From the NCBI GenBank assembly GCA_016280445.1, contig JAEEGS010000069.1, positions 1 through 64,000 of the forward strand: a DNA stretch of 64,000 nucleotides, given 5' to 3'. Positions 1 to 64,000 of this stretch are shown here, one piece after another. Each line of letters starts with the position of its first letter. The first letter of the stretch is position 1. This DNA is from Bacteroidaceae bacterium. GTDB taxonomy: Bacteria > Bacteroidota > Bacteroidia > Bacteroidales > Bacteroidaceae. The notes beneath the pieces were generated by a model. That model ran no database searches. It saw only the letters and a program-made list of their open reading frames with translations, and was not told the DNA's origin. The position numbers and the translations under genes are program-made.

Positions 1-90
1 ACTTCAGCGTAACACCTATTTGTCAGGCAGTTACACTGAATTATTTTTGTAGATTATTTTCAGATTTGATTATTCCATCAAGAGGTGGCG

Positions 91-2019
91 CTAAGCTGCC
101 TCTTTTTCTTCCTCTGTTTTGGAAAGATGTTTGTAATTGCATGGGATGAGTGACTTGTAATCAGTCTCGCCCTTCATGAGCCTGGTCAGCACATCATTGA
201 TGTAGTCATAGAAGTTCAGGTCATTGAGTTTGCAGCTTTCATACAAAGAGTACATGAAAGCGATATTCTGAGCAGCTTCATGACTGCCTGAGTGCAACCA
301 GTTCCGACGCCCCATGGCTATATGGCGGAACATACGCTCCGCTGCACTGTTTGAGAGTTCAATCCGGCCGTTTTTGAGGAATGCCTTGAAAGCTTTCTCG
401 TCATCGAGTATATAGTCAACCGCATCATTGACCATTTTCCCATAATCATCTCTCCTTCGCCGCATCTTATGGAGCAGGAAGAAAAGCCTCGTTATGAGCG
501 GCCTGCTGTGCAATCTCCGGAACACCTGCCTTTCCTTGAAAGACATCTGGGCATCCTTGGCCTGACGCTCAATCCGGAACAGGCCATTTATCAAATCTAT
601 AATGGCTGTCACGCGCTTGTCAGAGAAGCTGGCGTTGACAAACTTGTGGCGGGCATGAAACCAGCAGCTGGCACGTACGATATGGTATTCCTCCAAGTCC
701 TTGACAATGGTCTCATACAGAGGAGCCCGGTCGGCAATGAAACTTCGGATATTGGAACCCTTGAAAATCTCTTCTTCCTGAATTGTATGGCTACGACTAC
801 CATCCGCATACAGCATGACGACAGTCCTCATGTCTGGAGAAAGAACACCATGAATCCACTCCACATGGTATTCAAACTGTCTGCTTTCTTCATTGTAGCT
901 GCGGACAATGATATGAGTGCCGTCATTATGGGTATACACCGAAAGCTTTATGGCATCCTTCATCGGGGGCTGCAGCCTGTCCTTCAGATAGCCCATGACA
1001 CCATGCGCCCAACCATTCAGGGTTGCCTGAGGAATATTGCCGCCCATCTGGGTCAGCATCTGCAGAATCCTCGCCTCACTCATCCCGTAGCCTATCTTCT
1101 GATCGAAGTAGAAGGCGGCAAGGCTTGGAGTCATAGGGTTGCCCTGGATAATGCTCTCAGGATACTTGCTGCACATCGGGTCACTGCCCGGCACATTGAA
1201 ACGGCCTATGCAATAAGTCCTTCTCTCCAGCTTGGGGCCGACATAGGTTATCAGCTCAACATACCAGATGTCGTAGCCGCTATCCTTGTCCTTTCTCCTG
1301 ATGAGCCTCGCGCCATCAGGGAGATTGGATGTGTCTATTCCAAGTTCCTCAATCGCCTTCTTGGTCCACATGCGACGCCTCTTGCGGATGCCTGCCTGGC
1401 TTTTCTTGCTCTTCGGTTTGGAGATTCCCTTGGTGCATCTGCACGGTGCAGGATTTTCTTCTTCGCCGTCACCTGGCACTGAAGTGCGGGCAAGCAGGGC
1501 TTTCACCATGTCGCCCATCCCCATCTCCTGGATCATCGGGTCATCAAGACACAGCTCGCCATTCATATAGCGGCTGGCATCGCTGTTCGTGTTGTATGTG
1601 CGGTTGAGCATCATCTTGATGACCGCCTTGCAGTCGAGGTTGTTCTTCTCCGCCTCCTCCAACATCTCCTTGGCAGGGAGCAGCTCTTTCATCTTCTCAT
1701 CATGATCCTGCCTCAGCCGGTTCAGCTCTATAACGACAGCCCTCTTCTCCTCCTCCACTTTCAACCGTGCCTCACGCTCATGATCCATGTCTGCTGTTAT
1801 ACGGACGATGTCCTTCCGCTGAGATTCAATAAGGACAGCCTGGTCAGCAATCTGCTGATCCTTGGATGCCAGCAGCTCAGCCATCTGAGCCTTTTCTGCA
1901 GCATCCTCCTCATCGCGAAGGCGGATCTCCTCTTCAAGCTCCCTGGCATAGTTCTGAAGCCTGACGTTCTCCATCGCAAGATGAGTGAATCGGATGTCCC
2001 TGTTGTCTCTCCCTTTCAT
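91..2019 (-). CDS. tnpC: IS66 transposase TnpC (DDE)
   Basis: Transposase of the IS66 family, 642 residues, a normal full length for Bacteroidetes members. Residues about 20-125 form a charged coiled coil (the leucine-zipper region of IS66 TnpC). A short Cys-containing basic stretch follows (CRCTKG near 190). The DDE catalytic domain then begins near 285. Likely catalytic residues are the Asp in HNDGT, the Asp in IADRAP and the Glu in NSAAERMFRH. The frame is intact, so the element could be active. The start ATG at 2017-2019 lies 64 bases after the preceding IS gene. A 337-residue open frame on the opposite strand (469-1482) is a shadow of this gene. Confidence 0.95.
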   Translation of the reverse strand: MKGRDNRDIRFTHLAMENVRLQNYARELEEEIRLRDEEDAAEKAQMAELLASKDQQIADQAVLIESQRKDIVRITADMDHEREARLKVEEEKRAVVIELNRLRQDHDEKMKELLPAKEMLEEAEKNNLDCKAVIKMMLNRTYNTNSDASRYMNGELCLDDPMIQEMGMGDMVKALLARTSVPGDGEEENPAPCRCTKGISKPKSKKSQAGIRKRRRMWTKKAIEELGIDTSNLPDGARLIRRKDKDSGYDIWYVELITYVGPKLERRTYCIGRFNVPGSDPMCSKYPESIIQGNPMTPSLAAFYFDQKIGYGMSEARILQMLTQMGGNIPQATLNGWAHGVMGYLKDRLQPPMKDAIKLSVYTHNDGTHIIVRSYNEESRQFEYHVEWIHGVLSPDMRTVVMLYADGSRSHTIQEEEIFKGSNIRSFIADRAPLYETIVKDLEEYHIVRASCWFHARHKFVNASFSDKRVTAIIDLINGLFRIERQAKDAQMSFKERQVFRRLHSRPLITRLFFLLHKMRRRRDDYGKMVNDAVDYILDDEKAFKAFLKNGRIELSNSAAERMFRHIAMGRRNWLHSGSHEAAQNIAFMYSLYESCKLNDLNFYDYINDVLTRLMKGETDYKSLIPCNYKHLSKTEEEKEAA

Positions 2020-2083
2020 GTTGCAAAGTTACTGAAAATCAGCGAGGCTGGCAAATATTCCAAGTTAATAAATATTAATTTAA

Positions 2084-2389
2084 CTAACTAATTTTCAATG
2101 AGTTGAGATAGCCTTCATACTCTTCAAGGCTCAGATCCAACTCTGACGCCCTTTCGCGTTTCTGGCGTTCCAAATCGGCATTTCTCGATGAAAGCTCGTC
2201 ACGCATCCCGGAAACGGCCTCCCTGATCTCGTCAAGACGGCTTCTGTATCCCGCATACCATCCCCTCCATTCGTCTGGAGTAATCTCATCTCGTTCCAGA
2301 CGGACTTTCATCAGCTTCTTCTCATCATGCATGGCTTTCAGTTCCGCCATGCACTCACCGTTGTCATCAAGCGTGTAAACCTTACCCAT
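2084..2389 (-). CDS. small coiled-coil protein of IS66 element
   Basis: A 101-residue protein, very rich in Glu, Arg and Lys, predicted mostly helical (for example ERQKRERASELDLSLEEYEG at the C-terminal end). It sits between TnpB and TnpC of the IS66 element, 3 bases from TnpB, so it is co-transcribed with them. Bacteroidetes IS66 elements often carry an extra small reading frame here. Its biochemical role is not known to me. It has no catalytic motif I recognise. Confidence 0.7.
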   Translation of the reverse strand: MGKVYTLDDNGECMAELKAMHDEKKLMKVRLERDEITPDEWRGWYAGYRSRLDEIREAVSGMRDELSSRNADLERQKRERASELDLSLEEYEGYLNSLKIS

Positions 2390-2392
2390 ATA

Positions 2393-2725
2393 TCAGATTG
2401 CGATCTTTGTCTGGATAGCCGTGGACAGCAACAGTATCAGTGTCTCACGGCTGATCTCGTGGCAGCTGAGCATCCTGCCGAACTCCGGTTGCAGGAAACG
2501 CCCGTTGTCAAACCACTTCTCGTACATCACGTATCCGTTAAGGTCGTAATGAAGCACTTTCACCTTCTTGTAATCCTTGGAGTAAAAGATGAATGCCTCG
2601 TCATAGCATCTCGGATTACGCCCCATCACCTCGCGCACCACACCTGCAAGACCCTCACGCCCCTTGCGCATGTCTGTCGGATTACTGCTCAGGTAATACC
2701 TTGTTCTTGATGTGAAGTTGATCAT
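2393..2725 (-). CDS. tnpB: IS66 accessory protein TnpB (Orf2)
   Basis: A 110-residue protein with the hallmark of IS66 Orf2/TnpB: TDMRKGREGLAGVV near residue 17, then an aromatic and basic middle with KVLHYDLNGYVMYEKWFDNG. TnpB is required for transposition of multi-gene IS66 elements, but its exact role is unresolved. It lies 2 bases downstream of the TnpA-like gene and 3 bases upstream of the small coiled-coil gene, as expected for one transcript. Confidence 0.93.
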   Translation of the reverse strand: MINFTSRTRYYLSSNPTDMRKGREGLAGVVREVMGRNPRCYDEAFIFYSKDYKKVKVLHYDLNGYVMYEKWFDNGRFLQPEFGRMLSCHEISRETLILLLSTAIQTKIAI

Positions 2726-2727
2726 GG

Positions 2728-3042
2728 CTATGACAGTTTGCGCAGCAGCTCAGACACGACATGCAGATTGTCACTCCTGATCTCGACACAGTCACCATCC
2801 GGACTCTGGAGCTGCAGCACCTTCACACCCCAAGTCATCCGTTTCGGACTTTCTTCCTCCAGCGAGAGGGGAATGAATGAATTTGACGAATCTTGCGCCC
2901 TGCTGGCTGAATAGGTCTTCTTGAACTCCATGAGCCAGCTGTAGTCAACGGCCTCATCCTTACAATACTTGCGCAGGCTCCTACCATTACGATTCTGATT
3001 GTAGTTCTGCATTACTTTCTCAAAATATTCTCTTGTCTCCAT
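2728..3042 (-). CDS. tnpA: IS66 accessory protein TnpA-like
   Basis: First gene of the IS66 element, 104 residues from the ATG at 3040-3042. It contains a small helical DNA-binding-like region with CKDEAVDYSWLMEFKKTY, typical of the Bacteroidetes TnpA-type accessory protein. The frame can be extended to a TTG at 3069. However, a Bacteroidetes -7 element (TACCTTTG, minus strand 3074-3067) overlaps that TTG, so the internal ATG is the likelier start. This promoter would drive the whole element from inside its right end. Confidence 0.8.
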   Translation of the reverse strand: METREYFEKVMQNYNQNRNGRSLRKYCKDEAVDYSWLMEFKKTYSASRAQDSSNSFIPLSLEEESPKRMTWGVKVLQLQSPDGDCVEIRSDNLHVVSELLRKLS

Positions 3043-3113
3043 TTCAATGATTTTTGAATCTGGCGACAAAGGTATGGATTATTTTTAGGATGACATTACG
3101 CTAAAATGATGGC

Positions 3114-3299
3114 TTACCCTTTACCTGATGATAACTCCATATATTTACAATAAGTAACCTTTATGCTATCGCCACTACATTTATCTATGAGACGATAATA
3201 ATGAGTGGTATAAATTGCATGATTGATATTTTTAGAATATACATGGACTACCAATATGTAAAACAGCAATAACAGTACTACAATTCTTTTATTCATCAT
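3114..3299 (-). pseudogene. truncated small membrane/secreted protein at IS border
   Basis: A 61-residue frame beginning MMNKRIVVLLLLFYILVVHV, which is a hydrophobic signal or membrane segment, followed by about 40 polar residues. Its stop codon is supplied by the last bases of the IS66 element (TTAC at 3114-3117), so it looks like the 5' remnant of a longer gene cut by the insertion. It overlaps the end of the GT2 gene by 4 bases, so it belongs to the polysaccharide operon. The original function cannot be told from what is left. Confidence 0.5.
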
Positions 3300-4234
3300 T
3301 TTTTCTTTTTAATAATTTTGCAAATAACACTTAAAACATCTTTTGCTGAAATAAACATTAATACATCCTTTGTTACTTGCAAAACTTCTTGAAAACTAGC
3401 ATTTCTAACTTTTATGGTTTTTAAGAGTAGATAGAAAAAACGCTTTGCGACAAACTCCCTTGAGAGTTTTATTAGCAACACATTATCGGTATATTGCTGT
3501 ATTTCTTTACTACATTCAATTCCTGCGGATAACCCTAAGATTGTTTTTGAATTAAGGCTCTTACCATAAGTATTCATTACACTGGTCAAATTAATACGAT
3601 ATTTGTATACAGGTATCGACGATAGTTTATGTTTGCCCTTACATCTACAAAGATACTGAACAAGAAACAGTCCATCTTCTTTAATAGGAAGGTCTTCACG
3701 GAAGCGAAGTTTGTTACCACTAATTATTGAAACCTTTAACAACCTATTCCACAAATATATATTTTTTGACTTGCTAAAAAGAGGCTGATAGAAATCCATC
3801 AGAACATCAGAACTGCTCAACAACTCAGAAAATTCGCTAGTATCATAACTCAACAATTCATTTGACTCTGATATCTTCACATATCCACAACATACAGAAT
3901 CGATGCCATCACTAATTAATCCAACCAGAACCTCAAGTGAATTCTCAAAAAGCATATCATCTGCATCACAAAAGAATACCCATTCGCCCTTTATACAATC
4001 CAGTGCAAGATTTCTAGCAGAACTTACACCACCGTTTTCTTTATGAAAGACTTTTATGCGCTCATCCTTGGCACTGTATTCATCACAAATTGCGCCGCTG
4101 CCATCTGTACTTCCATCATCAACAAGAATCACTTCAAAATCCGCAAATGTCTGTATCAGAATACTATTGAGACATAAACGAAGATAATTATCGACATTAT
4201 ATACAGGTACTATAATAGAAATTTTACAATTCAT
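3296..4234 (-). CDS. glycosyltransferase family 2
   Basis: A 312-residue GT-A glycosyltransferase that likely adds a sugar to the lipid-linked repeat unit at the cytoplasmic face. The N-terminus has the GT2 signature KISIIVPVYNVDNYL, then VILVDDGSTDGS and GGVSSARNLAL, and the metal-binding region FCDADDML. The last 80 residues are basic and hydrophobic. The ATG at 4232-4234 puts the start directly before the first strand. A longer frame begins at a TTG at 4264 but would overlap the preceding Stealth gene by 41 bases instead of 11. The donor sugar cannot be predicted. Confidence 0.9.
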   Translation of the reverse strand: MNCKISIIVPVYNVDNYLRLCLNSILIQTFADFEVILVDDGSTDGSGAICDEYSAKDERIKVFHKENGGVSSARNLALDCIKGEWVFFCDADDMLFENSLEVLVGLISDGIDSVCCGYVKISESNELLSYDTSEFSELLSSSDVLMDFYQPLFSKSKNIYLWNRLLKVSIISGNKLRFREDLPIKEDGLFLVQYLCRCKGKHKLSSIPVYKYRINLTSVMNTYGKSLNSKTILGLSAGIECSKEIQQYTDNVLLIKLSREFVAKRFFYLLLKTIKVRNASFQEVLQVTKDVLMFISAKDVLSVICKIIKKKK

Positions 4235-5234
4235 ATTGTGATTTATGGGGAAATTTCTTCTCAAAGGTATCTACAATAACCTTTTTTGATTCTTCAAAAT
4301 CCAAATCGGTACAGTAAGGAGTGTCATTCAAACAAACAGAATAAATCTTTTCGCCTCGTAGAACCTTAATAATATCCTTTAAGAGTCGCTTTTCTACTGT
4401 AAAGAGTTTGCCACACTTCAACTTCATGGGTTCGAATTTATTGGAGGCAAATTGCCAATACCTAATAATATAGGGATTAAAACTCACATCATGTCTAAAT
4501 TGAGTGCATGTTTTATCCGCCATATCACCTTCAACATCCCAGATTTCTTGAATGACAGATTTCAACATTGGTTGCTCGAAATGTCTCCATCTAAAAAATT
4601 GGAAATGTGGGAATTTACATATAAGGAGGGCTGTTAAAACACCCATGAATCCAAGATGAGGACCAAACCATTTCATTTTTGCTTCCTTTATCACTTCGTT
4701 TCTGTTAAAATGATAATTTAATATAGCGATATCACAATAAATAGAAATTTTAGTACTAAACTTGTTTTGGGGATCCCAAGAAGGATTAAAAAATAATGTT
4801 TCTTCATTACTATCACAGGGTAGCCCATTCTTGAAATAATATTCTGGTGAAACAGGTCTGTTAATGAACATGTCGTCATTGAAATAGACGAAGTATTCAG
4901 ACAACCCTGGTATTCTATGAAAATTGAGTTCAATAGCACGTGAGTTAAATGTTGGCAAATATTTCTCTGGCATATAGTCTGAGTGTTTCACTAACACCAA
5001 CTTTGGATGATTCGGATTTATCCAATCCGGATTTTTACCATTAGTCACCAAAAAGACCTTATTCACCCAAGGTGCATAGTTCTCAACAGCACGAAACCAG
5101 TATCTAAACAAGCCCCAATTACGATACCGGCCTTTATCCTCCTTCTGGATTTTATCGCCTCGGTATTTATGATACTCTGCTAGCCATTCTGGATCGTTAG
5201 CATCAAGCCATGTTACTACAAAATCTATTTTCAT
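4224..5234 (-). CDS. Stealth-family (hexose-1-phosphate) glycosyltransferase
   Basis: A 336-residue Stealth protein. Family members transfer sugar-1-phosphate and build phosphodiester-linked capsules. Conserved region 1 is at the start (KIDFVVTWLDANDPEW). Region 2 runs through FRYWFRAVENYAPWVNKVFL, LPTFNSRAIE, and the acidic YFNDDMF motif near residue 115. Later His-rich segments fit regions 3 and 4 (for example HFEQPM and FRHDVSFN). The ATG at 5232-5234 is preferred over a GTG at 5246 that would abut the upstream gene. It overlaps the GT2 gene by 11 bases. Its presence suggests phosphate in the polymer backbone; that is inference from the family. Confidence 0.92.
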   Translation of the reverse strand: MKIDFVVTWLDANDPEWLAEYHKYRGDKIQKEDKGRYRNWGLFRYWFRAVENYAPWVNKVFLVTNGKNPDWINPNHPKLVLVKHSDYMPEKYLPTFNSRAIELNFHRIPGLSEYFVYFNDDMFINRPVSPEYYFKNGLPCDSNEETLFFNPSWDPQNKFSTKISIYCDIAILNYHFNRNEVIKEAKMKWFGPHLGFMGVLTALLICKFPHFQFFRWRHFEQPMLKSVIQEIWDVEGDMADKTCTQFRHDVSFNPYIIRYWQFASNKFEPMKLKCGKLFTVEKRLLKDIIKVLRGEKIYSVCLNDTPYCTDLDFEESKKVIVDTFEKKFPHKSQYEL

Positions 5235-5245
5235 ATTAGCGCACA

Positions 5246-6394
5246 CTATAGATTACACTTCAATAATGATGCAGTTATAAAGGCCCGTGACTTATTTATG
5301 CTTTCTTGTAAAACACTTTGGATTTTCTGATAATCTATGGACGGACCAGACAACACTTTATATGACAAATCCAAATCTCTCATGACGTGATCTGAAAGAG
5401 ATAAGCCAGTTAACATATCGACAATTCGACAACTTCTTTTGCTATTGCCTACATAGGTATAAAAATTACTTGCTTCTAAAATAAGAGAAAAAACCGTACC
5501 ATGAAAAGAATTGGTAATCACTAACGAGGCACCCTGGATGTAGCCTAAAAATTCTTCTATTCCTGCATCCCTTTCAACAACGTATTTCCCAAAAGAATCC
5601 ATTGGTTGCCTCCAACATAAATACACAAGTTCCAAGCCACTCTCATCCTTCAATTTTTTGGAATACTCCAATAATACACTTGAATATTCTAATGTAAACA
5701 GCAAAATGTAAGGTTTAGAAATCTTAGGCGGCACACTTATGTTCAACCATTCATCTTTTGACAGAAGGAAAGAGGGATCAAGGACCTGCTCAATATGATT
5801 ATCAACAAAGGATGTTAAAAGTAATTGTGCAGTTTTCTCTCGAACAGATATAGACGTATAGTCAGATAACCACTCTTTGAAGTTTTGTTTCTCTCTTTCC
5901 TGCAAATCAGCAACTCCAATACTGGTTGCGTATGATACTTTTTTAGATCCTTTTGGGGCAAATGTTAGGAAATAGGGCTCTACGCAATAATTCATCGTAG
6001 GATTCCACAACTGATCACTTCCACTGATATAGATATCATATACCGGTGGATTAGCATACAAATCGTCAGGACTCATATAGGGGCATGAATAATTCATCAG
6101 ATCATTAAAGTTGTGTATTTTATCCATCCTAATGGAACTTCGCGGATATTTTTGTTCAATAGTTTTACCACACAACTTCTTAATTCTTTCAATTATTACT
6201 TTCTTTATACTATATCTACTCGGAATAAATCGTTTACTAGCCCGATACTGTTGATGCTTTACGCCAGGACGATGCAAATCTATTATTTCACAGTCATAGC
6301 CTAAACTTTCAATATATTTATATAATGCATAACACTGAAGGCATGCCCCATAATTGGACGATCTTTGGATTGTAATTATACCTACTTTCAACAT
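5246..6394 (-). CDS. polysaccharide pyruvyltransferase family protein (first copy)
   Basis: A 382-residue protein with the pyruvyltransferase-family fold (PS_pyruv_trans; GT-B-like). These enzymes add a pyruvyl ketal from phosphoenolpyruvate to a sugar. The N-terminus is typical (LKVGIITIQRSSNYGACLQC), followed by YISGSDQLWNP, YATSIG, VREKTA and the C-terminal SLVITNSFHGTVFSLI motif. It lies just after a broken F420-hydrogenase-beta-like gene, a family often found beside such proteins in Bacteroidetes polysaccharide loci. A second, divergent member is at 8344-9423. Confidence 0.9.
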   Translation of the reverse strand: MLKVGIITIQRSSNYGACLQCYALYKYIESLGYDCEIIDLHRPGVKHQQYRASKRFIPSRYSIKKVIIERIKKLCGKTIEQKYPRSSIRMDKIHNFNDLMNYSCPYMSPDDLYANPPVYDIYISGSDQLWNPTMNYCVEPYFLTFAPKGSKKVSYATSIGVADLQEREKQNFKEWLSDYTSISVREKTAQLLLTSFVDNHIEQVLDPSFLLSKDEWLNISVPPKISKPYILLFTLEYSSVLLEYSKKLKDESGLELVYLCWRQPMDSFGKYVVERDAGIEEFLGYIQGASLVITNSFHGTVFSLILEASNFYTYVGNSKRSCRIVDMLTGLSLSDHVMRDLDLSYKVLSGPSIDYQKIQSVLQESINKSRAFITASLLKCNL

Positions 6395-6406
6395 CTCATT
6401 TCTAAT

Positions 6407-7064
6407 CAGTTTGATGAAACATTCTTCAAGAGCTTAAATAAAACGGTTTTAGTTTTTATCAGAAAAAAACTAATATCATGACACCAATCAATCACACCAT
6501 ACTTTCGAAAGACATGCTCTAATCCATTTTTAGCATAATCTTTTTTCCATGATTAAACGATTAGGATGTGCTGTTGAAGGTTTTGCCAAATTTGGCTGTA
6601 TCACATTTGCCAATTCCACAGGAATAATACTCATTATATCCTATCGTATCACTTTGTACATATTTACTACCCCGGGAATCATCACGTTCTTCTTTTGTTG
6701 TTACACGTTTATGAACCACACGAAAATGATCTTTATAACCTGCGCCATAAATAACTCCTCCCAACTCTATGATCTTGTCAGAAATTGCAACAAACATTGC
6801 TCCAGAACGCGACTTCATAACCTCATTAAGGTCTTTATGGCGGGCTGCAAAGACTATGGGCTGTGAAAGATTGAATGAACGGTCATAATTATCATTAAAT
6901 TGGCAGACTTTTTCACACAATCCACCCTCCACACATTTGGAATGATTGCCCTTGGGATAAAAAAGTCCCAAAACGTCTGGTTGCATCGTAATGGCATCAT
7001 GAGAACAAATACTGGCACAGGCTGTACATCCACAACAATCCTTTGGATTTCTTATTACTATCAT
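6407..7064 (-). pseudogene. broken Fe-S protein gene (F420-hydrogenase beta-subunit-like)
   Basis: The first 140 codons match the N-terminal half of the Fe-S/coenzyme-F420-hydrogenase-beta-like family found in polysaccharide loci: a ferredoxin-like Cys cluster (CCGCTACASIC), SGAMFVAISDKII, GVIYGAGY and SRGSKYVQSD. The open frame then ends early at 6561. A different frame downstream reads NVIQPNLAKPSTAHPNR, and after a second shift KDYAKNGLEHVFRKYG up to a stop at 6407-6409. These resemble the family's C-terminal end. So the middle of the protein (the VLFSGTPCQ region) is deleted and at least two frame changes exist. The gene should be non-functional. Confidence 0.8.
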
Positions 7065-7085
7065 CAATTACTCATTTTCCTAACA

Positions 7086-8327
7086 TTATTCTTTTAAGTT
7101 GTTATTTCTATATTGCTTTTTCTTTGTCCATAAGGTAAAACCATATAAATAACATATTAGCCATGAGGCCCAATACCAATATGAGCGCTGTAATAACGTA
7201 AGGAATACAAAAGTCAAAAAAAGTGCAGCTGCTTTCTTAGGCCTATCATATAAGAAACAGACAAGATAGAAAGATAAAGACAATATGAATCCGACAATTC
7301 CAAATCGAACAATAAACATCTCCATACCCGTCCCTCTTGAACCCTCATAAGCCCATTGGTGAACTTTTTCGTAGTCATAACCAAACATTAAAAGATAGGA
7401 ATCAGAAAGCATAGATAAGAAATAAAGATGGACATCCTCCTGAACTCTGTTATTTCCCACTATGCCTCTTTCTTCATCATATTCAAGGCGTGATATTATT
7501 TTCTCATTTATTATATTTTCTCCATCATTATAATAAACACTAAATAAATAGCCCACAACAATAAAAATGAGAAAAGGAATCATTATTTTCATTTTTATTT
7601 TCCCATTGTAGTATTTCGAGAATAAAAAGCCTGCAAAAGCCAAAACATAACCACTCAAGGAAAGCGTCATGAACAATGCCAATAATATAATCCATGTACT
7701 TTTTTTGTAAAACTTAAAGCCGTCAGCAAACAACAAGAATGCAGACATCATTCCCAAATGCCCAGGTTCATTGAATGGACCGTTAAATCGTGCTGTTTCC
7801 TTTAGGGTATACATTGTACAGAAAAAATAATTTTCCTTTAATAGATACCAATCAGCCTGAATATCGTTATTGTTAACCTGTATTGTTCCGAGTGATGGCA
7901 GTCCTACAGTTTGGCATAAAATATAGGTAATTATTGCAGGAACCATCAATATGGCAAACCATTTGACGATATATTTTAAACATTTTACCCGATCTTTGTC
8001 ATTCAAAAAAATAATCAATGAAACTGGTAATAAGTATCCCATCACTTCGCCAATAATTCTTTTCTCAGTTATATTACTCCATTTTAAGAAAACAACAGAT
8101 ATAAACAGAAAGAGAAAAGCGAATATGTTCTTTTGATTCATATTCAGTTTTATGTGGTTCACTTTAATTAGAAAACTCAAACATAAACCCACAAAAAAAT
8201 CAATATAGACATCCCTCCCCGCCCATGCTATCCATAACTCCATTGAGGTCAGGAACAGTATGAATATGCAGAAATAGACAGAAACGTGGTCTTTGCTTCT
8301 CTTTCTATATTCAGTTCTATTCTTCAT
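7086..8327 (-). CDS. wzy: Wzy-like O-antigen/polysaccharide polymerase
   Basis: A 413-residue polytopic inner-membrane protein with about ten to twelve hydrophobic segments and one larger periplasmic loop (roughly residues 255-320, YYNDGENIINEKIISRLEYD onward). This is the layout of Wzy polymerases, which join flipped repeat units. It has weak sequence motifs only, as usual for Wzy; an O-antigen-ligase-like protein is the alternative. Together with Wzx at 9420-10964 it implies the Wzx/Wzy-dependent pathway. An upstream ATG at 8369 would overlap the preceding gene by 26 bases; I chose the ATG at 8325-8327, but the start is uncertain. Confidence 0.75.
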   Translation of the reverse strand: MKNRTEYRKRSKDHVSVYFCIFILFLTSMELWIAWAGRDVYIDFFVGLCLSFLIKVNHIKLNMNQKNIFAFLFLFISVVFLKWSNITEKRIIGEVMGYLLPVSLIIFLNDKDRVKCLKYIVKWFAILMVPAIITYILCQTVGLPSLGTIQVNNNDIQADWYLLKENYFFCTMYTLKETARFNGPFNEPGHLGMMSAFLLFADGFKFYKKSTWIILLALFMTLSLSGYVLAFAGFLFSKYYNGKIKMKIMIPFLIFIVVGYLFSVYYNDGENIINEKIISRLEYDEERGIVGNNRVQEDVHLYFLSMLSDSYLLMFGYDYEKVHQWAYEGSRGTGMEMFIVRFGIVGFILSLSFYLVCFLYDRPKKAAALFLTFVFLTLLQRSYWYWASWLICYLYGFTLWTKKKQYRNNNLKE

Positions 8328-8343
8328 ATATAAAAGACCTAAA

Positions 8344-9423
8344 CTATTTTTTTTCCGAACACTGCTCATACAAAAAATGAAGAGATTCTTTACGCATCAT
8401 ATCTAATTTTTTATCAACAAGATTGTAGTCTATTGGAACACTCTCAGACGGAATGTCATCTTTAGGAGCCATCAGGCGATTTAACAAGCCCAACGAGGAT
8501 AAAAGAGAATAAGCTCTGTCTATTTTATTAAAAGATGCATAGAAAGGCTTATGAAACAATAACGCAAATACCAACCCATGAAAGGAAGAAGTAAACACAT
8601 AACTAGAATTACTCAACAATTCTAGAAACGACCTTGGGTCTTCTATATTGTCAATTCTCCTTCCAGGCCTATCTCTTCCTGATATTATTTTGATATCCAA
8701 ATCATGCTTCTTTGCAAAAGCATTAACCTTATTAATATCAAATGTGTCTTTTAGTTTATAATAAAATACATATGAATTATTGCAATTACATATTTTAAAC
8801 AATTTCTTCCAACGAACAGAGGTCATCAATAATGTTGGATCCAAATCTTGTCTTACCTTACTATATCCTAATTTTGCGACAAAATCAGCTAGATTTTTCT
8901 CACGAACAGAAATTGCATTTAAATAGGACATATTATCCTTTAGCACCTCAATATCTTTATCATTATCGGGTAAGAACCCCATACTTACAGCATAGGATAT
9001 TCTTTTAACTGCCTTAATATCATACTTTCCAAAATAAATGGGATCGTATGTATTAATTTCTGGTTGTTTACGCCAAACCTGATCACTTCCATAGATAATA
9101 ATATCATAAGAATCACAGCATGAAGACAAGTAAGGTTGTATATATTCTGAAATAAATGCATTAAAAACTTTAATTCGCCGTCTTCTATACTTGCAATTTC
9201 TCACACAATTTCTTATATATCGTATTTTCCCCAATATGCCTTTCTGGGTCGTCATCATCCATTTCCATGAAAACAATAAATATCTATGTTGTTGGTAATT
9301 GGGCCAATAATCTATGTATGTGACCTGGTGCCCCATATCCGCAAGCACATTTCGCAATGCTATGGCCTGTAACAAGGCACCATAATTATGGCTACGATGA
9401 TATGTTAATATCCCTATCTTCAT
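8344..9423 (-). CDS. polysaccharide pyruvyltransferase family protein (second copy)
   Basis: A 359-residue pyruvyltransferase-family protein: KIGILTYHRSHNYGALLQAI at the N-terminus, IIYGSDQVWRK near 110, SYAVSMGF, ISVREKNLADFV and SSYVFTSSFHGLVFALLF near 275. It differs strongly from the copy at 5246-6394, so the two are not a recent duplication and probably act on different sugars. It overlaps the flippase gene by 4 bases (ATGA-type coupling). Confidence 0.9.
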   Translation of the reverse strand: MKIGILTYHRSHNYGALLQAIALRNVLADMGHQVTYIDYWPNYQQHRYLLFSWKWMMTTQKGILGKIRYIRNCVRNCKYRRRRIKVFNAFISEYIQPYLSSCCDSYDIIIYGSDQVWRKQPEINTYDPIYFGKYDIKAVKRISYAVSMGFLPDNDKDIEVLKDNMSYLNAISVREKNLADFVAKLGYSKVRQDLDPTLLMTSVRWKKLFKICNCNNSYVFYYKLKDTFDINKVNAFAKKHDLDIKIISGRDRPGRRIDNIEDPRSFLELLSNSSYVFTSSFHGLVFALLFHKPFYASFNKIDRAYSLLSSLGLLNRLMAPKDDIPSESVPIDYNLVDKKLDMMRKESLHFLYEQCSEKK

Positions 9424-10964
9424 TTTCTCTTCTTATAATAGTATTTTCTTACCAATTCTATAGTAAAACTGCGTTCTCGGCTTTTCAATCCTAAACACCA
9501 TATAACCACCAAAGATATTATGGTTGAGATACAGACATAAACAAAAAGAAAATAAAAAGACTCATAGAACATAATGGAAACCAAATAGTTAACAGAAAAT
9601 ACCACCATAAAAACCACAGCCACTCTGAACAGAACCTCTTTAATATAACCACTAAGAGGAATATCTGTTATTGATCTTAAAATAAACAATCTTGTAAAAA
9701 TTGATATGATGTCCACAATTATAATTACTATATAGACACTATATGGAGGATAATCAAGGTAAAGAACTAAGTATGACAATGGCAGAATAAGAATACGCAA
9801 ACCTCCTATAATCAAGGCGTTTCCTTTGATTTTTCCTGTTGCTAGAATGATTGTTGTGAGTGGCGTACTCAAAACCGTAATAAGGCCATATAGCAGCGTA
9901 AGACGAACAAAAACATTGACATAATCAGGAAGTATGTTTAACCATAGCCTCAAAATGTAATCTGATTTAAAAAAAATAGGTGTTGATATGATTAACATCA
10001 AGAAAAACGAGAACTTGGCCCCCCTATAAACGAGGCTGATAGATTTATTCATTTCTCCAGCTGCATAGGTTTTTGTTATCTGCGGTTTTAGGGCTGTCAT
10101 GAAATCATTCACAAATTTGGATGCCGCATGCTGAACTTGGACTGCTATACCTCTGGCCGCATTTACAGCCACACCACAGAACAAATTTAAAACAATATTG
10201 ACACCATGATTTGCTAAAATGGAAGCAATCGACCCAAGGAAAGTATAACCTGCAAAACTTGTTTGATGTATATAAGCATCTTTATCCTTTACAATCCGTA
10301 GTTTCGTTATTTCTGAAAAATGTTGCTTACAATAGCAAAAATAAATAACATTATTCAGTATTGATACTCCTAAAAGTAAAATAGCATAAATAGCCAGTCT
10401 GTCAGGCTCTACAAGATACAACAGATAACATATACCTAGTTTCAACAATGCATCCAGCAAACTTATATATGCGAAAGCCTTCATTCGCTCAAAGGCTATT
10501 ATTACAGCGTTATATGGCATGCATAGAACATTTAGTAGGAATGCACACACAGAACACTGGAAGACAACATTTGCAGCAAACATTCTTCCTTCTGGAATAT
10601 TCATTTTAGTATTTAGGAACCATAACCCAAATGTTTCAAAAAGTAATACAAGAACAAAAGAAAGTATCGTATGAATGCCAATGGCGGTGTTGAATATTTT
10701 ATTCACATCTCCATTTTCTTTTTTGCCTAACTCTACATTAAGAAAGCGCTGAGTTGAAGAAACAAGGGTGCCTCCAACTAAAGAGAACATTGCCACAAAC
10801 CCTCCAATGACATTATAGGTACCATAGTCCTTCACACCCAAAGATGAAAGTATCACTCTTGATGTATACAGACTTATACCCATTACAATAAGCGTGCGCA
10901 AATACAACAAAAAAGTATTTTTGGCTAAACGCTTATTGTCTGATGACGAGATTGTTTGTGTCAT
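9420..10964 (-). CDS. wzx: Wzx-type oligosaccharide flippase
   Basis: A 514-residue inner-membrane protein of the MOP/polysaccharide-transport family with about 12-14 hydrophobic segments. The N-terminus (KRLAKNTFLLYLRTLIVMGISLYTSR, residues 9-34) and the GTYNVIGGFVAMFSLVGG segment are typical of Bacteroidetes Wzx proteins. It moves the undecaprenyl-linked repeat unit to the periplasm. Its start codon overlaps the stop of the ThDP-enzyme gene by one base, and its end overlaps the pyruvyltransferase start by 4 bases. Confidence 0.92.
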   Translation of the reverse strand: MTQTISSSDNKRLAKNTFLLYLRTLIVMGISLYTSRVILSSLGVKDYGTYNVIGGFVAMFSLVGGTLVSSTQRFLNVELGKKENGDVNKIFNTAIGIHTILSFVLVLLFETFGLWFLNTKMNIPEGRMFAANVVFQCSVCAFLLNVLCMPYNAVIIAFERMKAFAYISLLDALLKLGICYLLYLVEPDRLAIYAILLLGVSILNNVIYFCYCKQHFSEITKLRIVKDKDAYIHQTSFAGYTFLGSIASILANHGVNIVLNLFCGVAVNAARGIAVQVQHAASKFVNDFMTALKPQITKTYAAGEMNKSISLVYRGAKFSFFLMLIISTPIFFKSDYILRLWLNILPDYVNVFVRLTLLYGLITVLSTPLTTIILATGKIKGNALIIGGLRILILPLSYLVLYLDYPPYSVYIVIIIVDIISIFTRLFILRSITDIPLSGYIKEVLFRVAVVFMVVFSVNYLVSIMFYESFYFLFVYVCISTIISLVVIWCLGLKSRERSFTIELVRKYYYKKRK

Positions 10965-12688
10965 TATCTGTTCAGTATTCTTTTAGCAACACTTTTTGCC
11001 ATATCTTCCAGTTTTTGGGAAAAGCCTCTATTATCCGGCATTGCATGTCTCAGGTAATCAAGGTTTTCCACTTCATCCTCGTAATCAGGAAAAATTTCAA
11101 AGAGCATCGGTTTCTCTGTTAAGGTAGGAATCAGAAAACGATCTACCACCTCATCAAATTCCTCCTTGGTCGAGGCTTTCAGATACTCAAATCCAAGATC
11201 AGTAGCATAGTGCCTGACCAAATCCGTTGATTGACTGCCATAATGACCTGCTGCTGCCATGTAAAGATCGGCTTCCATGCCAAAACGATATCCAGGGTGA
11301 TCTTTTTTACGGAACTCCACTCCACGTCCATTATTTATGAGGATAATACGGACATTATTACCCACATGACGGTTACCCATCGCATTAAGGTCATAGAAGA
11401 AGGCTAGGTCACCAACACAAAGGAAATGTATCTTTTTTGTATCCGCAAGCGATGCTCCTAAGACAGTGGAACAAGCACCGTCTATTCCAAAACCTCCCAC
11501 ATTGCTACTTGCCTGAATGGATGGATCCAGTCTAAACATGTTCCAAGTCCTGAGCGAGTTATAGATTCCAAAATGAATCACACATCCTGCAGGAAGTTTT
11601 GGCGCCATTTTTTTTGCAACATAAAGATTGCAAAAACCGAAATCATGGATTTGTTCGCTTACCTCTTCAAATAGTTTGTGACATGCTTGTATATATGTAT
11701 CATCTCCTGTTGACTGTGCCGTATATTGAGTAAAGAAATACCTTTCATCCATCTCAAAGACACGGACAAGTTTTTTAAACAGATCCCTCACTTCTCCATC
11801 TGTTGACACACGCCACACTGCCTTTGGTTTCAATCTTCTTGTCGTATAAGTATCGCCAGAAACCTCACCAATATGAATCAACAGGTCCATATCCAGCAAA
11901 TCATTTGTAAAATTTAACTGCCCATTGACTAATGTAAAATTGACCTGGTATTTCCCTTGATAACCTGACGTATGGTCACAGAACACGACAGCATTTCTGG
12001 ATTTACAGAAAGAGTCTATTGCTTTTTGTAATGATTTTGACATCTGCACATGTGATCCGATAAAGACTGCTATTCTACCATCAGGCATTGTCGGCATCTC
12101 ATCTACATAACCGTGCAACGTGATTACACCCGTTTTAGGAAGTTCGTCCGTACCGAATGTTTTTGTAGCACTTGCTACAAAATTCATCAATACAGGGCCA
12201 CCTCCATGCTGGCGTAGTTTTATTATACTTTTATTGATTTCTACTCTATTGTACCATTCTGAAGATTTGTCAGTAATAGGATTAATAAAGGTGCTGTAGA
12301 CAACAGTATCTTTGGGGGCACGCGTTCTGTCAATAACCTGAGAATGGAGATGTCCGATATTCTGCTCACCATGAGAACCGGCAATAACCAAAATAGGTAA
12401 TTTCCTATAATATGCCTCTGTAAGAGCTGGAAAGTAATTACGTGAAGCTGTAGCCTCTGTGCATACTATTGCAACTGGTTCTCCACTTTCTGCAGACAAT
12501 CCACAAGCCATATATGCTGCAGACCGCTCATCAACCGAGGAATACATCTCGAAGTAATCATCATGTTGTATTGAACCAACAACTGCAATGTTTGTTGTAC
12601 CTGGCGATGCTATTACTTTCCTTATATGATGTGCCTTCAGCAAAGACAATAATATTAGGGCATTTTTATCATTTGAATATTTTTTCAT
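10964..12688 (-). CDS. MenD-like thiamine-diphosphate-dependent enzyme
   Basis: A 574-residue ThDP enzyme resembling SEPHCHC synthase (MenD). The N-terminal Pyr domain has VIASPGTTN and SVDERSAAYMACGLS, whose Glu is the expected catalytic proton relay. The C-terminal PP domain has GVGGFGIDGACSTVLGAS and FLCVGDLAFFYDLNAMGNRH...ILINNG, the diphosphate/Mg-binding motif. The remaining men genes are absent nearby and the gene is embedded in a polysaccharide operon, so it probably makes or modifies a sugar or substituent rather than menaquinone. That is inference; a 2-oxoacid decarboxylase-type carboligation is plausible. The substrate is unknown. Confidence 0.82.
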   Translation of the reverse strand: MKKYSNDKNALILLSLLKAHHIRKVIASPGTTNIAVVGSIQHDDYFEMYSSVDERSAAYMACGLSAESGEPVAIVCTEATASRNYFPALTEAYYRKLPILVIAGSHGEQNIGHLHSQVIDRTRAPKDTVVYSTFINPITDKSSEWYNRVEINKSIIKLRQHGGGPVLMNFVASATKTFGTDELPKTGVITLHGYVDEMPTMPDGRIAVFIGSHVQMSKSLQKAIDSFCKSRNAVVFCDHTSGYQGKYQVNFTLVNGQLNFTNDLLDMDLLIHIGEVSGDTYTTRRLKPKAVWRVSTDGEVRDLFKKLVRVFEMDERYFFTQYTAQSTGDDTYIQACHKLFEEVSEQIHDFGFCNLYVAKKMAPKLPAGCVIHFGIYNSLRTWNMFRLDPSIQASSNVGGFGIDGACSTVLGASLADTKKIHFLCVGDLAFFYDLNAMGNRHVGNNVRIILINNGRGVEFRKKDHPGYRFGMEADLYMAAAGHYGSQSTDLVRHYATDLGFEYLKASTKEEFDEVVDRFLIPTLTEKPMLFEIFPDYEDEVENLDYLRHAMPDNRGFSQKLEDMAKSVAKRILNR

Positions 12689-12691
12689 TTC

Positions 12692-13237
12692 TTAATTTTT
12701 TATTACTCTATACTCGAATTCAATATCTCTTTGTGCACAAAAATCTATAATTTCTGGAAGCGGACACTTTTCCACAAAACTCATCTCATATTTCTTTCCA
12801 AATATAAACTTACAAATTTGTAATGGATGACAAAGCAACGGAAATTTTAATTCTGCTTGTTGTTTTTTTAGTTTATACTTGTGTATTATTATAGTGTGCA
12901 AGAAGGGTATATCAAACATTGAAACACTCTTTTTCTTTTCATTATTCTTTTTACATACTATTATGCATTTTCCTTTTCCTTCGTTTAGCCAGCTGAATTT
13001 TCCTTGCAAAATAAGAAAACTAGCAAATAATGTTCTATCGGGCGCATCAAACTGGAGATATGTTTTATTATGAGGAATAAGATCTTTTACATCATACATT
13101 TCACCTATTACCAAGACATCAAAATTTCTTCTGTTTTCGGTAAATGTTCCTGGATTCTTCTCACATATTCTTTTATTGACAGAACTGTTTCCCGTGATTA
13201 CTTGTAATAAATGCAACATTTTTTTAATGTATTTCAT
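12692..13237 (-). CDS. hypothetical protein in polysaccharide operon
   Basis: A 181-residue soluble protein I do not recognise. It has no signal peptide or membrane segment, is basic, and contains a short hydrophobic core near NFDVLVIGEMYDVKDL and a Cys-containing C-terminal part (FVEKCPLPEIIDFCAQRDIE). It overlaps the end of the aldo/keto reductase by 14 bases and ends 3 bases before the ThDP enzyme, so it is translationally tied to both. A role in the same sugar-modification step is possible but only from position. Confidence 0.6.
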   Translation of the reverse strand: MKYIKKMLHLLQVITGNSSVNKRICEKNPGTFTENRRNFDVLVIGEMYDVKDLIPHNKTYLQFDAPDRTLFASFLILQGKFSWLNEGKGKCIIVCKKNNEKKKSVSMFDIPFLHTIIIHKYKLKKQQAELKFPLLCHPLQICKFIFGKKYEMSFVEKCPLPEIIDFCAQRDIEFEYRVIKN

Positions 13238-14051
13238 AACCTGGGCAGCCTTTAGATTCTAAGAATATTTTATAATTTTCATTCATCGCATTGATACGTA
13301 CTATGTCGTTCTTGTCCAAAGAAAAGTCTCTTATTGAAGTATTCTCCACAATTCGTTTTGGATTATGTGACATAAATACTGGCATTACACTTCTTTCCAA
13401 GTGCCAGCGTAAAATAAGTTGTCCAATTGACTTATTGTATTTAATTGACAATTCTTGTAGAATTGGACTTTCGATTAACTTTTTATTCATCCTACATAAT
13501 GGAGAATAAGCCATAATCTTGATATTCTTTTCATTGCACCAGTTTACAACCTCATCACAATTATTCAGAGGATGTATTTCATTCTGTATGAAATCTGGCA
13601 AGATACCCACATTAGACAGTATTCTCTTTAGATGTCCTATTCGTACATTACATACGCCAATATTACGTATAAGACCTTTTTCTTTCAATTCAATCAAACT
13701 ACGTATCGTTGCATATAAGTATTCTGGTAAGGGCCAATGAACAAGAACTAAATCCAAATAATCCAAGTGCATCTTATGGAGCGCATCCTGAACATATTGT
13801 GACATTTCTCCATTGTTCTCTTGCATCTGCCATGCATCGACCTTATCAGATATGAATAGATCTTCTCTTTTTACTACACCTTTTTCTATTAGCGTTTTAA
13901 GGACTATCCCTAAAACACCTTCTGATTTATAACTTGGGGCAGTGTCGAAGCCATGCACTCCATTCTGTATTCCTATTTGGACATTATTAAGCAACAAATC
14001 AAAATCTTTATTCTGAAATGTCCCCATAAATATCCAAGGTATGTTGTTCAT
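13224..14051 (-). CDS. aldo/keto reductase
   Basis: A 275-residue NAD(P)H-dependent oxidoreductase with an (alpha/beta)8 fold. The catalytic tetrad is visible: Asp and Tyr in GFDTAPSY (near 35-41), Lys in ISDKVD (near 70) and His in LVLVHWPLP (near 103). The cofactor end shows IRNIGVCN, QNEIHPL and IMAYSPLCR. Housed between an acyltransferase and a ThDP enzyme in a polysaccharide operon, it may reduce a keto or aldehyde group on a nucleotide sugar or side group. It starts 1 base after the acyltransferase stop. Confidence 0.88.
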   Translation of the reverse strand: MNNIPWIFMGTFQNKDFDLLLNNVQIGIQNGVHGFDTAPSYKSEGVLGIVLKTLIEKGVVKREDLFISDKVDAWQMQENNGEMSQYVQDALHKMHLDYLDLVLVHWPLPEYLYATIRSLIELKEKGLIRNIGVCNVRIGHLKRILSNVGILPDFIQNEIHPLNNCDEVVNWCNEKNIKIMAYSPLCRMNKKLIESPILQELSIKYNKSIGQLILRWHLERSVMPVFMSHNPKRIVENTSIRDFSLDKNDIVRINAMNENYKIFLESKGCPGYEIH

Positions 14052-14052
14052 A

Positions 14053-15090
14053 TTAATAAACTTTTTTACTTAAATATCGTTTTTTTGAAAAGAATAATGA
14101 CGGGTTCGTCAGAACTTTAACATATGGTATTTTCAAAATTAAACTTAATCCAATTGTAGTTAAAATTATTATAGCAACAGCTGTATAAAAAGTCATTGGG
14201 ATATTCATTTTAGCAGCTATTAGAATAAGCGGTGGTATTATAGGAGCACTCATCGGTGGTATAATCAGAGCATGATAAATATAATATTGCATGGTCATTC
14301 TACCTTGTCGTGCGATCCATGGAGTATTATAACAGACTTGAAGAAACGCAATAGACATTGGAATTGACAATACAAAAGCCAACATACGAACCACAACTCC
14401 ATAAATGCTTTTGTAAGGAGTTGCAAATAATAGATATTTTATACGATGGGGATAGAAAAATAGAATTGCAAGAATTATAAGTAGAAACACAATACATAGT
14501 GGTTTATATTTATCTGGCAGATAGAGGTTCTTACCCCTCATGTAATATCCTAAAAAGAAAAATGGCATTAATGCTAAAGTCCTTTGTATTGAAAGAACTC
14601 TGTCAAAGGGAAGAAAACCTGCCGATATGCTAATACAAAATGTACTGATAATAATTAGTTTTTTGTGTCTCAATATCTTATCTGGAATTATCTGTAACAT
14701 TAAACGCCAATACATAAGACTGAGTAAATACCATAACATATACCAAGGAGTAATCAGACATCTTATCGTGTCTATATAAAATAATAACGCGATAATCTGA
14801 AAAATGATTAATGGCTCTAACAGTTTCCAAATGCTTGGCCAGAAGTCTTTTGTATCTTTCTTCCGTGAGAAATAACCGGAAATGAAAATGAAAAGTGGCA
14901 TAACGAATAGACAAATCCAATTCCATACTACTGCACATGCTGTTGAATCAGCGAATTCTTCTCGCATAAACACATGCACAGCAATAACAAGAACTATCAA
15001 CCAAAATTTGACGGCATCTATTCGTTCGTCACGTACTTTCGAAATTTTCGGTTTTGTCACTCCTACATCATTTTTCTGCTTATCATTCAT
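14053..15090 (-). CDS. acyltransferase family 3 membrane protein
   Basis: A 345-residue integral membrane acyltransferase (OafA/NRF type) with about ten hydrophobic segments. The N-terminal motif is characteristic: ERIDAVKFWLIVLVIAVHVF, with Arg, Asp and the His in the first helix, followed by PLFIFISGYFSRK. Such enzymes O-acetylate or otherwise acylate sugars on lipid carriers or polymers. It is the second gene of the operon, 27 bases downstream of the antiterminator gene. Confidence 0.9.
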   Translation of the reverse strand: MNDKQKNDVGVTKPKISKVRDERIDAVKFWLIVLVIAVHVFMREEFADSTACAVVWNWICLFVMPLFIFISGYFSRKKDTKDFWPSIWKLLEPLIIFQIIALLFYIDTIRCLITPWYMLWYLLSLMYWRLMLQIIPDKILRHKKLIIISTFCISISAGFLPFDRVLSIQRTLALMPFFFLGYYMRGKNLYLPDKYKPLCIVFLLIILAILFFYPHRIKYLLFATPYKSIYGVVVRMLAFVLSIPMSIAFLQVCYNTPWIARQGRMTMQYYIYHALIIPPMSAPIIPPLILIAAKMNIPMTFYTAVAIIILTTIGLSLILKIPYVKVLTNPSLFFSKKRYLSKKVY

Positions 15091-15117
15091 AACTTTAGTT
15101 AAGATATATGAATTTAG

Positions 15118-15789
15118 TTAATCTGCTTCAACTTTTTCAAGAAAGCACGACGGAATATAAGCGGTAGTCAAACCAGTTTGCAGCCCTTGGATATGAATGA
15201 CTACACGCTTTTGTCGGGCAATACGGGCAACGCGTCCTGTTATGCCTTCGAAGGGGCCGCCTGTGACACGCACAAGATCATCGGACAAGAAATTACAGGT
15301 TCTTAAATCGACCTCCATCACATGCTCGTCGAGCAAAGATGTGGTTTTGACAAACGGTTCCATATCCCTGCTGCTGACAACCAACGGAGGGTTATAGCCA
15401 TTCTCGTCTGTTACGAAATGGTTATAATAATATGTTGCGTATTTCGACACGTCGGAATCCTTGATATACTTCTCGGCCTCCTGCTCCGTCATGTATACGA
15501 AAAGAAGGTTCATGAAAGGAAGCAACTTTCTTTGCTTCTTGCCCGTCTCTTTGTTCTTGACATCTTTCCAGACCTTTGCTAAATACACGTAGGTGCCATC
15601 TTCAATAATGGCATCAGCAACTGTCTGCACCTGACCATACTTGATACGGAGAACATACCATTCTCTTTCTGCGCATGGGGCATATCTTACCGACACCCCT
15701 GTTTTTGAGCTTTTCGCTTCGGGGAGGGCAAAGAAGGCAAATTCTTTGCAGTTTTCGTCCTTGATACTAGCATTATCCAACGCGTTCAT
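15118..15789 (-). CDS. UpxY-type transcription antiterminator (NusG-like)
   Basis: A 223-residue NusG-like regulator. Residues about 40-130 are the NGN domain (EREWYVLRIKYGQ, PFMNLLFVYMT), and the C-terminal KOW domain has DDLVRVTGGPFEGITGRVARI. In Bacteroides, UpxY proteins head capsule operons and let RNA polymerase read through the leader and the whole operon; this gene has the same leading position. The frame is open to 15882, but a promoter (TACCTTTG at 15836-15829, minus) lies inside that extension, so the ATG at 15787-15789 is the start. A companion UpxZ gene is not visible. Confidence 0.9.
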   Translation of the reverse strand: MNALDNASIKDENCKEFAFFALPEAKSSKTGVSVRYAPCAEREWYVLRIKYGQVQTVADAIIEDGTYVYLAKVWKDVKNKETGKKQRKLLPFMNLLFVYMTEQEAEKYIKDSDVSKYATYYYNHFVTDENGYNPPLVVSSRDMEPFVKTTSLLDEHVMEVDLRTCNFLSDDLVRVTGGPFEGITGRVARIARQKRVVIHIQGLQTGLTTAYIPSCFLEKVEAD

Positions 15790-15828
15790 ATCTGACAATA
15801 TGTCAACGTTATCGCAGATAAACGGGCA

Positions 15829-15859
15829 CAAAGGTACAAAAAAAACTTGTAAAGAACAA
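15829..15859 (-). promoter_or_regulatory. Bacteroidetes promoter of the polysaccharide operon
   Basis: On the minus strand the -7 element TACCTTTG (15836-15829) is preceded at a 20-base spacing by a -33-like TTG (15859-15857). Transcription would start near 15822 and leave a leader of about 33 bases before the antiterminator ATG. No flanking inverted repeats that would mark an invertible capsule promoter were seen. Confidence 0.65.
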
Positions 15860-16069
15860 CTGATTTTTGAAGATTTACACAATTCGGTCTAAAATAAAGG
15901 CAAAACGGGGAAGAACAAGGAAGTTCGAAAGCCAAGGCCACACAAAATTAGAAGTTTTTTTCGGATTATCTTAGTACAGACCGGGGACTGGCCAATGCCA
16001 CTATCTGGCAACGCTAAGTCATCGACTTTCCCTTCTATCCGTCCTTTTCCCCATTTTTTCCAAGAAATG

Positions 16070-16101
16070 TTTGGAGACATGGCTGTTTTGTCGTAACTTT
16101 G
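16070..16101 (+). promoter_or_regulatory. Bacteroidetes promoter of folP
   Basis: TTTG (16070-16073), 20 bases, then TAACTTTG (16094-16101) is an exact match to the Bacteroidetes consensus. The start point should fall within a few bases of the folP ATG at 16107, so the transcript would be leaderless or nearly so. The preceding non-coding stretch (15883-16069) shows nothing else I can name. Confidence 0.75.
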
Positions 16102-16106
16102 CAACG

Positions 16107-16970
16107 ATGAAGGCTTCTGTTCCATACACACTCAATGTGAGGGGAAGACTGCTCGACCTCTCCACTCCGCAAGTGATGGGCATCCTTAATGTGACTCCCG
16201 ACTCGTTCTATGCAGCGAGCCGCGTGGAGACGGAGGAGGCCATCCGCAAGCGTGTGCGGCAAATCGTAGCTGAGGGCGGAAGCATTATTGACGTGGGTGC
16301 CTATTCATCTCGTCCGGGTGCTGATGATGTGTCGGACGAGGAGGAGATGGAGCGATTGCGACGGGGCATGTGCATCGTGAGGGAGGAAGTGCCGGAGGTG
16401 CCGGTGAGCATCGACACGTTTCGTGCCGATGTGGCAAAGATGGCCATCGAGGAGCTGGGAGCCGACATCATCAACGACATTTCAGGCGGAGAACTGGACA
16501 AGAGGATGTTTGCGACGGTGGCAAAGCTTGGGGTGCCTTACATCCTGATGCACATGAAGGGAACACCACAGACCATGCAACAGGCACCTCACTACGATGA
16601 CCTGATGAAAGAGGTGCTGCTTTATTTTGCGAAGAAGATTCAGCAGTTGAGAGACTTGGGGCAGAAAGACATCATCATCGACCCTGGCTATGGGTTTGCG
16701 AAGACGCTCGACCACAACTACGAACTGCTGCGGCATCAGGACATGCTGGGCGTGTTTGAACTGCCCATCTTGGCCGGCGTGTCACGCAAGAGCATGATAT
16801 ACCGCCTGCTGGACTGCTCGCCCGAGGAGGCGCTGAATGGCACGACAGTGATGAACACCATCGCCTTGCAGAAAGGTGCCAACATCCTGAGGGTGCACGA
16901 TGTGAAGGAGGCGGTGGAGGCGGTGAAACTGAGTGAAAAATTGAAGTGGCCATGCGGTCTGCGTGAGTAA
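16107..16970 (+). CDS. folP: dihydropteroate synthase
   Basis: A 287-residue folate-pathway enzyme that joins p-aminobenzoate to dihydropterin diphosphate; sulfonamides act here. The pterin-binding TIM barrel shows MGILNVTPDSFYAASR, IIDVGAYSSRPGAD, VSIDTFRADVA, DIINDISGG, IIDPGYGFAKT and GVSRKSMIYR. A TTG at 16071 opens the frame further upstream, but the promoter lies there, so ATG 16107 is the start. The pairing with cdaA 39 bases downstream is common in Bacteroidetes. folE, acting earlier in the same pathway, is at 44056. Confidence 0.95.
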   Translation: MKASVPYTLNVRGRLLDLSTPQVMGILNVTPDSFYAASRVETEEAIRKRVRQIVAEGGSIIDVGAYSSRPGADDVSDEEEMERLRRGMCIVREEVPEVPVSIDTFRADVAKMAIEELGADIINDISGGELDKRMFATVAKLGVPYILMHMKGTPQTMQQAPHYDDLMKEVLLYFAKKIQQLRDLGQKDIIIDPGYGFAKTLDHNYELLRHQDMLGVFELPILAGVSRKSMIYRLLDCSPEEALNGTTVMNTIALQKGANILRVHDVKEAVEAVKLSEKLKWPCGLRE

Positions 16971-17009
16971 AAAAAGAAATAGTAAATCGTCAAATAGTAA
17001 ATAAACGTT

Positions 17010-17783
17010 GTGTTTGATTTTGGCATAAAAGACGCTATCGACATTGTTTTGGTTGCCCTGCTGCTCTACTATGCATGGCGGCTGATGAAGTCGTCGGGGT
17101 CGCTCAACATCTTCTACGGCATCCTCGTGTTTGTGGTGACGTGGATTGTGGTGTCACAGATGTTGGAGATGAAGCTTTTGGGCAGCATCTTCGACAAACT
17201 GGTGAGCGTAGGTGTCATTGCCCTTATCATCTTGTTTCAGGAGGAAATCAGACGCTTCTTCCTCACGTTGGGTTCGCAAAGGCGACTCCATTTCATCACA
17301 CGTTTCTTTGTCAAGCATAAGGAAGGGGCAGAAAGGGAGCATCTGGATCAGCAGTTGATGCGCATCGTACTGGCATGTGACAACATGAGCAAGAACATGG
17401 TGGGTGCGCTCATCATTCTGGAGCGCGAGATGTCACTGAGCGATGTCATCAAGTCGGGCGAAATGATTGATGCCAACATCAGCACGGAACTCATCAAAAA
17501 TATCTTCTTCAAGAATTCTCCTCTGCACGATGGTGCCATGATTATCAGCCACAACCGCATTATGGCAGCTGGCTGCATCTTGCCTGTGAGCCACAACCTG
17601 AACATCCCGAAGGAACTGGGATTGCGCCACCGCGCCGCACTGGGTATCACCTCGCAGAGCGATGCCATCGCCATCATCGTGAGCGAAGAGACAGGCGCCA
17701 TCAGTGTGGCACAGGGCGGAGAGTTCCATCTGCGACTGGCCAGCAACGAATTGGAGAGCTATCTGATCAATGCACTGAAATAA
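17010..17783 (+). CDS. cdaA: diadenylate cyclase (c-di-AMP synthase)
   Basis: A 257-residue membrane-bound CdaA-type cyclase that makes c-di-AMP from two ATP. Three N-terminal hydrophobic segments occupy about residues 8-75, and the DAC domain follows. The catalytic motifs are both present: DGAMII near 177 and RHRAALG near 212, with the GAISVAQGG end. The start is a GTG at 17010-17012. c-di-AMP governs osmolyte transport and cell-wall homeostasis. A terminator-like hairpin after the gene separates it partly from murF. Confidence 0.94.
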   Translation: MFDFGIKDAIDIVLVALLLYYAWRLMKSSGSLNIFYGILVFVVTWIVVSQMLEMKLLGSIFDKLVSVGVIALIILFQEEIRRFFLTLGSQRRLHFITRFFVKHKEGAEREHLDQQLMRIVLACDNMSKNMVGALIILEREMSLSDVIKSGEMIDANISTELIKNIFFKNSPLHDGAMIISHNRIMAAGCILPVSHNLNIPKELGLRHRAALGITSQSDAIAIIVSEETGAISVAQGGEFHLRLASNELESYLINALK

Positions 17784-17786
17784 CCA

Positions 17787-17813
17787 GCCCACGCGCTGGG
17801 CGTAGTTTTTTTT
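17787..17813 (+). terminator. terminator-like hairpin after cdaA
   Basis: GCCCA (17787-17791) pairs with TGGGC (17797-17801), extended by flanking C/G bases, and eight T residues follow after four bases (17806-17813). The stem is short, so read-through into murF is likely. No TAnnTTTG promoter is visible in the 52 bases before murF. Confidence 0.5.
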
Positions 17814-17834
17814 GACTATATAGATATAACCTCA

Positions 17835-19124
17835 ATGGAACTGAAGAATTTATACGAACTCTTCCTGCAACATCCGACCATCACCACCGATAGCCGCGAT
17901 GTGCCAGAGGGTTCGATGTTTTTTGCCCTGAAAGGGGAAACTTTCGATGGCAATGCCTATGCCAAAATGGCTTTGGAACAGGGAGCAGCCTATGCCATCG
18001 TGGATGAAAAGGAGTATGCTGAAGAGGGTAACCAGCAATTGATTCTGGTGGACGATGTGCTCACCACCCTTCAGCAACTGGCAAGATATCATCGTGAACA
18101 ACTCGGCACCACCATCGTCGGCATCACGGGCACGAACGGCAAAACCACGACGAAGGAACTGATTGCCGCGGTGCTGAAGAAAAAGTACAACGTGCTCTAC
18201 ACACAGGGCAACTTCAACAACCACATCGGTGTGCCCAAGACGTTGCTGCAACTGACCAAGGAGCATGAGATGGCCGTCATCGAGATGGGTGCCAACCATC
18301 CGGGCGAAATCAAGACACTGGTGGAGATTGTGCGCCCCAACTATGGCATCATCACCAATGTGGGAAGGGCCCACCTGCTGGGGTTCGGTTCGTTCGAGGG
18401 TGTCATCCGCACGAAAGGTGAACTCTACGATTTCCTCAGGGAAACGAAAGGCACAGCGTTCATCAACAACGACAATCCGCATCTGCTGGGCATCAGCGAG
18501 GGACTGAAACTCGTGAAGTATGGACAAACGGATGCTCCCAACTTGCTGGTAAATGGCCAACTGGTGGAGTGTAACCCCTTCCTGAAACTGGAGTGGACTG
18601 GCGGTGTGGTGCAGACCCGACTCATCGGTTCCTACAACCTCGACAATGCCCTGGCCGCAGCCTGTATCGGCACGTTCTTCCAGATTCCAGCCAACGACAT
18701 CTGTGCCGCCTTGGAAGAGTACACACCATCAAACAACCGAAGCCAGTTGACGGTGACGAAAGACAATCGCCTTGTGGTGGATGCCTACAACGCCAATCCT
18801 ACCAGCATGAAGGCAGCGCTGGACAATTTCCGATACATCAAGGACGACCACAAGATGTGCATCCTCGGACAGATGGGTGAACTGGGCGATGTTTCAGAAG
18901 AGGAGCACCAGAAGGTGATTGACCTGATTGGCGAAGGTGGCTTCGAACAGGTGTGGCTGGTGGGCGAGAACTTTGCTAAGACGAACCGCCCTGCCGACTA
19001 TCGCCTCTTTGCCAATGTGGACGAGGTGAAAACCGCCCTTGCCACGAAAAAGCCCAAGGGATTCCTCATCCTCATCAAAGGCTCGAACAGCAACAAACTT
19101 GTGCAGACCGTAGAACTGCTGTAG
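17835..19124 (+). CDS. murF: UDP-N-acetylmuramoyl-tripeptide--D-alanyl-D-alanine ligase
   Basis: A 429-residue Mur ligase that adds D-Ala-D-Ala to the UDP-MurNAc tripeptide in the cytoplasm. The N-terminal substrate domain has TTDSRDVPEGSMFFALKG. The central ATPase domain has the P-loop GITGTNGKTTTKEL (near 98) and AVIEMGANHPGEI. The C-terminal domain has VVDAYNANPTSMKAAL and ILGQMGELGD. Start ATG 17835. The nonribosomal peptide synthetase gene begins only 16 bases after its stop, implying co-transcription. Confidence 0.96.
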   Translation: MELKNLYELFLQHPTITTDSRDVPEGSMFFALKGETFDGNAYAKMALEQGAAYAIVDEKEYAEEGNQQLILVDDVLTTLQQLARYHREQLGTTIVGITGTNGKTTTKELIAAVLKKKYNVLYTQGNFNNHIGVPKTLLQLTKEHEMAVIEMGANHPGEIKTLVEIVRPNYGIITNVGRAHLLGFGSFEGVIRTKGELYDFLRETKGTAFINNDNPHLLGISEGLKLVKYGQTDAPNLLVNGQLVECNPFLKLEWTGGVVQTRLIGSYNLDNALAAACIGTFFQIPANDICAALEEYTPSNNRSQLTVTKDNRLVVDAYNANPTSMKAALDNFRYIKDDHKMCILGQMGELGDVSEEEHQKVIDLIGEGGFEQVWLVGENFAKTNRPADYRLFANVDEVKTALATKKPKGFLILIKGSNSNKLVQTVELL

Positions 19125-19140
19125 CAATCATGCACAGACG

Positions 19141-22100
19141 ATGAAGACCTACCCTCTGTTGCAATCCCAGATAGGAGTCTATCACGCATGGAAGGCTGAC
19201 CCCACATCTGTAGCATACAACCTGCCGGCGGTTGTTCCCTTCTCGCTGAACATCGACATCGGCAGGCTGGCACAGGCATTGCATGACATCTGGGAAACAC
19301 GACAGGAACTGCACACACAATTCACCATCAACTCCAAAGGAGAGCCTTGCCAATGGGCTGACTCTTCTTTGGAGTTTCCTTTCACCTGCCGACAAAGCAC
19401 GGAGGATGAGGCTTTGCAATATATTGAGAAGGGTTTTGTGCGCCCCTTCGAAACATTGAACGGGCAACCTTTGGTGCGCTTCGAAGTCATCAAGACCGAA
19501 GTGCATCACTACCTGCTCTACGACATGCACCACCTCATCTGCGATGGTCTGACGCTCTCACTCGCCTTTCTCAATAACGATTTGCCCACTGCCTACGAGG
19601 GGCAAACGTTGACGCCTCATCCATACGGGCTCTATCAGCATGCCGAAGCGGAACAAGCATCGTTCTGTAGCGACAACTACCAGCGCGATGCCCTCTTTTA
19701 TCAGGAGCACTTCCGCAACATCGACTTCATCAGCCTGTCCGACAAGGTGGCAGACCCGTGGGGACAACGGCTGGAGGCAAGTGCCACGCTCGACATGGAT
19801 GCCATCAACCATTGGTGCCGACAGCAGAACACCACTCCCAACCATCTCTTCATGGCTGCCTTCAGCATCGTCTTGGCACGTCTCAGTGGAAATCAGAAGG
19901 TGGCGTTCATCGCTCTCCATCATGGCAGGACCGACCACCGATTGGCACAGGCATACGGCATGTTCGTGAGTTCCTTCCCTATCTTGGCACAAATCGACGA
20001 GGAACTGACCGTCTCTGACTTCATCAGCCAGTTGCGCCGATGGACAATGAGCACCATCCGTCATCAGACCTATCCGCTCACCCACCTGTGCCGCGACCTC
20101 CACAAGACCCCTTCCACCACCTTCGCCTTTCAAGGCAGCAATATCCTCGAACAGACCACCACTGGAGGGGAAATCACACAGGGCTATCAGCCCGTGCAAG
20201 GCACCACCAAGAATGACCTAAGTTGCACCATCTACACGAAGGGACAGCACTACGAGATACGGACAGAAGCCAGCGCATCACTTTGGAGCCAACAACGTCT
20301 GCAACGGATGGCAAATGCCGTTGCCGCCTGTGCGCAGAACCTGATGGCACATTCCAACGGCACTCTTGCCGACATCGACATCACCACCTCTCAACAGCGA
20401 GCAGAACTTCTTCAATTGGGGCAAGGCAAGCGACTTGACTACGACCACAGCCAAACTTTCGTGAGCCTCTTTCTGCAACAGGCAGCAGCAACCCCTGATG
20501 CCCTCGCTGTCACCGATGGAGAGACGTCACTCACCTATGATGAACTGAACCGCCGTTCTGCCGCTTTGGCCACCTATATCATGCAGAAACAATCCGTTAG
20601 ACCTGGTGACCATGTGGCCATTGCCACAGGCCAGTGCACAGCATTCCTCGTAGCCGCCATAGCCGTCTCACGCATGGGTGCCACCTACATCCCAATAGAT
20701 ACGGATTGGCCAGAAAGCCGGAAACGATACATCATGGAGGATGCACAAGTGGTCGCCACCATTGACGGGAACGAGCATCTTTCAGCCATCACGCCCATCA
20801 GCCTCAACCTCAACAGGGCTGCCCCTTCCTCTCTTGCCTACATCATCTACACCTCTGGCACCACTGGACATCCGAAAGGTGTGATGATACCCCATCATGC
20901 CCTGCTCAACTTCGTCCATTCCATCGTCAACCTTTTTGGCCTCACATCTGAAAGCCGCATCAGTTGCCACTCTTCAGTCGCTTTCGATGCCTCGGTGGAA
21001 GACCTCTTCCCCGTGCTCACGGTGGGTGGCAGCGTCCACATCATGCCAGAGAGCATCCGACGCAATCCCGCCCAAATTCATCAGTTCATTCTCGACCACC
21101 ACATCACAGGCGGATGCTACACCACCCATTTGGGCGTGATGCTGGCACAACATTTCCCACTTTCCCAGGACTACCTCTGTTTGGGAGGCGAACGGCTGAC
21201 CACGTATTTGGACACACAGCCGCGGGTCTTCAACACGTATGGCCCCACTGAGTTCACGGTGGATGCCACCTACTACGCATTGCCTGCCTCTGCCCCTTCG
21301 TCCCTTGTCTCGAAGAATCCACCCATCGGCCGTCCATTTCCCAATCTGACGGCATACGTGGTCGATAGCCAAGGGCATCTTCTGCCACGAGGTGAGGTGG
21401 GAGAACTGCAACTGGCTGGTTCACAGATATCCAAGGGCTACTGGAAACAACCTCAGGAGACCATCGAAGCCTTTGCCGAGAACCCGCACGTTCAGGCTCA
21501 GACGTACCGAACGGGCGACCTTGTGCGTTGGAACGAGGAGGGGCAACTGGAATATCTTGGCCGTAAAGACCGCCAACTCAAGCTGCACGGCTACCGCATC
21601 GAACCAGAAGAGATAGAACAGCAACTCCTTCAGATAGAGGGTGTCCGGCAGGCTGCCGTCACCATGATTCATCCTCAAGACAAGCCACAACTCTGTGCTT
21701 ACTTCACAGCTGACTGTTCCCTCTCACCAGCGCATCTCACCCTAGAATTAAGCCGTTCCCTTCCTCCTTACATGGTGCCCGCACTCTTCTGCCAACTGGC
21801 AAAAATGCCACTCACAACAACGGGAAAGACCGATTACAACAGTCTTCCCCAACCAGACGTTGATGCTCCTGCCGATGTTCCTCCCGCCAATGAGGAGGAG
21901 CGCCTCTGGTGCGACCTCTTCGCCCAAGTGACAGGAACGCCCCATGTGGGAGCCACCGACAATTTCTTCCACATTGGCGGCACCTCCATCCTTGTTGCCT
22001 CCCTACAGGCTGAGGCACTCCGACACAGCATCCATCTCGCATACGGCGATGTGTTCGCTTACCCAACTCCACAAGCGTTGGCTCAACACCTCAACAACCA

Positions 22101-23154
22101 CAAAATCGACATCGTCGACGTCGACCAACCGATGTCGACGACATCGGCAAGTCGACGTCGACGACATCGGCAAAGAGGTACTGAAAGCGCCCCTATCGGA
22201 GATATTCTTCTCACGGGTGCCACGGGCTTCCTTGGCCGTCACGTGCTCATCGAGTACCTCAACACCGAAACTGGCACAGCATATTGTCTTGTCCGCTCCA
22301 CCGACGAAGCACATGCCTACCAACGTCTGCTCGAAACCCTCGGCGGCACTGGAGTTGAGTCTCACCTCGGCACACGCATCATTCCCATCGCAGGCAATCT
22401 CCAATCCCTCACTCCTCATCAACTGCCAGCCTCCATCAACACCGTCATCCATTGTGCTGCCGACACACGCCACTTCGCTGCCGACAACATCATTGAAGAC
22501 ACCAACATCTACGGCACCGACCGCATCATCAGTTTCTGTCTTGCCAAGTCGGCACGGCTCATCCATATCTCCACCCTCAGCGTTGCCCTTCTGCCTCAAG
22601 AGGACGCTGATTCCATTGTGCACACAGGGTTAAGCAACCCCTACATCCAATCCAAAGCAATAGCAGAACAGCACATTCTTGAGGCCATTGCCCATCATGG
22701 ACTGAATGCCACCATCATGCGCATCGGAAACCTTGCCACCCCACTTGGACAGGCACATGGAGGGCTACTCGACACCCTCGACACATTCCGTTTCCTAGGC
22801 GAATACCCACAATCGCTGGCCGACCTCCCCATTGACCTCTCCCCTGTCCATCTGACTGCACGTGCCATTCTCCTGCTGGCTGCTCATGCCACCAACTGCA
22901 CCATCCTTCATCCTTACAATCCACACACCACCACACTCGGTGCCTATCTCCAACAGCACGGCAACCCCACCCCCGTCGGCGACACCCAATTCCAAAACAC
23001 CCTCAAACAAGCCATGAACGACCCCAATCGACTGGCCATGCTGGTTCCCCTGCTCCACTATCAAGCCATGAAAGACACAAACACCCTTCTACCCACCTTG
23101 CCCGACAACTCCCAAGAATGCCAGCTGCTTGAAGAGTCAGGTTTTGCATGGTAG
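19141..23154 (+). CDS. single-module nonribosomal peptide synthetase, C-A-T-reductase
   Basis: A 1337-residue synthetase. A condensation domain comes first (about 1-430; HHxxxDG motif as MHHLICDG near 132). An adenylation domain follows (about 440-900; SGTTGHPKGVMI, NTYGPTEF, YRTGDLVRW, TGKTDYNSLP), then a carrier domain with the phosphopantetheine Ser in HIGGTSILV (near 947). Last is a thioester-reductase domain (about 1020-1337; LLTGATGFLGRHVL and the YxxxK pair in NPYIQSK). Hand alignment to PheA gives specificity residues D-A-E-C-C-G-T-V-D-K; the acidic E and D might suit a basic amino acid, a weak guess. Reductive release would give an aldehyde or alcohol. The leading condensation domain suggests N-acylation or a partner protein elsewhere. 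Confidence 0.93.
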   Translation: MKTYPLLQSQIGVYHAWKADPTSVAYNLPAVVPFSLNIDIGRLAQALHDIWETRQELHTQFTINSKGEPCQWADSSLEFPFTCRQSTEDEALQYIEKGFVRPFETLNGQPLVRFEVIKTEVHHYLLYDMHHLICDGLTLSLAFLNNDLPTAYEGQTLTPHPYGLYQHAEAEQASFCSDNYQRDALFYQEHFRNIDFISLSDKVADPWGQRLEASATLDMDAINHWCRQQNTTPNHLFMAAFSIVLARLSGNQKVAFIALHHGRTDHRLAQAYGMFVSSFPILAQIDEELTVSDFISQLRRWTMSTIRHQTYPLTHLCRDLHKTPSTTFAFQGSNILEQTTTGGEITQGYQPVQGTTKNDLSCTIYTKGQHYEIRTEASASLWSQQRLQRMANAVAACAQNLMAHSNGTLADIDITTSQQRAELLQLGQGKRLDYDHSQTFVSLFLQQAAATPDALAVTDGETSLTYDELNRRSAALATYIMQKQSVRPGDHVAIATGQCTAFLVAAIAVSRMGATYIPIDTDWPESRKRYIMEDAQVVATIDGNEHLSAITPISLNLNRAAPSSLAYIIYTSGTTGHPKGVMIPHHALLNFVHSIVNLFGLTSESRISCHSSVAFDASVEDLFPVLTVGGSVHIMPESIRRNPAQIHQFILDHHITGGCYTTHLGVMLAQHFPLSQDYLCLGGERLTTYLDTQPRVFNTYGPTEFTVDATYYALPASAPSSLVSKNPPIGRPFPNLTAYVVDSQGHLLPRGEVGELQLAGSQISKGYWKQPQETIEAFAENPHVQAQTYRTGDLVRWNEEGQLEYLGRKDRQLKLHGYRIEPEEIEQQLLQIEGVRQAAVTMIHPQDKPQLCAYFTADCSLSPAHLTLELSRSLPPYMVPALFCQLAKMPLTTTGKTDYNSLPQPDVDAPADVPPANEEERLWCDLFAQVTGTPHVGATDNFFHIGGTSILVASLQAEALRHSIHLAYGDVFAYPTPQALAQHLNNHKIDIVDVDQPMSTTSASRRRRHRQRGTESAPIGDILLTGATGFLGRHVLIEYLNTETGTAYCLVRSTDEAHAYQRLLETLGGTGVESHLGTRIIPIAGNLQSLTPHQLPASINTVIHCAADTRHFAADNIIEDTNIYGTDRIISFCLAKSARLIHISTLSVALLPQEDADSIVHTGLSNPYIQSKAIAEQHILEAIAHHGLNATIMRIGNLATPLGQAHGGLLDTLDTFRFLGEYPQSLADLPIDLSPVHLTARAILLLAAHATNCTILHPYNPHTTTLGAYLQQHGNPTPVGDTQFQNTLKQAMNDPNRLAMLVPLLHYQAMKDTNTLLPTLPDNSQECQLLEESGFAW
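22107..22173 (+). repeat. GTCGAC-rich direct/inverted repeat in NRPS linker
   Basis: The DNA for the linker between carrier and reductase domains is a run of GTCGAC palindromes. The 17-mer GTCGACGACATCGGCAA occurs exactly at 22134-22150 and 22157-22173, and related ACATCG/CGATGT units lie upstream. The encoded linker is unusually basic (SRRRRHRQRG). It looks like local slippage expansion in a tolerant linker. Confidence 0.8.
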
Positions 23155-23221
23155 GAGCACTTTTTTGACACCTAAGCGAAATTTTATCCATGATGAGTCA
23201 TGATTTATGGTATAAAATCCC

Positions 23222-23229
23222 TACTTTTG
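23222..23229 (+). promoter_or_regulatory. -7 element before the repeat-rich secreted protein
   Basis: TACTTTTG fits the TAnnTTTG consensus and lies 29 bases before the ATG at 23259. A clear -33 TTTG at the right distance is not seen. It suggests that the downstream gene is transcribed on its own and not only from the synthetase transcript. Confidence 0.5.
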
Positions 23230-23258
23230 CACACAGAAACCACCAAACGACACTGATA

Positions 23259-24167
23259 ATGAACGGGAAAATCATCCTATTACTTTGGCTGGCACTGGCT
23301 TTGCACATCGACATGACAGCTCAAACCCAAGCACCCACCCCCACCACGAACGAAGAGGTGGTGCAGGATCTGAAGACACGCATCAGAACTGCCAAGGAGA
23401 AGGTGCGCGCCAGTCGTACACAACTGAAAGATGACGAGCGAGAAGTGGCAAGACTGACACGCGACTTGGAGCGCACTCGCCGACAAATCCAAAAAGACAA
23501 ACTTGCCGCAAGAAAGGCAAAAGCCAAGGGAAAGACCTACACACCCAAAGTGGTCACTCCTCCAACAACCACCTCAAAAACAAGTGCTCCAAAGACAACT
23601 GCTCCAAAAACGAGCACTCCAGAAACAAGCGCTCCAAAGACGAGTGCTCCAAAGACGAGTGCCTCAAAGGCTAATGCTCCTAAGGCTAACGTTCCAAAGA
23701 CAAATGCTCCAAAGACAAATGCTCCAAAGACAAAGACGTCCAAAACAGAAGCTCCAAAAACAGAAGCTCCCCAAACGGTTGTAGAAAAAAGAAAAGCCAG
23801 CCTCGCAGCTACAAAATCGGCTAAAGAGGAGAAAAAACAAAAAGAAGAAAAGGCTCCCAAAGCCGAAAAGGCACCGAAAGTAGAGAAAGCACCTAAGACT
23901 AAACAGACGCCCAAGACTGAACCAGCACCTAAAGTAGAGAAGGCACCTAAGACTGAGCCAGCGCCTAAGGTTGAAAAAGCGCCAAAAGCAGAGAAAGCAC
24001 CTAAGGCAGAAAAAGCACCTAAGGCAGAGAAGACTCCAAAGGCACAAAAGAAAGAAGAACGTGAAACAAAAGTCACCCCCAAGAAGCGCAATGTGAAAGT
24101 CAGCGTGAGACGTAAACGCGACATGAAAAGTGATGACACGGAGGAGGACAATGAAACCGATGAATAA
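23259..24167 (+). CDS. secreted Lys/Ala/Pro-repeat protein
   Basis: A 302-residue protein I do not recognise. Residues 1-22 are a signal peptide (GKIILLLWLALALHIDMTAQ). Residues about 30-85 form a coiled coil (VARLTRDLERTRRQIQKDKL). The rest is low complexity: runs of A-P-K-T/N/S units, then A-P-K-[AV]-E-K units, ending in a basic patch (KKRNVKVSVRRKRD) and an acidic tail. The coiled coil plus extended Pro/Lys region suggests a periplasmic or envelope spacer, perhaps peptidoglycan- or nucleic-acid-binding; that is speculation. The frame also opens at 23190, but a promoter lies in between, supporting ATG 23259. It follows the synthetase by 104 bases. Confidence 0.7.
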   Translation: MNGKIILLLWLALALHIDMTAQTQAPTPTTNEEVVQDLKTRIRTAKEKVRASRTQLKDDEREVARLTRDLERTRRQIQKDKLAARKAKAKGKTYTPKVVTPPTTTSKTSAPKTTAPKTSTPETSAPKTSAPKTSASKANAPKANVPKTNAPKTNAPKTKTSKTEAPKTEAPQTVVEKRKASLAATKSAKEEKKQKEEKAPKAEKAPKVEKAPKTKQTPKTEPAPKVEKAPKTEPAPKVEKAPKAEKAPKAEKAPKAEKTPKAQKKEERETKVTPKKRNVKVSVRRKRDMKSDDTEEDNETDE

Positions 24168-24171
24168 AAAA

Positions 24172-24207
24172 AAAGGTGAAGAGCATCAAACTCTTCACCT
24201 TTTTTTA
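24172..24207. terminator. bidirectional rho-independent terminator
   Basis: A perfect 12-base stem, AAAGGTGAAGAG (24172-24183) with CTCTTCACCTTT (24191-24202), a 7-base loop, T residues on the right and A residues on the left. It serves both converging genes: the repeat protein (+) and the nitroreductase (-), whose stop it overlaps. Confidence 0.9.
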
Positions 24208-24705
24208 TTTCATTATCTCACAGAGATCTTTCCGTTTCTTTTCCTTGGGTTCATCCGCAGCATAGCCCAATGGTATAAGAACTGCAGGCTCTTCATTCTC
24301 GGCACAGGGGAAAAGGCTTTTGCATAAGGCTGCATCGAAATTGCACACCCAACACGTGGCCAACCCTTGTTCTGTCGCTGCCAGACAAAGATGCTCCACA
24401 GCAATGGCAATGTCGATGTTTCCATGTGGTTTACCATCTGCACGCACCCAAGCCTCATCATGCAAGATGGAAGCAATGATATACATCGGTGCCGTAGCGA
24501 ACCAGTCGCGATGATAGCATTGGCACAACTTGGCCCGTTCCTCTTCGTTTTTCACAATACGGAACTTCCAAGGTTGACGGTTAACCGCCGACGGCGCAAA
24601 CCGAACACACTCCATGATGTAGTCCACCTTTTCCTGTTCTACATCACGATTCTGATAGTCACGACAACTATACCTTTCCTTTACAAGTGCCAAAAAGTCC
24701 TTCAT
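24205..24705 (-). CDS. nitroreductase-family protein
   Basis: A 166-residue FMN-dependent oxidoreductase of the nitroreductase superfamily. The N-terminal FMN-phosphate motif is KERYSCRDYQNRDV, followed by VRFAPSAVNRQPWKFRIV and the C-terminal EQGLATCWVCNF. It is at the small end of the family. The natural substrate cannot be inferred; such proteins reduce nitro compounds, quinones or flavins. It stands alone, facing the terminator at 24172-24207. Confidence 0.9.
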   Translation of the reverse strand: MKDFLALVKERYSCRDYQNRDVEQEKVDYIMECVRFAPSAVNRQPWKFRIVKNEEERAKLCQCYHRDWFATAPMYIIASILHDEAWVRADGKPHGNIDIAIAVEHLCLAATEQGLATCWVCNFDAALCKSLFPCAENEEPAVLIPLGYAADEPKEKKRKDLCEIMK

Positions 24706-24752
24706 ATTCTTTTCTGTAAAAAGTTGCGTTCAAACTTCACAACCATAATTTG

Positions 24753-24833
24753 TGCGCCTGACAGGACTCGAACCTGCACATCAGAGATACTAGATCCTAA
24801 GTCTAGCGCGTCTACCAATTCCGCCACAAGCGC
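24753..24833 (-). tRNA. tRNA-Leu (anticodon UAG)
   Basis: Read on the minus strand, the acceptor stem GCGCTTG (24833-24827) pairs with CAGGCGC before discriminator A at 24753. The anticodon arm is CTAGA-CTTAGGA-TCTAG with anticodon TAG, reading CUA. The T arm carries GTTCGAGTC, and a longer class II variable arm fits leucine. The 3' CCA is not encoded. A TACCTTTG element further upstream on the same strand could be its promoter. Confidence 0.95.
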
Positions 24834-24930
24834 ATACAGACAAAGTCAATTCCTTTTTGAGATTTGCGAGTGCAAAGGTAAGAATAAAAAACCGAAAACT
24901 AAAAACTAAAAACTAAAAATCGAGGTATTT

Positions 24931-25953
24931 TCATTTTCCACCCCCTAAATAAACCCGCGCTTTTTCGATGTAGGTATCCTTTTTCTGTGCGAGGTCAGCA
25001 CCCGACATAGCAAGAGAAATGTTAGGCTCTATGCCAAATTCCGTGTGCTGCATGTCTGCATCGTAGAAGATGACGGCACTATAGCGGACAGTCCATCCGT
25101 TGGGGAGTTCGCTAGTAAATGGCATGCCGGAACCACCACCTGTGCGGTCGCCCATGATGGTGACATTGGGACATAATTTCATGCACTTCACAAAATCATT
25201 GGCCGCAGAATATACAGCACGGTTGGTAAGCACCACAACTGGTTTCTGCCATCGGAATCCATCGGAAGCAGGGTCAAGATAAACGGCCTTAGGTGTGGAG
25301 AAGTCATTGCGACCTTTGCCCGTTTTATGAGAAACATAGCCAACAAGAAGTTTTTTGTTGGTAAAATGGGAGGCAAGAGTCTGGGCCTTGGTAAGTTGCC
25401 CTCCTCCATTGCCACGCACATCGATGATGAGTCCATTGCAATTGGCCAACGCATTGAGCATCGAACTGACATTTCCATCGCCAATGCCTTCCACAAAACT
25501 CTCACACCGCACATAGCCGATGTTATCGTCAAGGGTGATGTACTTAAGTCCCGAGGCGATAGAATAATTATGCCCCAGATAAAGTTTGGCAATGCTGTCG
25601 TTATAGTTCTCCGGGTAATCTTCATAGAAACTCCAATTACGACCAAAGTCGAAGGAGGCGCTGAGGTTGACATGACCGTCTTTCAGTTCGGAAAGCATGG
25701 CCGTGAGCACCTCGAAAAGTTGGGTGTTGTTCATGCCCTCATTCACCTTGGCTGCATAGCGCGCATGCACCTCATCCCAGTCAACACCCAGTTCTCCCTT
25801 CTTGTAATCGAAGAAACAATAGTGCTCGTTCATGATTTTCCACAAAGCCTCAAAGTTTCCCTGCTTAGAATTATCATAGTGATCTTCCTGCACACAAGAA
25901 TGGAAAACCATGAGTGACAAGCTTAAAACTATCAATGAGAGATTCTTTTTCAT
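24931..25953 (-). CDS. S41-family peptidase, lipoprotein
   Basis: A 340-residue serine protease of the C-terminal-processing (tail-specific) family. The N-terminus is a lipoprotein signal ending in VFHSC, so Cys-20 is probably lipidated. The S41 core shows LKDGHVNL, CNGLIIDVRGNGGG, and the likely nucleophile Ser in NRAVYSAANDF (near 255), with IMGDRTGGGSGMP after it. The substrate is unknown. Its start overlaps the DUF3316 gene by 4 bases, and it ends the parC operon. Confidence 0.9.
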   Translation of the reverse strand: MKKNLSLIVLSLSLMVFHSCVQEDHYDNSKQGNFEALWKIMNEHYCFFDYKKGELGVDWDEVHARYAAKVNEGMNNTQLFEVLTAMLSELKDGHVNLSASFDFGRNWSFYEDYPENYNDSIAKLYLGHNYSIASGLKYITLDDNIGYVRCESFVEGIGDGNVSSMLNALANCNGLIIDVRGNGGGQLTKAQTLASHFTNKKLLVGYVSHKTGKGRNDFSTPKAVYLDPASDGFRWQKPVVVLTNRAVYSAANDFVKCMKLCPNVTIMGDRTGGGSGMPFTSELPNGWTVRYSAVIFYDADMQHTEFGIEPNISLAMSGADLAQKKDTYIEKARVYLGGGK

Positions 25954-26807
25954 CGGCGGTAGAAATATTTATTGAAGCCAATCATGAAGTCATGCGTGTA
26001 ACTATGGTACTTCAAGTGGTTAAACGTAGATTGGTTAAACTGTGCCACATAACCTACACGAAGGACAGTGCGACGAATGGGGATGTCGAGGGTGAGACGA
26101 TGACGCATGGAAGGCATGTTACCCGGATAGGCAAAGACCACATTGTGGTCATGGTGCCGGAGTTCGAAAGCCTCATAGTAACTCTGCCCGTAGTTGGGCG
26201 AAAAAGCGATGCCCATGAGAGGAACAGACACCTGATAACGCCAAAGGTAATGATGTTTGGCAATAACCATATCGTAGGTAGCCATAGCACTCATGTCAAT
26301 CATGAGGTCGGCTTTGGCTTGTGCTGGGTTGTTACCGCTTCTGTCAATGTAAATGCCGCCAAGATACCCAGAAGCAGCAAGTCCTGCAGCAAGGTTCCAT
26401 GGCGAGGATGAACGTTCCACGGGATTGACAGTATTACCACCTGCGAACTGATAGAACCATCCTTGGGAATAACGGATACCTCCAGCATATTCCTTAATAT
26501 TGCGGACATGGTTCTTGTTAATGGCTCCATTCACATCTATCAACACCTGGTTAGATACCCTTCCACCCCACAATGTCGTCATGCGCTGAGTCTCGCGCTG
26601 AATTCGGATGTCAGTTCCCGTGTAGTTGTAGGGCGACAAGTATGTGTCCAGGATGTTCGCTCCTCCCACACCTATCATAGTTGAATGGAGCGATTCCTTG
26701 TTAAGCGGCAGGGTGATGGTTTCCTGCCCATAAACACAAAGGCTCAGCAACAGCATTACTACTGTTGCCAAGCCTTTACACATTATTATATTATATAAGT
26801 GTCTCAT
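25950..26807 (-). CDS. DUF3316-like outer-membrane-type protein
   Basis: A 285-residue secreted protein resembling the Bacteroidetes DUF3316 family. A signal peptide (about 1-27, ending VYGQ) is followed by alternating amphipathic strands rich in Tyr and Gly and a terminal aromatic residue run (FMIGFNKYFYRR), which suggests a small beta-barrel. No enzymatic motif is visible. It lies between parC and the S41 lipoprotein and is translationally coupled to the latter. Confidence 0.75.
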   Translation of the reverse strand: MRHLYNIIMCKGLATVVMLLLSLCVYGQETITLPLNKESLHSTMIGVGGANILDTYLSPYNYTGTDIRIQRETQRMTTLWGGRVSNQVLIDVNGAINKNHVRNIKEYAGGIRYSQGWFYQFAGGNTVNPVERSSSPWNLAAGLAASGYLGGIYIDRSGNNPAQAKADLMIDMSAMATYDMVIAKHHYLWRYQVSVPLMGIAFSPNYGQSYYEAFELRHHDHNVVFAYPGNMPSMRHRLTLDIPIRRTVLRVGYVAQFNQSTFNHLKYHSYTHDFMIGFNKYFYRR

Positions 26808-26846
26808 CGTGTCAGCTTCGAATGGTTCCCCCTCAGAACTGGAGCC

Positions 26847-29594
26847 TTAGAATAGTTTCAGTTGTCCAGTGATTTCATCACGGATGTCACCATCGCTTTT
26901 CCCCTCATCTGGGTCTATCACTTCTTCCAATTCCTCTTCCAGTTCTTCTTCCACCTCCGGCTCTGGAATTCGAATAGGCTCAAGTTCCGTCACTTGATCG
27001 AGAGCATAGGTGGTAAGCCGTTTGCCCTTGGCCTTAAAACCCTTAACTGCGATATACTCATCGGCATCCACTTCAAGGGGACCACGGAAGGTGTCAGGTT
27101 CACAGAAGGTGAGTTCGAGGCGAGGATATGGCGTGTCGGTCAGAAGAATGAGTTTGCTTTCCAAATTCTCTCCAAGGAAACTCTGCTTCTTCTTCGACTC
27201 CTCAAACACGAAACGTTTGATGTAGGGCTGGTTCTGGTTGTCGGCATCCCACAAGATAGCCGTCCACACTTTCTTTGCCTTAAACTTTTCTATACGCAGG
27301 ATGTTCTGCTCGTAATGGTTGTTGGAGTCGAAGTTGGTCAAGTAATACTCGCCCGTATTCAAGACAACGAGGATTTGGTCGTTGTTTTGGAACTCACCCA
27401 GATACTCCCCATGTTCATCGTAATTGATGCGCTGAACATCTGGATCCCACCAAACTTTGCGACCACCAAGCGTACTGCCACCATGAGCCTTCAGTTGGAT
27501 ACGGAAGATCTCATGCTTGGTCAATTGATTACCTCTTGCCATTCGGCCTTTGATATCAATTTCACTGAAATCCTTCTCAAAGACCAGTTTCTTCAATTTT
27601 TCCTGAGGCTTCAACGTCACCTTAATGATTTCAGCCTCGCCATTGCTGTTGGCTGAGAACCATGTCACTCTCGACTTCGGTGTTCCCATCGTCAGGTCGT
27701 ACTCACGGTCACGCGTAACACTCGGCACATTGAATCGCTTGATGTAGGTGACACCTGTTGCGCCATCTTTGTAGGTGGCGTTGTATATGGTACGCGTGTC
27801 GTTTTTCTTGAACACTGCCACATGAATCACCTCCACCTTACGCTTCTCCGCTTTGCAACGTTCCGTTTCACCGATAAAGACTTTCTCTGCCACCTTAATG
27901 ACCTTGTAAGTACCATCCTTATAGAAAATGATGATGTCATCAATGTCAGAACAGTTGCAGACAAATTCATCCTTTTTCAAACCTGTTCCGATGAAACCTT
28001 CAGCACGATTGATGTAGAGTTTCTGGTTGGCTTCCGCCACAGTGGCCGCCTGAATCGTGTCGAAGTTGCGGATTTCAGTCAGTCGCGGATGCTCGGCGCC
28101 ATATTTCTTTTGAAGGAAACGGAACCATTCGGCTGTCACCTCCACCAGATTTGCAAGGTCGCGCTCTATCTGTTCCAGTTCTGCCTTCAACCGAGCAATC
28201 AACTCGTCAGCTTTATCTTTATTGAACTTCAAGATGCGTGCCATCTTAATCTCCATCAACTTCAAGATATCATCCTTGGTCACTTCACGCACAAACTGTG
28301 GATAGAAGGGTTTTAAACGCTCATCCACGTATGCACAGGCAATGTCCATCGTCTTGGCATTCTCGAACTCTTTGGCCTTATAAATGCGTTCCTCAATGAA
28401 GATTTTCTCAAGAGAAGCAAAGTGGAGTTGCTCGAGCAATTCTCCACGTCGAATCTCCAGTTCACGCTTAATGAGATGCTTCGTGTAATCCACACTCTTC
28501 CGCAACACATCACTAACCGTCAAGAATTTCGGCATACGGTCATCAATGACACAGCAGTTCGGAGAGATGCTGATTTCGCAGTCAGTAAAGGCATAGAGAG
28601 CATCAATGGTCTTATCGCTTGATGCACCGGGCATCAGATGAATGACAATTTCCACACCTGCTGCCGTCAAATCCTCTACCTTACGTGCCTTAATCTTGCC
28701 TTTCTCTATCGCCTTGAGGATAGAGTCTATGAACTGGCTAGGCTTCGAAGGCGAGCCAGTCGTCTTTCCATAAGGTATCTCTGTGATGGCCAAGGTTTTG
28801 CTGTCACGCTTTTCTATCTTGGCACGTACACGCACCGAACCTCCACGCTGACCATCGTTGTATTTCGACACATCAATGGAGCCACCTGTCTGGAAGTCCG
28901 GATAGAGTTGGAAAGGTTCATCATGCAGGTAATGCACGGCCGCATCACAAAGTTCGTTGAAGTTATGAGGCAGTATCTTAGAACTCAAACCCACAGCAAT
29001 GCCTTCCACTCCCTGAGCGAGGAGGAGCGGGAACTTGACTGGCAACGAGATTGGTTCTTTGTTACGGCCATCATAAGAAAGTTTCCACTCGGTGGTCTTG
29101 GGGTTAAATAAGACATCGAGTGCCAACTTCGAAAGTCGAGCCTCAATATAACGACCTGCGGCAGCATCATCACCGGTGAGGATGTTGCCCCAGTTTCCTT
29201 GGCAGTCGATGAGCAGATTCTTCTGCCCCATCTGTACCAGCGCATCTTTGATAGAAGCATCACCATGAGGGTGGAACTGCATGGTGTGACCCACAATATT
29301 TGCCACCTTATTGTAACGCCCATCATCCATCCGCTTCATTGAATGGAGAATACGGCGCTGCACAGGTTTCAGACCGTCCATGATGTGGGGAACTGCACGT
29401 TCGAGGATAACATAGGAAGCGTAATCCAGGAACCAGTTCTGATACATACCACTTAAATGGTGGGTAATGCTATCTTTCATAAAGGTGGGGTCATAGTCAC
29501 TCTTCGGTGGTTGCCCCGAAGGAGGAGAAACATCCAACGCCTCTTCCTCCAACACCTCATCGATGATTTCTTCGTTATCGTTATATTCGCTCAT
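26847..29594 (-). CDS. parC: DNA topoisomerase IV subunit A
   Basis: A 915-residue type IIA topoisomerase A subunit that decatenates daughter chromosomes with ParE. The N-terminal winged-helix region has LKPVQRRILHSM and HPHGDASIKDAL. The catalytic Tyr is in DAAAGRYIEARLS (near 140). The tower and coiled coil cover about 330-500, and the C-terminal beta-pinwheel is degenerate, without a clear GyrA box (QRRGGKG). That absence and the acidic N- and C-terminal extensions support ParC over GyrA. In the quinolone-relevant position the sequence is GDAS rather than GDSA, usual for this group. A purine-rich ribosome site lies just before the ATG. Confidence 0.9.
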   Translation of the reverse strand: MSEYNDNEEIIDEVLEEEALDVSPPSGQPPKSDYDPTFMKDSITHHLSGMYQNWFLDYASYVILERAVPHIMDGLKPVQRRILHSMKRMDDGRYNKVANIVGHTMQFHPHGDASIKDALVQMGQKNLLIDCQGNWGNILTGDDAAAGRYIEARLSKLALDVLFNPKTTEWKLSYDGRNKEPISLPVKFPLLLAQGVEGIAVGLSSKILPHNFNELCDAAVHYLHDEPFQLYPDFQTGGSIDVSKYNDGQRGGSVRVRAKIEKRDSKTLAITEIPYGKTTGSPSKPSQFIDSILKAIEKGKIKARKVEDLTAAGVEIVIHLMPGASSDKTIDALYAFTDCEISISPNCCVIDDRMPKFLTVSDVLRKSVDYTKHLIKRELEIRRGELLEQLHFASLEKIFIEERIYKAKEFENAKTMDIACAYVDERLKPFYPQFVREVTKDDILKLMEIKMARILKFNKDKADELIARLKAELEQIERDLANLVEVTAEWFRFLQKKYGAEHPRLTEIRNFDTIQAATVAEANQKLYINRAEGFIGTGLKKDEFVCNCSDIDDIIIFYKDGTYKVIKVAEKVFIGETERCKAEKRKVEVIHVAVFKKNDTRTIYNATYKDGATGVTYIKRFNVPSVTRDREYDLTMGTPKSRVTWFSANSNGEAEIIKVTLKPQEKLKKLVFEKDFSEIDIKGRMARGNQLTKHEIFRIQLKAHGGSTLGGRKVWWDPDVQRINYDEHGEYLGEFQNNDQILVVLNTGEYYLTNFDSNNHYEQNILRIEKFKAKKVWTAILWDADNQNQPYIKRFVFEESKKKQSFLGENLESKLILLTDTPYPRLELTFCEPDTFRGPLEVDADEYIAVKGFKAKGKRLTTYALDQVTELEPIRIPEPEVEEELEEELEEVIDPDEGKSDGDIRDEITGQLKLF

Positions 29595-29731
29595 ATAGAC
29601 TCCTCCCCCGCCTCCCCTAAATGGGAGGAGTAGAATGTTTGTGGGGAGACATTCTACTTTTTATTTTAATTTAATTATGTTAGCAAAAGGTAACCACCCT
29701 CCCCCCTCAGGGGGAGTGAGGAGGGGGTCTG
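29595..29731. other. GC-rich hairpins between ackA and parC
   Basis: The gap between ackA and parC holds three inverted repeats: a C/G-rich one near 29604-29632 (CTCC runs facing GGAG runs), TAGAATGT...ACATTCTA around 29631-29657 followed by T residues on the plus strand, and CTCCCCCTGAGGGGGAG-like DNA near 29699-29716. None is a clean terminator in the direction of ackA. The G-rich edge also supplies the parC ribosome site. Confidence 0.5.
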
Positions 29732-30928
29732 TTATTTGGTCAGTTCCAGAGTGTCCAACGCAATCATCAGCTCTTCATCGGTCGGAATGCAGCAAATGGT
29801 CACTTTCGAGTCGTCTGCAGAGAGGACTGCCTCTTTCGCACGACAAGCCTTGTTCTTGGCATCGTCGAGTTTAATGCCCATGAACTCCAATCCCTTCGTG
29901 GCACCTTCGCGCACTTCATACTGGTTCTCGCCAGCACCGCCTGTGAAGAGGATGATGTCCACACCTCCCATAGCCGCTGCGTACTCACCTATGTACTTTT
30001 TGATACGATAACAATACATCTCCTTTGCCAAACGGGCTTTGTCATTACCGGCAGCAATACCTGCAAGAATATCGCGGAAGTCGGAAGAACCTTCACTCAC
30101 ACCCAGCAAACCAGACTTCTTGTTCAGAAGGTTGCTGATACCCTTCGTGTCAAGTCCCAGTTTGTCCATCAGGAACGTCACGGCACCCGCATCAATATCA
30201 CCCGAACGAGTACCCATGATAAGACCCTCCAGTGGTGTCAAACCCATTGAGGTATCCACGCACTTGCCATATTTTACCGCTGCGATGGAAGCGCCATTAC
30301 CAATGTGACAAGTGATGATTTTCTTGCCTTCTGGCTTCACACCAAGGAACTCGCACACACGTTGCGAAACGTAGCGATGGCTCGTACCATGGAAACCATA
30401 ACGGCGTACCCCATACTTGCTATAGAGTTCATAAGGAAGGGCGTACATATATGCATAATCAGGCATTGTCTGATGGAAAGCCGTATCGAACACGCCTACC
30501 TGCGGAATGTTGGGCAGGATAGCACTCACGGCATTCACGCCCTTAATATTGGCAGGGTTGTGGAGCGGCGCCAAATCATTACAAGCAGCAAAAGCCTCCA
30601 TCACATCAGGTGTAAGAAGCACCGACTTATTGAACTTCTCACCACCATGCACCATACGGTGACCCACTGCATCCAGTTCATCAAGGCTCTTCAAAACAGC
30701 ATAATCACCTGTCGTGAGCACTTCAAAAATCCACTGCACCCCCGCTGTATGTTCCTTGACGGGCTTTTCCATCTTATGCTTCTCACCATTCAGTTTCACG
30801 GTAATAAACGAGTCCGGAAGGCCAATCTTCTCGATTCCTCCCGACGTAATGACCGACTGGTCGGCCATATCATACAATGCATATTTTATCGAACTGCTAC
30901 CACAGTTAAGTACTAAAATCTTTTTCAT
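29732..30928 (-). CDS. ackA: acetate kinase
   Basis: A 398-residue enzyme that converts acetyl phosphate and ADP to acetate and ATP, the last step of fermentative acetate formation. It shows the N-terminal ASKHA motif VLNCGSSSIKYAL, the active-site region GVFDTAFHQTMP, HIGNGASIAAV, MGLTPLEGLIMGTRSGDID and the C-terminal LFTGGAGENQ. Full length. It follows pta by 36 bases on the same strand and forms the usual pta-ackA operon. Confidence 0.97.
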   Translation of the reverse strand: MKKILVLNCGSSSIKYALYDMADQSVITSGGIEKIGLPDSFITVKLNGEKHKMEKPVKEHTAGVQWIFEVLTTGDYAVLKSLDELDAVGHRMVHGGEKFNKSVLLTPDVMEAFAACNDLAPLHNPANIKGVNAVSAILPNIPQVGVFDTAFHQTMPDYAYMYALPYELYSKYGVRRYGFHGTSHRYVSQRVCEFLGVKPEGKKIITCHIGNGASIAAVKYGKCVDTSMGLTPLEGLIMGTRSGDIDAGAVTFLMDKLGLDTKGISNLLNKKSGLLGVSEGSSDFRDILAGIAAGNDKARLAKEMYCYRIKKYIGEYAAAMGGVDIILFTGGAGENQYEVREGATKGLEFMGIKLDDAKNKACRAKEAVLSADDSKVTICCIPTDEELMIALDTLELTK

Positions 30929-30964
30929 CTACGTATACTTCAATTTTTCAATTCTTTCAATTTT

Positions 30965-31975
30965 TCAATTCTTTGCATCCATGGCTTGACAGGCCGTAAT
31001 GGCTACCATCTTATAAATATCATCCACCGAGCAGCCACGGCTCAGGTCATTCACAGGACGAGCAATGCCCTGAAGGATGGGGCCAATCGCATCAGCATTA
31101 CCCAGTCGCTGCACCAGTTTATAGGCGATGTTGCCCACCTCAAGACAAGGAGCCACAAGCACGTTAGCCTTGCCTGCTATTTCGCTACCTGGTGCCTTCT
31201 TCTGACCCACAGAAGGAACGAGCGCCGCATCGGCCTGCAGTTCACCATCAATCTTGAGAGCGGGGTCAAGTTCCTTTGCCAAACGAGTTGCTTCAACGAC
31301 TTTGTCCACCACCTCATGTTTCGCGCTTCCCTTTGTCGAGAATGACAACATCGCCACACGAGGATCAGCAAAGCCAGCCACACTCTTGGCGGTCTGTGCG
31401 GTACATACAGCAATCTGTGCCAACTGTGCGGCATCGGGCATCGGGGTCACTGCCACATCACCCATCACAAGCACTCCCTCTTCACCATACTGTGGCGTTT
31501 GAGTAATGAGCAGCATCGCGCCACTCACACAGGTAATTCCAGGAGCACACTTGATAATCTGGAGTGCTGGACGCAACGTGTCGCCCGTTGTGGACAACGC
31601 ACCGCTTATCTGTCCGTCAGCATCACCGCTCTTGATAATAAGGCATCCAAAATACAAGGGATTGAGCACTTGTTCGCGAGCCTTCTCAATAGTCATGCCC
31701 TTCTTTTGGCGGAGTTGGAACAGCAATTGTGCATACTCTTCCGTTTTCTCAGAAGTGGCAGGATCGATGATGGTCGCCTTGTCAACATTCTTCAGCCCCA
31801 GTTTTTCTGCCTGAACAAGAATTTCATCCTTGTTGCCGATAAGAATAATATCAGCAATGTCATCCGCCAAACATTTGTCAGCGGCAGTCAAAGTGCGCTC
31901 CTCCAAGGATTCGGGGAGCACTATGCGCTGCTTATTTGCTTTTGCACGCGCAATAATACTTTCAATTAAAGCCAT
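30965..31975 (-). CDS. pta: phosphate acetyltransferase
   Basis: A 336-residue short-form Pta that exchanges CoA of acetyl-CoA for phosphate. It starts directly with the catalytic domain (ALIESIIARAKANKQRIVLPE) and lacks the N-terminal DRTGG/P-loop regulatory domains of the long enterobacterial type. Characteristic segments are IIKSGDADGQISGALSTT, GDVAVTPMPDAAQLAQI and the C-terminal IARPVNDLSRGC. A canonical promoter lies upstream at 32075-32045. Confidence 0.96.
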   Translation of the reverse strand: MALIESIIARAKANKQRIVLPESLEERTLTAADKCLADDIADIILIGNKDEILVQAEKLGLKNVDKATIIDPATSEKTEEYAQLLFQLRQKKGMTIEKAREQVLNPLYFGCLIIKSGDADGQISGALSTTGDTLRPALQIIKCAPGITCVSGAMLLITQTPQYGEEGVLVMGDVAVTPMPDAAQLAQIAVCTAQTAKSVAGFADPRVAMLSFSTKGSAKHEVVDKVVEATRLAKELDPALKIDGELQADAALVPSVGQKKAPGSEIAGKANVLVAPCLEVGNIAYKLVQRLGNADAIGPILQGIARPVNDLSRGCSVDDIYKMVAITACQAMDAKN

Positions 31976-32044
31976 AATATTCTAATTTGACATTTACTTT
32001 CAACTATCAGGGCACGTCCTCGCCAAGAACCCGCCCGAATGTTG

Positions 32045-32075
32045 CAAAGATACGGATTTCTTGCAACTTTACAAA
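32045..32075 (-). promoter_or_regulatory. Bacteroidetes promoter of pta-ackA
   Basis: On the minus strand, TTTG (32075-32072), 19 bases, then TATCTTTG (32052-32045). The predicted leader before the pta ATG is about 65 bases. It stands back to back with the promoter of the plus-strand gene at 32244. Confidence 0.75.
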
Positions 32076-32163
32076 ATGGAGGGTCGAAAAACGCATCTTT
32101 TCCGCCTCGCATGTGCTCAAAAGAGATGTTTTGGCACGAAAGAACGTAATTTCTCCAGATTCA

Positions 32164-32195
32164 TTTGTTTCATAATCGTTTTATCAGTATCTTTG
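32164..32195 (+). promoter_or_regulatory. Bacteroidetes promoter of the xseAB operon
   Basis: TTTG (32164-32167), 20 bases, TATCTTTG (32188-32195): an exact consensus match. It lies inside the long open frame that begins at 32061, which shows that the first gene must start downstream, at about 32244. Confidence 0.75.
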
Positions 32196-32243
32196 TATAA
32201 AATTTATTCCCCAACAATCTCTCCACAAGGAAAGAACATTCTT

Positions 32244-32939
32244 TTGATTCACAACAAGGAAAAAGCACTGACATATATCAACGCACGCGACTGGAACGGA
32301 TTGGAGCGGATGTTGAAGAGCCTAAGCAACATGGAGTTTAGGCGGATGGAACGTGTGATGAGGGAAGAAGTGCTGCCCGGCTTGGAGAACGATCTGTTTT
32401 GGGAGACCTTTTTGCACATTATTATATTTAAGCGAGCTGCATTCATCAGCGGAGCAACTGCGGTAACGCATCTGGCCAAAAATGGAACGCTCCGATTTGA
32501 CATAGAGAGCGTCGAGGAATTGTACAGACATCTCAAGGAAACCAACATGGAATCCATCGTGAAAATCTGCAACATGATGACGCCAGCAATACGGACAGAG
32601 GAACAAATGACGAGCATGTTTAAGGCTTTCCACCTGGAAAACGAGGTGACCCAACTATCCATGCTCCTCAAAGTGGACACCCCTCTTTCCTACTACCTCA
32701 TCTTCAAGACACTCAAATTGATTGAAGACAAGTTCATTGCGAGAAAATGCTGCATGGCCATCATCAAACGGAGAGACGACAGAGCGTTCAATGCAGTATG
32801 CCTCATCAAATCCTATTTTGATTTGGACGACCTGCCAGCACGGTTCTCGCTCAAGATTGAACAATATGAACTAAGCCACATCGACAGGAACTACGAGACC
32901 TTTCTGCATGTGTTAGAGGGGAAACGCCCCAGTGTATAA
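32244..32939 (+). CDS. hypothetical helical protein preceding xseA
   Basis: A 231-residue protein of unknown function. It has no signal peptide and is almost entirely helical and charged (IHNKEKALTYINARDWNGLE onward), looking like a helical-repeat protein. The frame runs back to 32061, but the promoter at 32164-32195 excludes that. The best start is TTG 32244-32246, preceded at 8 bases by an AGGAAAG ribosome site. Its stop is 7 bases before the xseA ATG, so it is co-transcribed with exonuclease VII genes. A DNA-repair link is possible by position only. Confidence 0.65.
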   Translation: MIHNKEKALTYINARDWNGLERMLKSLSNMEFRRMERVMREEVLPGLENDLFWETFLHIIIFKRAAFISGATAVTHLAKNGTLRFDIESVEELYRHLKETNMESIVKICNMMTPAIRTEEQMTSMFKAFHLENEVTQLSMLLKVDTPLSYYLIFKTLKLIEDKFIARKCCMAIIKRRDDRAFNAVCLIKSYFDLDDLPARFSLKIEQYELSHIDRNYETFLHVLEGKRPSV

Positions 32940-32946
32940 AACCGAC

Positions 32947-34248
32947 ATGAAAGCATTGACACTACACGAACTGAACGGGCTTGTCAGACAGACACTGGAA
33001 CTGACGCTTGACGATGAGTATTGGGTGCAGGCCGAAATCAACGAACTGCGCACCAACCGTCATTGCTACATGGAATTGGTACAAAAAGATACACGTGGAA
33101 ATGGCATTATAGCCAAAGCACGAGCCCAAGTATGGGCTAGCCAGTGGGGACTTATCAAGGCCATGTTTGAACACACAACAGGACAAACGCTCGCTGCAGG
33201 AATGCAAGTCCTGATGAAAGTGGAAGTCACTTTCCATGAACTATACGGCTATTCGCTGAACGTGACCGACATCGACCCTACTTACACACTAGGGGACATC
33301 GCAAGACGGAGACAGGAAATACTTCAACAGTTAAAAGAGGAAGGGGTTGCCACCATGAACAAAGAGCTACCCCTGCCACGACTTCTGCAACGCATCGCCG
33401 TCATCTCCTCTGCCTCAGCCGCCGGTTATGGAGACTTCTGCCATCAACTGCACCAAAACAAACGAGGTTTGGCTTTCAAAACAGCACTGTTTCAAGCAAC
33501 CATGCAAGGTAGTGACGTGGAAAGCAGCGTGATAGCCGCGCTCGACCGCATCATGGAACAACAAAGCGACTGGGATGTGGTGGTCATCATTCGGGGAGGC
33601 GGTGCCACCTCAGACATGCAAGGCTTCGACTCGCTTGCATTGGCCGAGAACATCGCGCAATTCCCCCTACCCGTCATCACAGGCATCGGACACGAACGCG
33701 ACGACACCGTGATTGACATGATTGCCCACACACGCGTGAAAACCCCCACGGCTGCGGCCGAGTTTCTCATCCATCACCAAGAAGAGGAACTCGACACGGT
33801 GGAAGACTTGGCACTCCGAATCACCACCTACACAAATCAGCGTCTTCTCAACGAGACCGCACGGGTCAAAATGCTGGCGAACCAACTCCCCATGTTCTTC
33901 TCCATCATCAAAACAAGGGAAGACTTACGCATCGGACGCATAGCTACGGCATTGGCCCGCCATTGCACCCAGCACTTCGAAAAAGCCAAAAGCCGCATCG
34001 CCCTACTCGACCAACGAATTACGATGCACGTCCCCCTTCTCCTTCGCAATGAAGAAAAACGCATTGACCTGATGGAGAACAAATTAAGCAACGCCAACCC
34101 AGACAGAATCCTACGCCTGGGCTTCAGCATCTCACGGATAGGAGGCAAGGCCATCAAAGACGCCAACGAGATAAAAGAAGGCGACGAAATAGAAACAACA
34201 TTAGCATCTGGAACTCTCAAATCAACCGTAACATGGAAAAAAATATGA
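32947..34248 (+). CDS. xseA: exodeoxyribonuclease VII large subunit
   Basis: A 433-residue catalytic subunit of exonuclease VII, which degrades single-stranded DNA from both ends. The N-terminal OB-fold covers about 1-100 (DEYWVQAEINELR). The catalytic domain has the conserved VISSASAAGYGDF, VVVIIRGGGATSDMQGFD, and PVITGIGHERDDTVIDMIAHTR segments, followed by a long helical region. A GTG at 32932 opens the frame further, but ATG 32947 is preferred because it lies after the preceding stop. It overlaps xseB by 16 bases. Confidence 0.95.
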   Translation: MKALTLHELNGLVRQTLELTLDDEYWVQAEINELRTNRHCYMELVQKDTRGNGIIAKARAQVWASQWGLIKAMFEHTTGQTLAAGMQVLMKVEVTFHELYGYSLNVTDIDPTYTLGDIARRRQEILQQLKEEGVATMNKELPLPRLLQRIAVISSASAAGYGDFCHQLHQNKRGLAFKTALFQATMQGSDVESSVIAALDRIMEQQSDWDVVVIIRGGGATSDMQGFDSLALAENIAQFPLPVITGIGHERDDTVIDMIAHTRVKTPTAAAEFLIHHQEEELDTVEDLALRITTYTNQRLLNETARVKMLANQLPMFFSIIKTREDLRIGRIATALARHCTQHFEKAKSRIALLDQRITMHVPLLLRNEEKRIDLMENKLSNANPDRILRLGFSISRIGGKAIKDANEIKEGDEIETTLASGTLKSTVTWKKI

Positions 34249-34421
34249 CCTATGAGCAGGCAATGAAACGCCTTGAACAAATTGTGGAAAAAACCGAAAG
34301 CGGAGATATGGATATTGACTCACTGGCAGCCAATTTGAAAGAAGCCAAAACATTGGTGGCTTACTGTAAAGAGAAGTTGACAAACGTCGAAGCAGAGGTG
34401 AAAAAATGTCTCGATATGTAA
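34233..34421 (+). CDS. xseB: exodeoxyribonuclease VII small subunit
   Basis: A 62-residue helical hairpin protein that binds XseA. The family signature is clear: MTYEQAMKRLEQIVEKTESG followed by LAANLKEAKTLVAYCKEKL and a C-terminal VEAEVKKCLD. The start overlaps the end of xseA by 16 bases, indicating translational coupling. Confidence 0.95.
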   Translation: MEKNMTYEQAMKRLEQIVEKTESGDMDIDSLAANLKEAKTLVAYCKEKLTNVEAEVKKCLDM

Positions 34422-34448
34422 AAAAAGTGTAAAAACATGCCCATATCC

Positions 34449-34479
34449 TTGTGAAACTCAAAAAAAAGCCATACCTTTG
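34449..34479 (+). promoter_or_regulatory. Bacteroidetes promoter of ndk
   Basis: TTG (34449-34451), 20 bases, then TACCTTTG (34472-34479). The leader to the ndk ATG at 34572 is about 85 bases. No terminator separates it clearly from xseB. Confidence 0.7.
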
Positions 34480-34571
34480 CACCGAGAATTGAATTTGGTA
34501 GCAATTACGAGTGTGTCCATTAGGGCAAAACTCCAAAATCAACGCGAAAAAGAGACAATCGGAAAAAAACA

Positions 34572-35033
34572 ATGGAGAAAACTCTTGTAATCTTGAAGCC
34601 AGGTGCAGTACAGCGCGCACTCGTAGGCGAAGTGACAGCCCGTTTTGAGCGCAAAGGTCTGCGTTTAGCTGGTATGAAGATGATGCAACTGACAGACGAG
34701 TTGCTGAATGAGCATTACGCCCACTTGGCAGGCAAGCCTTTCTTCCAACGCATCAAGAACTCCATGATGGCTTCTCCTGTTATTTGTTGCTGCTACGAGG
34801 GTGTTGACGCTGTGGAAACAGTACGTTCGATGACAGGTAGCACAAACTCCAGAAAAGCCGCTCCGGGCACCATCCGTGGTGACTTCGGTATGAGTTTCCA
34901 AGAGAACATCATCCACACCTCCGATTCTCCCGAAAACGCAGTGATTGAGCTAAACAGGTTCTTTAAGCCAGAGGAAATCTTCGATTACACTCCTGGCGTA
35001 TTCCAGTACTTATATGCTAATGATGAGTACTAA
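34572..35033 (+). CDS. ndk: nucleoside diphosphate kinase
   Basis: A 153-residue enzyme that balances nucleoside triphosphate pools by a ping-pong phosphohistidine mechanism. It starts EKTLVILKPGAVQRALVGEV. The active-site His is in ENIIHTSDSPENA near residue 118, and the substrate-binding MTGSTNSRKAAPGTIRGDFG precedes it. Full length. Confidence 0.97.
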   Translation: MEKTLVILKPGAVQRALVGEVTARFERKGLRLAGMKMMQLTDELLNEHYAHLAGKPFFQRIKNSMMASPVICCCYEGVDAVETVRSMTGSTNSRKAAPGTIRGDFGMSFQENIIHTSDSPENAVIELNRFFKPEEIFDYTPGVFQYLYANDEY

Positions 35034-35071
35034 GTAAATGAATTAAACAAACCCCTAAAATTAAAAGAATC

Positions 35072-36070
35072 GTGAATTTTTCAAGTATCAAGAAGACAGT
35101 CGGAATAGCAGTGCTTTCCATGGTTTCCATCAGTGGTTTCGCTCAGGACAACATCGCACGCCAAGCTCCATCCGACAAGAGACTCAAAGACATCCACAAC
35201 GTAAGACTCAACAATACCGCAGCTATCTCTGCAGACCTCAACGAGCCTGCTGCACACATCTATCAAGATTGGACTGACAACATCAGAAGTTGCGCTGGCT
35301 CCGTGCCATCCAACTACAAAATAGACTTGAGAGGCTTCCACATGCCTACCCCAAGCCGTAAAATCAACTCTCCATTTGGTCCTCGCTGGGGACGTATGCA
35401 TGAGGGATTAGACGTCAAGGTCTACATTGGCGACACCATCCGCGCTGCTTTTGACGGCAAGGTGCGTATCTGCAAATACAACGGCGGTGGCTATGGCTAC
35501 TACCTCGTGATTCGTCACCCTAATGGTTTGGAGACACTCTACGGCCACCTCAGCAAGCAACTCGTTAAGAAGAATCAGGTTGTCCGCGCTGGTGAACCTA
35601 TCGGATTGGGCGGTAACACAGGTAAGTCATTTGGTTCTCACCTGCACTTCGAGACCCGCGTGTTGGGCAAGCCTATCAACCCTGCACTGATGTTTGACTT
35701 TGTCAACCAAGACGTAACAGGCGACTACTTCGTGCTGAACAGCGGCATCTCCAATGGCAATGCTGTTGCAGCAGCAACTCGCAGTGCCAACCACATTGAA
35801 GCAGAGAACACTCAAAGAGAAACTGTAGTAGCCGCTGCACCTAAGGCTGAAGTTGCTGCAGAACCTGCAAAAACTGCCGCTAAGCCCGCAACAACTGCCA
35901 AGCCAAAGGCTAAAGCAAAATCAAAGGCTGTTTCCTACTCCGTGAAATCTGGCGACACCCTTTACTCTATTGCCCGTAAGCACAACACAACTGTTGACAA
36001 GTTGCGAAAGCTGAATGGTCTCAAGTCCAACGCTGTCCTGAAAACTGGCCAGCGCATCAAATGCTCATAA
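35072..36070 (+). CDS. M23 metallopeptidase with LysM domain
   Basis: A 332-residue secreted peptidoglycan hydrolase or amidase activator. The start is a GTG at 35072; no ATG precedes the signal peptide (SSIKKTVGIAVLSMVSISGFA). The M23 (LytM) domain covers about 95-215 with both zinc motifs: RMHEGLDVKVY (HxxxD) and SFGSHLHFETR (HxH). An Ala/Lys/Pro-rich linker follows (about 250-285), then one C-terminal LysM (VKSGDTLYSIARKHNTTVDK) for peptidoglycan binding. Both metal motifs are intact, so it is probably an active endopeptidase. Confidence 0.93.
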   Translation: MNFSSIKKTVGIAVLSMVSISGFAQDNIARQAPSDKRLKDIHNVRLNNTAAISADLNEPAAHIYQDWTDNIRSCAGSVPSNYKIDLRGFHMPTPSRKINSPFGPRWGRMHEGLDVKVYIGDTIRAAFDGKVRICKYNGGGYGYYLVIRHPNGLETLYGHLSKQLVKKNQVVRAGEPIGLGGNTGKSFGSHLHFETRVLGKPINPALMFDFVNQDVTGDYFVLNSGISNGNAVAAATRSANHIEAENTQRETVVAAAPKAEVAAEPAKTAAKPATTAKPKAKAKSKAVSYSVKSGDTLYSIARKHNTTVDKLRKLNGLKSNAVLKTGQRIKCS

Positions 36071-36093
36071 ACAAAGAAACTCCATAACACGTG

Positions 36094-36132
36094 AAAGAGG
36101 CAGTGTCAAATTCGACGCTGCCTCTTTTTTTT
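36094..36132 (+). terminator. rho-independent terminator of the M23 gene
   Basis: GAGGCAGTGTC (36097-36107) pairs with GACGCTGCCTC (36114-36124) with one G-T pair, followed by eight T residues (36125-36132). Confidence 0.9.
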
Positions 36133-36185
36133 CGCCAAAGCCCCAACATCCTCAAACCAACCACCACCAAGACCCCTCTGTAAGA

Positions 36186-36270
36186 GCCTCAAAAACGGTG
36201 TGAGTCACACCGCCCCTACCGGTGTGACTCAGACCGCCACCCTCGGTGTGACTCACACCGATTTTGAGGC
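36186..36270. repeat. nested palindromic repeat, three units at 24-base period
   Basis: Three near-identical 17-base palindromes of the form CGGTGTGAGTCACACCG start at 36196, 36220 and 36244, an exact 24-base period. The middle one has one change that breaks its symmetry. They are enclosed by the inverted pair GCCTCAAAA (36186-36194) and TTTTGAGGC (36262-36270), so the whole block can fold as one large cruciform. It lies directly after the terminator of the M23 gene. A 65-codon frame over it (36200-36397) has no homology signs. Confidence 0.85.
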
Positions 36271-36373
36271 AGTGCAGGTTGCGTTGGCGCATTTACGATT
36301 ATTACTTTCACGTGATTACGTTAGTGGAGTCGGCATGATTACGTCAGTATTACATGGTACAGACACAAATACA

Positions 36374-36546
36374 GAAAGTAAGAAAGTAGGAAAGTAGACA
36401 TGAAGCTGTTTGGGCAGCGAGAGAAGGACGGAAGAAGGACATTATATGTATAAGTTTTTAATATTATAATAATAATTACGATTATTATATCCTCTTTTCT
36501 TCTTCTCTAAATGTGCTAATGTCTACTTTCCTACTTTCTTACTTTC
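36374..36546. repeat. perfect 28-base inverted repeat with AT-rich core
   Basis: The arm at 36374-36401 (GAAAGTAAGAAAGTAGGAAA, then GTAGACAT) is the exact reverse complement of 36519-36546. The 117 bases between are AT-rich and partly self-complementary (GAGAAGGA-type runs facing TTCTTCTCT). It contains no gene. It resembles a small non-autonomous element or a very long hairpin. The stretch from 36547 to 36800 shows only a short hairpin (GTCTTGCGAGAC) and nothing coding. Confidence 0.75.
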
Positions 36547-36803
36547 CTACTACCAACATATCCCTGCGTGATGATTGGATGGATTGGTTTGTCTAAGGAA
36601 TAGAGGAATCAGGGGAAGGGTGTCTTGCGAGACGCCAGAATATCCTTTATTCCCAAATTCCTTAGAAGAATTAAACTCCCCCTGCAGGTAGGATGTTTGA
36701 CCAACAAGCATTTCTGTGAGTTTCCGTGTGTTCTGTGTGAAACAAAAAAGACATCCGTGAAATCAGCGAGATTCGTGTTCGAATAAAAAATTCTCCAAAA
36801 TAT

Positions 36804-36833
36804 TTTGTTTCTTTAGAAAAAGTGGTACATTTG
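36804..36833 (+). promoter_or_regulatory. Bacteroidetes promoter of candidate structured RNA
   Basis: TTTG (36804-36807), 18 bases, TACATTTG (36826-36833). The predicted start point is near 36840, right at the closing stem of the candidate RNA. Confidence 0.6.
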
Positions 36834-36839
36834 CAACTG

Positions 36840-37048
36840 ACTTATGCATGATGTCCTCGCAGGCAGCGTGCTCGAGTCTTAAATCCAGTTAGCCCGATGG
36901 TGCGTGTGGCTTCGGCTATGCAACCCATCTGTGGGGAGCGGGATGGATTCTACATAGATAGTTTGGTGTACTCGCAGTGCATGTCTCGTGCAGACAACGA
37001 CTGCCCCGCACCAAAAGGGCGTTTACGAACGCTTATCTTCATGCTTTG
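36840..37048 (+). ncRNA. candidate structured RNA, possibly 6S-like
   Basis: About 205 nucleotides with no coding frame and a set of correctly nested pairings: GCATGA (36846-36851) with TCATGC (37039-37044), AGCGT (36865-36869) with ACGCT (37029-37033), GCCC (36892-36895) with GGGC (37017-37020), and GGTGCG (36899-36904) with CGCACC (37007-37012). The unpaired 22 and 8 bases between the second and third stems form a large central bubble. Inside are local hairpins, including GTGTGGC-TTCG-GCTATGC. A rod with a central bubble and this length recalls 6S RNA, which binds RNA polymerase. The identity is unproven; an unnamed leader RNA is equally possible. Confidence 0.45.
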
Positions 37049-37197
37049 AATCTGGTAAATTTAAAAGTGTTATTTGAAGATTGCGCAATCGAAACGTCCA
37101 CGTGGGTGATTTATCCAAATGTCACTTTCATGCTATTGCTGTAAGGGTATGTTATACCCGTACCAATAATGTGTGGTGATTGCTGTATATCTCCCCC

Positions 37198-37292
37198 GAC
37201 GTGGGCTAACTGGTTGCTAATCCTAATAACACGGTTTACCAGAACCCAAAGCAGGGATTAGCAGGAGCACAGCAACCCACGTCCTTTTATTT
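37198..37292 (+). terminator. large terminator-like/attenuator hairpin
   Basis: GACGTGGG (37198-37205) pairs with CCCACGTC (37276-37283), GCTAATCC (37216-37223) with GGATTAGC (37255-37262), and GGTT (37233-37236) with AACC (37243-37246). A T-rich stretch follows (37285-37292). An upstream CACGTGGG near 37100 could pair with the same CCCACGT arm, giving an alternative fold. It stands 56 bases before the gene at 37348. The segment 37050-37190 otherwise shows only small palindromes (GATTGCGCAATC, GGGTAT-GTT-ATACCC). Confidence 0.55.
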
Positions 37293-37347
37293 CTGTTAAC
37301 TTTAATGCTGAAAGTTTGGGTTGGACGAGTAAGCGACTAAAACCTAT

Positions 37348-37605
37348 ATGGCAAAGTATATTGTGAAATTCAATTTGGGAACACTCCCGTGTACATTTGC
37401 GGAATCTGACAGTTCCAACGATTTTACAAAAGAAACGAACTCGGAAGTATTAAAAGAATATGCATCTATGCTGATTAAAGCCTTCCGTGAAATTTACATT
37501 GATGGGATGAAAGATACACCGACTTCAATAGAGCTGTTACGTGATGATAAATGTATCTTACAATGTGATGATTTAACAGGAAACAGTATTAATCGTACAA
37601 ATTAG
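37348..37605 (+). CDS. small hypothetical protein
   Basis: An 85-residue soluble, acidic protein I do not recognise (AKYIVKFNLGTLPCTFAESD onward). It has no signal peptide or membrane segment. It is the first gene of a tight three-gene run and directly abuts the next gene (stop TAG, then ATG). Codon use is AT-richer than in the neighbouring housekeeping genes, which hints at later acquisition. Confidence 0.55.
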   Translation: MAKYIVKFNLGTLPCTFAESDSSNDFTKETNSEVLKEYASMLIKAFREIYIDGMKDTPTSIELLRDDKCILQCDDLTGNSINRTN

Positions 37606-37911
37606 ATGTATATGCAGAACAAACTGAACCAAAAGTTAGAACAAGAAATAAAAGTGTTAATCTCAGACACCTCTTGTTTTAAGTGTTATGGGAAAGATAT
37701 TGTGAAGGTTGATAAAATCAGCATTCGGTTAGATGAAGATTATGCCGACAACCTTTCAACCGAAATCGCCTTTACAGGTCTGGCGGATTTCTCTTTTAGA
37801 CACAACGATGGGAATTTAATCTCCACACCTCCCCCAATCACATTTAATAGTACAGCAGAAATCGATAACTTTGAAGTAACAAAAGTAAAGACTCCTATAT
37901 CTATTTTATAA
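37606..37911 (+). CDS. small hypothetical protein
   Basis: A 101-residue soluble protein of unknown function. The first half is helical (NKLNQKLEQEIKVLISDT). The second half looks like a small beta domain (RLDEDYADNLSTEIAFTGLA, SFRHNDGNLIS). It has two Cys residues close together (CFKC). It starts at the base after the preceding stop and ends 2 bases before the LRR surface-protein gene, so all three are one transcript. There is no export signal, although the third product is exported. Confidence 0.55.
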   Translation: MYMQNKLNQKLEQEIKVLISDTSCFKCYGKDIVKVDKISIRLDEDYADNLSTEIAFTGLADFSFRHNDGNLISTPPPITFNSTAEIDNFEVTKVKTPISIL

Positions 37912-37913
37912 TT

Positions 37914-39821
37914 ATGAAAACAAAAACTCTTAAATTGATGATGGTGGCACTGGGAGTGCTGCTATCACTTAACGCAAATGCGTATGATGTCCAAATTGAT
38001 GGGATATACTACAATCTCCTTTCAGATGCAAAAGCAGCAGTGACATCAGGAGATAACAAATACACAGGTGATATTACAATCCCGTCTTCTTTTGATTACA
38101 ATGGAACTACTTATAATGTCACATCTATAGGCTATCATGCTTTCTGGAACTGTAGTGGTTTGACTTCTGTAGACATTCCCAGCAGCGTGACCAGTATCGG
38201 CTATGAGGCATTCCTTGGTTGCACAGGTTTAACATTTGTGAACATTCCCAACAGTGTAACGAGTATTGGTGGCTCTGCTTTCGAGCGTTGTAGTGGTTTG
38301 ACTTCTGTGACTATTCCCAACAGCGTGACATACATCGAACAAAATGCTTTCTACAACTGTAGCGGTTTGACCTCCATTGTTGTTGACAAGAACAATACTG
38401 TTTACGACTCTCGAGAGGATTGCAATGCCATTATAAATACCGCAACAAATACATTGGTTACAGGATGTGTAAATACGATTATCCCCAACAGCGTGACATA
38501 CATCGAACAAAATGCTTTCTACGGCTGCAGCAGTTTGACCTCTGTGACTATTCCCAACAGCGTGACAAGCATTGGACACAGTGCATTCCGATTCTGCAGA
38601 AGTTTGACTTCTGTGACTATTCCCAACAGCGTGATATACATCGGACAAAGTGCATTCGCTGATTGCAGCAGTTTGACCTCTGTGACTATTCCCAACAGCG
38701 TGAAAAACATCGAAGAATATGCTTTCTCAGGCTGTAGAGGCCTGACTTCCATAGATATTCCCAACAGCGTGACGAACATTGATGAGTCTGCATTCTGTGA
38801 CTGTAGAGGCCTGACTTCCATAGATATTCCCAACAGCGTGACGAACATTGATGAGTCTGCATTCCGTGACTGTAGTGGTTTGACTTCAGTGGTGATTCCT
38901 AACAGCGTAACAAGCATAGGTGGTAGAGCTTTTGAGAACTGCAGCAGCTTGGCCTCTGTGACTATTCCCAACAGCGTGACCAGTATCGGCTATGAGGCAT
39001 TCCTTGGTTGCACGTTAACCTCTATCAACATTACAGATATTGCTGCATGGTGCAAACCTGCTGTTTCCAATTTTAATAGTTCTTCAACAACCTATCCTAG
39101 AACAGGCTGTCATTTATTACTGAACGGGGAAGAAATCAAGGATTTGGACATTCCAGAAAGTGTGACAGAAATAGGAACAAAAGCTTTTAGTATCTGCCCC
39201 AGCATAACATCTGTCAAGGTGCATTGGAATCGTCCATTGGCAGGAGGTGCCGACTCTTTTCAGCCAGAAGTGAGAAAAAAGGCGACTCTTTATGTTCCGA
39301 AAGGAACTGCCATGATGTATATGGCCGCGTCTGGATGGTCAGAGTTTGCAAATATCATGGAATTTGAGGATGGCGACGACGCTCATTACATTACCATCCG
39401 CATGGGTGAAGGTGGCGCGTTAAAACAATCGGTGGAAGTGGGCAAGGTTTACACCTACGCTGTCAGTGCCGACGAAGGATGGAGTGTCAACACCATCACC
39501 TTTGACGGAAAGGATATGACTTCCATACTGATGGACGGTCAGTTCTCTACTCCTGTCATCACAGGCAACTCTGAGTTGAACGTGGTCTTCAGACAAGGTG
39601 ATTCTTCTGATACGAAAGGGGTGGCAGCAGCATCCGACGTGAAGGTATATGCTCGTGCCAACACCGTCACCATCACAGGAGCAGAAAACGACGCACCTGT
39701 TGCTGTCTACAACATGGGCGGAGTCAAAGTGAAGTCGGCAGTTGGAAACGCCACTCTCTCACTTGACAGCGGTGCTTATATCATCAAAGTGGGCAATGAG
39801 GCCTTCAAAGTGAGCATGTAA
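37914..39821 (+). CDS. BspA-like leucine-rich repeat surface protein
   Basis: A 635-residue secreted protein. Residues 1-23 are a signal peptide (LKLMMVALGVLLSLNANA). Residues about 60-430 carry roughly a dozen 23-residue TpLRR/LRR_5 repeats of the form LTSVTIPNSVTSIGxxAFxxC, one interrupted near 160-185. A beta-rich segment follows. The last 70 residues (VYNMGGVKVKS, SLDSGAYIIKVGNEAFKV) look like a C-terminal secretion/sorting domain of the type IX kind. BspA-like proteins bind host matrix proteins or mediate coaggregation; that role is from the family. The DNA repeats are nearly identical in places, see 38732-38869. Confidence 0.9.
   Translation: MKTKTLKLMMVALGVLLSLNANAYDVQIDGIYYNLLSDAKAAVTSGDNKYTGDITIPSSFDYNGTTYNVTSIGYHAFWNCSGLTSVDIPSSVTSIGYEAFLGCTGLTFVNIPNSVTSIGGSAFERCSGLTSVTIPNSVTYIEQNAFYNCSGLTSIVVDKNNTVYDSREDCNAIINTATNTLVTGCVNTIIPNSVTYIEQNAFYGCSSLTSVTIPNSVTSIGHSAFRFCRSLTSVTIPNSVIYIGQSAFADCSSLTSVTIPNSVKNIEEYAFSGCRGLTSIDIPNSVTNIDESAFCDCRGLTSIDIPNSVTNIDESAFRDCSGLTSVVIPNSVTSIGGRAFENCSSLASVTIPNSVTSIGYEAFLGCTLTSINITDIAAWCKPAVSNFNSSSTTYPRTGCHLLLNGEEIKDLDIPESVTEIGTKAFSICPSITSVKVHWNRPLAGGADSFQPEVRKKATLYVPKGTAMMYMAASGWSEFANIMEFEDGDDAHYITIRMGEGGALKQSVEVGKVYTYAVSADEGWSVNTITFDGKDMTSILMDGQFSTPVITGNSELNVVFRQGDSSDTKGVAAASDVKVYARANTVTITGAENDAPVAVYNMGGVKVKSAVGNATLSLDSGAYIIKVGNEAFKVSM
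38732..38869 (+). repeat. recent 69-base tandem duplication in the LRR gene
   Basis: 38732-38800 and 38801-38869 are two adjacent 69-base copies encoding one 23-residue LRR each (CRGLTSIDIPNSVTNIDESA). They differ by a single base (T or C near the end). Such near-identity points to recent repeat expansion. Confidence 0.9.
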
Positions 39822-39893
39822 CTTTCTCAGCCTGCTTGCTGCAACCCTACCAGGAAGCAGGCTTTTACCCACAAAAACAAAAATTTTAAAACG

Positions 39894-40694
39894 ATGAAGA
39901 AGACTTTAACATTATTGATGCTGATGATTTCAGCAATTGTGGCGTTTACTGCCTGTTCGAATGACGATGACGGCAATGATGGACTTGGCGACAAAGATGC
40001 TGGTAGCAACAACAAAACAGATGTTGCCGTGACAGGTGCTGTGCAGGAGATAGGAGTACAATATGTTGTATTGGCAGGGTATGTAAACATAAACATGATT
40101 CCGTCAACGCCCTCCAATTACAAGATGGGCATACAAATAGGCCGTGCTAACGATGACTATGACCCAAGCAGTGCAAGTTGGGGAGGAAAAGTATATGTGG
40201 ACAACTTGATTGGGAACAAGATAGTTGTCTCCAAAAAAGGATTAGCGCCTGCTCAAGAATGGCGTTACAGAACTTTTGTATATGCCGATGGTCATTATTA
40301 CTTTGGTGAGACGAAAACCTTTGAGACCAAAGACTTTGTGAATATCACTTCATCTGTCAATGTCAGCGTGCTCACGTCATCGAGTGCGGAAATACAATGC
40401 TCAGTGGACATGAATCGTGCTCCTTGGCTTCAGGAGAATTTTGACTATTACACAAAGCCGATGGTTGGTGTGGCATGGGCGAAAGACCGAGAGTCATTAA
40501 CTGACAAGATGCTCAATGATGACGAGTACATTCCATACAATTATAATTATGTGTACCAAAATGATGTAGAGGACAACACGTACTCTTGTACACTATATAG
40601 TTTGGAGCCCAACACCACCTACTATTATTGTTCGTACACTTGCATCGGTGAGAATTACAAAGGTGGAACCATTAAAAGTTTCACGACGAAGTGA
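39894..40694 (+). CDS. surface lipoprotein of unknown function
   Basis: A 266-residue lipoprotein. The signal peptide ends in the lipobox FTAC, and the mature start CSNDDDGND fits the Ser/acidic lipoprotein export signal used by Bacteroidetes for surface display. The rest has a beta-sandwich look with two similar halves (for example KTFETKDFVNITSSVNVSVL and the closing GGTIKSFTTK), reminiscent of fibronectin type III-like modules. It follows the LRR gene by 72 bases and may act with it at the surface. Function unknown. Confidence 0.75.
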   Translation: MKKTLTLLMLMISAIVAFTACSNDDDGNDGLGDKDAGSNNKTDVAVTGAVQEIGVQYVVLAGYVNINMIPSTPSNYKMGIQIGRANDDYDPSSASWGGKVYVDNLIGNKIVVSKKGLAPAQEWRYRTFVYADGHYYFGETKTFETKDFVNITSSVNVSVLTSSSAEIQCSVDMNRAPWLQENFDYYTKPMVGVAWAKDRESLTDKMLNDDEYIPYNYNYVYQNDVEDNTYSCTLYSLEPNTTYYYCSYTCIGENYKGGTIKSFTTK

Positions 40695-40721
40695 TGTAAG
40701 AACTCTCGTAGAAATGATATA

Positions 40722-40769
40722 AAAAAGAACGGGAATGTGCATTTTTTGAACACATCCCCGTTCTTTTTG
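40722..40769. terminator. strong rho-independent terminator
   Basis: An 18-base stem, 40722-40739 with 40751-40768 (AAAAAGAACGGG...facing CCCGTTCTTTTT), with one mismatch and an 11-base loop. T and A runs at both ends make it work in either direction. It closes the LRR/lipoprotein unit. Confidence 0.9.
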
Positions 40770-40889
40770 CCTACATCCGACACTCCAAAAGTAGGCGTTC
40801 AAAGTGACAAATCAGCATCACACCCATACAGATGAGCGGGAATAAGGATTTTTCACTATTCACATTTTCACCATTCACTACTTTTTTCG

Positions 40890-40897
40890 TACCTTTG
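40890..40897 (+). promoter_or_regulatory. -7 element before DUF1599 gene
   Basis: TACCTTTG fits the consensus and lies 20 bases before the ATG at 40918. No clear TTTG is seen at the expected -33 position. It would drive the long housekeeping run ending with dnaG. Confidence 0.6.
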
Positions 40898-40917
40898 CAT
40901 CTCATTAAGTAAGCAAT

Positions 40918-41472
40918 ATGGACACTCAGCAGCAATTCAAGCAGGCCATGGCTGGCTGCCGCGACATCTTCAGCAAGAAGTTGCACGATTACGGGGCAGC
41001 GTGGCGTATCATGCGCCCATCGTCGGTGACTGACCAGATTTTCATCAAGGCCAACCGTATTCGCAGCCTCGAGACGAAGGGTGTTTCGCTGGTAGGCGAA
41101 GGCATCTACCCTGAGTTTCAGGCCATTGTCAACTATGGCATCGTGGGACTCATCCAGTTGGAACTGGGATATGCCGAGACGGAAGACATGGATGAAGATA
41201 CGGCGATGCAATACTACGACAAGTATGCCAAGACCGCCCTTGAACTGATGCTCCGCAAGAATCATGACTACGATGAAGCTTGGCGTTCCATGCGAGTGAG
41301 CAGTTACACAGACTTGATTCTCATGAAACTCAACCGTACTAAACAGATTGAGGGGCATGATGGTCAGACGCTCATCTCTGAAGGCATTGACGCCAACTAC
41401 CTCGACATGATTAACTACTCCGTATTTGGGCTTATCCAACTCTCCGAAGCGCAACATGACATCCAAGACTAA
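40918..41472 (+). CDS. DUF1599-domain protein
   Basis: A 184-residue protein with two similar halves, KLHDYGAAWRIMRPSSVTDQ (about 22-41) and KNHDYDEAWRSMRVSSYTDL (about 118-137). This is the DUF1599 repeat, related to all-alpha nucleotide pyrophosphohydrolases. Each half keeps the acidic/Arg pattern. The substrate is unknown; nucleotide clean-up is the family-based guess. It heads the conserved Bacteroidetes order DUF1599, MauE-like protein, tpiA, SPOR protein, folE. It overlaps the next gene by 17 bases. Confidence 0.88.
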   Translation: MDTQQQFKQAMAGCRDIFSKKLHDYGAAWRIMRPSSVTDQIFIKANRIRSLETKGVSLVGEGIYPEFQAIVNYGIVGLIQLELGYAETEDMDEDTAMQYYDKYAKTALELMLRKNHDYDEAWRSMRVSSYTDLILMKLNRTKQIEGHDGQTLISEGIDANYLDMINYSVFGLIQLSEAQHDIQD

Positions 41473-42595
41473 GGCTCTGCTTCTCACTATCGCGGTGAAC
41501 GTGTGCCGTCTGCTCTTGGCGGTCACTTTCATTTTCAGCGGTTTTGTCAAGGCAAATGACCCAATTGGCACTGTCTATAAGTTTGGGGATTACATCCATG
41601 CGTTGGCATGGTTCACGCTCCCAGACACCTTCCTGCTCGGATGTGCGGTGCTTTTGGCACTTTTCGAGTTCACGCTAGGGGTCTATACCCTCTTCGGGAT
41701 GAACAGGAAAAAAACGTCGGGAATCACGCTCGTCTTTATGACGTTCATGACACTCCTGACACTCTACATAGCCATCGCTAACCCTGTGTCCGATTGCGGA
41801 TGCTTCGGCGATGTGCTCATACTGAGCAACGGTGCCACGCTGGCCAAAAACATCGTGCTACTCGCAGCTGCAGTGCTCATCTGCCGATACTACAGGTTGC
41901 AAAAAGACTTCCTCGGCTCAAGCATGAAGTGGTTCATTGCCTTTCTATCGCTCTGTTCCATCATCAGTTACACCGTGTACTGCATTGTTTGGCAGCCGGC
42001 ATTCGACTTCCGGCCTTACAAAGTCGGCACCAACATGCGAGAAAGCGTGATGGGCTCGGAGAAACAGAAGTTTGACGTGAAGATTATCTACGAGAAAGAC
42101 GGGAAGACGCTGGAATTGACTGCAGAAGATGATGATCCCGACTCAACTTGGACCTACGTGGAGACACGCCGTGTTCCGATAGAGACCGCAGGCATTGCCA
42201 CTGCCGACTTTTATGTCACCGACCTCGAAGAGGAGGACATGACGGAGGATATCCTCTCGACTGACGGCTATATGTTTCTGCTCATTATCCCCAACCTGAC
42301 GAGAGCCGATGAGGGATGTGTGGACAAAGTGAACGAGGTCTATGACTATGCACAAGAGCACGGAGTGGGGTTCTATTGCCTCACGGCCTCATCCAGCCCA
42401 CGTGCACAGGCATATTGGAGCGACCACACTGGGGCTGAGTATGGATATTTTCTTGCAGAGGAGAGGATGCTGAAGACGGTGGTGCGCGGACATCCTGGGC
42501 TGGTGCTCTTACGCGACGGCGTCATTCTGAAGAAGTGGAGCAACTACTATCTTCCCGATGAAGAAGAATTAAAACAACTGATGACAAAAAATTAA
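41456..42595 (+). CDS. MauE/DoxX-like membrane protein with periplasmic domain
   Basis: A 379-residue protein. Residues about 5-175 contain four to five membrane helices of the DoxX/MauE type (VTFIFSGFVKANDPIGTVYK) and the motif NPVSDCGCFGD, a Cys pair typical of MauE-like proteins. The C-terminal half is a soluble thioredoxin-like region (FYVTDLEEEDMTEDIL, FLLIIPNLT, HPGLVLLRDGVILKKWS) lacking a CxxC. A role in thiol/disulfide chemistry of the envelope is inferred. ATG 41456 is chosen over 41426 because it puts the start before the first helix. Confidence 0.82.
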   Translation: MTSKTKALLLTIAVNVCRLLLAVTFIFSGFVKANDPIGTVYKFGDYIHALAWFTLPDTFLLGCAVLLALFEFTLGVYTLFGMNRKKTSGITLVFMTFMTLLTLYIAIANPVSDCGCFGDVLILSNGATLAKNIVLLAAAVLICRYYRLQKDFLGSSMKWFIAFLSLCSIISYTVYCIVWQPAFDFRPYKVGTNMRESVMGSEKQKFDVKIIYEKDGKTLELTAEDDDPDSTWTYVETRRVPIETAGIATADFYVTDLEEEDMTEDILSTDGYMFLLIIPNLTRADEGCVDKVNEVYDYAQEHGVGFYCLTASSSPRAQAYWSDHTGAEYGYFLAEERMLKTVVRGHPGLVLLRDGVILKKWSNYYLPDEEELKQLMTKN

Positions 42596-42636
42596 GCATA
42601 CATAAAGGTTTAACTCATTAAAAATCAAACAGAACT

Positions 42637-43395
42637 ATGGCAAAGAAAATTGTTGCTGGAAACTGGAAGATGAACAAGAATCTCCAGGAAGGTATCGAGT
42701 TGGCAAAGGGACTGAATGAGGCCCTCGCAGCCGACAAACCAAACTGCGGTGTCATCATCTGCACCCCATTCATCCACCTTGCAAAGGTGTCTGAAATCAT
42801 TGACCACAGCATTATTGGCCTCGGCGCAGAGAACTGTGCTGACAAGGCCTCTGGCGCATACACAGGTGAGGTTTCTGCCGAAATGGTGAAGTCAACCGGT
42901 GCTGAGTATGTGATTCTTGGTCACTCTGAGCGTCGCGAATACTACAACGAGACTCCAGAGATTCTCAAAGAGAAGGTTGAGTTGGCTTTGGCCAATGGTC
43001 TGAAGGTCATCTTCTGCATCGGTGAGTCTTTGGCACAGCGCGAGGCCAACGAGCAGAACGCAGTTGTGAAGGCTGAACTCGAAGGCAGCGTGTTCCACCT
43101 CTCTGCAGAGCAGTTCAAGAACATCGTTATCGCTTACGAACCCATCTGGGCTATCGGCACCGGCAAGACTGCCACTGCTGAACAGGCGGAGGAAATCCAC
43201 GCTTACATTCGCTCAGTCATTGCTGAGAAGTATGGCAAAGAGGTGGCAGCTGACACTTCTATCCTCTACGGTGGTTCATGCAAGGCTTCTAACGCTCCTG
43301 AACTCTTCGCTAAGCCTGACATCGACGGTGGCCTCATTGGTGGCGCATCGCTCAAGGTGGCAGACTTCAAGGGCATCATCGACGCTTGGAAATAA
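42637..43395 (+). CDS. tpiA: triosephosphate isomerase
   Basis: A 252-residue TIM-barrel enzyme interconverting dihydroxyacetone phosphate and glyceraldehyde 3-phosphate. The N-terminal AGNWKMNKN has the catalytic Lys-12-type residue, [10 protein letters not shown] has the catalytic His, and [14 protein letters not shown] has the catalytic Glu and the mobile loop. The end shows [12 protein letters not shown] and GGLIGGASL. Full length. The codons are strongly biased, as expected for a highly expressed gene. Confidence 0.98.
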
Positions 43396-43420
43396 TCGTT
43401 TCCCTCTATAGTTCCATCTC

Positions 43421-43462
43421 GGAGGTGCTGGAGCACTTCTCTCACAAGACTTCAGCACCTCC
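43421..43462. other. inverted repeat after tpiA
   Basis: GGAGGTGCTG (43421-43430) is the exact complement of CAGCACCTCC (43453-43462) around a 22-base loop. No T run follows, so it is more likely an RNA-stabilising or processing hairpin than a terminator. It separates highly expressed tpiA from the SPOR gene. Confidence 0.7.
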
Positions 43463-43550
43463 GCGAAGGAACAAAAGAGATACACTCAGACGCATGTTCT
43501 GGCATTGCTTCAATCAAGAAAAAACATCAACTTTCTATCCAGACACTCAC

Positions 43551-44042
43551 ATGAAAAGACTTCTCGCACTCACACTTTCAATCCTTCTGTGTACTATCAC
43601 CATGTGCGCACAAACTTTCACGGAGCACATCACGAGCAATAACGTGGGGCAAGGCACAGTGGTTGTACACCAAGACTCCATCCTTGACGACATGGTGAAC
43701 GGGAAGAAGCAGTATATACCTGAGAAAAGCGGAAAAAAAGAGACGATTCCCGGCCTCATTCCCAAAGGGAAAAAGACAAAGGCACGTGGCTACCGCATAC
43801 AGGTCTATTGGGGAGGTAGCACAAGCACCGACCAAACCAAGGCGCAGCGTGCTGGCACAAGAGTAACAGCCATCTTCCCCGAACTACGTGCCTACACCAC
43901 ATACGAATCGCCTCACTGGCGATGCCGTGTGGGCGACTTCGGCACCTATAAGGAGGCGACAGAATACCTCGATAAAATAAGGGGCACAAGCCTCTCGAAA
44001 GATGCCATCATTGTAAAGAGTGAAGTGTTCATCTATCAATAA
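43551..44042 (+). CDS. secreted SPOR-domain protein
   Basis: A 163-residue exported protein. The signal peptide is [18 protein letters not shown]. The C-terminal 75 residues form a SPOR domain ([40 protein letters not shown]), which binds denuded peptidoglycan glycans at the division site. A longer frame from 43386 exists, but ATG 43551 lies right before the signal peptide. It ends 13 bases before folE. Confidence 0.88.
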
Positions 44043-44055
44043 TTTATCAGCAGAA

Positions 44056-44622
44056 ATGAATAGAGAAGAACAGATAGAGATACTGAAAAGCACATGTCGC
44101 AAAAGCCTTGAAGCCATCGGGGAAGACCCTGAACGTGAAGGGCTTGTACGCACACCTGAGCGAATGGCTCGGACTCTCCTCGAACTCACCAAAGGCTACG
44201 ACATGGATCCTGTAGCCACACTTCGTTCGGCCATGTTCCATGAAGACTACGACCAGATGGTTGTAGTCAAGGACATCGAATTTTATTCTCTCTGCGAACA
44301 CCATATCTTGCCCTTCTTCGGGAAAGTACACGTAGCCTACATACCGAGCGGCAACATTGTGGGTCTGAGCAAGATACCCCGCATGGTCGACATCTTCTCT
44401 CACCGCCTGCAAGTGCAGGAACACCTGACCAGACAAATCTGCGAGTGCCTTCAGCAGGCTCTCAACCCACTCGGAGCCATCGTGGTGGTCGAAGCACAGC
44501 ATATGTGCATCCAGATGCGGGGCATCGAAAAGCAAGGCTCCCAAACCACAACCATGTATTATACTGGTGTTTTCGAAAACATCGAAAAACGAAAGGAATT
44601 CCTAAACATCATTCAACGTTGA
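44056..44622 (+). CDS. folE: GTP cyclohydrolase I
   Basis: A 188-residue enzyme for the first step of tetrahydrofolate (and possibly queuosine) synthesis, GTP to dihydroneopterin triphosphate. Zinc-binding Cys/His are in [20 protein letters not shown], the [20 protein letters not shown] segment follows, and the third zinc Cys is in [14 protein letters not shown] 44056 is chosen; an upstream in-frame start at 44020 would overlap the SPOR gene. Its stop TGA overlaps the TTG start of dnaG. Confidence 0.96.
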
Positions 44623-46658
44623 TACCACAATCCACCATTGACCGAATCATTGACGCCGCCAACATTGTTGATGTCGTTTCCGATTACGTCACACTTCGCC
44701 GCGCTGGCGCAAGTTACAAGGGATTGTGTCCTTTCCACGACGACAAAACTCCATCATTTTCTGTCTCCCCTGCCCGTGGTGTATGCAAGTGCTTCAGCTG
44801 CGGAAAGGGTGGAAACTCTGTCCACTTCATCATGGAGATGGAGCAGATGAGTTATGTCGAAGCACTCAAACACTTGGCCAAGAAGTATGGCATCGCTGTC
44901 GAAGAGGAAGAGATGACCGACGAGCAGCGGCAGAGGATGAATGAGCGGGAGAGTATGTTTGCAGTCAACGAATGGGCTGCCAACTACTTCAGCCAAACCA
45001 TGCAAAACAACCAAGACGGCCGCGCCATCGGATTGGCTTACTTCCGCAGCCGTGGTTTTCGCGATGACATCATTGCCAAGTTCCGCCTCGGTTTCTGCCT
45101 CGACACTCCCACCACCATGTCGGACGAGGCAAAGGCTAAAGGCTACAACGAGAAATATCTGATAGACACGGGGTTATCCGTCAAACGTGACAATGGTGAC
45201 ATCTACGACCGCTTTCGTGGACGTGCCATCTTCCCCTGGGTTGCAGTCAATGGCAAAGTCGTGGCTTTCGGTGGTCGTGTGCTCGATGCGCGCACCAAAG
45301 GCGTCAGCCAAAAGTATGTCAACTCCCCCGACTCCCTCATCTATCACAAGGCCAATGAACTCTACGGCATCTTCCAAGCCAAGAAGCAGATTGCCAAAGA
45401 AGACATGGTCTATATGGTGGAAGGTTACACCGACGTGCTCGCCATGCACCAGTGTGGCATCGAAAACGTGGTGGCAAACTCCGGAACTGCTCTCAACGAG
45501 GCACAAATCCACCTTCTCCACCGTTTCACCAACAACATCACCCTCCTCTACGACGGCGATGAAGCAGGCATCCATGCCGCTACACGCAGCACCGACATGC
45601 TTCTTGCCGAGGGTATGAACGTCAAGATACTTTTGTTGCCCGATGGCGACGACCCTGACAGTTTCTCCCGCAAGCACAACGCACAGGAGTTCAAGACATA
45701 CGTGGATGAACACCAAACTGACTTCATCCTCTTCAAGACCAATCTCCTCCTGAAAGACGCCGGACGAGACCCCATCAAGCGAGCCAAACTCACCGAAGAC
45801 ATCGTCAAGAGCATCGCCGTCATCCCCGATGAAATCGTCCGTTCCACTTATGTGCATGAATGTGCTGAACTTCTCGACATGGACGAGGCCATCCTCATGC
45901 GCAGTGCCAACAAGAATCGTGCCGCCATCATCGAGAACATGAAGAAAGAGGCACAACGCGAACGGGAACGGGAAGAGCGCTTGGCCACTGCCACAACAGA
46001 TGATGAAGCCTTTGCCGCCATCACAGCCGAGCAAGAAGCTAACACCCAGTCCAATCCTGCCATCGTGGAGGAGGTGATTGGGCCGATGCCCGTAGGAGAG
46101 AACAGAGCGGAACAACGCCTCTTGGGCATTGAACGTCTGATGATGACACTGGTCGCACGCTACGGGGAACAATCCATTGATGTGGAAGGGGCGGATGGAA
46201 ACACCACACAGGTGACACTGGCTGAATACGTACAGGGTGACCTTGACTACGACAACATCGCGCTCCGTTCACCACTCTATGCGGAGATGCTCCGTCTCAC
46301 CTGTCAGCACGTCCACGACGAAGGCTTCACCGCCAGCAAGTTCCTTCTCAACAACCAGAACGAAGACATCAGCCGCGAAGCCGCCGACCTCATCAGCGAC
46401 CGCTACCAACTCAGTTCGGGCAACCAGATGACCCAAAGTGAGGAAGAACTCAAAGTGGCCTACCTCACACGCCTTCTGCTCGACTACAAGAACGCCATTA
46501 TCGAAGAAGAACTGAAACAATGCAATTCCGACCTCACACGCCCTGAGGTGAAGAACGACATCGACCTGACACTGAACACGATGCGCCGCATCAAGGAACT
46601 CAGCGAGATACAACGCCAACTGGCCAAGATACTCGGCGACCGAGTCATCGTGAAGTAA
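44619..46658 (+). CDS. dnaG: DNA primase
   Basis: A 679-residue primase that lays RNA primers at replication forks. It starts [20 protein letters not shown], then the CHC2 zinc finger ([22 protein letters not shown]), the TOPRIM core ([39 protein letters not shown]) and a C-terminal helicase-binding region after an acidic, Gln-rich linker. The start appears to be TTG 44619-44621, overlapping the folE stop, since no ATG or GTG fits the conserved N-terminus. Translational coupling to folE is likely. A 332-codon opposite-strand frame (45174-46172) is a shadow. Confidence 0.93.
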
Positions 46659-46690
46659 ACAAACATATTGTAGTAACTTAAGTTTCGCTT

Positions 46691-46888
46691 ATCGCGTAGC
46701 GCTTTGCTCGCAAAGAACCTCCACTTTCTTGGAGTTAAAGAAGTTATTGGAGTTAGAGGAGTTAAAGCCGAATGTCATGCAGGCGTGAAAGCTCCTCTCC
46801 ACAGTTGACAGAGTATAGGCTTTAACTCCAATAACTCCTGAGCACCATCGCGTAGCGCTTTGCTCGCAAAGAACCGGTAACTTCCGAA
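46691..46888 (+). repeat. dispersed intergenic repeat, copy 1
   Basis: An intergenic element of about 200 bases. The core (46721-46828) starts CCACTTTCTTGGAGTTAAAG and ends CTTTAACTCC. Its ends are inverted relatives of each other (GGAGTTAAAGCC facing GGCTTTAACTCC). A 29-base direct repeat flanks it exactly at 46691-46719 and 46847-46875 (ATCGCGTAGCGCTTTGCTCG plus 9 bases). The core recurs with only about five mismatches, in inverted orientation, at 63201-63376. It is probably a MITE-like or REP-like element. Confidence 0.85.
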
Positions 46889-46921
46889 AGTTGAATAATA
46901 ACCACCCATCACACCAAGAAG

Positions 46922-48100
46922 ATGAGAAAAACTATAATAACCGCGCTGCTTGCCATCATGGCACTCACGATGCAGGCACAGACACCCCAACCTCCCCACG
47001 TATATACGGTAGAAAACACAGGCAGTCACTTTACACCGCCTGTCATGCCCGCTCCCGACCAACTGCCAATCATCCGCGAGTTACCAGACGCCCTGGAAGG
47101 AGTCACCGACTTTACAGATTGGAGCAAACGTCGCAGCGACATCAGCCACATGATTCAGCACTACGGCATCGGCCTGAAACCCACGATGGAGGCAGGTCAG
47201 GTGGTTGCCCACATGGAGGGCGACACCGCACTCGTCGTTTATGTGACGGTCAACGGGCAAACGCTCACGCTACACTCTACCATCCACTACCCCAAGGTGG
47301 GTCAGCCGCCCTATGCGCTGATGATTGGCACCAGCATGATTTCGCTGCCTCACCAGTTGTTCGAGGACCGCCCCATCGCCACCATGACCTTCCACGAGAA
47401 GCAGGTGAACGACTATGGGCAATGGGGGCCGCACCATGAGCGCGGCGAACACCCCTTCGACCGTCTCTACCCAAGCCTGACAGCCAACGGTGCCTACAGC
47501 GAATGGGCATGGGGACTGAGCCGTCTCATCGACGGTCTCCAACAACTGGGTCCTGAAGTGACGAAGATTGACACTCAACATATTGGCGTGACCGGATGCT
47601 CATATGCAGGCAAGATGGCACTCTACTGCGGTGCATTCGACGAGCGGGTCGCACTGACCATTGCTCAGGAACCCGGAGGCGGTGGAGCCGCAGCCTGGCG
47701 TACATCGCACGAGTCGAAAGACAAGGTGGAGGACATCGACAAGACCGACTACCACTGGTTCATGGAGAGTCAGCGCGACAACTTCCGTGGCGATTCCGTC
47801 TATCGTCTTCCCTACGACCAGCACGAACTCTGTGCCATGGTGTGTCCTCGCGCCCTGCTTCTGCTCGGCAATCCCGACTACGTGTGGCTCTCCGACCGTG
47901 CAATGCTCGCCTCGGCCAAGGCAGCCCGCAAGGTGTGGGAGCACTTCGGCATCGCCGACCGCATGGGCTGGAGCATCGTCGGCAAGCACGGCCATTGTCA
48001 GTTGCCCGAACGCCAGTGGCCCGAGGTGCAAGCCTTTATCGACCGCTTCCTCTTAGAGCGTCCAGCCAAGACGGACAACATCCAAATCAGCGAATTCTGA
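46922..48100 (+). CDS. CE15-like glucuronoyl esterase
   Basis: A 392-residue secreted alpha/beta hydrolase. The signal peptide ends MTMQA. The family nucleophile motif is VTGCSYAGKMAL (Ser near 227), and TIAQEPGGGGAAAWR and GKHGHCQLP (His near 359) supply the other expected active-site parts. This fits carbohydrate esterase family 15, which cleaves esters between lignin alcohols and glucuronic acid on xylan. The usual Arg after the nucleophile (GCSRxGK) is Tyr here. No xylanase or transporter genes are adjacent, so it may act alone. It is followed by recG after 37 bases. Confidence 0.82.
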   Translation: MRKTIITALLAIMALTMQAQTPQPPHVYTVENTGSHFTPPVMPAPDQLPIIRELPDALEGVTDFTDWSKRRSDISHMIQHYGIGLKPTMEAGQVVAHMEGDTALVVYVTVNGQTLTLHSTIHYPKVGQPPYALMIGTSMISLPHQLFEDRPIATMTFHEKQVNDYGQWGPHHERGEHPFDRLYPSLTANGAYSEWAWGLSRLIDGLQQLGPEVTKIDTQHIGVTGCSYAGKMALYCGAFDERVALTIAQEPGGGGAAAWRTSHESKDKVEDIDKTDYHWFMESQRDNFRGDSVYRLPYDQHELCAMVCPRALLLLGNPDYVWLSDRAMLASAKAARKVWEHFGIADRMGWSIVGKHGHCQLPERQWPEVQAFIDRFLLERPAKTDNIQISEF

Positions 48101-48137
48101 CTCCATACAACAACATCCACAGAAGGCGGAGAGACGA

Positions 48138-50387
48138 ATGAACATTCTGAGCCAAGACATCAAGTACCTGCAAGGAGTTGGCCCCAACCGCGCCACCCTG
48201 CTCGCCAACGAACTCAACATCAAGACCATTGGCGACCTCCTCGCATACTACCCCTACAAATACGTCGACCGCAGCCGCATCTACAAAATCAGCGACATCA
48301 GCGGTTCGATGCCCTACGTGCAGTTGTGCGGTCAGATCTTCTCGTTCGACACGGTAGGTGAGGGGCGAAACAAACGCCTCATCGCCCATTTTGCCGACGG
48401 AACGGGCAGCATCGACCTCGTCTGGTTTCAGGGAATCAAATACGTAGCCAAGACCTACGATTGCCGCAAGTCCTACATCGTCTTCGGCAAGCCCAGCATC
48501 TTCAACGGACACATCCAGATAGCCCATCCCGAAATTGAGCATGCGCCAGCGAACCTGAAGCCACAGGCACGCACCACAGGCAATCTCTTTGAGGAAACAT
48601 CCCTTAACCCCAACATTCAAGAGGGAGAACTGGATGCACAGCCCACCATGTTCAAGGGGCTATGTCCTTCCTACAACACCTCCGAGAAGATGAAGAGGAG
48701 CGGGCTCACCTCAGCCGGCATGGCCAAACTCACAGCCAACATGTTCAAGTTGCTCAAAGAGCCGTTGGCAGAAACGCTACCTCCTTACATAGTCCAGCAG
48801 CATCGCCTCATGTCTCACGACGATGCCATCCGCAACATCCACTACCCCACCTCACCCGACGCCTTGCGCCATGCCCAACTGCGCCTCAAGTTCGAAGAAC
48901 TCTTCTATGTGCAGTTAAACATCCTGCGCTATGTGAAAGACCGTCAACTCCGCTACAAAGGTCTCATCTTCAACACCATCGGCGACCAGTTCAATGGTTT
49001 CTTCTACCATCATCTGCCCTTCCAGCTCACCGAAGCACAGAAGCGAGTCATCCGCGAGATTCGCGCCGACATGAAGTCAGGACGGCAGATGAACCGTCTC
49101 CTCCAGGGCGATGTGGGCAGTGGCAAGACCCTCGTGGCACTCATGGTGGCACTCATCGCCATCGACAACGGCTGCCAAGCCTGCATCATGGCACCCACCG
49201 AAATCCTTGCCGAGCAGCACCTCGCCACCCTCCGCAAGTTTCTGGGCGATATGCCCGTCCGTGTCGAACTCCTGACAGGTTCCGTGAAAGGCAAACGGCG
49301 CACCGAACTGTTCAAAGACTTGGTGGCAGGCGCAGTCAACATCCTCGTCGGCACCCATGCCGTCATCGAAGACAACGTGCTCTTCCACAAACTCGGTTTG
49401 GTGGTCATCGACGAGCAGCACCGCTTTGGTGTGGCACAACGTGCCAAACTCTGGATGAAGAACTCCGTGCCGCCCCACGTGCTCGTGATGACCGCAACAC
49501 CCATTCCGCGCACCCTCGCCATGACCCTCTACGGCGACCTCGACGTGTCCATCATCGACGAACTGCCTCCTGGCCGCAAACCCATCCGCACCGTCCACAT
49601 GTTCGATGCCCACCGCCAACGCATCTACGAACTCATGCATCGCGAACTCTCCCTCGGCCGTCAAATCTACATCGTCTATCCGCTCATCAAGGAGACGGAA
49701 CCGACGGAGCAGCGAGTGCCATCAAACCCGTTTGAATGGCCGAGTCGCGACGAAGGAAGGCGAAGCCAAAAAATGGACCTGAAAGACCTCGAAGCAGGGT
49801 TTGAAGAAATCAGCCGCGCCTTCCCCACCTACAAAGTCAGCAAGGTGCACGGCAAGATGAAACCCGCCGACAAAGACGCTGAGATGCAGCGTTTCGCCAG
49901 CCACGAAACCCACATCCTCGTGTCCACCACCGTCATCGAGGTGGGCGTCAACGTGCCCAATGCCTCAGTCATGATTATCGAGAACGCCGAACGATTCGGC
50001 CTCAGCCAACTGCACCAGTTGCGCGGACGTGTGGGACGTGGAGCCGACCAAAGTTACTGTGTCCTCGTCACCAAGCACGAACTCGGCGACACCACCCGCA
50101 AGCGCATCCAAGTGATGGTCGACACCACCGACGGCTTCGTCATAGCCGAGCAAGACCTCGCGCTCCGAGGCCCCGGCGACCTCGAAGGCACCCAACAGTC
50201 GGGCATGGCTTTCGACCTCAAGATAGCCAACCTTGCCCGCGACGGCCAGATCCTCACCCTCGCCCGCCAAACCGCGCAAGCCGTCATCACCGCTGACCCC
50301 GAAGAACGCAACCCACAGAACGATATCCTGTGGCGGCATCTGCGTGAGCTCCGAAAAACAAACATCAACTGGGGCGCCATCAGTTGA
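48138..50387 (+). CDS. recG: ATP-dependent DNA helicase RecG
   Basis: A 749-residue branch-migration helicase that rescues stalled forks and processes recombination intermediates. The N-terminal wedge/OB domain is at about 1-180 (DIKYLQGVGPNRATLL). Superfamily 2 motifs follow: LLQGDVGSGKTLVAL (Walker A), VVIDEQHRFGVAQR, VMTATPIPRTLAMTLYGDLD, and STTVIEVGVNVPNASVMII, then QLHQLRGRVGRG. An extra acidic/basic insertion lies near residues 525-545. Full length. Confidence 0.97.
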   Translation: MNILSQDIKYLQGVGPNRATLLANELNIKTIGDLLAYYPYKYVDRSRIYKISDISGSMPYVQLCGQIFSFDTVGEGRNKRLIAHFADGTGSIDLVWFQGIKYVAKTYDCRKSYIVFGKPSIFNGHIQIAHPEIEHAPANLKPQARTTGNLFEETSLNPNIQEGELDAQPTMFKGLCPSYNTSEKMKRSGLTSAGMAKLTANMFKLLKEPLAETLPPYIVQQHRLMSHDDAIRNIHYPTSPDALRHAQLRLKFEELFYVQLNILRYVKDRQLRYKGLIFNTIGDQFNGFFYHHLPFQLTEAQKRVIREIRADMKSGRQMNRLLQGDVGSGKTLVALMVALIAIDNGCQACIMAPTEILAEQHLATLRKFLGDMPVRVELLTGSVKGKRRTELFKDLVAGAVNILVGTHAVIEDNVLFHKLGLVVIDEQHRFGVAQRAKLWMKNSVPPHVLVMTATPIPRTLAMTLYGDLDVSIIDELPPGRKPIRTVHMFDAHRQRIYELMHRELSLGRQIYIVYPLIKETEPTEQRVPSNPFEWPSRDEGRRSQKMDLKDLEAGFEEISRAFPTYKVSKVHGKMKPADKDAEMQRFASHETHILVSTTVIEVGVNVPNASVMIIENAERFGLSQLHQLRGRVGRGADQSYCVLVTKHELGDTTRKRIQVMVDTTDGFVIAEQDLALRGPGDLEGTQQSGMAFDLKIANLARDGQILTLARQTAQAVITADPEERNPQNDILWRHLRELRKTNINWGAIS

Positions 50388-50413
50388 AAATGTTGATAAT
50401 TTTTTCAACTGAT
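50379..50413. terminator. hairpin at the end of recG
   Basis: ATCAGTTGAAAA (50379-50390) is the exact complement of TTTTCAACTGAT (50402-50413) around an 11-base loop. The left arm includes the recG stop codon. The A and T runs inside the stem make it a plausible, though not classical, terminator between the converging recG and the lipoprotein gene. Confidence 0.55.
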
Positions 50414-50449
50414 CACAGGGATATAGCCTTATTCCCCATTTTTTGAAAA

Positions 50450-50890
50450 TCAATCAACTCTTTTCACGTATATAACAAGCCAGCCGCTTCCTGTATGCGT
50501 CATGTATTTTAGTTTCATTGTATTCCTAGTGTATTCTACAATATAGTAGCTGTCTGTATTCCAGTAACTGAGGGGCCAGGTTATATATATTTCCCTGTTT
50601 AGTTGCTTATATGTACAACAACCTTCACTGCCATGGTGAACCCCACTATATTCACCACAAGTGCCATCTTCAAATAATATAAATTTATATGGATAGTCTA
50701 CATGACCATCTTCTATCATGTTTTTAAGATCTCCACTCTCGTAAAATTGATAATAATCTCCCTCCCAATGACCAACAACAGAGATTTTGTCCGAATTGTC
50801 ATTGTCATCGTCATCACGACTACATGCCATAATCAAAGGCAGTGTTAATATTGTGAGCATTAATATGCACCATTGTCCTATTTCTCTCAT
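50450..50890 (-). CDS. small surface lipoprotein
   Basis: A 146-residue lipoprotein with lipobox IMAC and mature start CSRDDDDND, fitting the acidic export signal of Bacteroidetes surface lipoproteins. The rest resembles a small lipocalin-like barrel (VVGHWEGDYYQFYESGDL, KFILFEDGTCGEYSG, YIVEYTRNTMKLKYMT). No function can be given. No clear promoter was found; the preceding 51116-51134 / 50945-50964 inverted repeat lies upstream. Confidence 0.72.
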   Translation of the reverse strand: MREIGQWCILMLTILTLPLIMACSRDDDDNDNSDKISVVGHWEGDYYQFYESGDLKNMIEDGHVDYPYKFILFEDGTCGEYSGVHHGSEGCCTYKQLNREIYITWPLSYWNTDSYYIVEYTRNTMKLKYMTHTGSGWLVIYVKRVD

Positions 50891-50944
50891 TGTTATTGAA
50901 TACTGTTAAATTGATTAATAATGTTAACTTAACTTTCGGATGTT

Positions 50945-51134
50945 ATTTTCAACACGAATTACACTAATTTTTCGAGTACTATGCAGCAAGAATCTGTTTC
51001 ACAAAGCACCTTTTGTACTACTAATTTCACTAATGCCGTCCGGATGGTTAGCGATATTCGTTGTGCAGAAGGCACACTTTGAGAGATTTTCACTAGTAAA
51101 GTATTCGTTTCATTCGTGTAATTAGTGTTAAAAT
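50945..51134. repeat. imperfect inverted repeat between two small genes
   Basis: The reverse complement of 50945-50964 (GTGTAATTCGTGTTGAAAAT) nearly matches 51116-51134 (GTGTAATTAGTGTTAAAAT), one substitution and one deletion. Related CACTAAT words lie between them. This kind of GTGTAATT-rich spacer looks like a degenerate dispersed element. No gene is visible here. Confidence 0.4.
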
Positions 51135-51157
51135 GAACATACGAAACTTTGATAATG

Positions 51158-51415
51158 TTAATCTATCGGCTCTTCAAAAGTTATACATCTTGGAGCCACT
51201 TCGAATATTTTTCCAGTAGCAGATTCTTCCACGATAGCAACTCTTCTCAGTCGCTCTTTCTCCTCATTGAAGCCATAAAACACAACATCCCCCCAGCAAT
51301 GAAAGTAGCCATGACGTACCTTCCTAACACCTTTCGGGTCTTCGTAGCCCAAATCCCCAATCGTCAGGTTTTGTTCATTCAAATCAAAACGAACTTTTCT
51401 TAATTCCTTTTTCAT
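51158..51415 (-). CDS. small hypothetical protein downstream of a structured RNA
   Basis: An 85-residue soluble, charged protein that I do not recognise (KKELRKVRFDLNEQNLTIGD at the start). The middle is aromatic (HGYFHCWGDVVFYGFNEE), and the predicted fold is a small beta structure. It begins 69 bases after the T run that ends the candidate RNA at 51484-51813 on the same strand, so it may be expressed by read-through from that promoter. Confidence 0.55.
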   Translation of the reverse strand: MKKELRKVRFDLNEQNLTIGDLGYEDPKGVRKVRHGYFHCWGDVVFYGFNEEKERLRRVAIVEESATGKIFEVAPRCITFEEPID

Positions 51416-51483
51416 ATTATAAACACCTGCTTATGACACCCAAGTTCAGCCTTTTATTATTTTAGTTTTATTTACCACACAAC

Positions 51484-51813
51484 AAAAAAACGGGGTATCC
51501 ACCCTCTGCCCGTCTGTCATCTGAGGCTTACCACAGCCCTTGCTTACTGACGAACAGAGTGATACCCACGCAACATGATGCTGATACACCCGTAAGTGTG
51601 CATTGAAGACATGGTTAGCCTTCAAGCACACAACGGGGATACGTGTTCAGCACACCCGTGGCATCATACTCCACATTGTCTTTGGTAAGCAATCTTCTGT
51701 GGTAATTTCAGACGACCAATCGACAAAGCATCGTGTGACGCTTTTCCTTTATGTAGTTCCTTGCCCTGTAGCTCCATCCGTCTCTACGGACATCTTCGTC
51801 ACATGGCTATAGA
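51484..51813 (-). ncRNA. candidate structured RNA with own promoter and terminator
   Basis: On the minus strand a promoter (TATATTTG at 51827-51820, with TTTG 18 bases upstream at 51849-51846) is followed by about 330 bases with no good gene and many pairings. TGTGACG pairs with CGTCACA and TCCGT-AGAG-ACGGA is a tight hairpin. GTGTGCTTGAAG pairs with CTTCAATGCACAC around 51590-51645, and TATGATGC pairs with GCATCATG. The RNA ends in a hairpin closed by GGGTATC/GATACCC (51567-51561 with 51499-51493) and a run of seven T residues. It lacks the conserved cores of RNase P RNA, tmRNA and SRP RNA. It could be a free small RNA or a leader of the 51158-51415 gene. Confidence 0.5.
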
Positions 51814-51819
51814 CAGGTG

Positions 51820-51849
51820 CAAATATACAACTTATTTCTCACAAACAAA
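51820..51849 (-). promoter_or_regulatory. promoter of the minus-strand structured RNA
   Basis: TTTG (51849-51846, minus), 18 bases, TATATTTG (51827-51820, minus). The expected start is near 51813, just upstream of the first pairing segment. Confidence 0.6.
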
Positions 51850-52031
51850 TGTATTCGTACAAAAAAGATGAAAAAAACAAAGTGCTTTTACCAATAAGTT
51901 GATCTTGCGGAAAGATCAGAGGCACAGAGGAAGACGAGAATGACGATATAAGGAACACCCAGCACCTCCACCACCTCACTGTAACAGCCTCCACTTACTC
52001 ACTGTAAGTGGCAAAATAAATTCCTTCTTGA

Positions 52032-52083
52032 AATTGATGAATTAGTAGAAGGAATTGATGAATTAGTAGAAGGAATTGATGAA
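52032..52083 (+). repeat. 21-base tandem repeat, about 2.5 copies
   Basis: AATTGATGAATTAGTAGAAGG (one 21-base unit) occurs exactly at 52032-52052 and 52053-52073, with a partial third copy to 52083. The flanking AATTCCTTC at about 52019-52027 can pair with GAAGGAATT inside the repeat. It lies in the gap 51850-52219, which otherwise shows no gene. Confidence 0.8.
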
Positions 52084-52219
52084 ATGACGTTTTAGAGGTC
52101 AGGATATACAGAGCGGTCATTTCTGATGCAAAGATACAAAATTTTCATGGCTTTGTCAAGAGTTTCGGTCGGTTTGTGGAGATTCTTTTTTCGATGTTCC
52201 ATCACTTTTCCATTTTCTT

Positions 52220-52251
52220 TTTGGTGATTTCAAGTTTTTTTGTTATCTTTG
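52220..52251 (+). promoter_or_regulatory. Bacteroidetes promoter of the giant surface protein
   Basis: TTTG (52220-52223), 20 bases, TATCTTTG (52244-52251), an exact consensus match. The leader to ATG 52365 is about 105 bases. It lies upstream of the open-frame start at 52299, so it does not decide between the start codons; the signal peptide does. Confidence 0.75.
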
Positions 52252-52364
52252 CCCACAGAATTTGTGAATGTAAGAATTGAAAGGCAAGACTTCTTGCTGT
52301 GGGGGATGTGTTTGCGCCCCGAACATGGGTTGATCGAAAAAGATACAATGAAAACAAAAACACT

Positions 52365-55300
52365 ATGAAACAAAAACTATTACTAATCTTTTGCATGCTG
52401 TTGGGCTTCCTGCTGACCCAACAGACGTTTGCCGCTGATTACTTCATGCAGACGGAGAGCAATTACAAAGCGACGGTCATGGGCATCGACAAGATTCAGT
52501 TCTCGTTGCCCACCCAGTATGACGGCAGTGGTAACGAAGGCATTGTGATGGGCAAAGTCTTCGTGCAAGTGGACGGGGAGTCGAAACAGCTCCTCTTGGA
52601 ATGGCACTGCAAAAAGTACGACGAACTGTTCAACAATGGCTATGAGAGTGGCTACACCTATGTAACGAGCTATCAGGACGGCACCTACCAGGTGCTCGGT
52701 AAGGTGATGGGTGGTGTCAAGACTTTTAATGGTTACTCTGCAGTTGAGTATCGTTTGAACCACGATGATGACAACAACAATCATTTCACCTCTGTCTTCG
52801 AATGGAAAGTGCCACGCTCCCTGCGCGGCCATAAGCTGAAATTCTATGTGTGGGCAAGAATCGACAGTCCTACCAACCACTGGTTTATTCCTGATGGCAA
52901 AGCGTCTGAATCCGATGCCAAATTATTGACGGAATGGAGTTGCCCGGCAGCACCAGAGGTCAATGTCAGCGCGAACGACCCCATGCTGGCGTTCGACAAG
53001 GATCATGTGAACCAACAAATGTTCACCTATAGCGTGCAGGCAAAGTCCATCAACTGGATTCGTCTCCACTATACCGACGTCCTGACAGGTGTCATCAGCT
53101 CTAAGGAACTGGACAAGACGAAGATGGCCGACATAGCCTATCTTCCTGCCAACCGCCCGTTACGCGACATCTACGTTGAAGCAAAGGTGATCGACTCGGA
53201 AGGGGTCACGGTGGATGAGACCATCAAGTCGGACAAGATGTCAACAGACATGATACACTATCCCCAAAACCTAAAAGCTGAATACACGTCGACGGGAGAA
53301 ACCTACCTGACATGGACCGTGGAGCATGCAGAACTGGACGATGCCATAGAAAATGACTTCTTTGAAATCCAGCGCAATCTAACTGGCTCGACCTCGCCCG
53401 ATGATGCCAACTGGACCACCATTTCTGCCGCCATCATGTTCAAGAAAGATGTGGACAGTTATAACTTTACCGACGAGACGCTGCTTAACTATTACAAAGG
53501 CAAGAATGTTGCCTACCGCATACGCCGCGCCTACACAGCTATGTGGCAATGGGCAGAAGGCTCCGGATACGATCAGTGCCAGATGTCTTCGCTCCTCATG
53601 TTGCCTTGGGTCGTGACACCTACGGTGCAGCGTGGCAACCAGTGGGACGATGAAGGTCATCAGGTGGTCTTTGACTTCCGCTTCAGCGGCCCGCAGACGG
53701 ACAACAAAGGCCGCATCATTATCCGTAACGAAGTGGAATGGGAGCAGTTTGCCCAATTGGTGAACGAGGGGCAGACCAACTTGAAAGCGGTTTTAGGCAA
53801 TGATGTCAACATCAACCTCTCGCAAGTGATGGTAGGTACTAAAGAACACCCCTTTAGCGGTGAGTTCAACGGCAACGGCTATACGCTGAAAGTCAATTAC
53901 ACCAACTATCTGCAACGGACAGCCCCCTTCAGCTATATCAAGGGAGCCACCATCAAGAACCTGCAAATCGACGGCTCCATCAAGTCAAGCGAAAAGTATC
54001 TGGCAGGTCTCGTGGGTCAAGTGCTTTCAGGCGGTAACGTTCCGCTCATCGAGAATTGCCGCGTATCGGCCATATTGGAGAACAGTTTCAGTACTGAAGC
54101 AGCCTGTATGGGTGGTTTCATCGGTCAGAACGAAGATGCCCGCTTAGTGGTGCGCAACTGCCTTTTCGACGGACAACTGTTAGGCGAGAAAAGTTATGGC
54201 AACGGTGGTTTCGTGGGTAACACCACAACGGGCATGAAGATTGAGAGCTGTCTGTTCACCCCCACTGCCATTACCACTATGAAGAAAGACTGTATGACCT
54301 TTGTCCGCGGTCACGTGACGACCACGGAGAACAGCTACTTTTCCGAATCATACAACGAGACAATGACCATCGACGACAAGGAGTTCCTGCTAATCAATAA
54401 CGTCAGCGACTGGAACCACTTCCGCGAGTTGGTGGCTGATGCTGGTGGCAAGAAGGATATCAATGCCATCCTGATGAGCGACATCTCTGTTACCCAGCCT
54501 GTAGCGTCACTGTCTTCGCCCTATCGCGGCATCTTCGACGGTAACGGCCATACGCTCGACGTCCACCTCTGGGATGCCGATAATTATGGGTTGGCTCCTT
54601 TCCGTTTTGTGGGTGATGTCACCATCAAAAACCTGCGCGTGACTGGTCAGGTCATCGCCGGCAAGGAGCATGCAGCAGGACTCATCGGCTGCAGAAGCGG
54701 AACACCTGAAATCCATATTGAGAAAGTGTGGGTATCGGCCGATATTTCCACGGCGGATCGCTATCTCGCCGGTATTATAGGTCATGTCGGTGGTGCAAAT
54801 GCATATATCAGCGACACCCGTTTCGACGGCACGCTGACAGCCACTCCTGATTCCTACGGTGCAGAGAACTCGTTTGCAGGTGCCATCATCGGATGGGGTG
54901 GCGAAGGCGGCTGGACCTTCCACCGTGTCTATGACCAAAGCACCTTTGTCTGGTGCTATTGGCGTTTCTTCTGCGTAGATTCTTCGGATGACAAGACGCA
55001 TCTGAACTGGGGAAGCAATGGTAAGAGCACCAATACCATGACCTGGAACAGCTGGAACACTGTGAATTATTATAATAAGAGCGACCAGGAGGAAGTGATG
55101 AATATTATGAACAGCGAGGTGCCTGGCTCGTGGCAGATCGTCGATGGCATGGCTGTACCCGTCTTGAGCGTTACTTCTGCTCAGGGCAATTCCACTAACG
55201 AACTCACCGGTAGTGAACTGGCTGTGAAATTGGGCAAAGGCTGGGAACTGCAAGAAGAGGTGCCACGACCCGTCTTCACCCATCCCGAAGGAAACCTTTA

Positions 55301-58300
55301 CGGCCATATTGTCTGGGATCAGCGCGCTAAATTGCAGTTGCGTGTCAACATGCATGGCGAGAAGGGCGTAGAGTCAAACATCATCGACCTCTCGGGCAAC
55401 CAGGATGCCATCAAGAATCAGATGTTCACGCAGGAACTGACCCGCAAGTGCGTGGATTATTCCTTCGATTTCATCGTGAAACGTGACAAATCGGTGATGC
55501 CCATCATCGGCACTGATGCCGACAGCATCGTGGTGACCGTTGTCAAGACCGATGAGGCTGCACTACAGGACTACCGCTTTGTGAACAACGGTCATATCAA
55601 GAACCTGACATCAGAAACTCGTCAGAGCAGTGTAGCACTGTTCTGGGACATGTCAACAGGCGACTACGACTTCTTCCGTGTGCTGCGCCGTCTGCACACC
55701 AACGATGCCAATGCCGAATGGACCGACACGATAGCCACCAACCTGAACCAGCTGTTCTACGAGGACAAGACCGTGCTCGTACAGAAGACCTACGACTACA
55801 AGGTGGAGAGTGTCTATCAGTGCGAGGGTACCACCATCGACGGCATGACTTGCACAGGCGCCTGTGCCGTGACGGGTATGATCAGCGGTTATGTGCGCAT
55901 GGCTGACGGTACCGCCATGGGTGGTCTCAAAGTGTTCTGCGAGCCAGACGGCCTCATAGCAGGTGCCAGTGCCGATTCCATCTATACCGACGATACCGGC
56001 TACTACGAATTCAAAGGTCTGCCGTACCATGTCAATAGCAAGGGTGAGACCGACGGCCACTATAAGATTCATATCGAAGGTACAGGCGACACTGGTTCCT
56101 TTACGGGTCCTAACGTGGGCGGTACAGTGACCTTCGACCAGAACTCCAACTGGGCACAGGACTTCAACTTCTGGATGGACACCTATTTCATCTTCTCGGG
56201 CAACGTATACTACGACGGCACGTCGATGCCTGTGCAGGGTGTATCGTTCAAACTCGACGGCAACGAGATGCACGATGCCAGCCAGCAGGTGATTACCACC
56301 GACACGCAGGGTGCCTTCACACTGAGCATTCCTGCCGGTCAGCATCAAGTGCAAGCCGTGAAGGACGGTCACGTCTTCTTGGAAGACGGATTCTTGGTAA
56401 ACAACAATGCCATCGACGCTGCCCATCGCTACAAATACGAATTCAACAAGAACGTGTCGCAGTACGTCTTCTGGGACGCTACCACCGTCATGCTACGCGG
56501 TCGCGTGGTGGGTGGCGACATCGAGGGCGACAAGCCCTTGGGCAATTCGCTGTCGACGAACAACCTGGGCGACTCCCTCAAGATTGTGCTGCAGCTGGAA
56601 GGTGACAACGCCTCTTGGATGGTGCGCGACCAGAAAGACCCCACTGTCAAGACACGCAGCGAAATCTATGTGTTCGGTGCTGCCGACAAGGACACCACAC
56701 GCGTAGAGACAACCCGCCACACCATGACCATCCGTCCCGACCATGAGACGGGTGAATACCAGCTGATGCTGCACCCCGCCAAATATAAGGTGATTGAGGT
56801 GTCGGCTCAGGGCTATGCCACGCTGTTCCAAGCAGGTAAGGTGGGCGAGACGCTCGACCTGGCCTTCAACGTGGAGAACGACACCTGCGTGTATAACCGT
56901 ATCTATCATGCTGTGCCCGATTTGGAAGTCACACAGTATAACCCCAGATTGGAACCCTACTTCGGCACCAAGAAGACTACCGCAACCGATAATATCGGCA
57001 ATGTGGCTAATGTGGAGCTGTGGGGATACAAATCCATCAACGAAAAAAAGGACAGCATCCCCTACTACTCGTTCGGCTATCCTGTCTTTATGGCGAACTC
57101 GCCCTACGGCTGGATGCTACAGGCCTGCGAGAAATACTACTGGAACAACAAACCGACAGACAGGGTGGACATCGTCAAGCTGAACGGCGGTTCGGTGCTC
57201 ATCAAGAACTATATGGTGAGCAACGACGAGAGCAAGCTGGCCACCACCCTCGACTTGGACGACACGGGTTATGCTTCGTATGTATTCACCCCAGACAATA
57301 CAACCAATGTGCTGGAGGACGAGATGGCGCTGCGCAGCGTTGACATCACGCTGAACTACGACGGCAACTACTATGACATCAAACCATTGGACGGACAGCT
57401 GATGAAGGGCTTTGTGATGGCCACCACCCCCAAGAAGGAAGGTGTCTATACCGTAGCAGCCAGCTATCCTGTGCTGATTGACGTGCTTCGCGACCCGCCT
57501 GGTGGTGGCAGTAGCTCCTATATTGAAGCTGGTTCAAAACTGAGTTATTCCTACGCCCCAAGTTTCGAGGGTACACTGGGTGTAAACATGTCGAATAAGA
57601 CTGGAACCTACACCACTCTCTACAAGGGAATGGTGGCTGTGAACCCACAGTCAGGTGCAGGTTCTGCCAATGGTACGGTAACAGAGGCAAGTTCCCACAA
57701 GAACTTCTCCTTCTCACTGTCAACTACCTTTAACGGAAGCTGGACGACCAGCTATACACTTGATGTCACGGAACGCATCCAGACCAAGAGCAGCCAGATA
57801 TGGGTGGGTCCGAAAGCTGACCTCTTCATGGGTACCAATGAGAGCCTGATCGTTCAGGACGCCATTGCCGTACGTGCCATCCCCGAGAAGCAATACCTGT
57901 TGATGAAGAACAACGAGGGCGGCTCGTTTATGGTGACCGACTCCTTAGGCAATACGGCTAAAGTCAAGGTGACGGTGGGTGCCATGAAGGTGCTGGCCAA
58001 GGGCACAGATACCAATGGCAATCCCGTCTATCTGGTACGCGATGAGGTGATGAGCGTCATGAACAAGGTGAACTCCACCTTTATCCATTCGCAATGCTAC
58101 ATCGAGGACGAGTTGCTGCCGAATCTGGCAAAACTTCGCAACAGTCTGATCCACCCCATGGGTACGATTGACAATCCGCAGAAATTAGCTGACGAGACAG
58201 GCAAAAGCGTGTATGTCAGCAAGGTGGATGTCAAGGATCCTTTCTTTGGTTCTACGGATAATGTATTATGGTATCATCCAGACAACGACCCCAATGCCGT

Positions 58301-61300
58301 CAACGAAGTGTTGAATTACAATCAGGAGATGGGTCGTTGGATCACCATGCTGGCAGAGAACGAGATGGAGAAGCTGACCGTTCAACCCAACAACTTGGTG
58401 AAGAACTATGACTTCGATGGTGGTGCGGCTTCCATACAGTATAGCGAGAACTTCAATGCGTCGCGCGTCAAGAGCGGTTTCATCAAGTGGCCGGGACTGA
58501 GCAATCTCAGCAATATCGCCAACATGTTCCCCGACTGGGCGTTAGGAGCTATTGAAGACCTCAATAAAGGTCAAGATGCTAATGGCGCCAGATATATTAA
58601 AGACGATCCCAATGCCACCTTCGAACTCGTGTCTGGCACGGCCACTAACGGTGTCAAAATGAAGTTCACTCCCATTCTCGGTTTCAATTTCAACGACAAG
58701 AGCAGTGAGACGAACAGCAAGACGAAGAAGGTGGGCTTTACTCTGAGCATTGCCAGCAAGGCGAGCATGAATGTTGATGTCTATCGTTCCGCTAACGGTA
58801 AGTACAGCATCGATGAGGATACGAATAACGCCATCTTGGAGATGACGAAGGAGGTGCTGGACGAGTTGGCCTACGGTCAGCCTTATCATCCCGACAACGA
58901 CATCGAGGTCTATTCCAGCTTTGTGTTCCGTACCCGTGGCGGCATCACCTGCCAGCCCTACGAGGGTGAACGCAGGACGAAGTGGTACCAGCCTGGCACC
59001 GTGCTCGACCCTGCCACGGTCTCGATGGATAAGTTGCGCATCTGGGTGGAGGAGCCCGTGAAGAGCAACGTGCCTTTCGACGAGCCTGCCCGTTTCGTGC
59101 TGCACATGTCGAACGAGAGCGACTTTTCGGAACAGGCTACGCTGTCGTTCAAGTATTATCTTGATTCCCGCAGCAATCCGAAGGGGGCCACGGTGTGTGT
59201 CGATGGGAAGGTGATCAATGCAACGGGTGAGAGCGTGTCGTTCTATCCCGTCATCAACCCCATCACTGGCAAGCACAATGTGATTACGAAGGAGATTACC
59301 GTCTATCCCAGCACGGCATACGACTATGAGGACCTGTCGCTGTGTCTCTATGACCCTGATGACTTCGTGCGCGTCTATTCCACCAACATCTCTGCCCATT
59401 TCATTCCGTCGGCTGGCAAGGTGAGGGTGAGTGTGCCTGGCGACAAGTGGGTCATCAACACCGAGAGCCCTTATGACAGCAGGCGACTGGCATGGTATAT
59501 GCCTGTGCGCATCGAGGGCTTCGACGTGAACTTCCCCAATTTCGACCATATCGAACTGCAATACAAGCTCTCGACGCAGGGCGACAAGGACTGGGTGAAC
59601 GTCTGCTCATACTATGCTGACGAAGCGCTGCGTGCCAAGGCCAGCGGCGTGACCGACTCGATACCGTCCAGCGGTATCATCGTGGCTCCGTTCTACGGCG
59701 AGGTGGATCCCATCGAACAATACTACGACATCCGTGCCGTCAACTACTGCCGCTATGCGGGCGGATTCCTGACACGCTCGTCGGAGATTCTCACTGGTAT
59801 CAAGGACACGCGTCCGCCACGTCCGTTTGGCACACCTGAGCCTGTGAACGGCATCTTGGGCATCGGCGACGATATCAAGATAGCCTTCTCGGAGCCTATT
59901 GCTGGTAACTATCTGCGCAGCATCAACAACTTCGAGGTGCTGGGACAGCCTGCATCCAACAGTCTCTCCACCTCTACCAGTCTGGCCTTCGACGAATACT
60001 CTTCGTGTTTAACGGAAGAAATGAACCTGACGGGAAAGAATTTCACCTTCGACATCATGGTGAATCCCATGAAGACTGAGAAGAACATGCTGGTGATTGG
60101 TCACGGCCTTGCCGCCTTCGGACTGACTGCCGACCGCCACATGGTGGCTGTCATCAACAGTACGACCGTGACATCGACGAGTGCGGTCGATTTCAATAAC
60201 GTGCTGCATCGCATTGCCTACACGGTGGAACAGGAGAAGGACCATCTGACCGTTCATTTCTACGACGGCGACAAGCACATCGGTCAAGGCGCCATCCCGG
60301 GTGTCTATCAGGAGACTGGCAATGTCTATCTGGGCTACGACCTGCTGGGCCTGCTCGGTGAAGGCTCTGGCTTCAAGGGCGACATGCTCGACTTCCGCAT
60401 CTGGAACCGTGCGCTGAGCGGCAGCGAACTGAGTGTCTACAAGAACAAGACGCTGACGGGCTACGAGATTGGATTGCTCAGCTACTACCTACTAAACGAG
60501 GGTGAGGGCGACTACAGTTACGACCGTGCGCTGAGCGGCAACGACATGCACTGCTTCTTTGCTTCATGGAAACGACCCAAGGGCATCTCGCTGCGACTAG
60601 ACGGCCAGAAGGGCATCCGCATGGACGGCACCCACTTCGAACGCAGCAGGGAGCACGACTACACGCTGATGTTCTGGTTCAAGACCCAGAATCATAACGC
60701 CACCTTCATGTCAAATGGCGAGGCGACCCATCACGACATCTCCGGCAAATTCAACATCGGCTACAAGGACAATGCCCTGTATTTCCGTTCGTCGGGTTAT
60801 GAGGTATCTGCCATCAATGCGCTGACGGACTTCTCAACCTGGCACCATTACGCCATGACAGTGTCGCGCTCGCGAAACGTGGCCAACATCTATCTGGACT
60901 GCAAGCTGGTGGCCTCGGTGGCTGCCGACAGTCTGTCGGGCATCAATGGCGAACACATCGAACTGGGCGCTACCTATGTCGATAAAAACACCGATACCGA
61001 CATGATGAGTGGTAACATCGACGAGGTGGCTATGTTCTCAAGCGTATTGCCGCTGAACCTCATCGAGACGTATGCCTACAATACACCCTCTGGACGGGAG
61101 TCGGCGCTGATAGCCTATCTGCCCTTCGAGGTTTCCGAGCGTGACTACTACAACCAGATGCAGCTGGTACCGACGGGAGTGAGCCTGAAGCGATACATCG
61201 ACAACCAGGGCAAAGAGTCGGTGCGCCGCGATACGCTGGTGGTTGTCAGCAACGATATAGCCGACAAAGAATTCTACGCACCGATGCATAGCAACTCGAA

Positions 61301-63197
61301 CCTCGAGAACCTGAACTACAGCTTCGTGGCAAAGGACAACGAACTGCTGGTGCAGATTGACGAGCCCGACTTCCTGGTAGAGAAGACCAACGTCTATGTG
61401 ACGGTGAAAGAAGTGGCCGACCTGAACGGCAACCTCATGGCATCGCCCGTGACGCTGAACCTCTACGTCTATCGAAACCCGTTGCGCTGGAATGTGAAAC
61501 GCATCTCCCACGACGTGAAATTCGGCGAGGGTGCCACCTTCGAGGCCACCATCAGCAATGTGAGCGGTCAGAAACAGACCTTCGAACTGATAGATCTGCC
61601 CTACTGGATGACAGCCTCGAAGACCATAGGCACGATAGCCGCCCTCGATGAGGAGACCATCACGTTCACCGTACAGCCCTATATGAATATAGGTACGTAT
61701 AACGAACAGGTGACGCTGCTGTGCGAGAACCAGATGGCGGAACCATTGCCTATCAAGATGAAGGTACGCGGTGAAGAACCCGACTGGGCGGTCAGCGACA
61801 ACCTGAAGAAACTCAACCTCACTATGCAACTGGTGGCTCAGGTGAAGATTGATGCCATCATCTCCAACTCGGAAGAGGACATCTTAGGTGTGTTCGACAC
61901 CGACGGACAGGTGCTCGGTGTAGCCCATATAGACATAGACGACCTGAACAATGCAGGACAGGCACTCGCCTACGTCACCGTATATGGCTACAAGGATGCT
62001 GCCACCAACCAGATGCCCACACTGGCATTCAAGTTCTTCCAGGCCTCTACGGGCAAGATATTCATTCTTCAGCAGGCCGACGGCGGCACCACCGTCTTTG
62101 AGGAAGGAACGACCAAAGGCACAGCCACCGACCCGCTGGTACTCATCAATGGTTCCTCCTGGAGCGGTTACAATACCATAGCCCAGACACTATACTTGAA
62201 GAAGGGCTGGAACTGGGTATCGTTCAACGTGCGTCCCCAAGAGGGCACCACCGTAGGAGAACTGCTATATGGTGCTGCCGACTGGGAGCCTAACGACGTC
62301 ATTGAGGGCATCAGCCGCAACAAGAGCGTTTCGCTGCTCTGCCGTAAAGCCAACACCTCGCGCGGCTACCGCTGGACCTACGAAGACAAAGTGTTCGACA
62401 TCAATCCGAAGATGATGTACCGTGTTTACAGCGGCAGCGACAAGATGGCCTATATCATGGGCTCGGAAGTAGGTACAGACATAACGGTGCATCCCGGATG
62501 GAACCGTATGGGCTATACGACATCCATCAACCTGCCCATCACCCAGGCCATGAGCAACTACATCAACAATGGAGCCACAGAGGGAGACGTGCTGAAGTCG
62601 CAAGATGCCTTTGCCATCTTGAGCCACAATACCAATGGCGACCTGATATGGAAGGGTTCGCTCCGCTATATGGAGACAGGCAAAGGCTACATGCTGAAGC
62701 ACAACGGCAGTGATGAGGTGGACTTCCGTTACCCGTTCCTGTTTGAAGGTTCACGCTATGTCGGTGCTGCGGCTGCTCCTATAAGAAGAAACAGTTATGC
62801 CACCTCGATGAACATCGTGGCAACCGTCAACGGTGTAGAGATGGAAGACGACGACCATCTGGTCGTGTACCGAGGCGCAGAACGCTGCAGCGAAGCCGTG
62901 GCCGACGACAACAACATCTTCTACCTGAACATTGGCGGCACAAAGGCACAGGCAGACCAGTTGCAGTTCTGCATCGAACGCAACGGCGAACTCGTGTCAG
63001 TCAGCTCCACCCCGATGCGCTACGAAGCCGACCAAGTGTTTGGCACACCCGATCAGCCCACACTCATCGACTTCATCGACGCAGAAAGCCTGAACGACGG
63101 CTCATGGTACACCACCTCGGGCATCAAACTCAGCAAGAAGCCCACGCAGAGCGGAATTTACATCCATCAAGGTAAAGCAATTGTAATTCATAATTGA
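52365..63197 (+). CDS. giant secreted multidomain surface protein (3610 aa)
   Basis: A single intact frame of 3610 residues. Residues 1-22 are a signal peptide (KQKLLLIFCMLLGFLLTQQT). Around 500-850 two GLUG-like beta-solenoid blocks occur (GNGYTLKV, GGFIGQN; GNGHTLDV, AAGLIG). Fibronectin-III-like and three carboxypeptidase-regulatory-like modules follow near 1070-1500 (ISGYVRMADGTAMGG; FSGNVYYDGTSMPVQG; LRGRVVGG). Two LamG/concanavalin-like domains lie near 2540-2900 (FTFDIMVNP; YTLMFWFKTQ). The last about 35 residues (GSWYTTSGIKLSKKPTQSGI) resemble the sorting tail of Prevotella surface proteins. The region 1500-2500 matches nothing I know. Likely a cell-surface adhesin or matrix component. 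Confidence 0.85.
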   Translation: MKQKLLLIFCMLLGFLLTQQTFAADYFMQTESNYKATVMGIDKIQFSLPTQYDGSGNEGIVMGKVFVQVDGESKQLLLEWHCKKYDELFNNGYESGYTYVTSYQDGTYQVLGKVMGGVKTFNGYSAVEYRLNHDDDNNNHFTSVFEWKVPRSLRGHKLKFYVWARIDSPTNHWFIPDGKASESDAKLLTEWSCPAAPEVNVSANDPMLAFDKDHVNQQMFTYSVQAKSINWIRLHYTDVLTGVISSKELDKTKMADIAYLPANRPLRDIYVEAKVIDSEGVTVDETIKSDKMSTDMIHYPQNLKAEYTSTGETYLTWTVEHAELDDAIENDFFEIQRNLTGSTSPDDANWTTISAAIMFKKDVDSYNFTDETLLNYYKGKNVAYRIRRAYTAMWQWAEGSGYDQCQMSSLLMLPWVVTPTVQRGNQWDDEGHQVVFDFRFSGPQTDNKGRIIIRNEVEWEQFAQLVNEGQTNLKAVLGNDVNINLSQVMVGTKEHPFSGEFNGNGYTLKVNYTNYLQRTAPFSYIKGATIKNLQIDGSIKSSEKYLAGLVGQVLSGGNVPLIENCRVSAILENSFSTEAACMGGFIGQNEDARLVVRNCLFDGQLLGEKSYGNGGFVGNTTTGMKIESCLFTPTAITTMKKDCMTFVRGHVTTTENSYFSESYNETMTIDDKEFLLINNVSDWNHFRELVADAGGKKDINAILMSDISVTQPVASLSSPYRGIFDGNGHTLDVHLWDADNYGLAPFRFVGDVTIKNLRVTGQVIAGKEHAAGLIGCRSGTPEIHIEKVWVSADISTADRYLAGIIGHVGGANAYISDTRFDGTLTATPDSYGAENSFAGAIIGWGGEGGWTFHRVYDQSTFVWCYWRFFCVDSSDDKTHLNWGSNGKSTNTMTWNSWNTVNYYNKSDQEEVMNIMNSEVPGSWQIVDGMAVPVLSVTSAQGNSTNELTGSELAVKLGKGWELQEEVPRPVFTHPEGNLYGHIVWDQRAKLQLRVNMHGEKGVESNIIDLSGNQDAIKNQMFTQELTRKCVDYSFDFIVKRDKSVMPIIGTDADSIVVTVVKTDEAALQDYRFVNNGHIKNLTSETRQSSVALFWDMSTGDYDFFRVLRRLHTNDANAEWTDTIATNLNQLFYEDKTVLVQKTYDYKVESVYQCEGTTIDGMTCTGACAVTGMISGYVRMADGTAMGGLKVFCEPDGLIAGASADSIYTDDTGYYEFKGLPYHVNSKGETDGHYKIHIEGTGDTGSFTGPNVGGTVTFDQNSNWAQDFNFWMDTYFIFSGNVYYDGTSMPVQGVSFKLDGNEMHDASQQVITTDTQGAFTLSIPAGQHQVQAVKDGHVFLEDGFLVNNNAIDAAHRYKYEFNKNVSQYVFWDATTVMLRGRVVGGDIEGDKPLGNSLSTNNLGDSLKIVLQLEGDNASWMVRDQKDPTVKTRSEIYVFGAADKDTTRVETTRHTMTIRPDHETGEYQLMLHPAKYKVIEVSAQGYATLFQAGKVGETLDLAFNVENDTCVYNRIYHAVPDLEVTQYNPRLEPYFGTKKTTATDNIGNVANVELWGYKSINEKKDSIPYYSFGYPVFMANSPYGWMLQACEKYYWNNKPTDRVDIVKLNGGSVLIKNYMVSNDESKLATTLDLDDTGYASYVFTPDNTTNVLEDEMALRSVDITLNYDGNYYDIKPLDGQLMKGFVMATTPKKEGVYTVAASYPVLIDVLRDPPGGGSSSYIEAGSKLSYSYAPSFEGTLGVNMSNKTGTYTTLYKGMVAVNPQSGAGSANGTVTEASSHKNFSFSLSTTFNGSWTTSYTLDVTERIQTKSSQIWVGPKADLFMGTNESLIVQDAIAVRAIPEKQYLLMKNNEGGSFMVTDSLGNTAKVKVTVGAMKVLAKGTDTNGNPVYLVRDEVMSVMNKVNSTFIHSQCYIEDELLPNLAKLRNSLIHPMGTIDNPQKLADETGKSVYVSKVDVKDPFFGSTDNVLWYHPDNDPNAVNEVLNYNQEMGRWITMLAENEMEKLTVQPNNLVKNYDFDGGAASIQYSENFNASRVKSGFIKWPGLSNLSNIANMFPDWALGAIEDLNKGQDANGARYIKDDPNATFELVSGTATNGVKMKFTPILGFNFNDKSSETNSKTKKVGFTLSIASKASMNVDVYRSANGKYSIDEDTNNAILEMTKEVLDELAYGQPYHPDNDIEVYSSFVFRTRGGITCQPYEGERRTKWYQPGTVLDPATVSMDKLRIWVEEPVKSNVPFDEPARFVLHMSNESDFSEQATLSFKYYLDSRSNPKGATVCVDGKVINATGESVSFYPVINPITGKHNVITKEITVYPSTAYDYEDLSLCLYDPDDFVRVYSTNISAHFIPSAGKVRVSVPGDKWVINTESPYDSRRLAWYMPVRIEGFDVNFPNFDHIELQYKLSTQGDKDWVNVCSYYADEALRAKASGVTDSIPSSGIIVAPFYGEVDPIEQYYDIRAVNYCRYAGGFLTRSSEILTGIKDTRPPRPFGTPEPVNGILGIGDDIKIAFSEPIAGNYLRSINNFEVLGQPASNSLSTSTSLAFDEYSSCLTEEMNLTGKNFTFDIMVNPMKTEKNMLVIGHGLAAFGLTADRHMVAVINSTTVTSTSAVDFNNVLHRIAYTVEQEKDHLTVHFYDGDKHIGQGAIPGVYQETGNVYLGYDLLGLLGEGSGFKGDMLDFRIWNRALSGSELSVYKNKTLTGYEIGLLSYYLLNEGEGDYSYDRALSGNDMHCFFASWKRPKGISLRLDGQKGIRMDGTHFERSREHDYTLMFWFKTQNHNATFMSNGEATHHDISGKFNIGYKDNALYFRSSGYEVSAINALTDFSTWHHYAMTVSRSRNVANIYLDCKLVASVAADSLSGINGEHIELGATYVDKNTDTDMMSGNIDEVAMFSSVLPLNLIETYAYNTPSGRESALIAYLPFEVSERDYYNQMQLVPTGVSLKRYIDNQGKESVRRDTLVVVSNDIADKEFYAPMHSNSNLENLNYSFVAKDNELLVQIDEPDFLVEKTNVYVTVKEVADLNGNLMASPVTLNLYVYRNPLRWNVKRISHDVKFGEGATFEATISNVSGQKQTFELIDLPYWMTASKTIGTIAALDEETITFTVQPYMNIGTYNEQVTLLCENQMAEPLPIKMKVRGEEPDWAVSDNLKKLNLTMQLVAQVKIDAIISNSEEDILGVFDTDGQVLGVAHIDIDDLNNAGQALAYVTVYGYKDAATNQMPTLAFKFFQASTGKIFILQQADGGTTVFEEGTTKGTATDPLVLINGSSWSGYNTIAQTLYLKKGWNWVSFNVRPQEGTTVGELLYGAADWEPNDVIEGISRNKSVSLLCRKANTSRGYRWTYEDKVFDINPKMMYRVYSGSDKMAYIMGSEVGTDITVHPGWNRMGYTTSINLPITQAMSNYINNGATEGDVLKSQDAFAILSHNTNGDLIWKGSLRYMETGKGYMLKHNGSDEVDFRYPFLFEGSRYVGAAAAPIRRNSYATSMNIVATVNGVEMEDDDHLVVYRGAERCSEAVADDNNIFYLNIGGTKAQADQLQFCIERNGELVSVSSTPMRYEADQVFGTPDQPTLIDFIDAESLNDGSWYTTSGIKLSKKPTQSGIYIHQGKAIVIHN

Positions 63198-63200
63198 TCA

Positions 63201-63376
63201 TTCGGAAGTTACCGCTTCGCTCAGAAGTTATAGAAGTTATAGGAGTTAAAGCCTATACTCTGTCAACTGTGGAGAGGAGTTTTCACGCCAGCATTACATT
63301 CGGCTTTAACTCCTCTAACTCCTTTAACTTCTTTAACTCCAAGAAAGTGGAGCTTGCGAACCTTTAGCTCGACGAA
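63201..63376 (-). repeat. dispersed intergenic repeat, copy 2 (inverted)
   Basis: The reverse complement matches copy 1 at 46691-46888: CCACTTTCTTGGAGTTAAAG, then the same GAGTTAAAGCCGAATGT, CTCCTCTCCACAGTTGACAG and AGTATAGGCTTTAACTCC segments, ending with GGTAACTTCCGAA. It begins three bases after the stop of the giant gene. The flanks differ from copy 1: the 29-base direct repeat is absent or only partly recognisable here. Confidence 0.85.
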
Positions 63377-63411
63377 GTCAAACTTGAATAATTCATAATT
63401 CACAATTCATC

Positions 63412-63879
63412 ATGATGAAAAAAAGCATATTAGCATTAGTAGCCCTCGCCTTCATGGCAATGGCCTGCTCATCCGACGACAGTCAAGAAACAGAGAAACC
63501 ACCAACGCCCCCAGAAACAATCATAGAGCCAGGCACAGACGAACGTCCCGACTGGGAGGCACCCGATGCCAGCAGATACGAACAAAACATGAACGTATAC
63601 CTGACGATGCAGGATGCACTCCAGCCCTATCTGTCGGCGAACGACATGGTCTGTGCCACGATAGACGGCGAAGTGAGAGGATTGGCAGCACCCAGTCAGG
63701 ATGAAGGCGACTGGCTCATATCCATGATCGTGTTCAGCAACGGAGCAGCCCCCGTCCGGCTGTCGTACTACTGCGACCATCTGCACCGTATCTTCACACT
63801 CGACGACTGGGCCACATTCGACGCCAACGTAGCACCGACAGGCACCGGCGGCATTTACGAACCCATATTTGTGAAATAA
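63412..63879 (+). CDS. surface lipoprotein of unknown function
   Basis: A 155-residue lipoprotein. The signal peptide ends in MAMAC, and the mature start CSSDDSQE again fits the acidic export signal. A Pro-rich linker (about 28-45) leads to a small domain with NVYLTMQDALQPYLSANDMV, AAPSQDEGDWLISMIVFSNG and YYCDHLHRIFTLDD. The same kind of short beta segment (a quantity that can be positive or negative, with a C/H pair) appears near the end of the giant protein, so they may function together. Two adjacent ATG codons are possible starts. Confidence 0.72.
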   Translation: MMKKSILALVALAFMAMACSSDDSQETEKPPTPPETIIEPGTDERPDWEAPDASRYEQNMNVYLTMQDALQPYLSANDMVCATIDGEVRGLAAPSQDEGDWLISMIVFSNGAAPVRLSYYCDHLHRIFTLDDWATFDANVAPTGTGGIYEPIFVK

Positions 63880-63928
63880 CTCATCATTGATGATTGACCG
63901 AGAGGAAATAAAAAGGACGAAAGAGAAC

Positions 63929-64000
63929 ATGAAAAGACTAATGAAGAATGGACTTGCAAGAATCCTCACTGTGGGCATGATGCTCTTGTGCCCAGGTATG
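63929..64000 (+). CDS. start of a secreted protein, cut by the window end
   Basis: The ATG at 63929-63931 opens a frame of 24 codons that reaches the last base (KRLMKNGLARILTVGMMLLC). It reads as a positively charged, hydrophobic signal peptide. An AAAGAGAAC stretch just upstream could serve as ribosome site. It is likely the third gene of the unit beginning with the giant protein. Function cannot be told. Confidence 0.5.
   Translation, partial: MKRLMKNGLARILTVGMMLLCPGM

Follow-up and report, generated by a model that had tools for sequence, protein, structure and literature searches.

The DNA analyzed here, a stretch of 64,000 nucleotides from a Bacteroidaceae bacterium of rumen type (the window), encodes a nonribosomal peptide synthetase (NRPS) of a single module, for which no NRPS partner was found in its own, 97.22% complete genome. 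Tentatively, we regard it as a stand-alone enzyme that makes an N-acyl basic amino aldehyde, its adenylation domain charging its own carrier with a basic amino acid, for which lysine is the likeliest candidate.

The synthetase gene (19141..23154, + strand) starts with ATG and encodes a protein of 1337 aa, in which Pfam and NCBIfam models delimit a condensation (C), an adenylation (A), a thiolation (T, carrier) and a thioester reductase (R) domain, in this order and all on the + strand. The C domain (19144..20412) matches Pfam Condensation over residues 2-424 (202 bits), with HHLICDG at 19528-19548, and the A domain (20533..21828) matches AMP-binding (223 bits), TIGR01733 (residues 465-840) and AMP-binding_C (residues 824-896). 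The T domain (21910..22092) matches PP-binding PF00550 over residues 924-984 (30.6 bits) and has Ser949 in its GGTS motif. The R domain (22204..23067) matches NAD_binding_4 PF07993 over residues 1024-1219 (104 bits) and TIGR01746 over residues 1022-1309 (133.5 bits, below the cut-off of 213.35); its catalytic residues are GATGFLG, S1144/T1145, Y1168 and K1172. The preliminary description, made from the letters of the sequence, had proposed a one-module synthetase with a leading C and a terminal R domain and with intact catalytic motifs, and both the layout and the motifs (HHLICDG, GGTS, GATGFLG and Y-x3-K) were found as claimed. An AlphaFold2 model of residues 1-430 had a mean pLDDT of 90.9 and a pTM of 0.87, and a model of residues 1010-1337 a pLDDT of 81.0 and a pTM of 0.83.

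The gene starts 16 bases behind murF (17835..19124), a co-directional upstream neighbour that is not part of the enzyme. Further upstream on the same + strand are cdaA (17010-17783) and folP (16071-16970), all three identified by Pfam and NCBIfam, so that the location in a run of essential genes had been fairly described, and the spacing exactly. This spacing makes it likely that transcription of the folP-cdaA-murF unit continues into the synthetase gene. Downstream lies a K/A/P-rich low-complexity ORF (23190..24167, +) without a Pfam (E<=0.01) or NCBIfam family, which was matched 3' of murF in 12 of the 30 murF loci read; many of these relatives lack the synthetase, which is inserted in a gap that close relatives have closed. 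A Pfam scan of 29 of the window ORFs detected no second NRPS, phosphopantetheinyl transferase (PPTase) or transporter family and no genes for dihydroxybenzoate synthesis. One ORF of the window, 9420-10964, is without a Pfam match and resembles a polysaccharide flippase.

The adjacency of murF and the synthetase is kept in four genomes, including one (G183) whose synthetase is 57% identical, and a chance ORF or a misassembly was rejected on these grounds. Simple vertical descent at this site was dropped as well: in a murF/cdaA tree of 30 genomes, species free of the NRPS separate G183 from G000/G306 and G113. The data do not discriminate between repeated loss and transfer of the gene along with its flanks.

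The C domain of the synthetase is the only one found in its genome, in agreement with the stand-alone status proposed earlier; a partner could sit in the missing 3%. Two carrier domains (PF00550) were detected, the T domain of the synthetase and an 82-aa frame taken as an acyl carrier protein (ACP), and no aryl carrier gene was found. Four other AMP-binding genes look, by their sequences, like acyl-CoA ligases, whose models they fit best (two PaaK, one MbcS near vorB and one of the long-chain type), all with scores under the curated cut-offs. Acyl-CoAs are therefore probably available, and a second amino-acid-activating enzyme was not seen. The genome has a single Sfp-like PPTase of 193 aa, encoded on another contig, with AusB as its best NCBIfam model (71.5 bits, below the cut-off of 225).

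The specificity code of the A domain, read from an EntF-anchored alignment with AusA as control, is D616 A617 E620 C659 C680 G682 T699 V707 D708 K896. The eight letters DAECCGTV match the lysine code of BacB, DAESIGSV, at 5/8 positions, and also at 5/8 positions DGEDHGTV, a Pseudomonas syringae pyoverdine module assigned to Lys in the same source (PMC3207962), where this assignment is a prediction that the other method of the paper did not confirm. No exact match was present among the lysine codes compared. The code suggests that the A domain probably selects a basic amino acid, perhaps lysine. The acyl amino aldehyde that had been expected as product is in keeping with an intact C-A-T-R order and a reductive-release domain, and it is the code that points to the substrate.

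In the sequence of events that we propose, the single Sfp-like PPTase would activate the carrier of the synthetase, the A domain would load onto it a basic amino acid, of which lysine is the best candidate, and the C domain would acylate the loaded amino acid. The acyl group would arrive as acyl-CoA or acyl-ACP, because a search of the genome gave no further NRPS carrier. The R domain, with its motifs intact, would then reduce the thioester with NAD(P)H, the reaction of its class, and the released N-acyl amino aldehyde may persist, undergo reduction or form a ring with the amine of its side chain.

One-module genes with the code DAEC(C/V)GTVDK are present in 11 Bacteroidaceae genomes, with identities down to 34%; the code is identical in eight genomes and differs at one position in three, and one of the 11 has its synthetase split over two contig fragments. 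Distribution within the genus is patchy (6/45 genomes), and in these six carriers matches at E<=1e-60 are confined to one open frame each, without a second NRPS (for G000, G306 and G113, among the first 14 candidates scored). A scan of genome contigs confirmed nine loci, of which only L037 is close (86%); L099 is the same stretch as L037 and was omitted from the counts. In a search of 399 genomes, 54 matched at E<=1e-200, the long frames being read in part; G034, G070, G073, G194, G228 and G718 gave partial matches. An order-wide search of 393 genomes gave six others at E<=1e-120, none with the DAEC code. Of these six, G559 has an A-T-R frame of 1268 aa (truncated by the contig end) and G352 one of 1155 aa, both with the code DASVAGAVAK and without a visible HHxxxDG, and a frame of G677, outside the Bacteroidaceae, has a code of a second type, DAEGTGVDD.

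In four species the gene follows murF and in three a gene for a D-Ala-D-Ala carboxypeptidase; the remaining carriers have it at different sites, and no other NRPS gene was seen beside it in the flanks read. Two unrelated sites, of at least four, each follow a D-Ala-D-Ala peptidoglycan gene, a pattern noticed post hoc and on too few sites for a test. Recent capture of a cluster fragment was considered and dropped: in L099-L106 and L048 the one synthetase is the only frame with NRPS motifs (ORFs >=600 aa were checked, shorter ones by eye, and L179/L180 were read separately). Phage and plasmid cargo were dropped too, as the 43 phage records and the 268 plasmid records matched, the latter with the C domain as sole query, are all <60% identical.

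The loss of catalytic residues in homologues that the preliminary description had named as counter-evidence was looked for in an alignment of 11 proteins and not found. The His/His/Asp/Gly residues of the C domain, the A10 Lys, the T-domain Ser, the three Rossmann Gly and the Ser, Tyr and Lys of the R domain are invariant in all of them, and the R-domain Thr position holds Thr in nine and Ser in two. Relative to its closest relative, L037 of the same genus, the synthetase has a dN/dS of 0.148 over 1330 codons and evolves faster than murF (0.057), with values for the single domains ranging from 0.107 to 0.209.

These data bear on what the C domain does. If it were unused for acyl transfer, which we consider unlikely, the enzyme would release a free amino aldehyde or join two aminoacyl units, both loaded by itself, across a dimer; what is released would then dimerise or cyclise to a pyrazine, a pyrazinone or, in the case of lysine, a cyclic imine. 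Pyrazines or pyrazinones are described as products of minimal A-T-R enzymes, which have no C domain (PMC7586950; PMC10512218), and pyrazinone synthetases as typically C-A-T-C-A-T-R (PMC10979478), the layout of the dimodular synthetases found in other Bacteroidaceae (e.g., G155 and G014). However, HHxxxDG is kept in 11/11 proteins and the dN/dS of the C domain versus L037 (0.107) is the joint-lowest among the four domains, so that the domain is probably used; versus G113, the A domain has the lower value (0.165 to 0.192).

In a tree of C domains, those of the one-module enzymes group with the first-module C domains of dimodular synthetases (UFBoot 100). Trees were built without four modules lacking the C motif, three lacking the A motif, duplicate copies of fengycin domains and a C domain truncated where L139 begins; the 1530-aa ORF of G112, which has the code DAQSRGCVAK and forms the second half of a dimodular synthetase, is absent from the code and tree set. 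AU tests with 5000 replicates, below the 10,000 advised, gave p values of 0.287, 0.338 and 0.467 when dimodular first-module, second-module and fengycin starter C domains were forced, respectively. Although the free tree already contains the favoured grouping, the tree in which it was forced scored 9.8 log units lower, a gap larger than the differences between groupings and thus search noise, so that the AU values decide nothing. Among solved structures, a chain of tyrocidine synthetase 3, presumably not a starter C domain, matches the C domain best.

Slightly less likely still is an acyl group delivered in trans by a carrier protein, be it the ACP of fatty-acid synthesis or one encoded in genome sequence missing from the assembly, as in MxcG, the second-best NCBIfam match of the synthetase. 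MxcG works with MxcE and MxcF, which supply 2,3-dihydroxybenzoate; the ArCP domain of MxcF hands it the acyl group (PMC8400222). Against this, the genome has the two PF00550 matches described above and no aryl carrier gene that we could find, and the C-domain match, starting at residue 2, leaves little space for an N-terminal docking domain. That the synthetase is left over from a larger assembly line and makes nothing of consequence is improbable: its patchy presence and an A-domain N-subdomain shortened in 2/10 aligned DAEC-type proteins (by 35 residues in G225 and 22 in G314, relative to the window protein) would fit, but purifying selection, intact motifs and a near-invariant code (9/10 code positions invariant among ten proteins, against 92/466 A-domain columns) speak against it.

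If the stand-alone production of an N-acyl amino aldehyde is correct, one 4 kb gene without a surrounding cluster suffices for gut and rumen bacteria to make a reactive acyl amino aldehyde, and mining that relies on clusters may underrate such an arrangement. The enzyme, whose code hardly varies across 11 genomes, could be expressed in full because of its small size, and whether a stand-alone C-A-T-R module uses acyl-CoA directly is answerable in vitro. Several relatives keep it with an almost unchanged predicted pocket, which makes the product worth finding. A very remote conjecture is a one-gene pathway in scattered Bacteroidaceae, placed behind murF in one genus and behind a D-Ala-D-Ala carboxypeptidase gene in another, whose N-acyl lysine-type aldehyde would be a signal or an inhibitor of serine/penicillin-binding-type peptidases made in step with peptidoglycan assembly.

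Among known systems, AusA (NF047350) is the top NCBIfam match (650.8 bits, residues 3-1290 aligned to profile 994-2316), far under its equivalog cut-off of 2500. Its C-terminal end is C-A-T-R, the nearest solved R domain is 4f6c (E 8e-32) and AusB is the best model of the PPTase; however, AusA is dimodular, has the codes DAFWLGGTFK and DAMSIGAVIK instead of DAECCGTVDK and is 27.1% identical to the synthetase. The dimodular Bacteroidaceae synthetases are also R-terminated, and in most of the listed cases their R-bearing module is 32-35% identical in the alignment, but they have two modules, codes such as DAMFSGGIFK and DAQSRGCVAK, and other loci. Two minimal A-T-R synthetases, ATRed of Xenorhabdus indica and AsaC of Aspergillus, like the synthetase, combine one module with a terminal reductase and stand outside any long assembly line; both lack a C domain. 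Some gut NRPS clusters make peptide aldehydes that inhibit proteases, a likeness by description. Aldehyde products of gut NRPS clusters are reported in PMC12282076. A search of solved structures gave no closely related enzyme of characterised function, and no such enzyme or code was recognised in the open-access literature searched. MxcG (NF038078), whose domain order we take to be C-A-T-R, resembles the synthetase in this order, in an end-to-end model match, in reductive release and in the lysine substrate predicted here. MxcG acylates lysine and releases its product by reduction (PMC8400222). The synthetase differs from it in that no partner genes were found and in its score of 431.7 bits, far under the equivalog cut-off of 2300. 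C-A-T-R modules are already known from MxcG, and the synthetase belongs to that kind.

The synthetase ORF (19141-23154, plus strand, 1337 aa) encodes, according to a Pfam scan, a Condensation domain followed by AMP-binding, PP-binding and NAD_binding_4 domains. The genes folP, cdaA and murF are located upstream on the same strand, and the synthetase starts 16 bp behind the murF stop. A nearly equal gap is present at L037, the locus of the closest relative, which belongs to the same genus and originates from goat reticulum. A pattern scan found terminator-like sites between cdaA and murF (17784-17805), such matches being no evidence of function, and none between murF and the synthetase. The ORF at 23190-24167 is of low complexity, rich in K/A/P and conserved beside murF in the genus; it matched no Pfam or NCBIfam family. 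Another ORF of the window (52299-63197, 3632 aa) has laminin G-like and carboxypeptidase-regulatory-like domains.

Relatives were searched for in overlapping draws of 301 genomes of the family, 45 of the genus and, by profile, 399 genomes. At E<=1e-60, 54 of the 301 family genomes and 16 of the 45 genus genomes contained a match, and 54/399 matched the profile at E<=1e-200. The 20 multi-module loci fetched comprised 18 dimodular ones, some of them interrupted by a stop or frameshift or truncated at a contig end, one with three modules and one with at least four. One-module proteins of the same domain organization (C-A-T-R) with the specificity code DAECCGTVDK are encoded by the host genome (G000) and by genomes G306, G183, G113, G157, G199, G171 and G314, the identity to the window synthetase being 87% for G306, 65% for G113 and 56-57% for G183; G306 and L037 very likely represent one MAG. 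Those of G225, G047 and G159, the last in two contig fragments, have DAECVGTVDK, a code that the second module of a larger G281 synthetase shares. A synthetase at L122 (4633-19503), whose ORF exceeds the fetched stretch, contains six HHxxxDG motifs and has DAECVGTVDK in its second module.

A second code type, DAEGTGVDDK, is present in G238, G779 and G722. The one-module C-A-T-R gene with this code lies 21 bp (G238) or 22 bp (G779) behind a dimodular reductase-terminated synthetase; these paired loci span 66-11777 of L110 and 1-10702 of L177. A frame of G677 (L148), from another family of the order, has the code DAEGTGVDD, so the distribution of the second type extends beyond this family. The A-T-R frames of L144 (G559, 1268 aa) and L146 (G352, 1155 aa) have the code DASVAGAVAK, and no HHxxxDG motif was seen in them. 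A 1530-aa ORF of G112, the second half of a dimodular synthetase with code DAQSRGCVAK, was lost from the code comparison to a repeated label. L141, filed as a Staphylococcus phage record, contains a dimodular synthetase that we read as the S. aureus aureusimine synthetase, and the record is therefore probably bacterial DNA.

E. coli EntF, from which DVWHFSLVDK was recovered, served as the reference for mapping the code positions, and module 1 of the aureusimine synthetase AusA, whose code DAFWLGGTFK we take to be valine-like, served as a check. Among ten DAEC-type proteins, 9 of the 10 code positions are invariant, versus 92 of the 466 A-domain columns, three of these invariant positions (the first Asp, the Gly and the last Lys) being common across A domains generally. 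Both lysine codes printed in PMC3207962 have Glu at the third position, and one of them is a prediction that found no confirmation by the paper's second method. Judging from the code, the favoured substrate would be a basic amino acid, with lysine as the first candidate. In two family members, those at L105 (G225) and L048 (G314), the part of the A-domain N-subdomain that precedes the TSG motif is 35 and 22 residues shorter, respectively, than in the window protein.

The 84 contigs of the host genome contain one Condensation match and two PF00550 matches, the latter corresponding to the window synthetase and an 82-aa frame taken as an ACP. PF00501 is found in five proteins including the synthetase; the other four score best, though always under the curated cut-offs, against acyl-CoA ligase models: PaaK for two, MbcS for one located near vorB, and a long-chain type for one. 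Therefore, no amino-acid loader or NRPS carrier acting in trans is visible to domain searches in this genome, which is 97.22% complete. The single PF01648 match is a Sfp-like PPTase of 193 aa, whose gene shares a contig with the MbcS-like gene.

The HHxxxDG motif of the condensation domain is intact in all 11 aligned proteins, and the AlphaFold2 model of the window domain is confident (pLDDT 90.9). In a 71-sequence tree, C domains that open a protein (those of one-module proteins, of dimodular first modules and of the G281 first module) cluster together (UFBoot 100) and separately from the C domains of second modules; the first C domain of G318 is an exception and falls with the second-module group. 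Because the AU test rejected no alternative, this grouping is a hint. The reductase domain (model pLDDT 81.0, pTM 0.83) keeps its Ser/Thr, Tyr and Lys in the aligned proteins, with Thr replaced by Ser in 2 of 11. Its TIGR01746 match scores under the cut-off and ends at position 319 of 371, which points to a C-terminal end that is short or diverged.

Relative to L037, dN/dS is 0.148 for the synthetase and 0.057 for murF; by domain, the values are 0.107 (C), 0.130 (A), 0.107 (T) and 0.209 (R). Of the 45 genus genomes, 40 had a match, from which 30 murF loci were read (L069-L098). The K/A/P-rich gene was matched downstream of murF in 12 of these loci, and the synthetase directly follows murF in four. 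The gene order is murF, synthetase, K/A/P-rich gene in both the window and L037; an ORF similar by eye to the K/A/P-rich gene follows the synthetase of G113, and no such ORF is shown after that of G183. These gene orders place the synthetase in a gap which, in close relatives, is closed. Across the 30 loci, the slot up to 1.5 kb downstream of murF is variable: two contain an arabinofuranosidase-like ORF (by reading of the sequence, unscanned), and elsewhere there are other genes or none.

In genus g19, 3 of 13 genomes have the synthetase at E<=1e-200 (L102, L103 and L104). Each time it follows a co-directional gene for an S13 D-Ala-D-Ala carboxypeptidase, from which it is separated by roughly 140 to 360 bp. 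The S13 family was assigned by Pfam on the G199 copy; for the others, identity to the copy of G171 is 96-100% and 79%. This carboxypeptidase is a second peptidoglycan neighbour of the synthetase family. At L179 (G159), a synthetase fragment is followed by an unassigned ORF and then, by reading, convergent ftsZ-, ftsA- and ftsQ-like ORFs.

Searches of the open literature found no paper on an orphan synthetase of one module whose code is conserved. NRPSs in Bacteroidaceae are already known, as PMC8241843 reports 934 NRPS clusters from rumen members of the family. Among solved domains, the one nearest to the window reductase domain is that of AusA.
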